DNA of 64,000 nucleotides from Miscanthus floridulus (Eukaryota > Streptophyta > Magnoliopsida > Poales > Poaceae). Location: contig NC_089591.1 in the NCBI RefSeq assembly GCF_019320115.1, forward strand, positions 21,616,502 through 21,680,501, read 5' to 3'. Position 1 is the first letter of the stretch, and each line of letters opens with the position of its first letter. Shown here one piece after another: positions 1-64,000 of this stretch. Made by a program: the position numbers and the translations under genes. The notes under the pieces were generated by a model. It searched no databases. It worked only from the letters and a program-made list of their open reading frames with translations, and was not told the DNA's origin.

Positions 1-260
1 GTAACTTTATTATGGAATCATGGTTATGATGAACATGGAATTATTATACCTACTATGGTTACTATTGTTATGCTACTAAATGATATACCACATGTTTGGC
101 ATAGGTTATTGCTAATCTAGAGATGAATAACTATAATTAACTTGATGACTGAATTATTAAATGTATAGCTGAATTAGTGGCTTTTTCTGCAAAATATTGT
201 CAAGCTAGCTCCACTTATAAAGCCTTGCATAATCCTTGGAGTCACTTTATTCTTGATTTA

Positions 261-2771
261 TTTGCACAAATTTGAATGCAAACTTCAAAAATTTATAACT
301 AGAGCTAGGAATGTCCAAATTGAATGAACCAAGTTTTGTTAGATTCATCATGAAGTGTATTATTTGATAAAAATATGAAATATATTGTTTAAGGTATTTT
401 TCTAGGAGAATTAAATTGAGCAAATAAGTGCTTTTAAAATAGTTTATATCTTGTAAATTGCATAACTTGACATGGGAAGGTGATAAAATTGTGATTCCAA
501 TTTTCTGGTCTTGTGTTGACATGCTCTAGCTAGGAAAAATACTAAACCTACAGTATGCATACTTGAAAATTGGTCTTCATATTTAATCCTAATTAATTGC
601 TAGTTTCTAGTGAAATTAAATGAGGTAAAAATGCATAACATATGAGCATAAAAAAATTGACACAGTATTCTCATGCTAGGAGTAAAGTAAGAAAAAAATT
701 AAATCTATTGTTTGACACTTTTCACTATGTTAAACTATTTTTGCTAAAATTAGCATATGTAACTTGTCATTTTTGTATAGGTAGCTATACCTATCCAAAT
801 GGCATGAAATTTGTACAATAGACTACTAGGGTCATTTGTAGGCTATGGTAATTTTATAGGAATTTATTGAATACTAGAAGTATTTACTCTGTAAATCCCC
901 TTATCATCTAAGGAACTTAATAAATGAATATAAATAAATTAGTTATGTTCAACCATGATATTTTGTGTGGTGCTTCTGATGCATGTGATCTGTTGATCTT
1001 ATTAGTAGGCAACTAGTTAATTATTTCTTTATAATTCAACTAAATGGCTGCATGTATAGTCTTTGTCGTAGTGATAAATTCATGATGATAATGATATTTT
1101 TTGTAAAACTTGTTAACAAGAAAGTTGTAGATAACATACTTATCTACCTTGTGTTAAATTTTCATAGTGATAGGCCTTATGGTTTAAGAATTATGGCCGT
1201 TAGAAGTCTGCTATCAGAAATGCTTATTTTCTGGACAGATCTCAAAGATTGAATTGTTTGACCTAGAAAACTATTGAATTAGATTAAGACTATTGAAACA
1301 AAGTTGTAGAAAATTTCATAAGATTTTCAGAATATCCACAAACATATTATTTAGACGTGTATAACTCTAGTTATGGTTAAAACAAGTGGTTGTTATCTTG
1401 TAGTCCAGAAAATTGCTTAGATAAGAATTTGTTTAGTTACTAGGAAGAGATATGCACCTACTCAGTAAAATAAGATGTAACTTGTTATCACCTTGATACA
1501 ATGCTATTGAAAACACCTATGAGAATGCATTTCATCATACCCCACCATATCATACATGTCGTTATATATGCATCCATGATATCTTATTCCATGATCATGC
1601 ATATAGGATCGTCCGAGGGAATAACTCTTTTGGAGTTTAATGAAGAAGAAGAGGAGGAACAACAGGAGAAACCTCAGGCTGTAGCTCTAGAAGGAGAGGA
1701 GCAAACTCTTGAGAACCTTCCTGAGTGCACAGATCATAGGCCAACCTCTTTCCTCAAAGGCAAGCCCTGGAGCATTCTAAGTCTCCTATGTTTTACAAAA
1801 CTTCACTTGAGTCCTTTAATGTTTGATGCATTAGGTGATAAGAGTTGAATTGAAACCACTTGATGTATAGAACTACCTTGTCTAGATATATATACACCTT
1901 TAACCCTATGTAGGTCTAGGATCGAATACATGCTTAGCCATGCTTAGACCGGTAGAAGTCGGGTGATTTTCTGTCACCTATAAGATATAGGTGGATACCG
2001 AAGCATGGTTGACTATATTTGCTATAATGGAAAAGAACCATGGGGCAATGTAAATGGAGGCCGAGTGGAGTCATTGGGTAGGTTAACTCATGTGAATCTA
2101 TCTATGTCGATTAAGGACCATACTGTTGTTGGCACTTCTAAAAAGATTGAACGCATGCCTCTCACTTAGCTAGACGGATAACTCGTTCTGACCGCGAAGC
2201 CAAGCAGCTCAACTCAGGCCAGGCCCTATTCTATAAAAGTGTGCACTCTTGATAGTAGTAAGGATGTGTAGGGAGCCAAACATGAGCCCAAGGGTAGGGT
2301 AGTCTAGATTGTCCTGGTAGCTGGTTGTCTTTGATTGTGCGATGATGATCGAACCCGCGAAATGTGGACCTGAGTTGTACCAAAGGTGACCTAAGGCTAC
2401 CATGGCTGGTAGACCTAGGTTTGTGTTAGGAATAAATTCCTAGCTAATTGAAATCAATTCGAATAGTCATCTCTTCTGAATAGTGAGAACTTGGCTAGTA
2501 CCAACATCATAGTAACTTTATTATGGAATCATGGTTATGATGAACATGGAATTATTATACCTACTATGGTTACTATTGTTATGCTACTAAATGATATACC
2601 ACATGTTTGGCATAGGTTATTGCTAATCTAGAGATGAATAACTATAATTAACTTGATGACTGAATTATTAAATGTATAGCTGAATTAGTGGCTTTTTCTG
2701 CAAAATATTGTCAAGCTAGCTCCACTTATAAAGCCTTGCACAATCCTTGGAGTCACTTTATTCTTGATTTA
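261..2771 (+). repeat. tandem unit of the 2511-bp LTR-internal duplication
   Basis: Position 1 aligns with 2512 and 5023, a constant period of 2511 bp with few substitutions. The unit runs from the AT-rich mid-LTR ('atttatttgcacaaat') to the 3' LTR block ('gtcactttattcttg'). The last 260 bases of an earlier unit occupy 1-260, so the array continues to the left. Confidence 0.85.
1607..1848 (+). other. conserved LTR coding block, subfamily C copy 1
   Basis: An acceptor-like 'catatag' is followed by an open frame to a stop at 1846-1848. It encodes GITLLEF, an acidic Glu/Gln-rich stretch, then LPECTDHRPTSFLKGKP and SIL. The same order of motifs, in the same frame after an AG, occurs in the LTRs of subfamilies A (40146) and B (29446), while the acidic middle differs in length and sequence. 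That pattern suggests protein-level constraint. The upstream 54-bp mini-exon seen in A and B is not recognisable here. Function unknown. Confidence 0.5.
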
Positions 2772-5282
2772 TTTTCACAAATTTGAATGCAAACTTCAAA
2801 AATTTATAACTAGAGCTAGGAATGTCCAAATTGAATGAACCAAGTTTTGTTAGATTCATCATGAAGTGTATTATTTGATAAAAATATGAAATATATTATT
2901 TAAGGTATTTTTCTAGGAGAATTAAATTGAGCAAATAAGTGCTTTTAAAATAGTTTATATCTTGTAAATTGCATAACTTGACTTGGGAAGGTGATAAAAT
3001 TGTGATTTCAATTTTTCTGGTCTTGTGTTGACATGCTCTAGCTAGGAAAAATACTAAACCTATAGTATGCATACTTGAAAATTGGTCTTCATATTTAATC
3101 CTAATTAATTGCTAGTTTCTAGTGAAATTAAATGAGGTAAAAATGCATAACATATGAGCATAAAAAAATTGACACAGTATTCTCATGCTAGGAGTAAAGT
3201 AAGAAAAATATTAAATCTATTGTTTGACACTTTTCACTATGTTAAACTATTTTTGCTAAAATTAGCATATGTAACTTGTCATTTTTGTATAGGTAGCTAT
3301 ACCTATCCAAATGGCATGAAATTTGTACAATAGACTACTAGGGTCATTTGTAGGCTATGGTAATTTTATAGGAATTTATTGAATACTAAAGTATTTACTC
3401 TGTAAATCCCCTTATTATCTAAGGAACTTAATAAATGAATATAAATAAATTAGTTATGTTCAACCATGATATTTTGTGTGGTGCTTCTGATGCATGTGAT
3501 CTGTTGATCTTATTAGTAGGCAACTAGTTAATTATTTCTTTATAATTCAACTAAATGGCTGCATGTATAGTCTTTGTTGTAGTGATAAATTCATGATGAT
3601 AATGATATTTTTTGTAAAACTTGTTAACAAGAAAGTTGTAGATAACATACTTATCTACCTTGTGTTAAATTTTCATAGTGATAGGCCTTATGGTTTAAGA
3701 ATTATGGCTGTTAGAAGTCTGCTATCAGAAATGCTTATTTTCTGGACAGATCTCAAAGATTGAATTGTTTGACCTAGAAAACTATTGAATTAGATTAAGA
3801 CTATTGAAACAAAGTTGTAGAAAATTTCATAAGATTTTCAGAATATCCACAAACATATTATTTAGATGTGTATAACTCCAGTTAAGGTTAAAACAAGTGG
3901 TTGTTATCTTGTAGTCTAGAAAATTACTTAGATAAGAATTTGTTTAGTTACTAGGAAGAGATATGCACCTACTCAGTAAAATAAGATGTAACTTGTTATC
4001 ACCTTGATACAATGCTATTGAAAACACCTATGAGAATGCATTTCATCATACCCCACCATATCATACATGTCGTTATATATGCATCCATGATATCTTATTC
4101 CATGATCATGCATATAGGATCATCCGAGGGAATAACTCTTTTGGAGTTTAATGAAGAAGAAGAGGAGGAATAGCAGGAGAAACCTCAGGCTGTAGCTCTA
4201 GAAGGAGAGGAGCAAACTCTTGAGAACCTTCCTGAGTGCACAGATCATAGGCCAACCTCTTTCCTCAAAGGCAAGCCCTGGAGCATTCTAAGTCTCCTAT
4301 GTTTTACAAAACTTCACTTGAGTCCTTTTATGTTTGATGCATTAGGTGATAAGAGTTGAATTGAAACCACTTGATGTATAGAACTACCTTGTCTAGATAT
4401 ATATACACCTTTAACCCTATGTAGGTCTAGGATCGAATACATGCTTAGCCATGCTTAGACCAGTAGAAGTCGGGTGATTTTCTGTCACCTATAAGATATA
4501 GGTGGATACCAAAGCACGGTTGACTATATTTGCTATCATGGAAAAGAACCATGGGGCAATGTAAATGGAGGCCGGGTGGATTCATTGGGTAGGTTAACTC
4601 ATGTGAATCTGTCTATATCGATTAAGGACCGTACTGTTGTTGGCACTTCTGAAAAGATTGAACGCATGCCTCTCACTTAGCTAGACGGATAACTCATTCC
4701 GACCGCGAAGCCAAACAGCTCAACTCAGGCCAGGCCCTATTCTATAAAAGTGTGCACTCTTGATAGTAGTAAGGATGTGCAGGGAGCCAAACATGAGCCC
4801 AAGGGTAGGGTAGTCTAGATCGTCCTAGTAGCTGGTTGTCTTTGATTGTGCGACGATGATCGAACCCGCAAAATGTGGACCTGAGTTGTACCAAAGGTGA
4901 CCTAAGGCTACCATGGCTGGTAGACCTAGGTTTGTGTTAGGAATAAATTCCTAGCTAATTGAAATCAATTCGAATAGTCGTCTCTCCTGAATAGTGAGAA
5001 CTTGGCTAGTACCAACATCATAGTAACTTTATTATGGAATGATGGTTATGATGAACATGGAATTATTATACCTACTATGGTTACTATTGTTATGCTACTA
5101 AATGATATACCACATGTTTGGCATAGGTTATTGCTAATCTAGAGATGAATAACTATAATTAACTTGATGACTGAATTATTAAATGTATAGCTGAATTAGT
5201 GGCTTTTTCTGCAAAATATTGTCAAGCTAGCTCCACTTATAAAGCCTTGCATAATCCTTGGAGTCACTTTATTTTTGGTTTA
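2772..5282 (+). repeat. second complete tandem unit of the 2511-bp duplication
   Basis: This unit is near-identical to the preceding one. At about 5282 the sequence leaves the repeat and runs into the ordinary LTR 3' end (hairpin, terminal coding block, TGCTATA). The array is therefore an expansion inside one LTR rather than an independent satellite. Confidence 0.85.
4118..4359 (+). pseudogene. conserved LTR coding block, subfamily C copy 2 (broken)
   Basis: This is the tandem duplicate of the block at 1607. It has an in-frame TAG at 4171-4173, where the first copy reads CAA, so it cannot encode the full acidic block. Confidence 0.5.
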
Positions 5283-5342
5283 TGACAGTTAAGTCTAGCT
5301 GAGTACCTTCTCGTACTAAGGGTTTTATTCCCATTGTTGCAG

Positions 5343-5404
5343 ATGGTATAGTTTACCATGGCTATTGCAAGAACTGCTTATGTCCCATCATGGACGAGGA
5401 GTAA
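5343..5404 (+). other. terminal LTR mini-coding block, subfamily C
   Basis: After an acceptor-like 'cattgttgcag', 19 codons run to a TAA at 5402-5404. They include YHGYCKNCLCP and end in DEE. The counterparts in subfamilies A and B have exactly 19 codons before the stop and share Y-x-G-[YF]-x-K-x-C-L-x-P and the acidic end, despite divergent nucleotides. Confidence 0.45.
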
Positions 5405-5780
5405 GCCCTGGGCAGGCATCTCTTATTAATCCATCTCTTATTCTTTTGTGGAAGTGTGATCGTGAACTGGCACTATATTTAAACAAGGTTGCAGATGTTG
5501 GTTTCAAACTTTTAATTTGCTTCCACTACTATCTTACCTGAACATGGTTTGTAATAACTGTAATTCATACTCTAATGGATGAACTGTATTTGTGAACTTT
5601 ATGTAACATGTGATATGTATGTTGAATCATGTATGATCTTGGTTGTATGTTGATGGTTAATCGAGACCCTTCATGGTACTCGACGGACTACAGGGTTTAT
5701 ATGGGCTCAAGTATGACAGTGTGACCGCTTGTGGGTTGCTATTATACTTGTGCTCTTATAAATTGGACGTTTCTGCTATA

Positions 5781-6216
5781 GTATGCCTCTCACTCATACC
5801 TACCTACAACTCCACTCAAAGCCTTTTAGGTATAATATGAAAAGTAGGCAAAACAATCAAATGCCTTGGTGAGGACCATACATATTGAGCGATTAAGTGA
5901 ATCATTTGAGGAACTTACATTTTATTTTACAAAACTCATAAAACCTCTGGATAGAAGGTTGATCAAAGAATGAATGATTGGTAATTCTATTAAAACCGTT
6001 CTATCATGCAACTACCTAAGACATGGAAAAGCAATAAGCCACACAGGGATTAAGTTAAAAGGATGGATATAATGCCAACTTATTTAAATTGAGGAAGAAT
6101 ACTTTGTTATACGCATGGCACTTGTAAATTATATTTGGCATTATAGCAACTCCTGATCAACAACCATTAACTTAGCTATTTGCTCGGGGCGAGCAAAGGT
6201 TAAGCTTAGGGGATCT
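5781..6216 (+). mobile_element. 3' internal region of a Tat/Athila-like element, upstream of LTR X
   Basis: This noncoding stretch aligns loosely with 7066-7538, and in reverse complement with 32906-33430. Shared landmarks are 'ctccac..aagcct', a 'tggtgaggatcc'-like segment, and a terminal purine-rich 'ggttaagcttagggga' that looks like a polypurine tract next to LTR X. No open frame is supported. It is the diverged 3' untranslated part of a plus-strand element whose upstream portion is displaced by the subfamily C insertion. Confidence 0.55.
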
Positions 6217-7063
6217 TGTTGGCGGTCATTACCGATCAAATCTGACCTCCAATTTAAGACACAAAAAGAGGAGAAATAAGCAATCTTGATCACATATGTA
6301 TTTGTAGAACGTTATTTTGCAAGTCACAAATACAAATACATGGAATAATTCACCGAAAGGCACTTTCCAATGCTGATTTGCGCAAAAGGAAGAAGGGAGA
6401 CACCCATCAACTTACTGCAAAACCGGGCAAAACACCATAGAGCAGGGATCCATGTCTAGCCCATGGCCTACCACGCGAAGGCGGTGGTGAGTGGCCACAG
6501 TCAAGGGGTGGCTGACCCCTATGGGCGGGACACCCCAGCCAGCGCTACTCAGTTGTGCCTTGCTTTGGCGATGGCATGCCCCCATGCTGAGGTAGTGAAT
6601 CCCATGCTTTTGCGCCAAAGATAGACAAAAGCACCGCCTTACTCTTGTATAAATAGAGGGGTACCCCTCCCTCTATCAACACATGTCATTTGAGCATCAC
6701 CTCACACACCTCACTCTCTAGTTGTAGTAGCTTTACTTTTTAGTAGCTTTAGAGCAAGGCAAAGCTACCTTGGAGAGCTTGGCTCCTTGGAAGAAGAGAC
6801 CTTTGGGTATGAATAGAGATATGAGTTCTTCCAAAGTTATGCTCTCATATGATATTTATAGTCCTACTTATGAACTAGAGTATAGTTGTTGTGTTATAAT
6901 CTTGATGTATGAATTAGTCTATTGTTTATGTGTCATGAAAGTAGCACCCCTAACTTTATCCTTAAACACTCATATAACTTATATAATCAGAATTAGAGCA
7001 AAGTTGAGGTGGTGGTTCATTGTGCATTTAGGTGTGCCCAAGTTCTTTACCTATTGATCCATA
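6217..7063 (+). mobile_element. LTR X, Tat/Athila-like (3' boundary approximate)
   Basis: It begins TGTTGGCGGTCATT directly after the purine tract, as LTR Y begins TGTTGATGGTCA. It contains a TATA box at 6648-6656 followed by a CT-rich leader ('ctcacacacctcactctct'), typical of a plant Pol II start. Its right end is set only by where the next 3' internal region begins (about 7066), so the boundary is uncertain and it may be truncated. Confidence 0.5.
6648..6656 (+). promoter_or_regulatory. TATA box of LTR X
   Basis: TATAAATAG, followed about 30-60 bp downstream by a pyrimidine-rich stretch. This is the expected geometry for the U3/R boundary of an LTR promoter. Confidence 0.55.
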
Positions 7064-7065
7064 GG

Positions 7066-7538
7066 GTTTACAATATATGCATTGCAAGTATGCTCTAGCT
7101 TTCTCCCTACCTATGAACTCCACATAAGCCTCAATGGTAGGAAGAAAAAGGCATAACATCTTTAATGCCATGGTGAGGATCCACAAATACCACATATATC
7201 GAGAGACTTGAGAGTGTCATACAATGGAATCTCTGAGTTTTATTTTGAAAACTTATAAAAACTCCAAAACAATGGTGAAACAAAGAACTTGAGACATAGT
7301 GCTTGGCTTGATCGTTTTGTCTTTCAATTGCTTAAGATCCAAGTGAAGGTTAAGAAGCCCCATGGTTGAAGGTAATATGGGTAACTTTGAAAGTGAGATT
7401 AGTTTATTCTAATCTAGAGGAGAATTTTTTATTGAACATATGTGTCCTTTTGTGGTGTGAAAACATTGTAGCAACTCCTGATCCATTACTGAGTTTAGCT
7501 TTGCTTAGGGGCTCACAAAGGTTAAGCTTGGGGGAAAT
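7066..7538 (+). mobile_element. 3' internal region of a Tat/Athila-like element, upstream of LTR Y
   Basis: This is noncoding 3' DNA ending in the purine-rich 'gttaagcttgggggaaat' next to LTR Y. Reverse-complemented, it matches 32906-33430 closely. Its left 290 bp also form an inverted repeat with 8760-9045. Short open frames here (for example 7366-7554) cross the LTR boundary and are not conserved. Confidence 0.65.
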
Positions 7539-8759
7539 TGTTGATGGTCACTAACATCAATTATAAAACATCAACATAACCTATATTTATACTTAATTCC
7601 ATCACCAAACAAAAGCATAGGAGTTTAAACTAATAAATTCCATGAGTTTTGGTGAATCTATGTTCTTAGCAGGGTTTATCGAGAAAACCATCAAGGGGGA
7701 CCTATTCATCAAAGGAAATTATGGAATTTCGCCGTGTAATCAACGTGGCAAGACTCTAGAAGACTCCAGAAGGAAAATCAACGAAGTGAAGCTCGTGTTT
7801 TTGACATATGGGGTCGGCCGGCCCCACCTAGAGGCCGCCAGACCTGTGGGCCCCCTATGTCAGCCTCCTGTTGCTATGTCGGTTCTCCACCGCCTCCTAG
7901 GTTGCATCTATGACATCCTCGAAGTTAGTTTGATCCAAGGGCTCACGTTGGACGCTCTGGCCTATATATACTAGCCCCTGCCACCCTCCCTAGAGCCATC
8001 CTGAAACCCTAATTCATATTCTCCTTATCAGGATCAGAGCCAGCTATCAAGAGAAGATTAGTCCTCTATAGGATCTAGTCTTATGAATAGAAATAGTGAG
8101 ATAGAGAGTGAGGGAAGAGTTTGGAGGAGGTGTCAGCCTGTCGATGCTCTCTTTACGTCTTGTACCTAGGCGGATCCAAGTTCTACTTGAGTTTGCCTTC
8201 GAGATATCTCTGCTAATGAACTTCTAATTCGAGTAAGCATCTTGTTTATATTATTCATCAGGATCATGACTCTTTTGAGTGCTTTATTCCTATTCTAGAG
8301 GGAGTAGAGTATTAATCATAAGTGTAAGCATGGTGCTTAGACTTGGGTTAATCATGGATGCACCTTGCATTCTAGAAGATGGTAGATCGTGTGAGTGACA
8401 TAAGTTCTATATAGCATGTACTATATAGCTTCGTTAATCCTTTGTAGTCCACCTCCCGTCTATAGGTGCACGTAGGACGTGGTTGCGAAGGAAAGCATCC
8501 TCTGCTGGTGTCCTTCCCTAGTAATGTCCATAGTTAAATAGTAGAAGACATATGCTTACCCAAGTCGGAACTAGAGAACTTTAGTTATCCTCTCTACGCT
8601 CCTATTTATCCTAACCTTGTTGCTACCCTTAGTTAAGTTAGACCATAGTTAGTCTCACACATTTTCCTGTGGATACAATACTTGGAATACCTCCGGGTGA
8701 AAGCTACAGTAGTATCCGTGCGCTTGCGGATTTATCTATGTGCGTCAAATATGCCAACA
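7539..8759 (+). mobile_element. LTR Y, Tat/Athila-like
   Basis: The LTR starts TGTTGATGGTCA and ends ATGCCAACA, with TG/CA termini and a TGTTG/CAACA inverted end. It follows a polypurine tract. The content is colinear in reverse complement with LTR Z at 31500-32905: an early 'agcagggttta' block, a segment with 'gggccccctatgtcagcc', a TATA box, and a late 'gtgcgcttgcgga' block. No PBS follows; the next DNA is 3' internal sequence in the opposite orientation. The flanking pentamers GAAAT and ACTTG do not match, so it is not a simple solo LTR. Confidence 0.7.
7961..7970 (+). promoter_or_regulatory. TATA box of LTR Y
   Basis: CCTATATATA lies about 420 bp into LTR Y and is followed by a C/T-rich stretch. 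The equivalent TATATATA is present on the minus strand in LTR Z at 32478-32485. Confidence 0.55.
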
Positions 8760-10380
8760 ACTTGGGTCTTGAGCAATTGAAAGACAGAATGATCAAGTCA
8801 AGCACAATGTCTCAAGTTCTTTGTTTCACCATTGCTCTAGGGTTTTTATAAGTTTTCAAAATAAAATTCAGAGATTCTATTGTATGACACTCTCAAGTCT
8901 CTCAATATATGTGGTATTTGTGGATCCTCACCAAGGCAATAATGATGCTATGCCTTTCTCTTCCTACCACTAAGGTTTTATGTGGAGTTCATAGATAGGG
9001 AGAAAGCTAGAGCATACTTGCATTGCATATATTATAAAGTCAAACAACGCATCCAAAGAGAATTGAGTCATACAATCAAATCAAGATGTGCATGTGTGGA
9101 TGTATGAGGTGGATATATATGGTGGCTAACCTAATTCTACTTTGCTCCTTGAAAACATATCTCTCTCTTAAATCTTGGAAATATTTTTGCAAGAGAATAT
9201 GGGCTATCTTATTCATTTTTTTCAGGAGGGCATCTGAGTACCCATTGTTTTCAATATCTCAGACACTTGTCCATTTATCTCAATTCTCTCTTTTTTCATT
9301 TCTTCTTCTTTTTTTATGAACATGTCCAACAGAGACCTCTAGAGGCACTGGTGCATAGTGGAATCCTGAGCCAGGATAGTAACATGAAGAGAGGCAGAGG
9401 AAGACCGAAGTTAACTAGGGTAGAGGCAATAAAACTAGAATTGAAAGGATGGAATATACCCAAAGACTTAGCCTTAGATAGGAGTGCTTGGAAAATAGCT
9501 ATTCATGTGCCTAAACCTTGATGGCTTCAGCTAGGTTTCAACTCTAGCCTACCCCAACTTGTTTGGGACTTAAAGGCTTTGTTGTTGTTGTTCTTTTTTT
9601 TATGAATAACTTTTGCGTTGCCCCATGTCTCTTTTCTACAACAGAACTTTGAGAGAGATATCAACAAAACTTGGAGCATTTATTTGGTAGATGACAAACC
9701 TAACAAGCATGTTTTTGCTGTTCACCCCCAGTGTAGGAGTAAAATATTTTTGGGTGAATCTAAATGGAAAGCATGTTTTTGCGCCTACCTCCACCGTAGT
9801 TGTAGTGCATATGTGGGTGGTGTGTACATGATCTTGATTTGAAAAGCATGACAAACCTCTCATAAGGGTCAACAAAGCTTGAAAAAATGCAAAGCAAGCA
9901 ACATATATGTAAAAGTTTTCCTATCCTAAATAACATGTATGGCTTCTGGTGGGAATTCTAGCTTTGTCATACAGGAACTCATCATGTAGCATTTTTGTGT
10001 TTTTCAAAAGATAAATCTCCAGAACTTTAGTGTCACTTGGAATAAGATAAACAACAACTCATACCTTCTCATATCATATTCGTCAATTACCTTGACTTAG
10101 ATCAAGCATATGCTACCCACAAGTTTCAAGTTCAGAGTAAATCCTTATATCAAAACAATTTTATCTAAAACTCGGGCGAATTCAAGGCTGAAAACTAGGT
10201 ACTTGAAAGGAATTACGACAGAGCAACTATTCATCATTTTCATTTTAAGAGTTTGTCCTCATAGTCTTTATTATTTATTTAGCACTTAAAAGAATTTAAA
10301 GTAAACTAGTCACACTCTACACATTATTACTATAAATAACTATAACTATTTATTTTGTTTTTCAGTTTTTTTATAAAGAT
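8760..10380 (-). mobile_element. inverted 3' internal fragment of a Tat/Athila-like element
   Basis: The segment is colinear, in the same orientation, with 33102-34400, the 3' untranslated part of the minus-strand Tat-like element. It starts abruptly at the LTR Y end, missing the roughly 200 bp nearest the LTR. The first 290 bp are the inverted partner of 7066-7350. Homology fades around 10340-10380. The LINE at 9321-9590 is inserted in it. Short open frames at 9086-9319 and 9618-9875 are not conserved in the homologous copy. Confidence 0.65.
9321..9590 (+). mobile_element. 5'-truncated non-LTR retrotransposon (RTE-like LINE) tail
   Basis: An open frame to the TGA at 9519-9521 encodes the extreme C-terminus of a LINE reverse transcriptase, including RGRGRPKLT, LALDRSAWK and AIHVPKP. 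It is followed by 'cccaacttgtttgggact' and a (GTT)n tail, the usual 3' end of grass RTE-type LINEs. It is flanked by a target duplication: TTCTTTTTTTATGAA at 9306-9320, and the same with one more T at 9591-9606. The homologous Tat-like DNA near 33630 lacks the insert, which confirms the junctions. Almost all of the element is missing, so it is inactive. Confidence 0.85.
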
Positions 10381-11487
10381 AGTACTTTTATTTATGCACT
10401 CTGATGTTGTATGACTTTGTAATCAATTGAAAATTTGATGCCCATGATAGCCCATATGCTTTGGAAATTCTGGTTCGTTTTAATAGTTTACCTATTTGAT
10501 GTGATAGAAGTTATTAATCTTCTTTGTAAATACATTTAAAACATGGTATACTTTGATTTATGATAAATTTGTATCTCTTGTATTTTAATATGGAAGGAGT
10601 AAATTAAATGGCGCTTTTCCAGGACGAACTGTAGCGTACCTAATATTCCTAACGAATGCTCCACTTAGTAGACGCAATATATAACTTGTGAATTACAGAG
10701 TACTATCTTTGGCCGTTATAAGCAGCGAAGCACAGCCGGACGCTTTTTGCCGAGGTGGAATATATACTGGCTGGTACAATGGTACTATAGAATAAGATGC
10801 ACGAAACGTTGAGAGGGCAGATGACAATTCGAACTCGTCCTCTCATACATTTGTTGCCTCTTGTTCATGCATGCATCTGTCTTGGAGCCCGCAAGCTTAT
10901 AAGATATAGCCATGAGATCGAGTGCAGGATATTGTCCGCACCCGAAACTACTAAATCTTTCGCTTATTTCACAGCCACAAGGATATAAAAATATTTCTTG
11001 GAGTTCATTGTTCCCAGCACCTTGCCATACGCTTTACACACCTTCTACCATTTCGGTACTGAGTTTGTTATGTGTACGTTGACCGACCTAATATAGCCCT
11101 GTAGTAGCTAGTCCGTCGATCAAACCCCTACATGGCTACATTTTTGTGCAACATGTGGCAGCAGAGCAGCTGAACAGTATTATATATATGTTCAGATATT
11201 TACGGGAGTTCGTCTTGACATATGCAAACAAAATGGTGCATGCACCTAGCTACGTACCTCCACCATCTATCCCGTTGAATGCATGCATGATCGCTAATAT
11301 ATGCACCTGATCTATCGCTAGATAGGAACATAGCTGGTCTCGTAACATGTGAATGTATCTGGCTCTAGTTTGGGTTTAAGTGATCAATAAATAAACACGA
11401 GCAAATGTGACTAACTTTATTTTATAGGGTTGATAGCAAAAAAAAACTTAATTATATTGAGGCCACTTGGCTTTTTTGGCCCCCTGA
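10381..11487. other. unassigned intergenic DNA
   Basis: No conserved open frame, RNA gene or LTR is recognisable. The sequence is less repetitive-looking than its surroundings. It may be unique host DNA or the middle of a non-autonomous element lying between 8760 and LTR Z. A frame at 10797-10988 has no recognisable motif. 'atggaaggagta' near 10590 resembles a Stowaway-type MITE end, but I found no partner. Confidence 0.4.
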
Positions 11488-11817
11488 TTTGTTCTAGAGT
11501 ATGACATAAAAATCTATATCTCTTATAAAGTTAAATCTCACAACAAGATAAGGATTAAGTATGGACCGAATCCACAAGGCATTAGAGAGGTTGAAATCCA
11601 GCCTCAAAAGATAGACAGCCTCATCAAATTCATAAACAAAGAAGCAAAGAAGAGGCCGGCGCACGAGAAAACAAAACAAACCCCGAAAGCTCCGAAGTCT
11701 AAAGAAGCAACTCCCACACCAGCAAAGAAGATCAAGAAGGTGTGGCAAGTGAAAGATGTACAGTCATCCACGTCTACTTCTCCTGGACCGGCTGCCTCCT
11801 CCTTAAGCAAGAAATGA
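11488..11817 (+). pseudogene. lysine-rich C-terminal coding fragment, function unknown
   Basis: An open frame of 109 codons without a start Met ends at TGA 11815-11817. It contains KIRIKYGPNPQGIREVEIQP, then a Lys/Pro-rich tail with KVWQVKDVQ and a Ser/Thr-rich end. The composition differs from the AT-rich noncoding flanks and looks like a genuine protein C-terminus. It could be the last exon of a transposon protein (I considered CACTA-type) or of a captured host gene. The family is not identified. Confidence 0.35.
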
Positions 11818-12562
11818 AAGGAAAAAAGTCCCGCTCAACGGACTTAAAATGGTGAGCCTTTACCAAAGGTAAATCGGTAGTTATCTCATATTTAGTTTCA
11901 AATGCGTATTTAAAATTTAAAATTTAATTATTGCAGATGCATCAATTTTTTTTAAAAATGTTTTTTATAAAAATTTAAAAAGTAATAAAACTTTGTTGGA
12001 AAAACCAGTTTGAGCAAGTTCTGGTTCAAAACCTGACCAAGCCCCCAATGGCTATCTTCAAAATGGCAGTTGGAAGCAACTTGCCAAGGGGGAAACAACG
12101 GGACCACCAGTGGGTTGGGTGACCCGTGGGGTCAGCCCACCCTACCTGGTAGCCGCTAGTGCCCAGGTTTTTGAAACGGTAACTAGCCGTTGCCCCTCCC
12201 CAGTCTCGGCTGTTGGAGCTCAGATTCAAATAGAGGGTTGGGGTATGAGCTCGTCACTCACAGTCTACTCTCCACACTCTCTCAATCTCTCAAACTTTCT
12301 GTAAGTTTTCTTTACAAAAACTTTCCCACAAAGTTTGAGTGCAAGAAAACTCTACAAAAATTTCAAGCCTAAGGTCCCAAGTCAAGCTCTCGAGTTGATT
12401 TTTGCTAACGTAACCCGCTCTCGAGTTTTGTTTGCTTTGTCGTTGTTTTGTTGTCACATTGAACAAGCTAGGGAGGTGGCTTTCTGGTGCGCTCAAGAAG
12501 GCCACAAGCTCAAGACGTACGCATGGTAGCTCAAGCACGGAAAGCCTGATGCATGAAGAAGT
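11818..12562. other. leader-like region upstream of the split ORF
   Basis: AT-rich DNA (11870-12000) is followed by a mixed-GC stretch and CT-rich tracts ('ctctccacactctctcaatctctc' near 12270, described not transcribed) of the kind found around plant transcription starts. No clear TATA box. Overlapping frames on both strands (12110-12304, 12290-12778) are not convincing. Confidence 0.3.
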
Positions 12563-12939
12563 ATGCCAACAGGATCGCAAGCGGAGTCGATGGAAATGGA
12601 GGATGATGCACCCTACCTCGACTTGGAAAGAGACCGGGAAATGCAAGCGTACACCCTCATCAAGGATCATGACTTCGACCACACGCCGGCATATGACCCG
12701 GACCTTCTCAAGAAAATAGCTATGGATGCTGACTTCATTACTGTCTAGAAAGTTGTTGGATAGGAGGGTGTTCCCCATGTCTGGGAGGAAGGTTCTCGCC
12801 TTCTGACTATTCAGTTTTTATGCTTCATAAAACAAGTTGAGAATGGGATATCTTTCCATTTTTATAGAGAGTTTTATCTTACATGAAAAGATCTCAGCTC
12901 ACTTCTTGGCTTCATAGGAGATGCTCTCTTGACCTTGAT
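12563..12939 (+). pseudogene. split extra ORF of a Tat/Athila-like element, 5' part
   Basis: ATG at 12563, with Glu/Asp-rich residues, then HTPAYDPDLL, VWEEGSRLLTIQFLC and SSLLGF. These resemble a family of extra ORFs, of unknown function, that I associate with grass Tat/Athila-like elements; the match is from memory and has not been searched. The frame has three stops where Trp is expected (TAG after FITV, TAG after KVVG, TGA after FYLT), all readable as TGG with G-to-A changes, and a one-base frameshift near 12914. It is cut at 12939 by an insertion and resumes at 31121, where the flanking CTTGAT recurs. Not functional as it stands. Confidence 0.5.
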
Positions 12940-15131
12940 TGTAACAACCCAAAATGTTGTTCCAATTCGAACCTTGACCCTAGCTCTATGGGAATTCTAT
13001 CGGAAGCCCTGAGTCTACATAGTTGTTCACTTGCGGAGATCCCAAGTGCCCTGAGCCAGTATAGTTGCTATGAATTTGCTAACTAACCCCGTGAAACCTC
13101 TCCAGAAGACCGCGGTCAGGTTGATAACCAAAGAAGTGGAAGACTCTTACTCGGCTTCAAAGGCAACTAACGGATATCATCGACATCCTCCCAATGTTTG
13201 AAATCACCTCTTGAATATAGAGTCTTGATCCTTATATCACCCCAACACTTGAAATAATTCAGCAAAGACAATGATTTAGCGGAGAGTCCGCCAGGATTAC
13301 CGCACAGTCCGCTGAATCACAGAACAGTGAAGGAAAGTGGAAAATGAGTTGTTTTCCATTTGCCTTGCTTGGACCCACATTTTAGCATGAATTGGATTCT
13401 TTCATCAGCTGAAGCGACTCCACTTCACCCCCTCCCACACTCACTCATTCATTTGTTACTCTCCCTCTCTCTATACTCAAGAGCAAGGATGAAACCTAGA
13501 ACTAGAGAGAAAGAATGGGAGAATGGATTGGAGAAGGAAAGGAAGAAGAGGAAGAAGAGAAGCACCAGCATCATCTCATGGACCTCTTCAACATCTTCAA
13601 CCTGATCAATGATTAGCTCAAGAAATTTTTTTCTTATTTCTTGGATTTTTCCCCAAACACCTAACTTGTGATTTTTGGTGCAAGATTGATGATTTCTTGC
13701 TAGTGGTCTTCATCTAGTTCAATCACCCATGCACCCCTTGGATTTTCTTGAGATGCATCTTTTTGGAATTTTTGCAAGATGAAGCTCAAGAGTGACCAAT
13801 CCATATCTTGGTTGTGGAAACAAGGATTTGAGGAAGTTGTACCTCCGAGTTAGATTTCATGGAAACTCTCAAATCTCAGAGCTAAGTACCTAATCTCAAT
13901 CCCAAGATTTATTCTCTCTTTTCTCATATTTTTGGTTTAATCCCAAACCCATAGATGCACTTGCGAAATCTAGCTCAAAACTTAGCTACCCTAAGCCTAG
14001 CAAGTCACTTAAGCTACCCTAAGAATCCCCTGCATGTGCATGAACCACAGCTTAGCACATCTAAATTTGAATCCCAAGAAAACCCATGAAAATCATGAAC
14101 ATAGGTTCTATCGACCATTTGATAGAGAGTCCATCAAAACTGATGGAGAGTCCTGATAACCCACAAGCTTAGCCAAAATAGATGGCTAGAACCTTTACAC
14201 CCTCTCTGAGTGCAATGTCGGAGCATCCGCCGATTTCATTAGAGTGTCCACTAAATTATAAAATGTTCCCTAGTCAACCTAAGAGTACCCTATTTTCTAT
14301 GGAGTGTCTGTGACAGCCACTGGAGTGTTCACCAATTTATAAACCTAAATTGATTAGAACACCAAGACTTTCTAGTTCTTACTAGAGTGTCCATCAAATG
14401 ATACGGAGCATCCATTGAGTACCGAGTCAACAAAAATGTGTAAGTCCTAAATCACCTTCAATGGAGAGTTTGTAGACTCTAATAGAGCCAACCCAGAACC
14501 AAGTAACCTTGAAGTCTAACCCAGTGCAGTGTCTGCCACTTGTAGCGGAGGGTCTGCCTAGTTAATAGAAGGTGTCTAGTTTCTTAGAATCTTACCCAAG
14601 CGATCAACAATACTAAACCACACATAGATTAGAAGTAATGCAATTGTAGAGCTTAGTTTAGATGTCTCTTCCCAAGTTCCAAATCAACTCTCAATCTTTA
14701 TCTCTATCTCTTTATCAATCACCCCAATTCCATCCATCTTGTCTTTCAAGATTCGTTACGAATGTGAGGATCGTGTATAAGTCATCATTGTCAGCTTCAG
14801 TTGTTCGAATAGCCCCCACTAGTATGAACCCTATTTTGGATACTTATTACTTGTCTCATTATGAGTTTTCATTTCATTTGAATGTGATTAAAAACCTAAT
14901 ATTGTTCCATTAACTTAGAATTACTCATCTAATTAATCCTAGCCTACATTTAATAATTGAGTTGGGATTCGTTATATGCTTATTCTTAGTTGCTTAGCTT
15001 TGTTAGAAGTCGAGTTTAAGAAGGGAACTCACTCTCGCACATGTAGGATGCTACATTGGGTTAATTAATTACTAAAGTTTTATGAGCATGACAACTTATC
15101 TAGCTTTCCAAATTATGACTAAAGATCAACC
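12940..15131 (+). mobile_element. LTR-like insertion (continues at 31098-31115)
   Basis: It starts TGTAACAACCC, the usual start of grass chromovirus LTRs, in the middle of the split ORF. Skipping the nested element B, it ends at 31115 just before a second copy of CTTGAT. Left CTTGAT is 12934-12939 and right is 31115-31120, with a TTGAT duplication if the insert ends at 31115. Its total length is about 2.2 kb with no pol motif, so it looks like a solo LTR. The 3' terminus is TATAATC rather than CA, a weakness of the model. From 13270 to 14570 a degenerate 'gGAGwGTCCrcc' motif recurs many times. The frame at 13360-13605 is low-complexity. Confidence 0.45.
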
Positions 15132-17980
15132 TGTAACACCCTAGGTGTTTGGCTTCCACATTTGCACTTGCATTTCATGAACATGAGCATCATTCATCCA
15201 TTCATGAGCTTATATTGCATGAAACATGTTTTCAAAACATTGCAACATATTGTTATATTTCATGTGTGTTTGTTTTAAGAAATGAATAGTGTGCAACACT
15301 CAAGTGCAACATGTGCAACTCACTTTAGTGAAACATGGTTAGTTAGTACTATGCAACAAAATCATGAAACATGTGAAACATGACTTTGAAACAAAGGTAA
15401 CATTTCACTTGTTTTTCCTTGTTTCAATGCATGTGATGCTTGATTTTGGTGTGACCAATGTGTGGTGTGGCTAATTATCCTCTTAAGCAACTTAGTTATA
15501 CTTAGAATGTCATTAGGAACAATGTTCATGTTGATCATTTTGCCTAATTAGGTTTCCAAGTCATGGTTTGACTACTTTAGACCCCTAGAGCTCCTGGGTT
15601 TGACTGTTTAAAAAGAATAGCTTAGAGTGTTTGCATGTCTGAGCAACCTAAAGCAAAGTTGTAGCAAATTTTATGAGGAACAAACTTTGTTTAGGAGCCA
15701 AGTCATAAAAATTGCAGAACATGCTCAAAAAAGGACCCACAAGTTAGTTTGAGGTCTATTTGGAAACTCTGAAAATTTTCTAAGTCATAAACCAGGATTT
15801 CAGTTTCGTGTACTCAACTTTGGCATGATTTTTCTCATGATCCTTTGAGAATTAGGTCTTGGTCCTATAATAGGAATTGAATATAGTATGAAGGGCTACA
15901 ACTTTCATTTATATTGTTTTCACTGATTCTTCATGGTTTAGGAGATCAAGCACAGTCAATTCTTGCTGGCAGACCTTGATCTCTTAACTGAATCGGAGCT
16001 ACAGTGCTGACCGGCAATAGAAACTGGCCACCACATGACCACCTCCACTTGAAGCCGCATCCCTCTTCCCTCCCAGTGCTCACATTCACTCTCCTTCGCC
16101 CCCTCCGCTCACAGCAGCAGCAGTAGCGCGCCGGCTCCACCATTGCCGCCGAGCATGCGCCATCGCCTAGCTCCCTCGCCACCATGAACATGCTGCATCT
16201 AGCTAGCCCAAAGCTCCTCTGTGTCCTCCTATACCTCCTCCACCTCTTAGCTAAGCCTATCAAGTCGAGGTGAGGGCACATTTGTCACTTCCACCGCCAC
16301 CGCCATGAGCGCGACCTCGCCGGAGTTCGAGGCCGCCGTGGTCGGGATGGCTAGGGTCCCTCTCATCCTCCTTTTCCTACCTAGCTAGCTCTGTGGTGAC
16401 CTCGTGAAGCTCGTACTGAGCTCGAAAGAGGCAATGGGGGCTCGCCATTGCTAGCACTGCCACCAGAGCTCCGCCGAGCCACCGTGCGCCATGGCCGCCT
16501 TACCTAGAGTCCGCTAGAGCTTAGTGTTAGTAGGTCAATCGATGTGGGAGATCATGGCGAGCACGGAGGTACCCTCCTCTCGCCGGTGAAGCCACCATCG
16601 GTGAGCTTCGCTGCTGCCATGCCATCATAGTCGCCTCTCCTATTTCCTCTCGCTGACCTATGGGGTCATCTGACCCGAGGGCCCCGCTTGTCAGTGACTA
16701 AGTATTAGAAGCTAGTTCAAATATTTCCTGTTTTGATGCTGTTTTGTAAAAATTGTATCTCCAGTTTTGTAGATCCAAAGTGAGTGGTTCCAATTTTGTT
16801 AGGATCATAGTGAAGTGTAGTATTTAGGAAAAATATAACATGAACCCTTGTAGTGGAATTTTTGGATGAATTAAATAGGAACTTGAAATGTGTTTTTAAA
16901 TGCATGCAAACTTGTTTAAATTATATCTTGAGTTTCTGTGCTCCAAAAATTATGAAATTTTGTTGGTGAGCTATTCTGGATTAGTAGAAGCTTTGGTAAA
17001 CATTTGAGAGTCATTGCATGTATGGTTTGTGAGGTATAGATTTTCCTTTTATCATTGAATGATCCTTGTGTGAATTTTTGTAATTTATCTAGGAATCCAA
17101 TAACCATGAAATTTTGTGGGGGATGTCCTAGTACCTTAAGGAGGCTAGGAAAAATATAAAATCTGTTGCTTGACACTTTTCACTAGGGTTTCCTAATTAT
17201 GTCATTTTAAGCCATTATGTCTTATCATTTTTGTGTAGGATGTTATACTTGCTCAAATGATGTGAAATTTTTATAGTGGTCTACTTGGAGCATGTAGTAC
17301 CTACTGTAATTTTTGTAGATTAAATGGTGTAGTTCTCCTATATGTTTGTCATTTCTCTTAATTAAATAAATAAATTAAGAAAGGCATTAAAAGAAATGAA
17401 TTGGTGGTGAACACTTTACTTTCTGGTGTTCTTGTGACATGTGTAATAAGTGAGTAGAGTTGGTTTTGTCCAATTAATTGTTTGCAACATAAGTTAATAA
17501 ATATTTCCTATCATTATGTCTTTCTGGACAGTTCTCGGGACTTTACAAAGTTCCCGATGATATTTTGGTTTACTGGGAATGTGGTGAATACAAAAGTTGT
17601 AAATAACTTATGTATCGAGCTCCTATCAAACTTTTGTGGCATTTGGCCTAGTAGTTTAGGAGTTACAGGATGTTCAAAGTTGGATCACAGAGTTGCTTGT
17701 TCTCTGTCTTGTTTGGACCTGATCATGTAATTCTGTAAATTCGACCTGGTAAAGTTTGGAATCATGCCTTGAGGTCTAAAAATGAATTGTAGGTAATTTC
17801 ATAATCTTTCCAAATTGTCTTGTTACATGTCATTTGGAATTGTAGATCTTCAGTTTTGGATCAGTTTACTACACCGCTATATAAGTTCCTGTTTTGCTGA
17901 AATACGAATGATTGTGTGTGCTTAGTTGTGATGTTCTTGTTGATTGTTTAGGTGCTAGCCTAACTTGAGAACATGCTTAG

Positions 17981-18022
17981 GTGCTGAAGATGAGCAATTG
18001 TACATTAGATTGTATAAACTTG
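17981..18022 (+). other. LTR mini-exon, B 5' LTR (shortened)
   Basis: Bounded by 'cttag' and a GTAAGT donor. It encodes EDEQLYI.LYKL in the frame that joins to the block at 18153. In the 3' LTR and in subfamily A the mini-exon is 54 bp. The length difference here is a multiple of three, so the frame is kept. Confidence 0.4.
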
Positions 18023-18152
18023 GTAAGTTAAAGTGATTTGAATAGAGCCTAAGTTGGAAAATGAGGACTACAGTAAGCATGTGCATTCCCCGAGCATCCC
18101 TAACTTCGTTCATGTGCATCCATGATATTTCTCTTGTGCGTTCATGCAATAG

Positions 18153-18371
18153 GTGTGCCGGTGGGAGTGACGCTGCTGGAGTTTGAGGGAGCGAGCTAGG
18201 AGGAGGAGCCCGAGGTGTAGGAAATCGTACGAAGCAGTCGCCGAGGAGGAGTTGCCTGAGTGCCCTGACCACCGTCCTTCCTCTTTTCTGAAAGGCAAGC
18301 CTCGGAGCATATTAGGCCTCCCATGTTTTTACAAATACCTTGAGTATCTCTTATTGTTGATGATGTATTAA
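18153..18371 (+). pseudogene. conserved LTR coding block, B 5' LTR (broken)
   Basis: It follows 'gcaatag'. The conserved frame reads VPVGVTLLEFEGAS and then meets TAG where the 3' LTR has CAG. A second CAG-to-TAG follows (GTGTAGGAA), with a one-base shift nearby. The LPECPDHRPSSFLKGKP end is still readable in another frame. Confidence 0.5.
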
Positions 18372-19331
18372 GTATAAGAGTTGGTTGGAACCAATTGTTG
18401 CATTATATATTCATCCTTGTCCAGATATCGTACTTGAATCCTATTTAAGTTCAGGAATGGGTTAAATGCTTAGCCATGCTTAGTGCGTTAGAAGTCAGGT
18501 GATTTCCTATCACCTGCGAGCTTTAGGATGAGGTGGATCACGGTTGGCTATATTTGCTATCGTGGAAAAGAACCATGTTAATAATGAATTAAGACCGAGC
18601 GGAGTCTTGTGTAGGGTTGGACATAGTGACTCCTGTCTATGTCGTTTAAGGACCGATACTGTTGTACGTCCTTATGTCATGTTGAACGTAGCCTAACATT
18701 TAGCTGGCCGGATAACTCGTTCCGACCGCAAAGCTTAGTAGCTTGATTTAGGCCAGGGATGCGAGCAGGGGTCCACAATCTGGATGGAAGTAAGGATGTG
18801 CGGGGAGCCATTGGCGTAAGCCTAAGGGCGGGTTAAGTCACCGAGCACTCATGGCATAGTGGTTCTCTGATTTTGCAGCACTGTTTGGACTCGCGACTCC
18901 TGAATTGTACCAAAGGTGACTTGTTTGCGACCCTGTTGGGGGAAGCAAGGTTTGTGTTAGGAATACCCCTCCAACTGGATAGGAATCGATTTGAATCACC
19001 GTCTCTCCCGGATAGTGAGAACTTGACTGAGCAGCGGCAACATAGATTCAATTAATTTAACTGATATGGTTAAATGGATGATGATGATAATGTTGCCACG
19101 ATTTATACCTGCTATGGTTATTAATGTTTGCATCTTAATAAAATGATTGCTTAGTACAAGTGCTAATATAGATGATAGGGTAATGGCTAAAAGTCACTAC
19201 TAGTTTAGGTTATGAGTTGATCATTATTACTTATGCTTTTCCACAAAAAGAAAGTGTCAGCCAGATCCACTAAATTAAGCTATGCATGATCCTTGGTGTC
19301 ATTTGTTTTGGTTTACGATGGGTAAGTCTAG

Positions 19332-19353
19332 CTGAGTACATTCTCGTACTCAG
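19332..19353 (+). other. conserved LTR hairpin, B 5' LTR
   Basis: CTGAGTAC-ATTCTC-GTACTCAG: a perfect 8-bp stem with a 6-base loop, 449 bp before the LTR end. The same stem recurs at the same relative place in subfamilies A and C. Confidence 0.6.
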
Positions 19354-19375
19354 GGTTTATTCCCTCTTGTTGCAG

Positions 19376-19437
19376 ATGACCTTCTATATCAGGGCTTCTG
19401 TAAGTATTGTCTCCACCCAGCGGGTGATGAAGACTAG
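19376..19437 (+). other. terminal LTR mini-coding block, B 5' LTR
   Basis: After 'cttgttgcag', 19 codons run to TAG 19435-19437 with YQGFCKYCLHP and a DED end. The distance from acceptor to stop is identical in subfamilies A and C. Confidence 0.45.
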
Positions 19438-19803
19438 ATCATAGGCATGATCTCTGTTTCCCTTATCCGAATGCTTTTGCGGGTTGTGATCAGAAAACTA
19501 GTATCTGTATTTGAACATGGGTGTGTAAGTTAAACTATTTGCTTCCGCATACTTTACAAGACCTGTTTTGTAATAACGATGACTCTGAGGTGTTGTAACC
19601 TATTTGCAAACCATCTGGGAAATGTTGTAACATATGATATGTTATATTGAATTACTGTAATCTTGGTTGTATGCAAGTTGGTTTGAAATCCTTCATGGTT
19701 TCAGTTGACTACCGGGTTTATATGGCTCAAGTGTGAGAATTTGATTGTTTCGGCGATTGTTTTTGTACTTGTGCTCTTATAAATTGGTCGGTTCTGTGAC
19801 AGC

Positions 19804-19815
19804 TGGTATCAGAGC
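19804..19815 (+). other. primer binding site of chromovirus B (tRNA-iMet)
   Basis: TGGTATCAGAGC, two bases after the LTR end. It is the standard complement of the 3' end of plant initiator tRNA-Met and marks the start of minus-strand DNA synthesis. Confidence 0.9.
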
Positions 19816-20101
19816 TAGATTCAACACTAAACATGTCATACGGGTATTTAAAACAAAAGCTTTTGTTGTGAAAACGGTTTTCCAACTTATAGTTATATAT
19901 AAGTGTTCAAAAATAAAAAAATTTATGGTGTACTGGTGATCACATCCCTTGTAGCCCACTTAAGGACTTCTAGGTGGCTTATATATAATTACTAACTTGG
20001 GGGAAATTGATTGTTTCTATTTTGTCGTCCATGCGGCATGCTATTGCATGGGTGCCATTTGCTTGAATGGTAATGTATGGATCAATTGCCGCTACGCCAA
20101 G

Positions 20102-20350
20102 GTAAGTGTGAGCTGTGAGAGCATGACCATCCAACTGTCGGTCTAGGGGAGAGTTAGTTGTGGTTACTGGAGTATTTACATGTTGCATACATGTATATAT
20201 GAAGGTACTTAATTGTGGGTACATCTGTCAGGTAGTTTGGATACCAAAGTATATATATCTAGGGATGTATGTATGGAGAGTATCTTAGTTACTACTTTCA
20301 TTATTAGCATTATATCTTGTTGGGTTGGGCTGCAATGAAGTTTTCTGTAG
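20102..20350 (+). other. putative leader intron 1, chromovirus B
   Basis: Donor AG|GTAAGTG and acceptor TTTTCTGTAG|GTAC. The homologous interval in subfamily A (42018-42253) keeps both sites while the inside has diverged, which supports real splicing of the 5' leader. Confidence 0.45.
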
Positions 20351-20403
20351 GTACGCTAACAACACACCGTGTAGATCGACTAGTTACCGCTAATTGAGAG
20401 AAC

Positions 20404-20602
20404 GTATGTATGCCACCGTATATTCCGCTAAAACTTAACTTTTCTTAGGTTTGTGAGGACATACGAAACGAGCATGCATCATATTCACTCATGTCATTCA
20501 TATTGCATTACTCCCTCCCTTATAATTGCTTATCCCAAGTATTAAGTTCCATCTCTCAACAAAATAATTCTCTCACATGAGTTGCATCCCTTTTTGATAC
20601 AG
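20404..20602 (+). other. putative leader intron 2, chromovirus B, ending at the ORF0 ATG
   Basis: Donor GAAC|GTATGTATG, conserved in subfamily A. The acceptor 'tttttgatacag' is immediately followed by the ORF0 ATG. Length 199 nt, against 198 nt in A. Confidence 0.4.
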
Positions 20603-21674
20603 ATGGTCGCACCCATGTTTCCTACTAGTAGCAGCACCTTTTTGGACCAGTTCGGTATGCACCCACCTTGCTCTGGAGGGTGCTCAGTTCAGTTGGGTAC
20701 CCAAAGGCACCTCGCTACACGTGGAGGCAGGCGGTACCATTGGGAGATGTACCATGGTACATTGTGACCTTTATAGTGCCGCAGAACCCCACGAGACCAT
20801 TGTGGCATGGGTGGAACATTGAGACTGATGGGCAAAGCCCATGGGAAGCCGCTCAAGTGGTTGCCCTTGATGTGCTAATGGATATAGCATAGAGCTTCAG
20901 GGATGAGTTAGTGGGTGGACCAGCTTCATCCATTACCCGAGTGGCTCCTACTGAGGCTGAGTGGACTCAAGAAGTTGGTCAAGCTTTGGTTTGAGGCCGT
21001 GGTGAACGTGTTCAGAGCGACAATGCTAGGAATGAGTGCTATCATGGCCGTCTTGAAGCTTTGTCGAGTCAGGCAGGACACCCTTTCTAGTGTGTTAGAA
21101 GAAGCTGGCAAGGCAATGGCAACCGAACACAAGTTCAGGTTGCGTGCCCACAAGTATCGCCGTAGGGTGGATGCATGTGGGTGAGCTTAGCAAGAAGTAG
21201 AGGAGATTCGAGGTATTGCAAATTATTGCCTGCAGCAGTGGGGTCAAACAGCACGCGAGAGAGACGAGCTTCATAACCAGCTTATGAACCTCACCATAGA
21301 GAGAGATGAGGCAGCATAGGAGTTGGATCATGTGACCCATCATAGAGATGCAGCCTTAGAGTTGTCAGAAGAAAGACGTTAGGGCTAGATCATGGCTAAC
21401 CACAATGCTTTCCAAAGGGAGCATGAGCTCCAAGAGCAACTTGAAGAGCTTCAGGTTGAGCACCATCAACTGAACAACCAGTCTATTTCCTATTCCTCAC
21501 CCCATACCAAGGTATCCAAATGTGGGTGGACCTCAAGTGATTGAGGCTGATGAAGAAGAAGAGGACGTGCACATGGATGACAATGCAGCTGAACCTGCAA
21601 ATGAAGAAGAGGAGGAAGATCCGGAAGAAGTCCAAGGCATCTCTGATGTGGACAGCGATCACTTCGATGAGTAG
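20603..21674 (+). pseudogene. ORF0 of chromovirus B (domain + coiled coil + acidic tail), decayed
   Basis: The ATG sits directly on an acceptor-like CAG. After a frameshift near 20690 a folded-looking domain appears (GYPKAPRYTWRQAVPLGD, then VPQNPTRPLWHGWNIETDG and WEAAQVVALDVL), a type I associate with extra ORFs of grass elements. It is followed by a Glu/Arg/Gln-rich coiled-coil region (RERDELHNQLMNLTIERDE; REHELQEQLEELQVEHHQ) and an acidic C-terminus ending SDVDSDHFDE. There are several stops and frameshifts. ORF0 of subfamily A keeps the coiled-coil and acidic parts but has an entirely different N-terminus (an H3-like tail). The role is unknown; an interaction or targeting protein is possible. 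Confidence 0.6.
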
Positions 21675-22028
21675 TTAGTTAGCAAGTCTCACTAGTTTAA
21701 GCTTTTGCAGTCATTGGTGTAATGGACCTAGTACTATGACTGATGTGGGATGTACCTTTGAATTCAAACTTGGCATGTAATGTACTTTATTCTGCTCCCG
21801 TCGGGATGCGTATCTTGTTGGTTAAGTTTAAAAACTTGTCATGTTGGAATGCACTGCGTATGGCACTAGTAATCTAATTGATGATGTGGTGATTAGGAGA
21901 ATGAATTATTGCCTCTGTTTATTGTATGAAGTTTTCATTTTCTCAAGTAAATTCAGTTTCACATAATTACATTGTTCCTCTCCAATGTGCTAACATCATC
22001 AATAATTGCTGGTTGCGCATGGTTGCAG
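21675..22028 (+). other. ORF0-gag spacer of chromovirus B
   Basis: AT-rich noncoding spacer that ends in an acceptor-like 'catggttgcag' abutting the gag ATG at 22029. The same arrangement is found in subfamily A. Confidence 0.5.
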
Positions 22029-25000
22029 ATGCCTCGCACTCGTTCCACTGGTGCGGCTGGTGATGATGACGATCTTCCACCGCCACCACCACCCACACCA
22101 ACAGAATTGATGGCAATTCTTGTAGAAGGACAACACACTATGGCTGAGGCTCTCTGCACGATTGCAAATCATGAAGGTCATGGTGCACGCCAAGGACCCA
22201 AACCAAATTAGTATAGCGACTTCAAAGATTTCCTTGACACTAAACCACCGATCTTCAAGGAGGCTAAAGAGCCCCTCCAAGCTAATGAGTGGTTGAACAC
22301 TCTCGAGCAGAAGTTCCATCTTCTTCAGCTTGAATGAGGTGCTAAAGACTGAGTATGCATCTCACCAACTACATTGGCCAGCTGGTATTTGGTGGAGGCA
22401 TCATCGGTCCACTATGCCCGCTAATGCCCAAATCACTTGGGATCAGTTCAAGTCTGCTTTCAGGGGAAATTATATTCCTCCTAGTCTCATGGCAATCAAG
22501 CATACAGAGTTCATGAAGCTGACCCAGGGGAACAAGAGCTTGAATGAATACCTATAGGCTTTCAATAATCTTGCAAGGTATGCTACTAAGTTTGTTGACA
22601 TTGATGCCAAAAAGATCACTAGTTTCAAGCGGGGACTTAGCCCCAAATTGATGAAGCCCATGGGAAATTGCAAGTGTGCTGATTTTAATGAGTTTGTGAG
22701 TGATGTTTTATCTCAAGAGAACAATAATGCTGTATATGCTGCTTCAAAGAATTGTAAGAGGGCCTATGAGGCGGGTGCCTCACAATCCAAGGCTCTAGTC
22801 ACCCGAAGGGCTCCATTCCGTCCCCTGGCATCAGCTACTAAGTTCCGCCCATCGCTAAAGATGAATCCAGGCAAGACTAGGTTTCACAAGGCTTTTATAG
22901 TTGCTCTTCCCAAGGGCACTACCAGTCAAGGCAGTTCCAATGTTCCACCAAGCAACATGCCATGTTGGAACTACAATAAGCCAGCTCACTGGTCGAGGAA
23001 GTGTCCTTACCCCAAGAAGAATAACTACCAAGGTGGCCGTCAGGGACAGGTGAACCACACTAATATTGCTGATATTCCGTCAGGAGAGGTAGTAATGGCT
23101 GGTAAGTTTCTGGTGGATCAACACCCCATAGTTGTACTATTTGATTCGGATGCTTCACATTCTTTTATTAGTCCTGCATTGCATCCAAGTTTATGTAGAA
23201 AACATACACTGTTGATGGTGAGGGTTATTGTATTAGGGCTACCAGTGGCACTATCCCAACCAAGCTTGTAGTTGGGGACGTACAATTTGAGATAGAGGGG
23301 TAAAGTTATTAGGTTGATCTGGTAGTTTTACCGGGGCTGGGTATCGACGTGATATTGGGAATGAACTGGATGAGCAGTCATGGAGTGCTTATTGATACAT
23401 CGTCTAGAGTAGTCATGCTTAGAGATCCTGGTAATCAGGAGGGTTTTCTAGTATAGCTACCTAGGGACATCAATCTTTTTTGTATGGCTAATGCGGTGCA
23501 AGTAAAGGCTATGGTAGATATCCCTGTTGTGTGTGATTTTCTAGATGTTTTTCCTGATGATTTGCCTAGATTGCCCTCGGATCGAGACGTGGAGTTCAAG
23601 ATAGAGTTGCTACCCTAGTACAACGCCCATCTCTAGAAGGCCATATTGGATGCCTCCCAATGAACTAGCCGAACTTAAGACTTAGTTGAATGAACTTCTA
23701 AAGAAAGTCCTTATCCGTCCTAGTTCATCTCCATGGGGGTGCCCAGCTATCTTTGTAAAGAAGAAGGATCAATCACTACGCATGTGTGTAGATTATAGGC
23801 CCTTGAATGCAGTTACAATCAAGAATAAGTACCCTCTGCCACGCATAGATATCTTATTTGATCAGTTGTCTAAAGCAAAAGTCTTTTCCAAGACTGATTT
23901 GAGATCTGGTTATCATCAAATCAAAATTTGGCTTGAGGATGTTCCAAAAACTGCATTCTCCATAAGATATGGTCTGTATGAGTACCTTGTTATGTCTTTT
24001 GGATTGACCAATGCCCCCGCACACTTCATGTATTTGATGAATTCGGTGTTTATGCCCGAGTTGGACAAATTTGTGGTGGTATTTATAGATGATATCCTAG
24101 TTTATTCTGAGAATGAAGAAGATCATGTTGAACATTTGCGAGTGGTTCTCACTAGATTGTGGGAACACTAGCTTTATGCAAAGTTCAGCAGGTGTGAATT
24201 CTAGCTTTGTGAGGTACCTTTTCTTGGACATGTGTTGTCCGATGGTGGAATTATGGTGGATCCCACCAAGGTGCAAGAAGTGTTGGACTAGAAGCCTCCC
24301 ATCTCGGTGCACGAGGTTCGAAGTTTTCTAGGATTGGCTAGCTATTATCGTCGCTTCATCCTAGATTTCTCTAAAATAGCCAAGTCTATGATTCGGTTGC
24401 TGCAAAAAGACATGAGGTTTGTCTAGACTTCCGAGTGTGATGCGGCTTTCCACACCCTGCGAACTCTTCTAACTTCGGCTCCAGTTTTGGCACAACCGGA
24501 TATTGAGAAACCTTTCGATGTGTTATGCGATGCATTAGGTATAGGTTTAGGAGGTGTTCTTATGATAGAGGGTAGAGTCATTGCTTATACCTCTCGCCAA
24601 CTTCAGAAGCATGTGGTGAACTATCCGAACGCATGACTTAGAACTTGCTACAGTTGTTTGCTCGGCAATGTGTGTAATATCTACACTGATCATAAGAGTC
24701 TTAAGTACATCTTCACTCAACCTGAGTTGAATATGTGTCAGAGAAGATGGATCAAGTTGATCAAGGATTATACCCTCCAAGTGCACTATCATCCTAGCAA
24801 GGCAAACGTCATTGCGGATGCCTTAAGCAGGAAATCTCATTGCCACTCTTTGATTGAAAGTGACTTCCATTTGTCAAAACTCTTACATCCGACAGTCCTT
24901 CACAACATCACTATCAATTGTACTCTACAGAGTCGAATTATCGAGCTACAGAAGATAGATTTAGGTGTGTTCCACATCAAGCGTAAGATGAAAGAGCAAG

Positions 25001-26379
25001 AAACCAAACATTTTCGGGTAGATGAGAATGACATGTTATGGTTCAAGGATAGGTTGGTGGTTCCGAAGGATAGAGAGCTTAGAAACCAAATCATATCCGA
25101 AGCCCATTCCTCTAAATTATCTATTCATCCTGGTAGTAGCAAAATGTATCATGATTTGAAGCCTCACTTTTGGTGGACCAAAATGAAGAAAGAGATAGCC
25201 GCTTATGTGGCTAGGTGTGACACTTGTTGTTGAGTCAAAGCGGTGCACATGAAAGCTGGATTGCTTCAGCCACCCTCTATTCCAGGTTGGAAATGGGAGG
25301 AGATAAGTACGGATTTTATTGTTGGACTCCCTACTACTCAGAGGAATTTTAACTCCATTTGGGTGATTGTAGACCATCTGACCAAGTCTACACACTTCAT
25401 TCCTGTCTGCATAGATTTCCGTCCAACTGACTATGCAGAGTTGTACTTTAATCATACTATTGTCTCTGATAGAGGACCATAGTTCACTGCTCGCTTTTGG
25501 GAGCACTTACACGGATTACTAGGAACTAAGTTAGTAAGAAGTTCTACCTATCATCCACAAACCAATGGGCAAACTGAACGAGTGAATCAAATCTTAGAAG
25601 ATATGTTGAGACCATGTGTCATCTTGGCTAAGGGTTCATGGGAAAAGTGGTTGCCCCTAGCTGAATTCTCGTACAATAATAGTTATTAAGAGAGTATCAA
25701 GATGGCACCGTTTGAAGCTTTGTATGGCCGAAAGTGTAGAACCCCATTGAATTGGGTAGAAGCCGGTGAAAGGAGATATTATGGAATTGATTTTGTTCAA
25801 GAAGTCAAAGAACAAGTGTGTACTATCCAAACCCATATGGCCGCAGCTCAAGCTAGTCAGAAAAGTTATGCTGATTGCCATAGAAAGCCTATCGAATTCA
25901 AAGTTGGAGACTTCATTTATCTTAAAGTCTCACCTATGAAGAGTGTCCAATGCTTTGGTGTGAAATGAAAGCTTGCGCTGAGATATGTCAGTCCATTTCA
26001 AATCATTGGACAAAGTGGTAAGGTGGCATACAAGATCCAATTACCTCCTGAGATGAGTGTTATCTTCAATGTCTTTCACGTATCCCAGTTGAAGAAATGT
26101 CTTTGCATCCCTGAAGAGAGAGTTCCACTGGGGGATATCGAGTTAAAATCTGATTTGACTTTTGAAGAAAAACCGGTCTGAGTAATTGACACTCATGAGC
26201 GAGTGACTCAAAGTCGGTTGGTCATGTTTTACAAGGTCATGTGGAGTAATCAGGGTAGTGAGCTCGACGCAACTTGGGAAAGAGAAGATTATTTGAGGGA
26301 CGGTTATAAGGAATTCTATGAACAATGGTACGCTTGTCAAATCTCAGGACGAGATTTTTATAAGGGGGGAGGGTTGTAA
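22029..26379 (+). pseudogene. gag-pol polyprotein of chromovirus B, decayed
   Basis: Gag starts MPRTRSTG followed by acidic and poly-Pro segments. The zinc knuckle at 22963-23004 is CWNYNKPAHWSRKC, with Tyr at the second Cys position. Retropepsin at about 23143 reads DSDAS instead of DSGAS. Then come RT ([18 protein letters not shown] near 24085), RNase H with a deletion near 24655, integrase (HHCC region, SDRGP; about ten residues missing before it), a GPY/F-like segment, and a chromodomain (YKVMWSNQGSELDATWE). Stops at 22209, 22555, 23454, 24169, 24202, 24289, 24424 and 25480 fall at positions that are Gln or Trp in copy A. No stop occurs at the usual C-terminus; the frame runs to TAA 26377 inside the LTR. 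Inactive. Confidence 0.92.
26362..26373 (+). other. polypurine tract of chromovirus B
   Basis: AAGGGGGGAGGG, one base before the 3' LTR. It primes plus-strand synthesis and matches the tracts at 47896 and 58715. Confidence 0.9.
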
Positions 26380-29261
26380 CACCCCAGGTGTTTGGCTTCC
26401 ACATTTGCACTTGCATTTCATGAACATGAGCATCATTCATCCATTCATGAGCCTATATTGCATGAAACATGTTTTCAAAACATTGCAACATATTGTTATA
26501 TTTCATGTGTGTTTGTTTTAAGAAATGAATAGTGTGCAACACTCAAGTGCAACATGTGCAACTCACTTTAGTGAAACATGGTTAGTTAGTACTATGCAAC
26601 AAAATCATGAAACATGTGAAACATGACTTTGAAATAAAGGTAACATTTCACTTGTTTTTCCTTATTTCAATGCATGTGATGCTTGATTTGGTGTGACCAA
26701 TGTGTGGTGTGGCTAATTATCCTCTTAAGCAACTTAGTTATACTTAGAATGTCATTAGGAACAATGTTCATGTTGATCATTTTGCCTAATTAGGTTTCCA
26801 AGTCATGGTTTGACTACTTTAGACCCCTAGAGCTCCTGGGTTTGACTGTTTAAAAAGAATAGCTTAGAGTGTTTGCATGTCTGAGCAACCTAAAGCAAAG
26901 TTGTAGCAAATTTTATGAGGAACAAACTTTGTTTAGGAGCCAAGTCATAAAAATTGCAGAACATGCTTAAAAGGGACCCACAAGTCAGTTTGAGGTCTAT
27001 TTGGAAACTCTGAAAATTTTCTAAGTCATAAACCAGGATTTCAGTTTCGTGTACTCAACTTTGGCATGATTTTTCTCATGATCCTTTGAGAATTAGGTCT
27101 TGGTCTTATAATAGGAATTGAATATGGTATGAAGGGCTACAACTTTCATTTATATTGTTTTCACTGATTCATCATGGATTAGGGGATCAAGCATAGTCAA
27201 TTCTTGCTAGCAGACCTTGATCTCTTAACTGAATTAGAGCTACAGTGCCGACCGGCAACAGAGACCGGCCGCCGCATGGCCACCACGTGCTGTGGCCGAC
27301 CTGATGTCGTTGCTCAGTGTGCTCAGCTTGAAGCTACGTCCCTCTGCCCTCCCAGCGCTCGCATTCACTCTCCTTCGCCCCCTCCGCTCACAGCAGCAGC
27401 AGTAGCGCGCCGGCTCTACCATTGCCGCCGAGCACACGCCGTCACCTAGCTCCCTCGCCACCAGAAAATGCTACCTCTAGCTAGCCCAAAGTTCCATCGT
27501 GTCCTCCTATACCTCCTCCACCTCTTAGCTAAGCCTATTGAGTCGAGGTGAGGGCACATTTGTCACTTCCGCCGCCACCGCCATGAGCGTGACCTCACCG
27601 GAGTTCAAGGCCGCCATGGTCGGGATAGCTAGGGTCCCTCTCATCCTTCTTTTCCTACCTAGCTAGCTCCATGGTGACCTTGTGAAGCTCGTACCGAGCT
27701 CAGAAGAGGCAATGGGGGCTTGCCGTCGCAAGCACTGCCACCAGAGCTCCACTGAGCCGCCGTGTGCCATGGTCGCCTTACCTAGAGTCCGCTAGAGCTT
27801 AGTGTTAGTAGGTCAATCAATGTGGGAGATCATGGCGAGCACGAAGGTACCCTCCTTGTCGTCGGTGAAGCCACCGTCGGTGAGCTTTGCCGCTGCCACG
27901 CCATTGCAGTCGCCTCCCCTGTTTCCTCTCGCTGACCTATGGGGTCATCTGACCCGAGGGCCCCGCTTGTCAGTGACTGAGTATTAGAAGCTAGTTCAAA
28001 TATTTCCTATTTTGATGCTGTTTTGTAAAAATTGTATATCCAGTTTTGTAGATCCAAAGTGAGTGGTTCTAATTTTGTTAGGATCATAGTGAAGTGTAGT
28101 ATTTAGTAAAAATATAACATGAACCCTTGTAGTGGAATTTTTGGATGAATTAAATAGGAACTTGAAATGTATTTTTAAATGCATGCAAACTTGTTTAAAT
28201 TATATCTTGAGTTCCTGTGCTCCAAAAATTATGAAATTTTGTTGGTGAGCTACTCTGGATTAGTAGAAGCTCTAGTAAACATTTGAGAGTCATTGCATGG
28301 ATGGTTTGTGAGGTATAGATTTTCCTTTTATCATTGAATGATCCTTGTGTGAATTTTTGTAATTTATCTAGGAATCCAATAACCATAAATTTTGTGGGGG
28401 ATGTCCTAGTACCTTAAGGAGGCTAGGAAAAATATAAAATCTGTTGCTTGACACTTTTCACTAGGGTTTCCTAATTATGTCATTTTAAGCCATTATGTCT
28501 TATCATTTTTGTGTAGGATGTTATACTTGCTCAAATGACGTGAAATTTTTTATAGTGGTCTACTTGGAGCATGTAGTACCTACTGTAATTTTTGTAGATT
28601 AAATGGTGTAGTTCTCGTATATGTTTGTCATTTCTCTTAATTAATTAAATAAATTAAGAAAGGCATTAAAAGAAATGAATTGGTGGTGAACACTTTACTT
28701 TCTGGTGTTCTTGTGACATGGGTAATAAGTGAGTAGAGTTGGTTTTGTCCAATTAATTGTTTGCAACATAAGTTAATAAATATTTCCTGGCATTATGTCT
28801 TTCTGGACAGTTCTCGGGACTTTACAAAGTTCCCCATGATATTTTGGTTTGCTGGGAATGTGGTGAATACAAAAGTTGTAAATAACTTATGTATCGAGCT
28901 CCTGTCAAAATTTTGTGGCATTTGGCCTAGTAGTTTAGGAGTTACAGTCATTCAAAGTTGGATCACAGAGTTGCTTGTTCTGTCTTGTTTGGACCTGATC
29001 ATGTAATTCTGTAAATTCGACCTGGTAAAGGTTGTAATCATGCCTTGAGATCTAAAAATGAATTGTAGGTAATTTCATAAGCTTTCCAAATTGTCTTGTT
29101 GCATGTCATTTGGAATTGTAGATCTTCAGTTTTGGTCAGTTTACTACACCGCTATATAAGTTCCTGTTTTGCTGAAATACGAATGATTGTGTGTGCTCAG
29201 TTGCGATGTTCTTGTTGATTGTTTAGGTGCTAGCCTAACTTGAGAACATGCTTAGGTGCAG

Positions 29262-29315
29262 GTGCTAGGTCCTTAACTGAAGATGAGCAATTGTACATTA
29301 CATTGTATAAACTTG
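29262..29315 (+). other. 54-bp LTR mini-exon, B 3' LTR
   Basis: Bounded by 'gcag' and GTAAGT. Translated in the frame that joins the next block it reads SLTEDEQLYITLYKLG (the last Gly split by the intron). Exactly 54 bp, as in subfamily A (39903-39956, VRPLTEDEHLYLRLCKL). The 130-bp intervening segment ends in 'gcaatag'. Confidence 0.5.
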
Positions 29316-29445
29316 GTAAGTTGAAGTGATTTGAATAGAGCCTAAGTCAGAAAATGCGGACTGCAGTAAGCATGTGCATTCCCCGAGCATCCCTAACTTC
29401 GTTCAAGTGCATCCATGATATTTCGCTTGTGCATTCATGCAATAG

Positions 29446-29663
29446 GTGTGCCGGAGGGAGTGATGCTGCTGGAGTTCGAGGGAGCGAGCCAGGAGCAGGA
29501 GCCCGAGGTGCAGGAAATCGACGAAGCAGCCGCCGAGGAGGAGTTGCCCGAGTGCCCTGACCACCGTCCTTCATCTTTCCTAAAAGTCAAGCCCCAAAGC
29601 ATATTAAGCCTCCCATGTTTTTACAAATACCTTGAGTATCTCTTATTGTTGATGATGCATTAA
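29446..29663 (+). other. conserved LTR coding block, B 3' LTR (open)
   Basis: Follows 'catgcaatag'. It is open from the join with the mini-exon to the stop at 29661-29663: VPEGVMLLEFEGAS, a Glu-rich run, LPECPDHRPSSFLKVKP, then SILSLPCF. It matches the A and C blocks at both ends with a divergent acidic middle. Of the LTR copies in this window it is one of the best preserved. The product is unknown and no similarity to a named family is claimed. Confidence 0.5.
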
Positions 29664-30665
29664 GTATAGGAATTGGTTGGAACCAATTGTTGCATTATAT
29701 ATTCATCCTTGTCCAGATATCGTACTTGAATCCTATTTAAGTTCAGGAACGGGTTAAATGCTTAGCCATGCTTAGTGCGTTAGAAGTCAGGTGATTTCCT
29801 GTCACCTGCGAGCTTTAGGATGAGGTGGATCACGGTTGGCTATATTTGCTATCGTAGAAAAGAACCATGTTAATAATGAATTTAGACCGGGCGGAGTCTT
29901 GTGTAGGGTTGGACATAGTGACTCTGTCTGTGTCATTTAAGGATCGATATGATGTACGTCCTTATGTCATGTTGAACGTAGCCTAACATTTAGCTAGCCA
30001 GATAACTTGTTCCGACCTGCGAAGCCTAGTAGCTCAATTCAGGCCGGGGATGTGAGCAGGGGTTCGCAATCTGGATGGAAGTAAGGATGTGCAGGGAGCC
30101 ATTGGCATAAGCCCAAGGGCTGGTTAAGTCACCGAGCACTCATGGCAGAGTGGTTCTCTAATTTTGCAGCACTGTTTGGACTCACAACTCCTGAATTGTA
30201 CCAAAGGTGACTTGTTTGCGACCCTAATGGGGGGAAGCAAGGTTTGTGTTAGGAATACCCCTCCAACTGGATAGGAATCGATTTGAATCGCCGTCTCTCC
30301 CGAATAGTGAGAACTTGACTAAGCAGCGGCAACGTAGATTCAATTAATTTAACGATATGGTTAAATGGATGATGATGATAATGTTGCCATGATTTATACC
30401 TGCTATGGTTATTAATGTTTGCATCTTAATCAAATGATTGCTTAGTACAGGTGCTAATATAGATGACAGGGTAATGGCTAAAAGTCACTACTAGTTTAGG
30501 TTAAGAGTTGATCATTATTACTTATGCTTTTCCGCAAAAAGAAAGTGTCAGCCAGATCCACTAAATTAAGCTATGCATGATCTTGGTGTCATTTTTTTTG
30601 GTTTTCGACAGGTAAGTCTAGTTGAGTACATTCTCATACTCAGGGTTTATTCCCTCTTGTTGCAG

Positions 30666-30727
30666 ATGACCTTCTATATCAGGGCTTCTGTAAGCATTGT
30701 CTCCACCCAGCGGGTGACGAAGACTAG
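30666..30727 (+). other. terminal LTR mini-coding block, B 3' LTR
   Basis: 19 codons from the 'ttgttgcag' acceptor to TAG 30725-30727, including YQGFCKHCLHP and a DED end. Frame and length are the same as in A and C. Confidence 0.45.
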
Positions 30728-31097
30728 ATCATGGGCATCATCTCTGTTTCCCTTATCCGAATGCTTTTGCGGGTTGTGATCAGAAAACTAGTATTTGTAT
30801 TTGAACATGGGTGTGTAAGTTAAACTATTTGCTTTCACATACTTTACAAAACCTATTTTGTAGTAACGATGACTCTGAGGTGTTGTAACCTATTTGCAAA
30901 CCATCTGGGAAATGTTGTAACATACGATATGTTATGTTGAATTACTGTGATCTTAGTTGTATGCAAGTTGGTTTGAAATCCTTCGTGGTTTTAGTTGACT
31001 ACCGGGTTTATATGGGCTCAAGTGCGAGAATTTGATTGTTTCGGCGATTGTTTTTGTACTTGTGCTCTTATAAATTGGTCAGTTCTGTGACACAACC

Positions 31098-31115
31098 CTA
31101 ATTTGAAATATAATC
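31098..31115 (+). mobile_element. right end of the LTR-like insertion begun at 12940
   Basis: The short remainder, TAATTTGAAATATAATC plus a leading base, lies between the right CAACC duplication of chromovirus B and the second CTTGAT. The non-CA terminus leaves the exact border open. Confidence 0.35.
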
Positions 31116-31120
31116 TTGAT

Positions 31121-31417
31121 GATCATTTTGATATTCTTTACTCACGCAAGGGGAAAGATCACTTAGAGTGTTGGATCTCAAGTGATGTAGCTCGCGGAGT
31201 GATTAAGGACCGTTCATTGGTATAGCGACTCTATGAAACCATCCGTACTGACCACATGTCACAAATGTGGGCGACAAGCCAATTAACTAATTGTGACTGG
31301 TCTATCTGTGAAACTAGCATGAGGTGGCGCCGGGTAGATGGTGGTACCATTACCCAAGAACTTATCAACCCTTTCATGGACAGTCTGGCTAGGATTAGTG
31401 AAAGGTTGGATACATGA
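31121..31417 (+). pseudogene. split extra ORF of a Tat/Athila-like element, 3' part
   Basis: Directly after CTTGAT the frame GAT CAT TTT continues: DHFDILYSRKGKDHLECW, then SQMWATSQLTNCDWSI, MRWRRVDGGTITQEL and LARISERLDT, to TGA at 31415-31417. One TAG interrupts it after DRSLV. Joined to the 12563-12939 part across the nested insertions, the codon phase at CTTGAT fits RRCSLDLD followed by DHFD. The ORF runs on the plus strand and ends only about 60 bp from a minus-strand PBS, so it is antisense to that element. Confidence 0.45.
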
Positions 31418-31477
31418 GGCAACACTTACCCTTCCGCACGGGTGTTGACACTTCTTAATGTTGCTACTAGGTTTGTA

Positions 31478-31495
31478 TCCCTAGCAACGGCGCCA
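31478..31495 (-). other. Tat-type primer binding site left of LTR Z
   Basis: On the minus strand it reads TGGCGCCGTTGCTAGGGA, five bases inside the LTR Z boundary. This is the Tat/Ogre-type PBS. Its presence means LTR Z served as a 5' LTR for an internal region lying to its left, besides being the 3' LTR of the element to its right. Confidence 0.75.
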
Positions 31496-31499
31496 AAAA

Positions 31500-32905
31500 T
31501 GATTATTGGTATTTATTAACGACACTTGTAATTAAGAAAGAATATAAATATTAAGGATTCCACAAGCGCACAGATATTATACCATTGTAGCACTTCATCC
31601 AGGGAGTATTCTAGGTATCGTAATTTATATTTTTACCTCAGGGAAGGACTGACAAAGGGAAATTATTGATAACTTATACTTATGATGGATAAACCAAGCA
31701 TCTACTCTGAGCAGGGGTAACTCAAGAGATAGGATAATATATAAATGATAAATGATAGTTGATCCATGAATAATGAACACTCAGAGTACTCCTTATGATA
31801 GCAATAGCAAGACTAAGTAGATATAACAGAGAAACTAATTCCTAAGTTATTCTTAATTACAAGTCAAAGCATACGTTGATTAGTGCAATTATACTTAATA
31901 ATCATGCCTAAGGATTAACTTCATACCTATACATAAGGGATGTTACTAAGGAAGATCAAGAACAGAGCATGAGTTCCTTCGCAGCTAGATCCTACTTGAC
32001 CTAAATTCAGGGAGTGGACTACAAAGGACTTAACGAGAATGTCACACTCGCGATCTACCACATGACCCACAATATAGGGTGCATCCGCAGGTAAATAACT
32101 TATAAGCACCACACTTACCCAATGTCGACCACTCACCCCATGTACATTAGAGCGAGCGCCATAGGAACTTATGCATAAACATAATAATAATCTTGCTATA
32201 CTAAGCATATAATCAAAGTAAACGTGAACATGATAACTAAGAACATGAATAATATTAAGAATAATGTCATAGCAAATGTAGCAAACATATAAAATATGGA
32301 ATATACAAGAGAGCATACAAAGGATTTATCAAGTCACGCTCTTAACAAGATCAGGAACCCAAGCAGATGACTTGCCTCTCTCTAGATCTAACTTATCTAG
32401 CTATGCCTAAATATTTGTGGAGCTCTGAAGATCTCTCTTGACGATGGAGGAGGATTATGACAGGGGGTAGGAGGTGATATATATAGGGGGCAATGCCAAA
32501 TGTGGACCCTTAGATCAGACCTTGAGCAATGGTGTACATTTGATATTTAAGGCAGTGGAGAACCGACATTCAAAGGAGAGGCTGACACATGGGCCCCATA
32601 GGCTGCCTGGCCTGCTGGTGGTGCCAGTCAGCCCCATATGGCAGTGGCTTAGGCCACTGCATGGTGGTTTGCCTTCTAGAGTGTTTTGGAGTCTTCCTAA
32701 GTTGGTTTCATCACGAATAAATGTGGCTTGATCTGACAATTAGGTCCTCCTTGATAGTTTTATGAATAAACCCTGCTAAAAATGCAGGATCACCAAACTC
32801 GTAGAATTTGTTAGCTTAAACCCCTAAACCTATGTTGGTGATCATATTCATGCATTTATACAAGTTATATTGTCGGTTTATGATGGGTGTTAACTACCAT
32901 CAACA
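31500..32905 (-). repeat. LTR Z of minus-strand Tat/Athila-like elements
   Basis: 1406 bp. On the minus strand it starts TGTTGATGG after the purine tract 'gcttggggagtt' and ends TAATCA. A TATA box on the minus strand lies at 32478-32485. The end block ('tattaaggattccacaagcgca' region, 31550-31575) recurs at 63935-63960, the right-hand LTR of the same element. Open frames inside it (31927-32316, 32474-32731) are not conserved. Confidence 0.75.
32478..32485 (-). promoter_or_regulatory. TATA box of LTR Z
   Basis: TATATATA within 'ccccctatatatatcacctcc' on the minus strand. Same relative position as the TATA box of LTR Y. Confidence 0.5.
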
Positions 32906-34439
32906 AACTCCCCAAGCTTAACCTTTGCTCATCCCTAAGCAATGCTAAACTCAATAATGTATCAGGAGGTGCTGCAATGTTTTCACTCCTCAAAAGTACA
33001 CATGTGTTCAAATAAAAATTCTCCTCTGGATTAGAATAAACTGATCTGACTTTCAAACTTACCCATATTACCTTCAACCATGGGGCTTCTTAGCCTTCAC
33101 TTGGGCCTTGAGCAATTGAAATACATAACAAACAAGTCAAGCACTATATCTCAAGTTCATTGCTCAACCATTATTCTAGAGTTTTTGTAAGTTTTTCAAA
33201 AATATAACTCAGAGCTTGCATTGTATGACACCCTCAAATCTCTCAATATATGTGGTATTTGTGGATCCTCAATAAGGAAATAATTATGTTATGCCTTTCT
33301 CTTCCTACAACTAAGTCTTATGTGGAGCTCACAAGAGGGGAAATCGCATTAAATAGCATACTTACAATACAGATATTATAAAGTCAAACCTCGGATCCAA
33401 AGAGAGTTGAGTCATACAATCAAATCAAGATGTGCATGTGCATGGATATATATGGTGGCTAACCTAATTCTTCTATACTCCTTGAAAATGTATCTCTCTT
33501 TTGAAACTTGGAAATATTTTCTTAGAGAACATGGGCTATCTTATTCATCTTTTTCTCTTTTTTGTCAGGCGGGCATATGAGTACACATTGGTTTAGATAT
33601 CTCGGACACTTGTCCATTATTCTCAACTCTTTTTTATGAATAAATTTTTTATAGCCATGCCTCTTTTCCGCAGCAAAACTTTTGAGAGATAGCAACAAGA
33701 ACTTGGAGCATTTATTTGGTGGATAAACCTATCAAGCATATTTTTGTTGCTCACTCCTAGTGTAGGAGTAATACATTTTTGGATGGATCTAGATGGAAAA
33801 CATGTTTTTGCACCTACCCCAGTGTAGGAGTAGTGCATATGTGGGTGGTGTGTACGTGATCTTGATTTTAAGAGCATGACAAATCTCTCATAAAGGTCAA
33901 TAAAGCTTGACCAAACTCAATGCAAAACAAGCAGCATATATGAGTGGAAGTTTTCCTAGCCTAAATAACATGTTTGGCTCTGGTAGGAATTCAACCTTTG
34001 TCATACAAGAACTCATCGTGTAGCATTTTTATGTTTTTTAAAAGATAAATCTCCAAAACTTTAGTATCACTAAGAACAGGATAAACAGCAGCTCAGACCT
34101 TTTCATATCATATTTGTCAATTACCTAGACTTAGATCAAGCATATGCTACCCTCAAGTTTCAAGTTCAGAGTAATTTCTTATATCAAAATAGTCTTCTCT
34201 GAAACTCAGGAGAATTTAAGGCTGAAAACTAGGTACTTGAAAGGAATTACAACAGAGCAACTATTCATCATTTCCATTCTAAGAGATCATAGATAGTTCC
34301 TTTTGTTTTATTCAGCTCTTAAAAAATAGAAAATAAATTTTGTACACACTCTTTATTTTATTTTCATTTTTCTTAGATCACACATTACTAATATACATCT
34401 AATATAAAGATAAATCTTTATTTTGTTTATAGTTATGCA
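32906..34439 (-). mobile_element. 3' untranslated region of the minus-strand Tat-like element
   Basis: Noncoding, and homologous to 8760-10380 (same orientation) and to 7066-7538 (reverse complement). It starts at the purine tract next to LTR Z. It lacks the LINE seen at 9321. A frame at 33623-33877 has no conserved counterpart. Confidence 0.65.
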
Positions 34440-34643
34440 TCATCTTTTTATAGCAAATATATAACAAACATAAAAACAAAAGGAAAAGAAATACTTATCT
34501 AGATACATGGGGATGCCCTTCCCCCAAGCTAGTTGTTGTCGTGGTTGAATGTTCAAAGTTGTGGGATCCTTCTTAGAGCGGTTTGCCATCGGATGTCCCT
34601 CTCGTCCATCAGGAAGTTGGGTTTCTCTTATGTGAGAATGCAC
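34440..34643 (-). pseudogene. C-terminal coding remnant of the Tat-like element
   Basis: The minus-strand frame includes KKDPTTLNIQPRQQLAWGKG and IPMYLDKYFFSFCF. I associate this Gln/Trp-containing segment with the region before the 3' untranslated part in related grass elements, but I cannot name its function. Between it and the retropepsin-like domain at 35330 I recognise no RT or integrase motif. Confidence 0.35.
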
Positions 34644-35329
34644 TTTGGGAGGAGTGAGATGAAGGCGACCGTATAAACTTGCTCTTGATCTTGTACATCA
34701 TCCTACAAAATGTCAACAAGAACAACAAAACTCGTGGAATGGATTAGAATAGGAGGGTTAGCGATCAGCAGTCTAGGGGTTAGTCATCCTTGGAGTTAAA
34801 CATATTTTTTTAATTGGCAAAATTTTAGTAGGATGTCTATCTGATATTTTTGGATTTTCTTATACATGTTTTGCATAAAATACTTTATGATATAGTGAAA
34901 TATAACTAGATGTATGCATGCTGTTTTTTATGCCACCACAGTTAATATTCTTGCCGGTTTCTACACACTGTAAAATTTATTCACATGGGGCTTAAGGTTT
35001 TTATAATGCAGTGATGAAAATTTTGTTTTCTTTTTTCTAGATGCAATGCAAATGCATAAAAGTAAATATACTAAAGTAAAAATAATTCATGCAATGTGTA
35101 AAAGTAAATATGGATAACTACCGATTTTATCTCTAGACGAGGGTTCGTTGTTTTGAGTCCTGCAAACAGGACTCCTCATATCTTAGTTATTCTTTGGGAG
35201 CATCAATTAGTCCCAGAGATGGAGACCTTGATTGTTGCACCTCTTGTGATGGTGACTCTGATGAGGATGTCACCTTTTCCTTCAACACATGCTTGGGTTG
35301 TGGACTTGATTTCAGCGTAGTTGGTTCGT
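34644..35329 (-). other. degenerate internal region without recognisable domains
   Basis: AT-rich, with no open frame of note on either strand. RT motifs (a [FY]-x-D-D box) and integrase motifs are not visible here. Either they were deleted or the element never had them. Confidence 0.4.
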
Positions 35330-35840
35330 CATTCACAATTTCTCCTTCATCTTCATTCTTTAGGAGTTGATTCCTTCGGCATTGGGAAGATCAACGTCTC
35401 TTCTTGGAACAGGTCTTCTTCGGTTGTCCATAAGTTGTCTATTGAAATAGCATCATACCTTTTGTCTTGGAAACTAGAAGTGAATTTGTCCTAATCCGAT
35501 GTAGATGATCATGTTGGTAGTGTTTAGGAATGGTCTTCCAAGGATGATAGGTACATCTTGTTCTTCTCCCATGTCAAGAATCATGAAGTCAGTAGGGACA
35601 TAGTGATCTTGTATTTTGACCATGATGTCTTTTGCTATTCCCTCTAGAAACTAAATTGTTTGGTCCACCATCTGTAATTGCATATATGTAGGAAACAAAG
35701 GCTCTCCAAACAAATAGTCACATGTTACCTTGGACATTATGTTGACACTCGATCTAATATCGCAGAAGATGTTGTGAAAGATTCTTTGTCTGATTGTACA
35801 CTCGATCATTGGTACTCCTGGATTTTCCTTCTTGGTAAGG
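35330..35840 (-). pseudogene. second retropepsin-like domain of the Tat-like element
   Basis: The minus-strand reading shows CDIRSSVNIMSKVTCDYLFG, MQLQMVDQ, GIAKDIMVKIQDHYVPTDF and PIILGRPFLNTTN. This is the layout of Ty3/gypsy aspartic proteases of the Athila/Tat type: a flap region and a C-terminal ILGRPF motif. The catalytic-region Gly is replaced (RSSVN where GASVN or GSGVN is usual), and there is a TAG after DQTI. It lies directly downstream of another domain of the same fold at 35897-36421. The two differ too much to be a recent tandem duplication. Confidence 0.55.
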
Positions 35841-35896
35841 AATGGTGAAGCGAGGTGGTGGTCATACTATGATCGAATTGTATTGATCATCTTTAC

Positions 35897-36421
35897 TCAT
35901 TCTTCTCTTGGTTGCCTAGCTCTATTCTTGCTTCTTCGATTGTTTCTCTTCTTGTCTACTATTGTATCCTTAGGTAGATATGGCATCTGTAGATGACTAG
36001 GAGAGTGTAGTATACAATTCTTGAAAGTAAATTTCTCATTTCTATCCTTAATTGTGAACCAGATTTTAGCACTGTCCGCGTAGATGATGGCTTTTGCGAT
36101 GCTTAGGAAAGGTCGGTCGAAAATAATGGGTGCCCTTATATCTCCACCTATGTCCAAAACCACAAAGTCTATGGGTACATATGACTATCAAACTCATACG
36201 CAAATGTCTTCTAGAATCCCATTGGGGTAGTAGAGTGACTGGTCTGCAAGCTGTAAACACATATTTGTGTATAACAAAGTACCTCCATTAATTTTCTCAT
36301 AAATTTCCTTTGGCATAATGTTAACACTTGCTCCAAAGTTGCAGACAGCTTCTTGGAACACATGAGGTCCAATGGCTATGGGGATGGCAGGTCTTCCTGG
36401 ATCACCTTTCTTTACAGGCAA
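35897..36421 (-). pseudogene. first retropepsin-like domain of the Tat-like element
   Basis: The minus-strand frame has KKGDPGRPAIPI, CNFGASVNIMPKEIYEK, CLQLADQSLYYPNGILEDI, then, after a frameshift near 36190, LDIGGDIRAPIIFDRPFLS and AKAIIYADSAKIWFTIKD. This is the aspartic protease region of Athila/Tat-like grass elements. The catalytic Asp is replaced by Asn-Phe (NFGAS for DFGAS), which would abolish activity. It follows the gag remnant on the same strand. Confidence 0.65.
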
Positions 36422-36439
36422 GGAGTAATCCTCCCATCC

Positions 36440-37129
36440 TTAGCTTGATGGTTCTATGTAGAATCCTGCATTGTGAATATTGATAAGATTTGTAGTTTCA
36501 GGATATTCTGGTTGTCCTAGAATCTTATCTTTGTTGGTCGAAGGAACAACAACCACCAACTGAGCTATTTGTGATTCTATCATTTTATTAAAGCTATGCT
36601 GGTTTTTAATGGCTGAGGAGTAGATCCATCTTGGTAGATAGCATATCTACTTCCTTGAGTTAATGCATATCTCCACCTTTCTTATGGGGTTAAAGACATT
36701 CTTCAATCCATTCTTAGTTGGAGGCCATCTTCTCTGTGAGAGTCATTGCTTGTGTGATTGTGAGTGATAAAAATGCACCTCCAGCAGCAACATCCACATT
36801 CTCATAGGTACTGTTAGTCCACCCATGATAGAAAGTCTTTATGAGTAGCCAATTCTCCATCCCATGATGAGGACTTTCTGATATGTCGTCCTAAAAGCGA
36901 TCCCATACCTCAGGGATAGATTCATCATGTTGCTGCTAAAAAATTGAAATTCTTCCACATAGAGCATTGGTTTTGTCTATGGGAAAGAACTTTGCTAGAA
37001 AGGTAGTGGAGCAGATTCCCATGTAGTATTCTTCTCTTTGTTGGCGTAGAACCAATGCTTCACCTTCCCCAAAAGTGAAAATGGGAAGATAAGTAATATG
37101 GCATCTCTAGAAACTCCCTTGATGGTGAA
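36440..37129 (-). pseudogene. gag of the Tat-like element, part 2 (downstream of the insertion)
   Basis: From the target site leftwards the minus strand reads TIKGVSRDAILLIFPFSLLG, HWFYANK, then in shifted frames TTFLAKFFPIDKTNAL, SPHHGMENWLL and AAGGAFLSLTITQAMTL, the conserved series of Tat/Athila gag. It joins in frame to the upstream part at 63406-63608 when the 26-kb insertion and one GTGAA copy are removed (LEIYNTF + TIKGVS). It has several stops and frameshifts. Confidence 0.75.
37125..37129. other. target site duplication GTGAA, left copy
   Basis: The pentamer immediately before LTR A1. It is repeated at 63406-63410 after the third LTR, which shows that the whole 26-kb array occupies one integration site. 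Confidence 0.9.
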
Positions 37130-39902
37130 TGTAACACCCTAGGTGTTTAGGCTTCCACTAAATTGCATGTCATTTCATAAACATGTGCACTATCCATGTC
37201 ATCATGCCATTATCATTGAAACATACATATGCAACATTTTAAATTGTATGTGTTTCATGCTTGATTTCTTAGAGTGGTAGTAGTGCAACATGTGAATGCA
37301 ACATGAAACTCTCATACCTTGAAACATGGCAATATGGTAGTAATGTGCCAAGTATAAAATAATCACAAAGTCATGAAACATGCGAAACATTTCATTGCAA
37401 CATTGGGTAAATTGCTGGTTTTGATTGTTTCATCACATGTGATCAATTGAAATGGTATAACAATTGTGTAAAGTGGTTGATCATGGTCTAATACACCTTA
37501 ACTACACTTAGAGTAATTGTTTGGACATTGTTCATGTAGGTCAAAATGACAAAATTGCCTTTGAATGGAGGTTTGACTTGAAATGAACCCTAGAGTGCCA
37601 CTGTTTGACTGATTCAAAAGACCAACTTAGAGACTTTGCATGGTTGTGCACTCTTTACAAAAGTTGTAGCTAATTTATCAAGGAACAAAAGTTGTTTTAT
37701 GACCAACCCATGAAAATGTGTGGAACATGGTCAAACATGGCCCACAAGTCAGAATTTCAGACTGATTTCATACTTAGAAATTTTCCTAAGTCTTTATGTG
37801 TTTTGTAGTTTCGTGTACCCAACTGTTTCACCTTGTATCTCCCTAATAGAGCCAAACCAGCTCGAGCTCCAATAACAAGAGTTGTAGTTCACATATAGAT
37901 GATCAACTTTGTTAACTATGGCATAGTCTAGAACATCACGGTTTAGGAGCAATTAGCCGTCCAACTCTCTCTGTCAGTCACCTTTGATGATCACTGAATC
38001 GCTGTTTTCAGAAATCGGTCAGTGACCGTCATGGCCGACTGGCTCAGGCGACGTTCGCCACGTGGCGTTCATGCGCTGCCAAGGTCACCACGTCGTGCAT
38101 CCATGCTCCTAAAGAGGGCCAGCGCTTGCTGAACGCGCTCGCTGCTCCATTTCTCCCTCTCGCCTTCCCCGCGCGCAGCGCCATGTTCACAGCAGCCGCC
38201 CGCCATTGCCGACCGAGTATCGCCGCCACCGTGCATGCACGCCACCGTGAAAACGTGTTGCCCCATCTGCCTGTAGCCTCGCCGTGATCCCCTCTGCCAC
38301 CCCCACCCCTCAGCCAGGTCGATTGTGCCGTGGTAAGGACGAATTCGTCATTCCTTTTCCACCGCCGCCGTGGCTGTTCTCGCCGGAGATGACGCTCCGT
38401 GCGGCCAGCTCTCCTCGCGCCATTGCCATCCCTCCTCTGACTTGAGCTAGGTCCGGTGAACCCTACAGAAGCCCGTAGAGCCACCCGTTAGGGCTGTGAC
38501 GCCGTAGCGTCGTCGGAGCCGGCCGTGCAGCAACCGAGCACCGCCGTGGCCATTGCCACCCCTCCTAGTTGCATCAATAGCTACGAATAAGGGTTCCCCT
38601 AGGTCCGCTAGGATGAGGCGAGCACGTAGACACCCTTACCTTCACCGGAGAAGCTACCGGCGACGAGCTTCGCCGCCGTCTCCTCCTCCCCTGCCTGTCT
38701 CGCTGTCATGCGGGACCCAGCTGTCAGCCGCCGAGGCTGAGGCGAGAGCCCAGCGTGGGCCGCACCGCGTCTTGGGCCGCGCCTGTACGCTTCGCGGGCC
38801 GCTGTTCCTTCGGGCCGGCCGAACTGTGGCTGAGTTTTGTTTCCTTATTTGTTTTGTTTTATTATTTCATAGATTTGTATTGATATGCAAAAATCTGTAT
38901 TTCTTAGTATATAGATCCAAATGCTATGGTTCTAATTTTGTTGAGCTCCTAGTATTGTCTAGTATTTAATAAAAATATTATATGAGCAAACATTTTAGAA
39001 ATTCTGGATTTATTAAATAGGACTTTGAAATGTGTTTTTGGATACATGCAAACTTGTTTGAATTTTATCTTGAGTTTCTATGGTCCAAAAATTATGAAAT
39101 TTTGTGGGTAGTCTATTATTGCTTATTAGAAGCTCTGGTTAAAATTTCAGAGCTAGTGCATGTGTAGTTTTTAAGTTATAGAAATTCCTTTTATTAATGG
39201 ATGGATCTTGTGTGAATTTTCATAATTTTTCTATAGATCCAGTATAGGTAAAATTTGGTGAGTAAGGTTCTTATGCTAGAATGATGCTAGGAAAAATGTG
39301 AAATCTATTGCTTGACACTTTTCATTAGGGTTTCCTAATTATGCTCAAATTAGACATGTCATCTGTTATTTTGGGATACAGCAAGTTATGTTTGCCCAAT
39401 GGCTTTGAAATTTTTATGGTAGTCTATGTGCAGCATGAGATAGCTACTATAATTTTTGTAGATTTTTATGAATAGTTTTACTATATATTGCTTAAATCAC
39501 CTAATTAACTAAATAAATTGGAAAAGGATATTAAATAATTTATTTAGAAGTTGGCACTATACTTTCTGATGTTTCTTAGGTATGAAAAACAAGTTGGTAA
39601 ACTTGGTTTGATCAAATTATGCTTTTGCACAATCATTAAATAAATAAGTTAGTAACCCTGTCATTCTGGACAGATTCTAGGTTTGCTGGAAATTGATTTG
39701 GTTAACATCAGAATCATGCTTTGCTGTTTACCATTGATTTGTAGAAAATTTCATAAGCTTTCCAGAATGTCCCCATACAAGTCATTTGGATTTGTATAAC
39801 TCTTGTTGTGATTTAATTACAGGAATACTTGTATGCATATGAAACTTTAAATGTTAAATTATGTATACCGTTACTATTTCTAAGTTGTGGTAATGTTCCT
39901 AG

Positions 39903-39956
39903 GTGTTAGGCCTTTAACCGAAGATGAGCATCTTTATCTTAGGTTATGCAAGTTAG
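39903..39956 (+). other. 54-bp LTR mini-exon, LTR A1
   Basis: Between 'gttcctag' and GTAAGT. It reads VRPLTEDEHLYLRLCKL, then the first base of a Gly codon completed by the next block. Same length and frame as B (29262-29315), with the TEDE-x-LY-x-x-L-x-KLG pattern shared. Confidence 0.5.
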
Positions 39957-40145
39957 GTAAGTTGATCTTGTTCTTTAAGTTAAGTTAGATACATGCTTAA
40001 AGTGATTTGAATAGGGCTAGTCTTACTCGGTAAACGAGTGTCCAGTGATGTTTTCGGTAAACACTTACTGTGATTCATTCATCATGAGCATCATGTCATT
40101 CCTTATGCATCCATGGTATTTATCTTTTGCATCGGCATGCAATAG

Positions 40146-40318
40146 GTGTACCGAGAGGAGTGACCCTACTGGAATTCGAGGAACCGAGCGAGCAGCAGCA
40201 GCCGACACCGGAGATTCAGGAGGAGCAGCCTTCAGGAGAAGTGCCAGACGAGGTCGCCGTTGAGTGCCCGGATCACCGTCCTTGCAACTTTGTGAAAGGC
40301 AAGCCCCGGAGCATATAA
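40146..40318 (+). other. conserved LTR coding block, LTR A1
   Basis: After 'catgcaatag', in phase with the mini-exon across a 189-bp intron-like interval: VPRGVTLLEFEEPSEQQQ, an acidic Gln/Pro-rich middle, VECPDHRPCNFVKGKP, RSI, then TAA at 40316-40318. In LTR A2 the TAA is TTA and the frame continues with SLLNF, as in B and C, so the stop here looks secondary. Location well downstream in the LTR suggests it would lie in the transcribed R-U5 part. Confidence 0.5.
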
Positions 40319-41278
40319 AGCCTCCTAATTTCTGAAATGCAGTTAAAGTATTATTGTTACATATATATATTGTTGCATTAAGTTTAGGTGTTGGATGCAA
40401 ACACTTGCTGCATTGGTTACCCAATTCCTTGTCCAGATATTGTTACCCTGAATCCTATGTAGCTCAGGCTCGTGTAGTGCTTAGCCCCTGCTTTAACACG
40501 GTAGAAGTCGGGTGATCCCTGTCACCTGCGAGATATAGGAATATACATGTGGCACGGTTGGATATATTTGCTATCGTGGAAAAGAACCAGTCTTAAATTG
40601 AAATGAAGACCGGACGGAGGCTTGCCGGTTTGCAGTGACTCCGTCTGTGTCGCTTAAGGACTGATTCTTGGAGCCTTTCCTATTCATGTTGAACGCATGC
40701 CTCTCTCAGGCTGGGAGTCGATAAGTATAAAGTACGCCTCGGAAGGGAGCCGTAGGCGTGAGTCCAAGGGCAGGTGATTTAAAAGTCCTGACTGTCCTGG
40801 TAGAAGGGTAATCCCTGAGAGTGCTGGCGCTGATCGAACCTGTGAATTTGGTTCCTGAGTTGTCCCAAAGGTGACCCATGGCTACCCTTGCTAAGTATGC
40901 CAGGGTGAGAGTTAGGAATACCCCCTCAGCTGAGTTGTAATTCGATTCGAGTCGCCGTCTCTCCCGGTTAGTGAGGAACTTGACGGGCTTATCTCCAATG
41001 TAGATACACTTAATAACATAATGGTTCGGAAATGATGATATGATGATGACAGCCTTATTATACCTGCTATGGTTAATATTGTTTGCTCCTAATAAGTGAG
41101 TGCTCTAGTACAGGTGCTAATCTAGTGGACAGGTAAATAATGATAAGCTTGATGCTAAGTTTAAATTGGTTACTATAATCATAAGCTCTTTTATGCAACT
41201 GTGTCAAGCTAGCCCACCTGAAAAAGCCTTGCATGATCCTTGGTGTCTTTTATTTCTGGTTTTGATGGGTAAGTCTAG

Positions 41279-41300
41279 CTGAGTACCTTCTCGTACTCAG
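41279..41300 (+). other. conserved LTR hairpin, LTR A1
   Basis: CTGAGTAC-CTTCTC-GTACTCAG: a perfect 8-bp stem. The flanking 'ggtaagtctag' and 'ggtttat' are also conserved in subfamilies A, B and C. Confidence 0.6.
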
Positions 41301-41323
41301 GGTTTATCTCCCACCTGTTGCAG

Positions 41324-41385
41324 ATGACCAGTTCTACTTTGGTTACTACAAGTACTGCCTTCTCCCAGCTAGGGATGAAGACTAG
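41324..41385 (+). other. terminal LTR mini-coding block, LTR A1
   Basis: From the acceptor-like 'cacctgttgcag', 19 codons to TAG 41383-41385: DQFYFGYYKYCLLPARDED. Subfamily B has DLLYQGFCKYCLHPAGDED at the same spacing. The mix of synonymous and conservative changes suggests a coding terminal exon. The upstream donor at 41269 would leave a 55-nt intron, too short for ordinary plant splicing, so the real donor is unknown. Confidence 0.45.
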
Positions 41386-41757
41386 ACAGTTGGGCACGGT
41401 CTCTACTAGTTCTTGTACCTGATAATGCTTTTGTGGGACATGACTCAGACTTGGCAATGTAATTGAAAACTGATGATGTTTGTACCAAACTATGTTGCTT
41501 CCGCACACTCAAACTTGGTTTGTAATATTCTATTTCAACTCTGATGGATGTAATCCGAATGCTACTTGTGAAATGTTGTAACGGATGATGTGTTGTGTTG
41601 AATCACTACGATCTTGGTTTGTATGTCGAGAGTTGGTTGAAATCCTTCGTGATTTCCTGGACTACCGGGATTATGGGAGCTTAAGTACAGGAATTTGATC
41701 ACTTCGGTGATTGTTTTTGTACTTACGTTCTTATGATTTGGTCGGTTCTGTTACAGC

Positions 41758-41769
41758 TGGCATCAGAGC
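41758..41769 (+). other. primer binding site, unit A1 (tRNA-iMet)
   Basis: TGGCATCAGAGC, two bases after LTR A1. It differs at one base from the standard TGGTATCAGAGC found in element B. Confidence 0.85.
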
Positions 41770-42017
41770 AAGATTTGACACTAAACATGTCATTTGTGTA
41801 TTTAAAACAAAAGTATTTGTGAAAATCCTAAATTAAACACTAAGTATTGCCAGGTGGTCATATCCCTTATGCCCAAATAAGGACTCTTAGGTGGCTTATT
41901 AAAGTACTAACTCGGGGGTTCCTGCTTGTTTCTGTTTCGTTGTCCATACGGCGTGCTATTGTATGGATGCCATCCGCTTGGGTGGTAATATATGGATCAA
42001 AATACCTCTACGCTCTG

Positions 42018-42253
42018 GTAAGTGGGAGTTGTGAGAGCATGACCGTCGGTCTAGGGGAGAGTAGTTGTGGTTGCTCGCATACTTACATGTTCGATCATGT
42101 ATCTATGAGAGTACTTAATTGTGGGTATCTCTGACGGGTAGCTGTGATACTAGAATATATGCATCAGGGGATGTATGTATGAAAGTATTTAGTTTACTGC
42201 TTGTTTTCTATGCTTTTTGGGAAATTATTGGGCTGAAATGAATTTTTCTGCAG
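42018..42253 (+). other. putative leader intron 1, unit A1
   Basis: Donor CTG|GTAAGTG, acceptor TTTTTCTGCAG|GTAC, 236 nt. Both sites and the flanking exon words are shared with element B (20102-20350). Confidence 0.45.
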
Positions 42254-42306
42254 GTACACTAACAACGTATCGTTGTAGATCGACTAGCTACCGTGTATGA
42301 GAGAAC

Positions 42307-42504
42307 GTATGTATGCCACCGTATATTTCGCTAGCCTTTAAATTTTTCTAGGTTTGTGAGGACGTATGGATCGTGCATGCATCATGTTCAAGCATACATG
42401 GCATTTCTTGCATTATTCCCTCCCTTAAAATTTGATTGTCCCGACTAATTAAATTTTGTATCCCTTAAATGATTCTCCCCTTACGTTGCAACTTTTTGCT
42501 ACAG
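42307..42504 (+). other. putative leader intron 2, unit A1, ending at the ORF0 ATG
   Basis: Donor GAAC|GTATGTATG and acceptor CTTTTTGCTACAG directly on the ORF0 ATG; 198 nt. The same donor could instead splice to the gag acceptor at 43504, which would skip ORF0. Confidence 0.4.
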
Positions 42505-43090
42505 ATGGCGCGCACGAAACTCACTGCTCGCAAGTCCGCTGGAGGCAGGGCGCCTCGTCACCGTTTAGCTCCTCGTGAGCCCCGTCCTGAGCCTACTGAG
42601 GTGGAAAGGCTGAGGACAGAGCTGGCCCGGGTGACTGCGGAGAGGACTGCAGCTCAGCACCATTTGGAGCAGGTAACACAGGAAAGGGACCAAGAGACCC
42701 TTGAGGTTCAGAGGTTGACAGTTGCTCACCACAACTATGAACGTATGTTGATTCACGTGATGAACCAACGGAATGAAGCCTGGCACGAAGAGAATGTGTT
42801 GAGAGCGCGACAGGTGGAGTTAGAGCAGCAAGTGGCAGTTGCTGAAGGAGTACAATGACAATCTCCATGAGGAGGTTCACCTGTTACACAATCAACTTCA
42901 CCCTCTCCTGCCACCTGATGATGAGGATGAGATGGGTTCTGGTGTCATCATGGCTGAAGGTGATGATGACATGGAGGTCAATGGACCTGAGGACGTTCCA
43001 CCGGATGAGGAGGAAGATGAGGAGTTAGAGCCTGCTAGTGATGAAGATGGAGGAGAGATCTTCGACACTGACTCCGAGGACGATGCGTAG
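42505..43090 (+). pseudogene. ORF0 of unit A1: histone H3-tail mimic + coiled coil + acidic tail, one frameshift
   Basis: ATG on an acceptor-like CAG. After the initiator Met the protein begins ARTKLTARKSAGGRAPR. Aligned without gaps to the H3 tail, 16 of the first 21 residues are identical, including R2, K4, R8, K9, S10, G12, G13 and R17. A coiled-coil region follows (heptad-like Leu/Val with RLRTELARVTAERTAAQHHL and RQVELEQQVAV), then a Pro/Asp/Glu-rich acidic tail ending FDTDSEDDA. One extra A near 42845 ('gctgaaggagtac') shifts the frame relative to the intact copy at 53333; the tail is then open at 42839-43090. K9/S10 and the ARKS word are intact here. Its relation to the chromodomain in the same element is unknown. 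Confidence 0.75.
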
Positions 43091-43504
43091 TTTAGCTTAC
43101 TACTTAGCTAATGCGCTAGATCTAGTCTTTTGTTGATCCTCATGCATGAACGAGTAGCTTTGTAGCAAGTTAATCGTTGGGATGTAATATCGAACCCTAT
43201 GTTACCCTTGATGTAAGTTGGAACCACTATGGCTTGGATGTAACCTATCGAACGTATTATGCTCCACGTATGTGAGCTTTTGATGAATTTCGCCTTGCGG
43301 TCTATGGATCTCGTTGTTGGTTAAGTTCATCGCATTTATGTGTCAATTGATGCGCTTGATGAGTGGTGTGATTGTGATGAATGATTGTGCCTCTATTGAT
43401 TATTTAAATGCATTCTCTCCGATGGAATCAGTTTGGCATAATTATACAATTCATCTACAAAAGTTTCCACATCAGTCAGTGCTCATTGGCTATACCTTTT
43501 GCAG
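43091..43504 (+). other. ORF0-gag spacer of unit A1
   Basis: Noncoding 414 bp with a GTAAGT word near 43213. It ends in the acceptor-like 'ctataccttttgcag' that abuts the gag ATG. Confidence 0.5.
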
Positions 43505-46500
43505 ATGGCTTATAACCTTTCGTCCGGTCGTAGCATGGGAGATGAGGAACAACCACCTCCTCCACCGCCCACACCAGCTGAGCTAATGCAGACGGTCGTG
43601 GAAAGTCAGCGCATGCTAGCTGAGGCTATGCGCCAGATGGCTAACCGTGAGGATCGGCATGTCCGCCTAGGGACCCGAGCCGAACCAGTACAGCAGCTTT
43701 AAGGACTTCATGGACACAAAGCCTCCTATCTTTCGTGAGGCAGAAGAACCCTTACAAGCGGATGAATGGTTGAGCACGATAGAGCAAAGGTTTGGATTGC
43801 TCCGTTTGACTGAAGGCATGAAGGCTTCGTATGTAGGACACCAGCTCCAAGGCCCTGCAGGCATCTGGTGGACCCATCACAGGACCACCTTCCCTGCTAA
43901 CAGTTGAGATCATTTGGAACCAGTTCCAGGCAGCCTTCAGGGGACACTTTATCCCTCCTGGTCTCGTGGCCATTAAGCATGCTGAGTTTATGAAGCTCAC
44001 CCAAGGCAACAAGAGTCTCAATGAGTACCTCCAGGCATTCAACAACCTGGCAAGGTATGCTCCTGAGTTCATCGATACTGACGCCAAGAGAATAGCTAGC
44101 TTCAAGAGGGGACTTTCCCCAAAACTAATGAAGTCAATGGGCAACTGCAAGTGTGTCACCTTCAATGAGTTTATCAGTGACACTCTGACCCAGGAGAACA
44201 ATGACAAGATATATGCTGCTTCCAAGAACCGTAAAAGGAACTTTGAGGCTGGTGCTTCCCAGTCCAAGGCTCCAATGGTATCTAAGACCCCGTACCGTCC
44301 ACCCAATGCTAATATCCAGTATCGCCCACCTCAGAAGAAGAACCAAGCTAAAATCGGTTTCCGCAAGGGATATACAATTTCCTTGCCAAAGAATACCTCT
44401 GGGCAGGGTAGCTCCAATGTTCCACCAGCAAATAGGCCGTGCTGGAACTATAACCAGCCTAGTCATTGGGCAAATAGATGTCCCCATCCTCCCAAGAATG
44501 CTCAAGGAAACGTCCGTCTGGGGTGTGTTCACTATACTACAGTGGAGGAAATTCCTGCTGGTGAAGTGGTCACCGCTGGTAAGTTCCTTGTTAATGATCA
44601 CCCTGCAGTTGTGCTCTTTGATTCGGGTGCTTCGCACTCCTTTATGAGTTCTACTTTTGCATCTAAGCATAATATGAATGTGATTACAATTGTCAAGGGT
44701 GGTTATTGTATTAGTGCTGCTGGAAATAATATCCTGACTAACCAAGTAGTTAAAGATGTAAAGATTGAGATTGGGGATCGAGAGTTCCGTATGGATCTTG
44801 TGGTTCTACCAGGGGTAGGAATTGATATAATCCTAGGAATGAAGTGGATGAGCGGGAATGGAGTGTTGATCGATACCTCAACCCGTGTGGTAATGTTGAG
44901 GGATCCTGTGGATAAGAAGGGTTTTCTAGTGCAGTTACCTCGTGATATCTCTATCCACAATACAGCCAATGCTACCCTAGCCAAAGCCATTAAGGATCTA
45001 CCGGTTGTCTGTGAGTTTCCAGATGTCTTTCCTGATGACTTGCCTGGATTACCTCCAGGACCGTGATGTAGAATTCAAGATAGAACTCATTCCGGGTACG
45101 GCTCCTATTTCTCGAAGGCCCTATAGAATGCCGCCCAATGAGTTGGCCGAGCTGAAGAGTCAGTTGAATGAGCTATTGAAGAAAGGTTTGATTCGACCTA
45201 GTTCTTCTCCTTGGGGTTGTCCAGCTATATTTGTGAAGAAGAAGGATGAGTCTTCTACGCATGTGCGTGGATTATCGCCCCCTAAACGCTGTTACTATCA
45301 AGAACAAATACCCTCTTCCTCGCATCGATATTCTGTTTGATCAGCTCTCCAAGCTAAGGTATTCTCCAAGATCGATTTGAGGTCTGGCTACCATCAGATC
45401 AAAATTCGTCCTGAAGATATACCTAAGACAGCTTTCTCTACTCGTTATGGCTTGTTCGAATACCTCGTCATGTCATTTGGGTTGACAAATGCTCCGGCAC
45501 ACTTTATGTACCTGATGAATTCTGTATTCATGCCAGAATTGGACAAATTTGTCATCGTGTTCATTGATGATATCCTAGTATATTCTCAGAATGAAGAAGA
45601 GCATGCTGAACATCTGAGAATTGTTTTAACTCGGTTACGTGACAACCAGCTTTATGCTAAGTTCAGCAAGTGCGAGTTCTGGTTGAACAAGATACCTTTT
45701 CTAGGTCATGTATTATCTGGTGATGGAATTTCGGTTGACCCTACTAAGGTGCAAGAAGTCCTTGAGTGGAAGGCACCTACTACGGTCACAGAAGTCCGAA
45801 GTTTCCTGGGATTGGCTGGCTATTATCGTCGCTTTATCCCGGATTTCTCAAAATCGCCAAGCCCATGACTCGACTACTGCAAAAGGATGAGAAGTTTGTG
45901 TGGACTCCGAAGTGTGAAGAGGCTTTCCACACTTTGCGGACCTTACTAACCTCTGCTCCTGTATTGGCACAACCTGACATCGAGAAGCCTTTTGATGTCT
46001 ACTGTGACGCATGTGGCACCAGTTTGGGGTGTGTTCTTATGCAGGAGGGCCGAGTAATTGCTTATGCTTCACGCCAGCTTCGAAAGCATGAAGTCAACTA
46101 TCCTACCCATGACTTAGAGCTAGCCGCAGTTGTTCATGCCCTGAAGATTTGGAGACATTACTTGCTGGGTAATGTGTGCAACATCTATACTGACCATAAA
46201 AGCCTCAAGTACATCTTTACTCAACCCGAGTTGAACATGCGTCAACGACGATGGTTAGAATTAATCAAAGACTTACAACCTTCAAGTGCACTACCATCCC
46301 TGGTAAGGCAAATGTGGTTGCTGATGCCTTAAGCAGAAAGGCCCATTGCAATTCCTTGGTTAGTGAAGACTTTCATCTGGCACACCTCCTTCATCCTGTA
46401 GTACTCCACAATATCACTGTGGATTGCTCTCTTAGAAGTCGAATTATCGAACTCCAGAAGACTGATGTGGGTGTGTTTCACATCAAGCAGGAAAATGAAA

Positions 46501-47886
46501 GAGAAAGAGACCAAGCACTTTAGGGTCGATGACAAGGGAATTCTCTGGTTTAATGATAGGCTTGTGGTACCCAAAGACAAAGAACTTAGAAATCAAATTA
46601 TGGCTGAAGCCCATTCTTCTAAATTGTCCATCCATCCTGGTAGCAGTAAAATGTATCAAGATCTCAAGCTGTATTATTGGTGGACCAAGATGAAGAAAGA
46701 AATCGTAGCTTACATGGCAAGGTGTGATAACTGTTGCAGAGTCAAGGCTATTCACATAAGGCCCGGACTATTGCAGCCACTCTCTATTCCTGGCTAGAAG
46801 TGGGAAGAAATTAGCATGGATTTTATTGTTGGATTACCCACTACCAAAAAGGGTTGTGATTCCATCTGGGTTATCGTAGATCGTCTAACTAAATCTGCTC
46901 ACTTTATTCCGGTCAAGTCTACCTATCATCCCTCACAATTATGCTGAGATTTATTTTCAACAAGTGGTACGTCTCCATGGTGTACCCAAATCCATTGTTT
47001 CTGATAGAGGACCTCAGTTCACTGGCTCGCTTTTGGGAGTGCTTACATCAGAATCTTGGCACTCATCTAATCCGCAGTTCTGCCTATCATCCGCAAACAT
47101 CAGGATAGACTGAGCGTGTTAATCAAATTCTTGAAGACATGCTTAGAGCTTGTCTTATCTCTTGCAAAGGCTCTTGGGAAGACTGGTTACCTCTCGCTGA
47201 ATTCTCTTATAACAACAGTTATCAAGAAAGTATCAAAATGGCTCCTTTTGAAGCTCTTTATGGCCGCAAGTGTAGAACTCCTTTGAACTGGGTGGAACCC
47301 GGAGAAAGAAGATTCTATGGTATTGATTTTGTAAAAGAAGCCGAAGAGCAAGTCCGAACTATACAGAAGAATATGACTGCCGCACAGGCTAGACAAAAGA
47401 GCTATGCTGACAAAAGAAGAAAACCTATTGAGTTTGAAGTAGGTGATCATGTTTATTTGAAGGTATCCCCTATGAAAGGAGTCAAGCGTTTTGGAATTAA
47501 AAGGAAGCTTGAGCCTCGATATGTTGGACCCTACCGCATTATCGAGAAAAGTGGAAGAGTAGCATATAAGCTTCGATCTACCACGTGAGATGGGAGCTAT
47601 ATTCCCGGTATTCCATGTGTCCCAGCTGAAGAAGTGTCTTCGTATTCCTGAGGAAAGAATAGCAACAAGGAAAGTCAACTTGAAATCTGATCTTTCTTAT
47701 GAGGAAAAGCCCGTGCAAGTTCTGGATACACAAGAAAGAGTGACTCGTACACGAGTGGTTAAGTTATACAAGGTAGTTTGGAGTAATCATAGTGAACGGG
47801 ATGCAACCTGGGAGCGGGAAGATTATTTAAAGGAAAACTATCCAGCTTTCTATACTGATTGGTACGCTTTCCAAATCTTGGGATGA
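43505..47886 (+). pseudogene. gag-pol polyprotein of unit A1, broken by many single-base indels
   Basis: Gag starts MAYNLSSGRSMGDEE followed by Pro6. Knuckle [14 protein letters not shown] at 44440-44481; retropepsin FDSGAS at about 44617; RT with [14 protein letters not shown] and FIDD at 45560; RNase H with VYCDACG and YTDHKSL; integrase with the HHCC zone near 46610-46740, a core Asp in MDFIVG and SDRGP; chromodomain YKVVWSNHSERDATWE near 47766; stop TGA 47884-47886. Relative to unit A2 there are about ten one-base indels (near 43672, 43904, 45058, 45252, 45354, 45850, 46271, 46487, 46930, 47022) and a TGG-to-TAG at about 46796. Not translatable as it stands. Confidence 0.92.
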
Positions 47887-47895
47887 GATTTTTCT

Positions 47896-47907
47896 AAGGG
47901 GGGAGGG
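47896..47907 (+). other. polypurine tract, unit A1
   Basis: AAGGGGGGAGGG, one base before the middle LTR. Confidence 0.9.
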
Positions 47908-50681
47908 CTGTAACACCCTAGGTGTTTAGGCTTCCACTAAATTGCATGTCATTTCATAAACATGTGCATTATCCATGTCATCATGCCATTATCATTGAAA
48001 CATACATATGCAACATTTTAAATTGTATGTGTTTCATGCTTGATTGCTTAGAGTGGTAGTAGTGCAACATGTGAATGCAACATGAAACTCTCATACCTTG
48101 AAACATGGCAATATGGTAGTAATGTGCCAAGTATAAAATAATCACAAAGTCATGAAACATGCGAAACATTTCATTGCAACATTGGGTAAATTGCTTGTTT
48201 TGATTGTTTCATCACATGTGATCAATTGAAATGGTATAACAATTGTGTAAAGTGGTTGATCATGGTCTAATACACCTTAACTACACTTAGAGTAATTGTT
48301 TGGACATTGTTCATGTAGGTCAAAATGACAAAATTGCCCTTGAATGGAGGTTTGACTTGAAATGAACCCTAGAGTGCCACTGTTTGACTGATTCAAAAGT
48401 CCAACTTAGAGACTTTGCATGGCTGTGCACTCTTTACAAAAGTTGTAGCTAATTTATCAAGGAACAAAAGTTGTTTTATGACCAACCCATGAAAATGTGT
48501 GGAACATGGTCAAACATGGCCCACAAGTCAGAATTTCAGACTGATTTCATACTTAGAAATTTTCCTAAGTCTTTATGTGTTTTGCAGTTTCGTGTACCCA
48601 ACTGTTTCACCTTGTATCTCCCTAACAGAGCCAAACCAGCTCGAGCTCCAATAACAAGAGTTGTAGTTCACATATAGATGATCAACTTTGTTAACTATGG
48701 CATAGTCTAGAACGTCACGGTTTAGGAGCAATTAGCCGTCCAACTCGCTCTGTCAGTCACCTTCGATGATCACTGAATCGCTGTTTTCAGAAATCGGTCA
48801 GTGACCGTCATGGCCGACCGGCTCAGGCGACGTTCGCCAGCGTGGCGTTCATGCGCTGCCAAGGTCACCACGTCGCGCGTCCACGCTCCTAAAGAGGGCC
48901 AGCGCTTGCTGAACATGCTCGCTGCTCCATTTCTCCCTCTCGCCTTCCCCGCGCGCAGCGCCGTGTTCACAGCAGCCGCTCGCCATTGCCGACCGAGTAT
49001 CGCCGCCGTCGTGCACGCACGCCACTGTGAAAACGTGTTGCCCCATCTACCTGTAGCCTCGCCGTGATCCCCTCTGCCACCCCCACCCCTCAGCCAGGTC
49101 GATTGTGCCGTGGTAAGGACGAATTCATCATTCCTTTCCACCGCCGCCGTGGCTATTCTCGCCGGAGATGACGCTCCGTGCGGCCAGCTCTCCTCGCGCC
49201 ATTGCCATCCCTCCTCTGACTTGAGCTAGGTCCGGTGAACACTACAGAAGCCCTGTAGAGCCACCCGTTAGGGATGTGATGCCGTAGCGTCGTCGGAGCC
49301 GGCCGTGCAGCAACCGAGCACCGCCGTGGCCATTGTCACCCCTCCTAGTTGCATCAATAGCTACGAATAAGGGTTCCCCTAGGTCCGCTAGGATGAGGCG
49401 AGCACGTAGACACCCTTGCCTTCGCCGGAGAAGCTACTGGCGACGAGCTTCGCCGCCGTCTCCTCCTCCCCTACCTGTCTCGCTGTCATGCGGGACCTAG
49501 CTGTCAGCCGCCGAGGCTGAGGCGGGAGCCCAGCGTGGGCCGCACCGCGTCTTGGGCCGCGCCTGTATGCTTCGCGGGCCGCTGTTCCTTCGGGCCGGCC
49601 CAACTGTGGCTGAGTTTTGTTTCCTTATTTGTTTTGTTTTATTATTTCACAGATTTGTATTGATATTCAAAAATCTGTATTTCTTAGTATATAGATCCAA
49701 ATGCTATGGTTCTAATTTTGTTGAGCTCCTAGTATTGTCTAGTATTTAATAAAAATATTATATGAGCAACATTTTTAGAAATTCTGGATTTATTAAATAG
49801 GACTTTGAAATGTGTTTTTGGATACATGCAAACTTGTTTGAATTTTATCTTGAGTTTCTATGGTCCAAAAATTATGAAATTTTGTGGGTAGTCTATTATT
49901 GCTTATTAGAAGCTCTGGTTAAAATTTCAGAGCTAGTGCATGTGTAGTTTTTAAGTTATAGAAATTCCTTTTATTAATGGATGGATCTTGTGTGAATTTT
50001 CATAATTTTTCTATAGATCCAGTATAGGTAAAATTTGGTGAGTAAGGTTCTTATGCTAGAATGATGCTAGGAAAAATGTGAAATCTGTTGCTTGACACTT
50101 TTCATTAGGGTTTCCTAATTATGCTCAAATTAGACATGTCATCTGTTATTTTGGATACAGCAAGTTATGTTTGCCCAATGGCTTTGAAATTTTTATGGTA
50201 GTCTATGTGCAGCATGAGATAGCTACTATAATTTTTGTAGATTTTTATGAATAGTTTTACTATATATTGCTTAAATCACCTAATTAACTAAATAAATTGG
50301 AAAAGGATATTAAATAATTTATTTAGAAGTTGGCACTATACTTTCTGATGTTTCTTAGGTATGAAAAACAAGTTGGTAAACTTGGTTTGATCAAAGTATG
50401 CTTTTGCACAATCATTAAATAATTAAGTTAGTAACCCTGTCATTCTGGACAGATTCTAGGTTTGCTGGAAATTGATTTGGTTAACATCAGAATCATGCTT
50501 TGCTGTTTACCATTGATTTGTAGAACATTTCATAAGCTTTCCAGAATGTCCTCATACAAGTCATTTGGATTTGTATAACTCTTGTTGTGATTTAATTACG
50601 GGAATACTTGTATGCATATGAAACTTTAAATGTTAAATTATGTATACCGTTACTATTTCTAAGTTGTGGTAATGTTCCTAG

Positions 50682-50735
50682 GTGTTAGGCCTTTAACCGA
50701 AGATGAGCATCTTTATCTTAGGTTATGCAAGTTAG
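50682..50735 (+). other. 54-bp LTR mini-exon, LTR A2
   Basis: Identical in bounds and translation to the copy in LTR A1; GTAAGT donor follows. Confidence 0.5.
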
Positions 50736-50925
50736 GTAAGTTGATCTTGTTCTTTAAGTTAAGTTAGATACATGCTTAAAGTGATTTGAATAGGGCTAGT
50801 CTTACTCGGTAAACGAGTGTCCAGTGATGTTTTCGGTAAACACTTACTGTGATTCATTCATCATGAGCATCATGTCATTCCTTATGCATCCATGGTATTT
50901 ATCTTTTGCATCGACATGCAATAAG

Positions 50926-51274
50926 TGTACCGGAAGGAGTGACCCTGCTGGAATTCGAGGAACCGAGCGAGCAGCAGCAGCCGACACCGGAGATTCAGGA
51001 GGAGCAGCCTTCAGGAGAAGTGCCAGACGAGGTCGCCGTTGAGTGCCCGGATCACCGTCCTTGCAACTTTGTGAAAGGCAAGCCCCGGAGCATATTAAGC
51101 CTCCTAAATTTCCGAAATGCAGTTAAAGTATTATTGTTACATATATATATTGTTGCATTAAGTTTAGGTGTTGGATGCAAACACTTGCTGCATTGGTTAC
51201 CCAATTCCTTGTCCAGATATTGTTACCCTGAATCCTATATAGCTCAGGCTCGTGTAGTGCTTAGCCCTGCTTAA
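50926..51274 (+). other. conserved LTR coding block, LTR A2 (open)
   Basis: In phase with the mini-exon over a 190-bp interval whose last bases are 'gcaataag' (the AG is kept). VPEGVTLLEFEEPSEQQQ, acidic middle, VECPDHRPCNFVKGKP, RSILSLLNF, open to 51272-51274. Beyond SLLNF the three subfamilies no longer align, so the functional end is probably near 51110. Confidence 0.45.
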
Positions 51275-52154
51275 ACACGGTAGAAGTCAGGTGATTTCCT
51301 GTCACCTGCGAGATTTAGGAAGATACATGTGGCACGGTTGGCTATATTTGCTATCGTGGAAAAGAACCAGTCTTAATTTGAAATGAAGACCGGACGGAGG
51401 CTTGCTGGTTTGCAGTGACTCCGTCTGTGTCGCTTAAGGACTGATTCTTGGAGCCTTTCCTGTTCATGTTGAATGCATGCCTCTCTCTTAGTTGGCCGGC
51501 CCAAAGACCGACCACGAAGCCAAGTAGCTCAACTCAGGCCGGGAGTCGATAAGTATAAAGTACACCTCGGAAGGGAGCCGTAGGCATGAGTCCAAGGGCA
51601 GGTGATTTAAAAGTCCTGATCGTCCTGGCAGAAGGGTAATCCCTGAGAGCGCTGGCACTGATCGAACCCGCGAATTTGGTTCCTGAGTTGTCCCAAAGGT
51701 AACCCACGGCTACCCTTGCTAAGTATGCCAGGGTGAGAGTTAGGAATACCCCCCTCAGCTGAGTTGTAATTTCGATTCGAGTCGCCGTCTCTCCCGGTTA
51801 GTGAGGAACTTGACGGGCTTATCTCCAATGTAGATACACTTAATAACATAATGGTTCAGGAAATGATGATATGATGATGACAGCCTTATTATACCTGCTA
51901 TGGTTAATATTGTTTGCTCCTAATAAGTGAGTGCTCTAGTACAGGGTGCTAATCTAGTGGACAGGTAAATAATGATAAGCTTGATGCTAAGTTTAAATTG
52001 GTTACTATAATCATAAGCTCTTTTATGCAACCGTGTCAAGCTAGCCCACCTGAAAAGCCTTGCATGATCCTTGGTGTCTTTTATTTCTGGTTTTGATGGG
52101 TAAGTCTAGCTAAGTACCTTCTCGTACTCAGGGTTTATCTCCCACCTGTTGCAG

Positions 52155-52216
52155 ATGACCAGTTCTACTTTGGTTACTACAAGTACTGCCTTCTCCCAGC
52201 TAGGGATGAAGACTAG
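52155..52216 (+). other. terminal LTR mini-coding block, LTR A2
   Basis: Same 19 codons as in LTR A1, stop TAG at 52214-52216, preceded by the 'cacctgttgcag' acceptor-like site. Confidence 0.45.
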
Positions 52217-52586
52217 ACAGTTGGGCACGGTCTCTACTAGTTCTTGTACCTGATAATGCTTTTGTGGGACATGACTCAGACTTGGCAATGTAATTGAAAA
52301 CTGTGATGTTTGTACCAAACTATGTTGCTTCCGCACACTCAAACTTGGTTTGTAATATTCTATTTCAACTCTGATGGATGTAATCCGAATGCTACTTGTG
52401 AAATGTTGTAACGGATGATGTGTTGTGTTGAATCACTACGATCTTGGTTTGTATGTCGAGAGTTGGTTGAAATCCTTCGTGATTTCTGGACTACCGGGAT
52501 TATGGGAGCTTAAGTACAGGAATTTGATCACTTCGGTGATTGTTTTTGTACTTACGTTCTTATGATTTGGTCGGTTCTGTTACAGC

Positions 52587-52598
52587 TGGCATCAGAGC
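52587..52598 (+). other. primer binding site, unit A2 (tRNA-iMet)
   Basis: TGGCATCAGAGC, two bases after the middle LTR, as in unit A1. Confidence 0.85.
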
Positions 52599-52845
52599 AA
52601 GATTTGACACTAAACATGTCATTTGTGTATTTAAAACAAAAGTATTTGTGAAAATCCTAAATTAAACACTAAGTATTGCCGGTGGTCATATCCCTTATGC
52701 CCAAATAAGGACTCTTAGGTGGCTTAATAAAGTACTAACTCGGGGGTTCCTGCTTGTTTCTGTTTTGTTGTCCATACGGCGTGCTATTGTATGGATGCCA
52801 TCCGCTTGGGTGGTAATATATGGATCAAAATACCTCTACGCTCTG

Positions 52846-53081
52846 GTAAGTGGGAGTTGTGAGAGCATGACCGTCGGTCTAGGGGAGAGTAGTTGTGGTT
52901 GCTCGCATACTTACATGTTCGATCATGTATCTATGAGAGTACTTAATTGTGGGTATCTCTGACTGGGTAGCTGTGATACTAGAATATATGCATCAGGGGA
53001 TGTATGTATGAAAGTATTTAGTTTACTGCTTGTTTTCTATGCTTTTTGGGAAATTATTGGGCTGAAATGATTTTTCTGCAG
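52846..53081 (+). other. putative leader intron 1, unit A2
   Basis: 236 nt between CTG|GTAAGTG and TTTTTCTGCAG. A second interval, 53135-53332 (GTATGT to GCTACAG), ends on the ORF0 ATG. Both match unit A1 in length. Confidence 0.4.
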
Positions 53082-53332
53082 GTACACTAACAACGTATCG
53101 TTGTAGATCGACTAGCTACCGTGTATGAGAGAACGTATGTATGCCACCGTATATTTCGCTAGCCTTTAAATTTTTCTAGGTTTGTGAGGACGTATGGATC
53201 GTGCATGCATCATGTTCAAGCATACATGGCATTTCTTGCATTATTCCCTCCCTTAAAATTTGATTGTCCCGACTAATTAAATTTTGTATCCCTTAAATGA
53301 TTCTCCCCTTATGTTGCAACTTTTTGCTACAG

Positions 53333-53917
53333 ATGGCGCGCACAAAACTCACTGCTTGCAAGTCCGCTGGAGGCAGGGCGCCTCGTCACCGTTTAGCTCC
53401 TCGTGAGCCCCGTCCTGAGCCTACTGAGGTGGAAAGGCTGAGGACAGAGCTGGCCCGGGTGACTGCGGAGAGGACTGCAGCTCAGCACCATTTGGAGCAG
53501 GTAACACAGGAAAGGGACCAAGAGACCCTTGAGGTTCAGAGGTTGACAGTTGCTCACCGCAACTGTGAACATATGTTGATTCACGTGATGAACCAACGGA
53601 ATGAAGCCTGGCACGAAGAGAATGTGTTGAGAGCACGACAGGTGGAGTTAGAGCAGCAAGTGGCAGTTGCTGAGGAGTACAATGACAATCTCCATGAGGA
53701 GGTTCACCTGTTACACAATCAACTTCACCCTCTCCTGCCACCTGATGATGAGGATGAGATGGGTTCTGGTGTCATCATGGCTGAAGGTGATGATGACATG
53801 GAGGTCAATGGACCTAAGAACGTTCCACCGGATGAGGAGGAAGATGAGGAGTTAGAGCCTACTAGTGATGAAGATGGAGGAGAGATCTTCGACACTGACT
53901 CCGAGGATGATGCGTAG
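53333..53917 (+). CDS. ORF0 of unit A2: histone H3-tail mimic, coiled coil, acidic tail (intact frame)
   Basis: 194 codons from the ATG abutting 'ttgctacag' to TAG 53915-53917. Residues 2-22 align to the H3 tail (ARTKLTACKSAGGRAPR). The residue equivalent to H3 R8 is Cys here (TGC at 53357-53359) where unit A1 has CGC, a CpG C-to-T change. Residues about 28-125 are rich in Glu/Arg/Gln with Leu/Val spacing of a coiled coil. From about 135 the chain is acidic (DDEDEMGSG, EEEDEELEPTSDEDGG) and ends DTDSEDDA. An in-frame ATG 36 bp upstream would add a hydrophobic lead; the H3-like start at the acceptor is preferred because it matches unit A1 and places Ala after Met as in H3. No known enzyme domain. 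Possible roles (inference): binding by the element's own chromodomain, or competition for host H3 readers and modifiers. Confidence 0.75.
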   Translation: MARTKLTACKSAGGRAPRHRLAPREPRPEPTEVERLRTELARVTAERTAAQHHLEQVTQERDQETLEVQRLTVAHRNCEHMLIHVMNQRNEAWHEENVLRARQVELEQQVAVAEEYNDNLHEEVHLLHNQLHPLLPPDDEDEMGSGVIMAEGDDDMEVNGPKNVPPDEEEDEELEPTSDEDGGEIFDTDSEDDA

Positions 53918-54330
53918 TTTAGCTTACTACTTAGCTAATGCGCTAGATCTAGTCTTTTGTTGATCCTCATGCATGAACGAGTAGCTTTGTAGCAAGTTAA
54001 TCGTTGGGATGTAATATCAAACCCTATGTTACCCTTGATGTAAGTTGGAACCACTATGGCTTGGATGTAACCTATCGAACGTATTATGCTCCACGTATGT
54101 GAGCTTTTGATGAATTTCGCCTTGCGGTCTATGGATCTCGTTGTTGGTTAAGTTCATCGCATTTATGTGTCAATTAATGCGCTTGATGAGTGGTGTGATT
54201 GTGATGAATGATTGTGCCCCTGTTGATTATTTAAATGCATTCTCTCCGATGGAATCAGTTTGGCATAATTATACAATTCATCTACAAAAGTTTCCACATC
54301 ATTAGTGCTCATTGGCTATACCTTTTGCAG
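53918..54330 (+). other. ORF0-gag spacer of unit A2
   Basis: Noncoding 413 bp, near-identical to 43091-43504. It ends in 'ctataccttttgcag' on the gag ATG. Confidence 0.5.
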
Positions 54331-57300
54331 ATGGCTTATAACCTTTAGTCGCGGTCGTAGCATGGGAGATGAGGAACAACCACCTCCTCCACCGCCCACA
54401 CCAGCTGAGCTAATGCAGACGGTCGTGGAAAGTCAGCGCATGCTAGCTGAGGCTATGCACCAGATGGCTAACCGTGAGGATTGGCATGTCTGCTAGGGAC
54501 TCGAGCCGAACCAGTACAGCAGCTTTAAAGACTTCATGGACACAAAGCCTCCTATCTTTCGTGAGGTAGAAGAACCCTTACAAGCGGATGAATGGTTGAG
54601 CACGATAGAGCAAAGGTTTGGATTGCTCCATTTGACTGAAGGCATGAAGGCTTCGTATGCAGGACACCAACTCCAAGGCCCTGCAGGCATCTGGTGGACC
54701 CATCATAGGACCACCTTCCTTGCTAACATTGAGATCATTTGGAACCAGTTCTAGGCAGCCTTCAGGGGACACTTTATCCCTCCTAGTCTCATGGCCATTA
54801 AGCATACTGAGTTTATGAAGCTCACCCAAGGCAACAAGAGTCTCAATGAGTACCTCTAGGCATTCAACAACCTAGCAAGGTATGCTCTCGAGTTCGTCGA
54901 TACTGACGCCAAGAGAATAGCTAGCTTCAAGAGGGGACTTTCCCCAAAACTGATGAAGTCAATGGGCAACTGCAAGTGTGTCACCTTCAATGAGTTTATC
55001 AGTGACACTCTGACTCAGGAGAACAATGACAAGATATATGCTGCTTCCAAGAACTGTAAAAGGAACTTTGAGGCTGGTGCTTCCCAGTCCAAGGCTCCAA
55101 TGGTATCTAAGACCCCATACCATCCACCCAATGCTAATGTCCGGTACTGCCCACCTCAGAAGAAGAACCAAGCTAAAACTGGTTTCCGCAAGGGGTATAC
55201 AATTTCCTTGCCGAAGAATACCTCTGGGCAGGGTAGCTCCAATGTTCCACCAGCAAACAAGCCATGCTGGAACTATAACCAGCCTAGTCATTGTTCAAAT
55301 AGATGTCCCCATCCTCCCAAGAATGCTCAAGGAAACGTCCATCAGGGGCGTGTTCACTATACTACAGTGGAGGAAATTCCTACTGGTGAAGTGGTCACCG
55401 CTGGTAAGTTCCTTGTTAATGATCACCCTGCAGTTGTGCTCTTTGATTCGGGTGCTTCGCACTCCTTTATGAGTTCTACTTTTGCATCTAAGCATAATAT
55501 GAATGTGATTACAATTGTCAAGGGTGGTTATTGTATTAGTGCTGCTGGAAATAATATCCTGACTAACCAAGTAGTTAAAGATGTAAAGATTGAGATTGGG
55601 GATCGAGAGTTCCGTATGGATCTTGTGGTTCTACCGGGGGTAGGAATTGATATAATCCTAGGAATGAAGTGGATGAGCGGGAATGGAGTGTTGATCGATA
55701 CCTCAACCCGTGTGGTAATGTTGAGGGATCCTGTGGATAAGAAGGGTTTTCTAGTACAGTTACCTCGTGATATCTCTATCCACAATACAGCCAATGCTAC
55801 CCTAGCCAAAGCCATTAAGGATCTACCAGTTGTCTGTGAGTTTCCAGATGTCTTTCCTGATGACTTGCCTGGATTACCTCCGGACCGTGATGTAGAATTC
55901 AAGATAGAACTCATTCTAGGTATGGCTCCTATTTCTCGAAGGCCCTATAGAATGCCGCCCAATGAGTTGGCCGAGCTGAAGAGTCAGTTGAATGAGCTAT
56001 TGAAGAAAGGGTTGATTCGGCCTAGTTCTTCTCCTTGGGGTTGTCCAGCTATATTTGTGAAGAAGAAGGACGAGTCTCTACGCATGTGCGTGGATTATCG
56101 CCCCCTAAACGTTGTTACTATCAAGAACAAATACCCTCTTCCTCGCATCGATATTCTGTTTGATCAGCTCTCCAAGGCTAAGGTATTCTCTAGGATCGAT
56201 TTGAGGTCTGGCTACCATCAGATCAAAATTCGTCCTGAAGATATACCTAAGACAGCTTTCTCTACTCGTTATGGCTTGTTCGAATACCTCGTCATGTCAT
56301 TTGGGTTGACAAATGCTCCGGCACACTTTATGTACCTGATGAATTTTGTATTCATGCCAGAATTGGACAAATTTGTTGTCGTGTTCATTGATGATATCCT
56401 GGTATATTCTCAGAATGAAGAAGAGCATGCTGAACATCTGAGAATTGTTTTAACTCGGTTACGTGACAACCAGCTTTATGCTAAGTTCAGCAAGTGCGAG
56501 TTCATGTTGAACAAGATACCTTTTCTAGGTCATGTATTATCTGGTGATGGAATTTCGGTTGACCCTACTAAGGTGCAAGAAGTCCTTGAGTGGAAGGCAC
56601 CTACTACGGTCACAGAAGTCCGAAGTTTCCTGGGATTGGCTGGCTATTATCGTCGCTTTATCCCGGATTTCTCAAAAATCACCAAGCCCATGACTCGACT
56701 ACTTCAAAAGGATGAGAAGTTTGTGTGGACTCCGAAGTGTGAAGAGGCTTTCCACACTTTGCGGACCTTACTAACCTCTGCTCCTGTATTAGCACAACCT
56801 GACATCGAGAAGCCTTTTGATGTCTACTATGACGCATGTGGCACCAGTTTGGGGTGTGTTCTTATGCAGGAGGGCCGAGTAATTGCTTATGCTTCACGCC
56901 AGCTTCGAAAGCATGAAGTCAACTATCCTACCCATGACTTAGAGCTAGCCGCAGTTGTTCATGCCCTGAAGATTTGGAGACATTACTTGCTGGGTAATGT
57001 GTGCAACATCTATACTGACCATAAAAGCCTCAAGTACATCTTTACTCAACCCGAGTTGAACATGCATCAACGACGATGGTTAGAATTAATCAAAGATTAC
57101 AACCTTCAAGTGCACTACCACCCTGGTAAGGCAAATGTGGTTGCTGATGCCTTAAGCAGAAAGGACCATTGCAATTCCTTGGTTAGTGAAGACTTTCATC
57201 TAGCAACCTCCTTCATCCTGTAGTACTCCACAATATCACTGTGGATTGCTCTCTTAGAAGTCGAATTATCGAACTCCAGAAGACTGATGTGGGTGTGTTT

Positions 57301-58703
57301 CACATCAAGCGGAAAATGAAAGAGAAAGAGACCAAGCACTTTAGGGTCGATGACAAGGGAATTCTCTGGTTTAATGATAGGCTTGTGGTACCCAAAGACA
57401 AAGAACTTAGAAATCAAATTATGGCTGAAGCCCATTCTTCTAAATTGTCCATCCATCCTGGTAGCAGTAAAATGTATCAAGATCTCAAGCTGTATTATTG
57501 GTGGACCAAGATGAAGAAAGAAATTGTAGCTTACATGGCAAGGTGTGATAACTGTTGCAGAGTCAAGGCTATTCACATAAGGCCCGGACTATTGCAGCCA
57601 CTCTCTATTCCTGGCTGGAAGTGGGAAGAAATTAGCATGGATTTTATTGTTGGACTACCCACTACCAAAAAGGGTTGTGATTCCATCTGGGTTATCGTAG
57701 ATCGTCTAACTAAATCCACTCACTTTATTCCGGTCAAGTCTACCTATCATCCTCACAATTATGCTGAGATTTATTTTCAACAAGTGGTACATCTCCATGG
57801 TGTACCCAAATCCATTATTTCTGATAGAGGACCTTAGTTCACGGCTCGCTTTTGGGAGTGCTTACATCAGAATCTTGGCACTCATCTAATCCGTAGTTCT
57901 GCCTATCTTCCGCAAACATCAGGACAGACTGAGCGTGTTAATCAAATTCTTGAAGACATGCTTAGAGCTTGTCTTATCTCTTGCAAAGGCTCTTGGGAAG
58001 ACTGGTTACCTCTCGCTGAATTCTCTTATAACAACAGTTATCAAGAAAGTATCAAAATGGCTCCTTTTGAAGCTCTTTATGGCCGCAAGTGTAGAACTCC
58101 TTTGAACTGGGTGGAACCCGGAGAAAGAAGATTCTATGGTATTGATTTTGTAAAAGAAGCCGAAGAGCAAGTCCGAACTATACAGAAGAATATGACTGCC
58201 GCACAGGCTAGACAAAAGAGCTATGCTGACAAAAGAAGGAAACCTATTGAGTTTGAAGTAGGTGATCATGTTTATTTGAAGGTATCCCCTATGAAAGGAG
58301 TCAAGTGTTTTGGAATTAAAAGGAAGCTTGAGCCTCGATATGTTGGACACTACCGCATTATCGAGAAAAGTGGAAGAGTAGCATATAAGCTTGATCTACC
58401 ACGTGAGATGGGAGCTATATTCCCGGTATTCCATGTGTCCCAGCTGAAGAAGTGTCTTCGTATTCCTGAGGAAAGAATAGCAACAAGGAAAGTCAACTTG
58501 AAATCTAATCTTTCTTATGAGGAAAAGCCCGTGCAAGTTCTGGATACACAAGAAAGAGTGACTCGTACATGAGTGGTTAAGTTATACAAGGTAGTTTGGA
58601 GTAATCAGAGTGAATGGGATGCAACCTGGGAGCGGGAAGATTATTTAAAGGAAAACTATCCAGCTTTCTATACTGATTGGTACGCTTTCCAAATCTTGGG
58701 ACT
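54331..58703 (+). pseudogene. gag-pol polyprotein of unit A2, mostly open
   Basis: The longest open stretch, 54953-57223, encodes 756 residues: knuckle [14 protein letters not shown] (residue 105, nt 55265), retropepsin DSGAS (165-169), RT (about 332-545, FIDD at 478-481), RNase H (about 620-735, DACG, YTDHKSL, ADALSR). Integrase continues at 57241-57837 (zinc-binding zone, MDFIVG, SDRGP) and 57958-58572 (GPY/F-like zone), then a chromodomain. The stops at 54752, 54857 and 57835 are CAG in unit A1, and the TGA at 58570 is CGA there: C-to-T changes. TAGs also lie at 54346 and 54494. A two-base deletion near 57213 shifts the frame before integrase. One knuckle His-flanking Trp is Cys and GPYR is GHYR. 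Decayed but much closer to intact than unit A1. Confidence 0.92.
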
Positions 58704-58714
58704 GAGATTTTTCT

Positions 58715-58726
58715 AAGGGGGGAGGG
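58715..58726 (+). other. polypurine tract, unit A2
   Basis: AAGGGGGGAGGG, one base before the right outer LTR. Confidence 0.9.
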
Positions 58727-61504
58727 CTATAACACCCTAGGTGTTTAGGCTTCCACTAAATTGCATGTCATTTCATAAACATGTGCATTATCCATGTCAT
58801 CATGCCATTATCATTGAAACATACATATGCAACATTTTAAATTGTATGTGTTTCATGCTTGATTTCTTAGAGTGGTAGTAGTGCAACATGTGAATGCAAC
58901 ATGAAACTCTCATACCTTGAAACATGGCAATATGGTAGTAATGTGCCAAGTATAAAATAATCACAAAGTCATGAAACATGCGAAACATTTCATTGCAACA
59001 TTGGGTAAATTGCTGGTTTTGATTGTTTCATCACATGTGATCAATTGAAATGGTATAACAATTGTGTAAAGTGGTTGATCATGGTCTAATACACCTTAAC
59101 TACACTTAGAGTAATTGTTTGGACATTGTTCATGTAGGTCAAAATGACAAAATTGCCTTTGAATGGAGGTTTGACTTGAAATGAACCCTAGAGTGCCACT
59201 GTTTGACTGATTCAAAAGACCAACTTAGAGACTTTGCATGGCTGTGCACTCTTTACAAAAGTTGTAGCTAATTTATCAAGGAACAAAAGTTGTTTTATGA
59301 CCAACCCATGAAAATGTGTGGAACATGGTCAAACATGGCCCAAAAGTCAGAATTTCAGACTGATTTCATACTTAGAAATTTTCCTAAGTCTTTATGTGTT
59401 TTGCAGTTTCAGTGTACCCAACTGTTTCACCTTGTATCTCCCTAACAGAGCCAAACCAGCTCGAGCTCCAATAACAAGAGTTGTAGTTCACATATAGATG
59501 ATCAACTTTGTTAACTATGGCATAGTCTAGAACATCACGGTTTAGGAGCAATTAGCCGTCCAACTCGCTCTGTCAGTCACCTTTGATGATCACTGAATCG
59601 CTGTTTTCAGATATCGGTCAGTGACCGTCATGGCCGATCGGCTTAGGCGACGTTCGCTGCGTGGTGTTCATGCATTGCCAAGGTCACCACATTGCACATC
59701 CGCGCTCCTAAAGAGGGCCAGCGCCTACTGAACACGCTCGCCACTCCATTTCTCCCTCTCGCCTTCCTCGCGCGCAGCGCCGTGTTCACAGCAGCCGCCC
59801 GCCATTGCCGACCAAGCATCGCCGCCACCATGTGCGCACGCCACCATGAAAACGTGTTGCCCCATCCACCTATAGCCTCACCGTGATCCCCTCTGCCACC
59901 CCCACCCCTCAGCCAGGTCGATTGTGCTGTGGTAAGGACGAATTCGTCATTCCTTTCCACCGCCGCCGTGGCTGTTCTCACCGGAGATGACGCTCCACGT
60001 GGCCAGCTCTCCTCGCGCCATTGCCATCCCTCCTCTGACTTGAGCTAGGTCCGGTGAACCCTACGGAAGCCCGTAGAGCCACCTATTAGGGCTGTGACGC
60101 CGTAGCGTCGTCGGAGCCGGCCATGCAGCGACCGAGCACCGCCGTGGCCATCGCCACCCCTCCTAGTTGCGTCAATAGCTGCGAATAAGGGTTCCCCTAG
60201 GTCCGCTAGGATGAGGCAAGCACGTAGACACCCTTGCCTTCGCTGGAGAAGCTACCGGCGATGAGCTTCGCCGCCGTCTCCTCCTCCTCCCCTGCCTATC
60301 TCACTGTCACGCAGGACCCAGCTGTTAGCCACCGAGGCTAAGGCGGGAGCCCAGCGTGGGCTGTGCTGTGTCTTGGGCTTCGCCTGTATGCTTCGTGGGC
60401 CGTTATTCCTTCGGGCCGGCCCAACTGTGGCTGAGTTTTGTTTCCTTATTTGTTTTGTTTTATTATTTCATAGATTTGTATTGATATGCAAAAATCTGTA
60501 TTTCTTAGTATATAGATCCAAATGCTATGGTTCTAGTTTTGTTGAGCTCCTAGTATTGTCTAGTATTTAATAAAAATATTATATGAGCACACTGTTTTAG
60601 AAATTCTGGATTTATTAAATAGGACTTTGAAATGTGTTTTTGGATACATGCAAATTTGTTTGAATTTTATCTTGAGTTTCTATGGTCCAAAAATTATGAA
60701 ATTTTGTGGGTAGTCTATTATTGCTTATTAGAAGCTCTGGTTAAAATTTCAGAGCTAGTGCATGTGTAGTTTTTAACTTATAGAAATTCCTTTTATTAAT
60801 GGATGGATGTTGTGTGAATTTTCATAATTTTTCTATAGATCCAGTATAGGTAAAATTTGGTGAGTAAGGTTCTTATGCAAGAATGATGCTAGGAAAAATG
60901 TGAAATCTATTGCTTGACACTTTTCATTAGGGTTTCCTAATTATGCTCAAATTAGACATGTCATCTTTTATTTTGGGATACAGCAAGTTATGTTTGCCCA
61001 ATGGCTTTGAAATTTTTATGGTAGTCTATGTGCAGCATGAGATAGCTACTGTAATTTTTGTAGATTTTTATGTATAGTTTTACTATATATTGCTTAAATC
61101 ACCTAATTAACTAAATAAATTGGAAAAGGATATTAAATAATTTATTTAGAAGTTGGCACTATACTTTCTGATGTTTCTTAGGTATGAAAAACAAGTTGGT
61201 AAACTTGGTTTGATCAAATTATGCTTTTGCACAATCATTAAATAATTAAGTTAGTAACCCTGTCATTCTGGACAGATTCTAGGTTTGCTGGAAATTGATT
61301 TGGTTAACATCAGAATCATGCTTTGCTGTTTACCATTGATTTGTAGAAAATTTCATAAGCTTTCCAGAATGTCCTCATACAAGTCATTTGGATTTGTATA
61401 ACTCTTGTTGTGATTTAATTACGGGAATACTTGAATGCATATGAAACTTTAAATGTTAAATTATGTATACCGTTACTATTTCTAAGTTGTGGTAATGTTC
61501 TTAG

Positions 61505-61558
61505 GTGTTAGGCCTTTAACCGAAGATGAGCATCTTTATCTTAGGTTATGCAAGTTAG
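61505..61558 (+). other. 54-bp LTR mini-exon, LTR A3
   Basis: Same frame and GTAAGT donor as in A1 and A2; the acceptor side reads 'ttcttag'. Confidence 0.45.
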
Positions 61559-61747
61559 GTAAGTTGATCTTATTCTTTAAGTTAAGTTAGATACATGCTT
61601 AAAGTGATTTGAATAGGGCTAGTCTTACTCGGTAAACGAGTGTCCAGTGATGTTTTCGGTAAACACTTACTGTGATTCATTCATCATGAGCATCATGTCA
61701 TTCCTTATGCATCCATGGTATTTATCTTTTGCATCGGCATGCAATAG

Positions 61748-61920
61748 GTGTACCGGAAGGAGTGACCCTGCTGGAATTCGAGGAACCGAGCGAGCAGCAG
61801 TAGCTGACACCAGAGATTCAGGAGGAGCAGCCTTCAGGAGAAGTGCCAGACGAGGTCGCCGTTGAGTGCCCGGATCACCGTCCTTGCAACTTTGTGAAAG
61901 GCAAGCCCCGGAGCATATTA
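61748..61920 (+). pseudogene. conserved LTR coding block, LTR A3 (broken)
   Basis: Reads VPEGVTLLEFEEPSEQQ, then TAG at the third Gln codon (CAG in A1 and A2). The remainder still shows VECPDHRPCNFVKGKP. Confidence 0.5.
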
Positions 61921-63405
61921 AGCCTCCTAATTTCTAAAATGCAGTTAAAGTATTATTGTTACATATATATATTGTTGCATTAAGTTTAGGTGTTGGATGC
62001 AAACACTTGCTGCATTGGTTACCCAATTCCTTGTCCAGATATTGTTACCCTGAATCCTATGTAGCTCAGGCTCATGTAGTGCTTAGCCCTGCTTTAACAT
62101 AGTAGAAGTCAGGTGATTTCCTGTCATCTGCGAGATATAGGAAGATACATATGGCATGGTTGGCTATATTTGCTATCATGGAAAAGAACCAGTCTTAATT
62201 TGAAATAAAGACCGGGCGGAGGCTTGCCGGTTTGCAGTGACTCCTGTCTGCGTCGCTTAAGGACTAATTCTTGGAGCCTTTCCTATTCATGTTGAACGCA
62301 TGCCTCTCTCTTAGTTGGCCTGGCCCAAAGACCGACCGTGAAGCCGAGTAGCTCAACTCAGGCTGGGAGTCGATAAGTATAAAGTACGCCTCGGAAGGGA
62401 GCCGTAGGCGTGAGTCCAAGGGCAGGTGATTTAAAAGTCCTGATCGTCCTGGCAGAAGGGTAATCCCTAAGAGCGCTAGCGCTGATCGAACCCAGTGAAT
62501 TTGGTTCCTGAGTTATGCCAAAGGTAACCCACGGCTACCCTTGCTAAGTATGCCAGGGTGAGAGTTAGGAATACCCCCCTCAGCTGAGTTGTAATTCAAT
62601 TCGAGTCGCCGTCTCTTCCGATTAGTGAGAACTTGACGGGCTTATCTCCAATGTAGATACACTTAATAACATAATGGTTCGGAAATGATGATATGATGAT
62701 GATAGCCTTATGATACCTGCTATGGTTAATATTGTTTGCTCCTAATAAGTGAGTGCTCTAGTATAGGTGCTAATCTAGTGGACAGGTAAATAATGATAAG
62801 CTTGATGCTAAGTTTAAATTGGTTACTATAATCATAAGCTCTTTTATGCAACTGTGTCAAGCTAGCTCACCTGAAAAGCCTTGCATGATCCTTGGTGTCT
62901 TTTATTTCTAGTTTTGACGGGTAAGTCTAGCTGAGTACCTTCTCGTACTCAGGGTTTATCTCCCACCTGTTGCAGATGACTAGTTCTACTTTGGTTGCTA
63001 CAAGTACTACCTTCTCCCAGCTGGGATGAAGACTAGACCGTTGGGCACGGTCTCTACTAGTTCTCGTATCTGATAATGCTTTTGTGGGACATGACTCAGA
63101 CTTGGCAATGTAATTGAAAACTATGATGTTTGTACCAAACTATGTTGCTTCCGCACACTCAAACTTGGTTTGTAATATTCTATTTCAACTCTGATGGATG
63201 TAATCCGAATGCTACTTGTGAAATGTTGTAACGGATGATGTGTTGTGTTGAATCACTATGATCTTGGTTTGTATGTCGAGAGTTGGTTGAAATCCTTCGT
63301 GATTTTCGGACTACCGGGATTATGGGAGCTTAAGTACTAGGAATTTGATCACTTCGGTGATTGTTTTTGTACTTACGTTCTTATGATTTGGTCGGTTCTG
63401 TTATA

Positions 63406-63410
63406 GTGAA
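63406..63410. other. target site duplication GTGAA, right copy
   Basis: Matches 37125-37129. Joining the two flanks through one copy restores the Tat gag frame. Confidence 0.9.
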
Positions 63411-63608
63411 AGTATTGTAAATCTCTAGGAAGTGTTAGAGATGAGCACTCACATCTTCATGTGCCTTTCCACAAAACTGGCTAGCTTGCACCATGTTGAT
63501 GAGAGCAGGCTTGAGCTCAAAAGCATTGTCTCCAATGTTAATCACCGATCCAGTACAGATGTTGACCGTAGTTGGAGTAGAGAATTTACGGAGAGTCTTG
63601 TCAGCCAT
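63406..63608 (-). pseudogene. gag of the Tat-like element, part 1 (N-terminus)
   Basis: Minus-strand ATG at 63606-63608. Short motifs in order: MADKTLRKFSTPTTVNI, INIGDNAFELKPALINMVQA, QFCGKAHEDVSAHL, stop TAG (CAG expected), HFLEIYNTF. This is the N-terminal series of Tat/Athila gag. It is interrupted at the GTGAA site by chromovirus A; the frame resumes at 37129 on the minus strand. Confidence 0.75.
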
Positions 63609-63881
63609 GGTTTCAAAACTGGTGTTAAGCTATGCCTTGTCTGGTTGTCTTCTGATTCTAAAGCTGAAACTTTCTTGAGTTTAGCTTTAGTCATCCTGAA
63701 TAATGTTACAAGATCTTCAACGTAATTTGTCGGAAGGTCAAAACTAGTCATAAATTACCCTGCATAAGATATGAAAGTAGACAAAATAAGGGTAAACCTG
63801 TTCAAGCAGAGGTAAAATGGTTTTCCTATCACATCTATAAGTAAAAGTTTATCAGTATTCCTTTTGATTGCCTAGCTACCT
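63609..63881 (-). other. 5' leader of the minus-strand Tat-like element
   Basis: Between the PBS and the gag ATG. An in-frame-looking minus-strand stretch at 63620-63751 lies upstream of the chosen Met; I see no domain in it and treat it as leader or a gag N-terminal extension. Confidence 0.4.
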
Positions 63882-63899
63882 TCCTCAGGCAATGGCATT
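63882..63899 (-). other. decayed Tat-type primer binding site
   Basis: On the minus strand AATGCCATTGCCTGAGGA, a degraded form of the TGGCGCCGTTGCC-type site seen intact at 31478-31495. It lies next to the LTR boundary at 63905. Confidence 0.55.
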
Positions 63900-63904
63900 A
63901 GAAA

Positions 63905-64000
63905 TGCTTGTTGACACTTGGTTTTAAGCAAGAATATAAATATTAAGGATTCCACAGGTGCATAGATATTATACCATTAGTAGTACTTTACCCAAGAGTA
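63905..64000 (-). repeat. 5' LTR of the minus-strand Tat-like element (runs off the window)
   Basis: Matches the left end of LTR Z (31500-31610) in the same orientation, including the 'tattaaggattccaca' word and 'atattataccatt'. It is the LTR's 3' end on the minus strand; the rest is beyond 64000. Confidence 0.65.

Follow-up and report, generated by a model that had tools for sequence, protein, structure and literature searches.

A conserved histone H3 tail-like N-terminus on ORF0 of Tekay-type retrotransposons in Miscanthus floridulus

Introduction

Viruses are known to encode histone mimics, and one influenza protein, for instance, bears an H3-like tail. Uptake of histone sequence by a transposon was described for fungal hAT elements, in which H3 coding sequence was transduplicated and amplified; these copies are mostly truncated (71–100 residues), intronless and mostly inactivated by RIP (PMC6710886). 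In grasses, where Tekay-like elements are highly repeated (PMC3350952), an additional frame, ORF0, has already been named in the Tekay elements Retrosat2, RIRE3 and RIRE8 (PMC3485330). By the accounts in PMC3485330 and PMC11728184, this frame is located upstream of gag-pol in elements with long LTRs, evolves fast and has no accepted function. PMC3485330 suggests mainly hydrolase-like roles for ORF0, and PMC11728184 presents nuclear localisation and a DRBM-like structure; the word 'histone' is absent from the main texts of both papers.

The window (the whole stretch of 64,000 nucleotides of Miscanthus floridulus DNA that was analysed) contains an ORF0 that likewise precedes gag-pol in an element with long LTRs and starts with a close match to the H3 tail. 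As with the viral mimics, a parasite codes for a protein with an H3-tail-like segment; unlike them, ORF0 bears its match at the N-terminus, over 23 residues and in exact register, and it belongs to a chromosomal LTR retrotransposon and shows an exon-capture signature. The fungal hAT elements likewise took up and amplified H3 coding sequence, whereas ORF0 appears to hold the H3 first coding exon only, with its reading conserved. The ORF0s of Retrosat2, RIRE3 and RIRE8 were compared through the text of the papers. The preliminary description of this DNA knew of no named plant retrotransposon protein of this design; ORF0 itself turned out to be named, and the statement stands for the histone tail as far as the main text of PMC3485330 goes. 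No report of a plant retrotransposon H3-tail mimic was found in the open-access literature, judged by titles and the starts of abstracts, with subscription papers mostly outside this scope; the closest paper encountered was that on H3 in fungal hAT elements (PMC6710886). ORF0 itself was known before, and the H3 tail on it is apparently unreported in the open-access literature.

Structure of the retrotransposon array

The element forms a tandem array of the type LTR-internal-LTR-internal-LTR, in which the middle LTR is common to both units, as seen by self-comparison and from the LTR ends. The main features of the array are listed below.

37130 to 41755, forward strand: LTR 1, TGTAACACCC...TGTTACA, the first of three (self-comparison, ends)
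43990 to 45066, forward strand: C-terminal part of gag and aspartyl protease (RVP_2, Pfam)
47139 to 47588, forward strand: C-terminal part of integrase (SH3_Tf2-1, Pfam)
47707 to 47850, forward strand: type II chromodomain (KPVQVLDTQ...YPAF), in which W is the only one of three aromatic cage residues present, by the motif rules of PMC3350952
47909 to 52584, forward strand: LTR 2, common to the two units
58728 to 63405, forward strand: LTR 3, directly followed by GTGAA (63406–63410)

The LTRs are about 4.6–4.7 kb long, and LTR 1 and LTR 2 are 98% identical. A direct repeat GTGAA (37125–37129 and 63406–63410) flanks the entire array, and the region 37125–63410 appears to behave as a single insertion that could have arisen by inter-element recombination or by tandem insertion. 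Across the two units Pfam detects RVP_2, RVT_1, RNase H, H2C2 and SH3_Tf2-1, in the order gag-protease-RT-RNaseH-integrase. The integrase ends in KPVQVLDTQERVTRTRVVKLYKVVWSNHSERDATWEREDYL, which, read against PMC3350952, is a type II chromodomain with the TWE motif. In our own placement of residues W45 is present, but the aromatic cage lacks its first and third residues, a described trait of the type II group (PMC3350952). PMC6317226 states that no partner has been identified for type II chromodomains. The long LTRs, the domain order and the type II chromodomain class the element, at the sequence level, as a Tekay-type chromovirus with an ORF upstream of gag. Elsewhere in the window, a 2.8-kb segment (positions 1–2772) recurs at 2512–5283 with 98% identity.

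The N-terminus of ORF0 matches the H3 tail

The window contains two copies of the tail-bearing ORF0, one in each unit.

42505 to 42576, forward strand: H3-tail module, Met plus 23 residues (24 codons), as long as coding exon 1 of the intron-containing H3 genes of the host
42577 to 42858, forward strand: remaining ORF0 open frame of this copy, with a linker and the first part of a coil-like region, breaking before the C-terminal part
42839 to 43090, forward strand: C-terminal ORF0 piece in another frame, with the coil end and an acidic tail (tblastn)
53333 to 53917, forward strand: second ORF0 copy, 194 residues, uninterrupted, R8 replaced by Cys

The first copy starts with MARTKLTARKSAGGRAPR and reads MARTKLTARKSAGGRAPRHRLAPREP. 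After the initiator Met, 16 of 21 residues are identical to H3 in exact register from residue 1; the mismatches are at positions 5, 11, 14, 18 and 19, and K4, R8, K9 and S10 are retained, exactly as the preliminary description had it for this copy. The tail is thereby an in-register N-terminal H3 tail with the K4/K9 context. The second copy matches H3 at 15 of 21 residues and has Cys at position 8 in place of R8. Under an A/R/K-rich background composition, the probability of at least 16 matches in 21 is 1.2e-13 for the copy at 42505. A phmmer search of PDB sequences with 22 tail residues returned 130 matches at E<=1 (best E 4.2e-6), and all entries among the matches listed (60 of 130) are H3.

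The frame opened by the ATG at 42505 stays open to 42858 and is lost after approximately residue 114; the C-terminal piece resumes in another frame from 42839 (tblastn). The intact 194-residue protein first assigned to position 42505 is in fact that of the second copy (53333–53917). No Pfam Histone match was found in the window ORF0 or in family B (see below), and the similarity to H3 ends at residue 23. With the ORF0 proteins as queries, Pfam yields weak matches alone, largely to coil models, and a scan of IMG/VR with the ORF0 protein gave 56 stretches that fit a pattern, none of them confirmed.

Copies and families of tail-bearing ORF0

A search of the 2.68-Gb host genome with the window ORF0 yielded 11,725 first-look candidates, of which the best 150 were scored. 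We read the 30 best-scoring loci, a set biased to intact copies that includes the window's own second copy (L029). K4, K9 and S10 are all present in 30 of these 30 loci, R8 in 27, and the start Met is lost in one. Tails were further counted in a set of 135 sequences, made up of 133 proteins from databases and both window copies, with a cut-off of 9 H3 matches out of 22. The cut-off is reached by 45 sequences; the other 90, many of which start inside the protein, were left out of the tail counts. Among the 45, K4, K9 and S10 are each retained in 44, R8 in 34 and R2 in 32. Related copies random at K4, K9 and S10, named in the preliminary description as evidence against its reading, were thus not observed in either set. 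Where R2 or R8 is lost in these sequences, the replacement is C, H or Q, which would fit decay of methylated CpG.

The pattern MARTKxTA has 941 matches in the genome and none in the control. We read 28 of them in a non-random choice (the first eight and 20 selected loci, nine of the latter for a variant start); 18 belong to a family termed B and ten to a family termed D. Both families were retrieved by a pattern that fixes residues 1–4, 6 and 7, and these residues are not independent evidence of conservation. Family B starts with MARTKQTARKSTGGRAPR..., and its member L001 matches H3 at 18 of 21 residues, closer than the window ORF0 (family A). Family D retains ARTKxTARK only and, as an exception to the retention of S10, has lost this residue and all that follows. 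A gag-protease frame of the same type lies downstream of ORF0 in the loci checked, L024 of family B and L012 and L013 of family D. In family D (L002, L009–L017) the copies read further have a long acidic low-complexity stretch downstream, and the ORF0 ATG is directly preceded by the acceptor-like TATAG.

With the family-B protein as query, the database search returned 32 hits. P0149 is 42% identical over 88% of the query and starts with MARRRLTAHKSTGGRVPRHQL, with R at position 4 and H at position 8; with the tail excluded, its body aligns with family B (E 1e-63) as well as with the window ORF0 (E 2e-17). P0152 was hit with E 2.5e-4, and its upstream translation matches the window leader (54%, E 4.5e-5). 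P0154 (E 0.018) and P0159 from Aristida adscensionis (E 3.9; start MMARTKQTARKSTGGRVPTRQLAPR, with one additional Met) have bodies similar to each other (E 2.8e-12), and BLAST found no significant match of these bodies to the window ORF0, family B or P0149. The two proteins appear linked to the ORF0 family only by the tail and the layout with a coil and an acidic end. Further database proteins (P0155/P0164, P0156/P0163, P0158/P0160 and P0161) start with the H3 tail MARTKQTAR[KQ]STGGRAPR on other bodies; P0156 is named for Xylaria cf. heliscus and has PF00646. All of these further proteins were retrieved with an R14-bearing query, and their common R14 is not independent.

Another element in the window carries a related ORF0, family C.

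20603 to 21024, forward strand: family C ORF0, a single decayed copy interrupted by stops and a frame change, starting with MVAPMFPTSSSTF and having no H3 tail; acceptor context and body are similar

The leader upstream of the family C ATG (20603) is 75% identical to that of the window ORF0, and the bodies are related. Three of the groups were found without use of the tail: family A (window; tail), family C (window; no tail) and P0149 (tail). Since family C has no tail and family D keeps just ARTKxTARK, the whole module is dispensable.

Origin of the tail and splice-like context

The similarity among tail-bearing ORF0s extends to residue 23 and then stops. Mean pairwise identity of six sequences (A, B, P0149, P0152, P0154 and P0159; D was omitted, its tail ending early) is 0.83 in residues 1–10, 0.77 in residues 11–23 and 0.12 in residues 24–36. 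The sharp end of the similarity had been recognized in the preliminary description, which put it at about residue 21. In the host genome, 18 loci are 100% matches to the full H3 query, and there are further intron-containing H3 loci. In all nine fetched intron-containing loci (L074–L082) similarity ends after residue 23 at a GT. In three of the nine, L076–L078 of one gene group, the ATG directly follows TTAATGCAG, so that CAG adjoins ATG; the ORF0 ATG is directly preceded by TTTTGCTA[C/T]AG in 30 of the 30 best-scoring loci. The following splice-like sites are predicted around ORF0.

42018 to 42023, forward strand: splice-donor-like GTAAGT in the leader, directly after CTG
42490 to 42504, forward strand: splice-acceptor-like AACTTTTTGCTACAG, adjoining the ORF0 ATG
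43495 to 43504, forward strand: second acceptor-like CCTTTTGCAG, directly 5' of the ATG (43505) with which the gag region opens

The 487-nt intron-like stretch 42018–42504 contains 18 ATGs. The donor-like columns are 90–100% conserved among copies, not above the leader mean of 95%. With one donor-like and two acceptor-like sites, alternative splicing could select ORF0 or gag. An in-frame ATG is located 36 nt upstream of the ORF0 ATG, at 42469; it would bury the tail unless the leader is spliced, and leader splicing is predicted. The acceptor-like site supports a mature free N-terminus at A1, and the ATG at 42469 argues against it unless splicing takes place.

In length and in splice-like context, the module corresponds to coding exon 1 of an H3 gene with introns. 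The best nucleotide matches of the tails are also intron-containing H3 loci (family B to L082, 50 of 63; family A to L074 and L075, 46 of 63), and the donor gene cannot be named because silent sites are too altered. Most likely, an H3.3-type intron-containing host gene was the source of the tail, its first coding exon (24 codons) having been captured by the element. The six whole-tail sequences have R14, R23, and R or H at position 18 in common, which argues for a single exon capture. Later loss of the tail in family C, and of part of it in family D, would fit this scenario, as would gain after C had split off.

Evidence for selection on the tail

Tails of five sequences (the 53333 copy, L001, P0149, P0154 and P0159) agree with each other at 14–19 of 21 residues, and the remaining parts are 24–44% identical where alignable. 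Between the window and family B, tail codons 2–22 have pN 0.10–0.12 and pS 0.78–0.84, compared with pN 0.44 and pS 0.79–0.81 in the rest of ORF0; silent sites are near saturation in both parts. In codons 9–22, outside the retrieval pattern, 11 of 14 residues agree, seven of the 11 by a different codon. Between the window and family D only codons 2–10 are conserved (pN 0.00–0.05); codons 2–22 overall have pN 0.45–0.46, and the rest 0.43–0.52. Among the 30 loci, states present in at least three copies comprise six silent and three replacement changes in the tail and 24 and 16 in the rest; singletons comprise two silent and four replacement changes in the tail and 34 and 41 in the rest. The argument for purifying selection rests on the comparison of the window with family B, not on these within-family counts. 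Mimicry of the H3 tail, as proposed in the preliminary description, is borne out as a conserved sequence feature by the copies and families, the codon evidence and the match to an exon boundary.

The ORF0 body

The body of family-B ORF0 and its relatives is predicted to have a dsRBD-like fold and topology, comparable to the dsRBDs (alpha-beta-beta-beta-alpha) of TRBP, Loquacious, Staufen, DRB7.2 and DCL4, with 11–18% identity in the VIA rows considered. Family-B ORF0 has no Pfam dsRBD match, and the KKxAK motif of RNA-binding dsRBDs is absent from it. The window ORF0 has no dsRBD-like domain; in the alignment, this body is missing between the tail and the coil. Family C ORF0, though tail-less, has the dsRBD-like body. 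VIA also matched the region of the coiled coil to PI3K p85 and others, a result discounted as a resemblance between helices.

Possible function of the tail

Seven tail-bearing groups (A, B, D, P0149, P0152, P0154 and P0159) were compared residue by residue. K9 is kept in all seven and is the sole lysine kept in all; K4 is lost in P0149. R2, T3 and K4 are kept in seven, six and six groups, respectively. None of the seven groups keeps K14, K18 or K23, and six of them have R or H there; of residues 1–10, position 5 varies most. As described in PMC6208443, the plant reader AGDP1 contacts A1, R2, K4, A7, R8 and K9me2 of the H3 peptide in its complex, whereas T3, Q5, T6 and S10 remain uncontacted; R2, T3, T6 and R8 form bonds inside the peptide. 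The ORF0 tails largely retain the AGDP1-contacted positions. T6 is as invariant as the contacts, yet uncontacted; its bonds in that complex are intra-peptide (PMC6208443). According to PMC9699677, SHH1 recognizes K9me2 when K4 is unmodified, and some of the Pol IV targets depend on SHH1 for recruitment. AGDP1 and SHH1 are considered here as proposed partners of the ORF0 tail, not as relatives.

With its conserved H3 tail, the element seems to imitate the mark by which its host silences it. Retention of the AGDP1-contact positions with position 5 varying, together with the specificity of SHH1, makes a decoy the most economical reading, in line with the competition for host H3 readers or methyltransferases put forward in the preliminary description. 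Removal of the initiator Met would expose A1-R2-T3-K4...R8-K9 at a free N-terminus, the coiled coil, followed by the acidic C-terminus, could present several tails per complex in a multivalent manner, and the tail may serve as a decoy substrate or ligand for host writers and readers of H3K9me2 with unmodified K4. Candidate targets are SUVH-type methyltransferases and the readers AGDP1 and SHH1; silencing would be titrated while the element is expressed. We infer capture, modification of the tail and decoy action alike from the sequences. Taken jointly, the proposal that ORF0 is an accessory protein that captured the first exon of H3, is kept by purifying selection and acts as a decoy for readers and writers of H3K4me0/K9me2 is held tentatively, at somewhat less than an even chance. 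We speculate further that the dsRBD-like part of related ORF0s may counter the Dicer/DRB side of the silencing pathway. The resulting two-armed anti-silencing ORF0 is possible but doubtful; in it, a tail derived from a host H3.3 exon, cleared of the acetylatable K14, K18 and K23 but retaining K4 and K9, would mimic a permanently hypoacetylated, K9-methylatable H3 tail and titrate H3K9me2 readers and writers, and the family-B dsRBD-type arm would act against Dicer/DRB.

The same tail conservation could also speak for a tether: once methylated at K9, the tail would be recognized either by readers of heterochromatin or by the integrase chromodomain that the element itself encodes, and would steer ORF0-associated complexes to heterochromatin for integration. 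The element does encode a chromodomain of a type whose partners are unidentified (PMC6317226); however, nothing found here connects ORF0 with integrase or capsid, and a domain with one of three aromatic cage residues (PMC3350952) speaks against the binding by the own chromodomain that had been suggested in the preliminary description. We regard tethering as unlikely. It is somewhat unlikely, too, that the tail is a generic basic N-terminus for nuclear import or RNA/DNA binding, with H3 identity just the heritage of the captured exon. Residues 1–25 carry a net charge of +6 to +8 in eight of nine sequences (+4 in the ninth), the replacement of K14, K18 and K23 by R or H in six of the seven groups would preserve such a character, and the published ORF0 predictions include nuclear localisation (PMC11728184). 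But a generic basic tail would have no need of this register, and uncharged A1, T6 and A7 are invariant along with K9 in all seven groups (A1, T6 and A7 being fixed by the retrieval pattern in B and D), position 5 being variable.

The near-complete retention of R2, T3 and K4 could alternatively reflect competition for writers or erasers of the K4 region, such as demethylases and K4 methyltransferases, in place of H3K9 readers; P0149, which has K9 and no K4, and the standing of K9 as the sole lysine common to the seven groups make this improbable. Finally, chance resemblance or a functionless relic of H3 capture has precedents in the fungal hAT transduplication of whole H3, with amplified copies inactivated in most species described (PMC6710886), and in the tail-less family C. 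Against it stand the chance probability of about 1e-13, the residues kept between the window and family B despite silent sites near saturation, and the occurrence of like tails on very different bodies, and we consider it very improbable.

ORF0 has been without accepted function (PMC3485330), and the conserved H3 tail makes that function directly accessible to assays in which peptides are combined with the plant readers already known. If the decoy reading is true, ORF0 would be a retrotransposon-coded histone mimic that opposes the very host pathway silencing that retrotransposon, and an exon captured from a histone gene would have been turned into counter-defence. If the two-armed reading is true as well, a single oligomeric protein would undermine transposon silencing in its chromatin branch and in its small-RNA branch alike.
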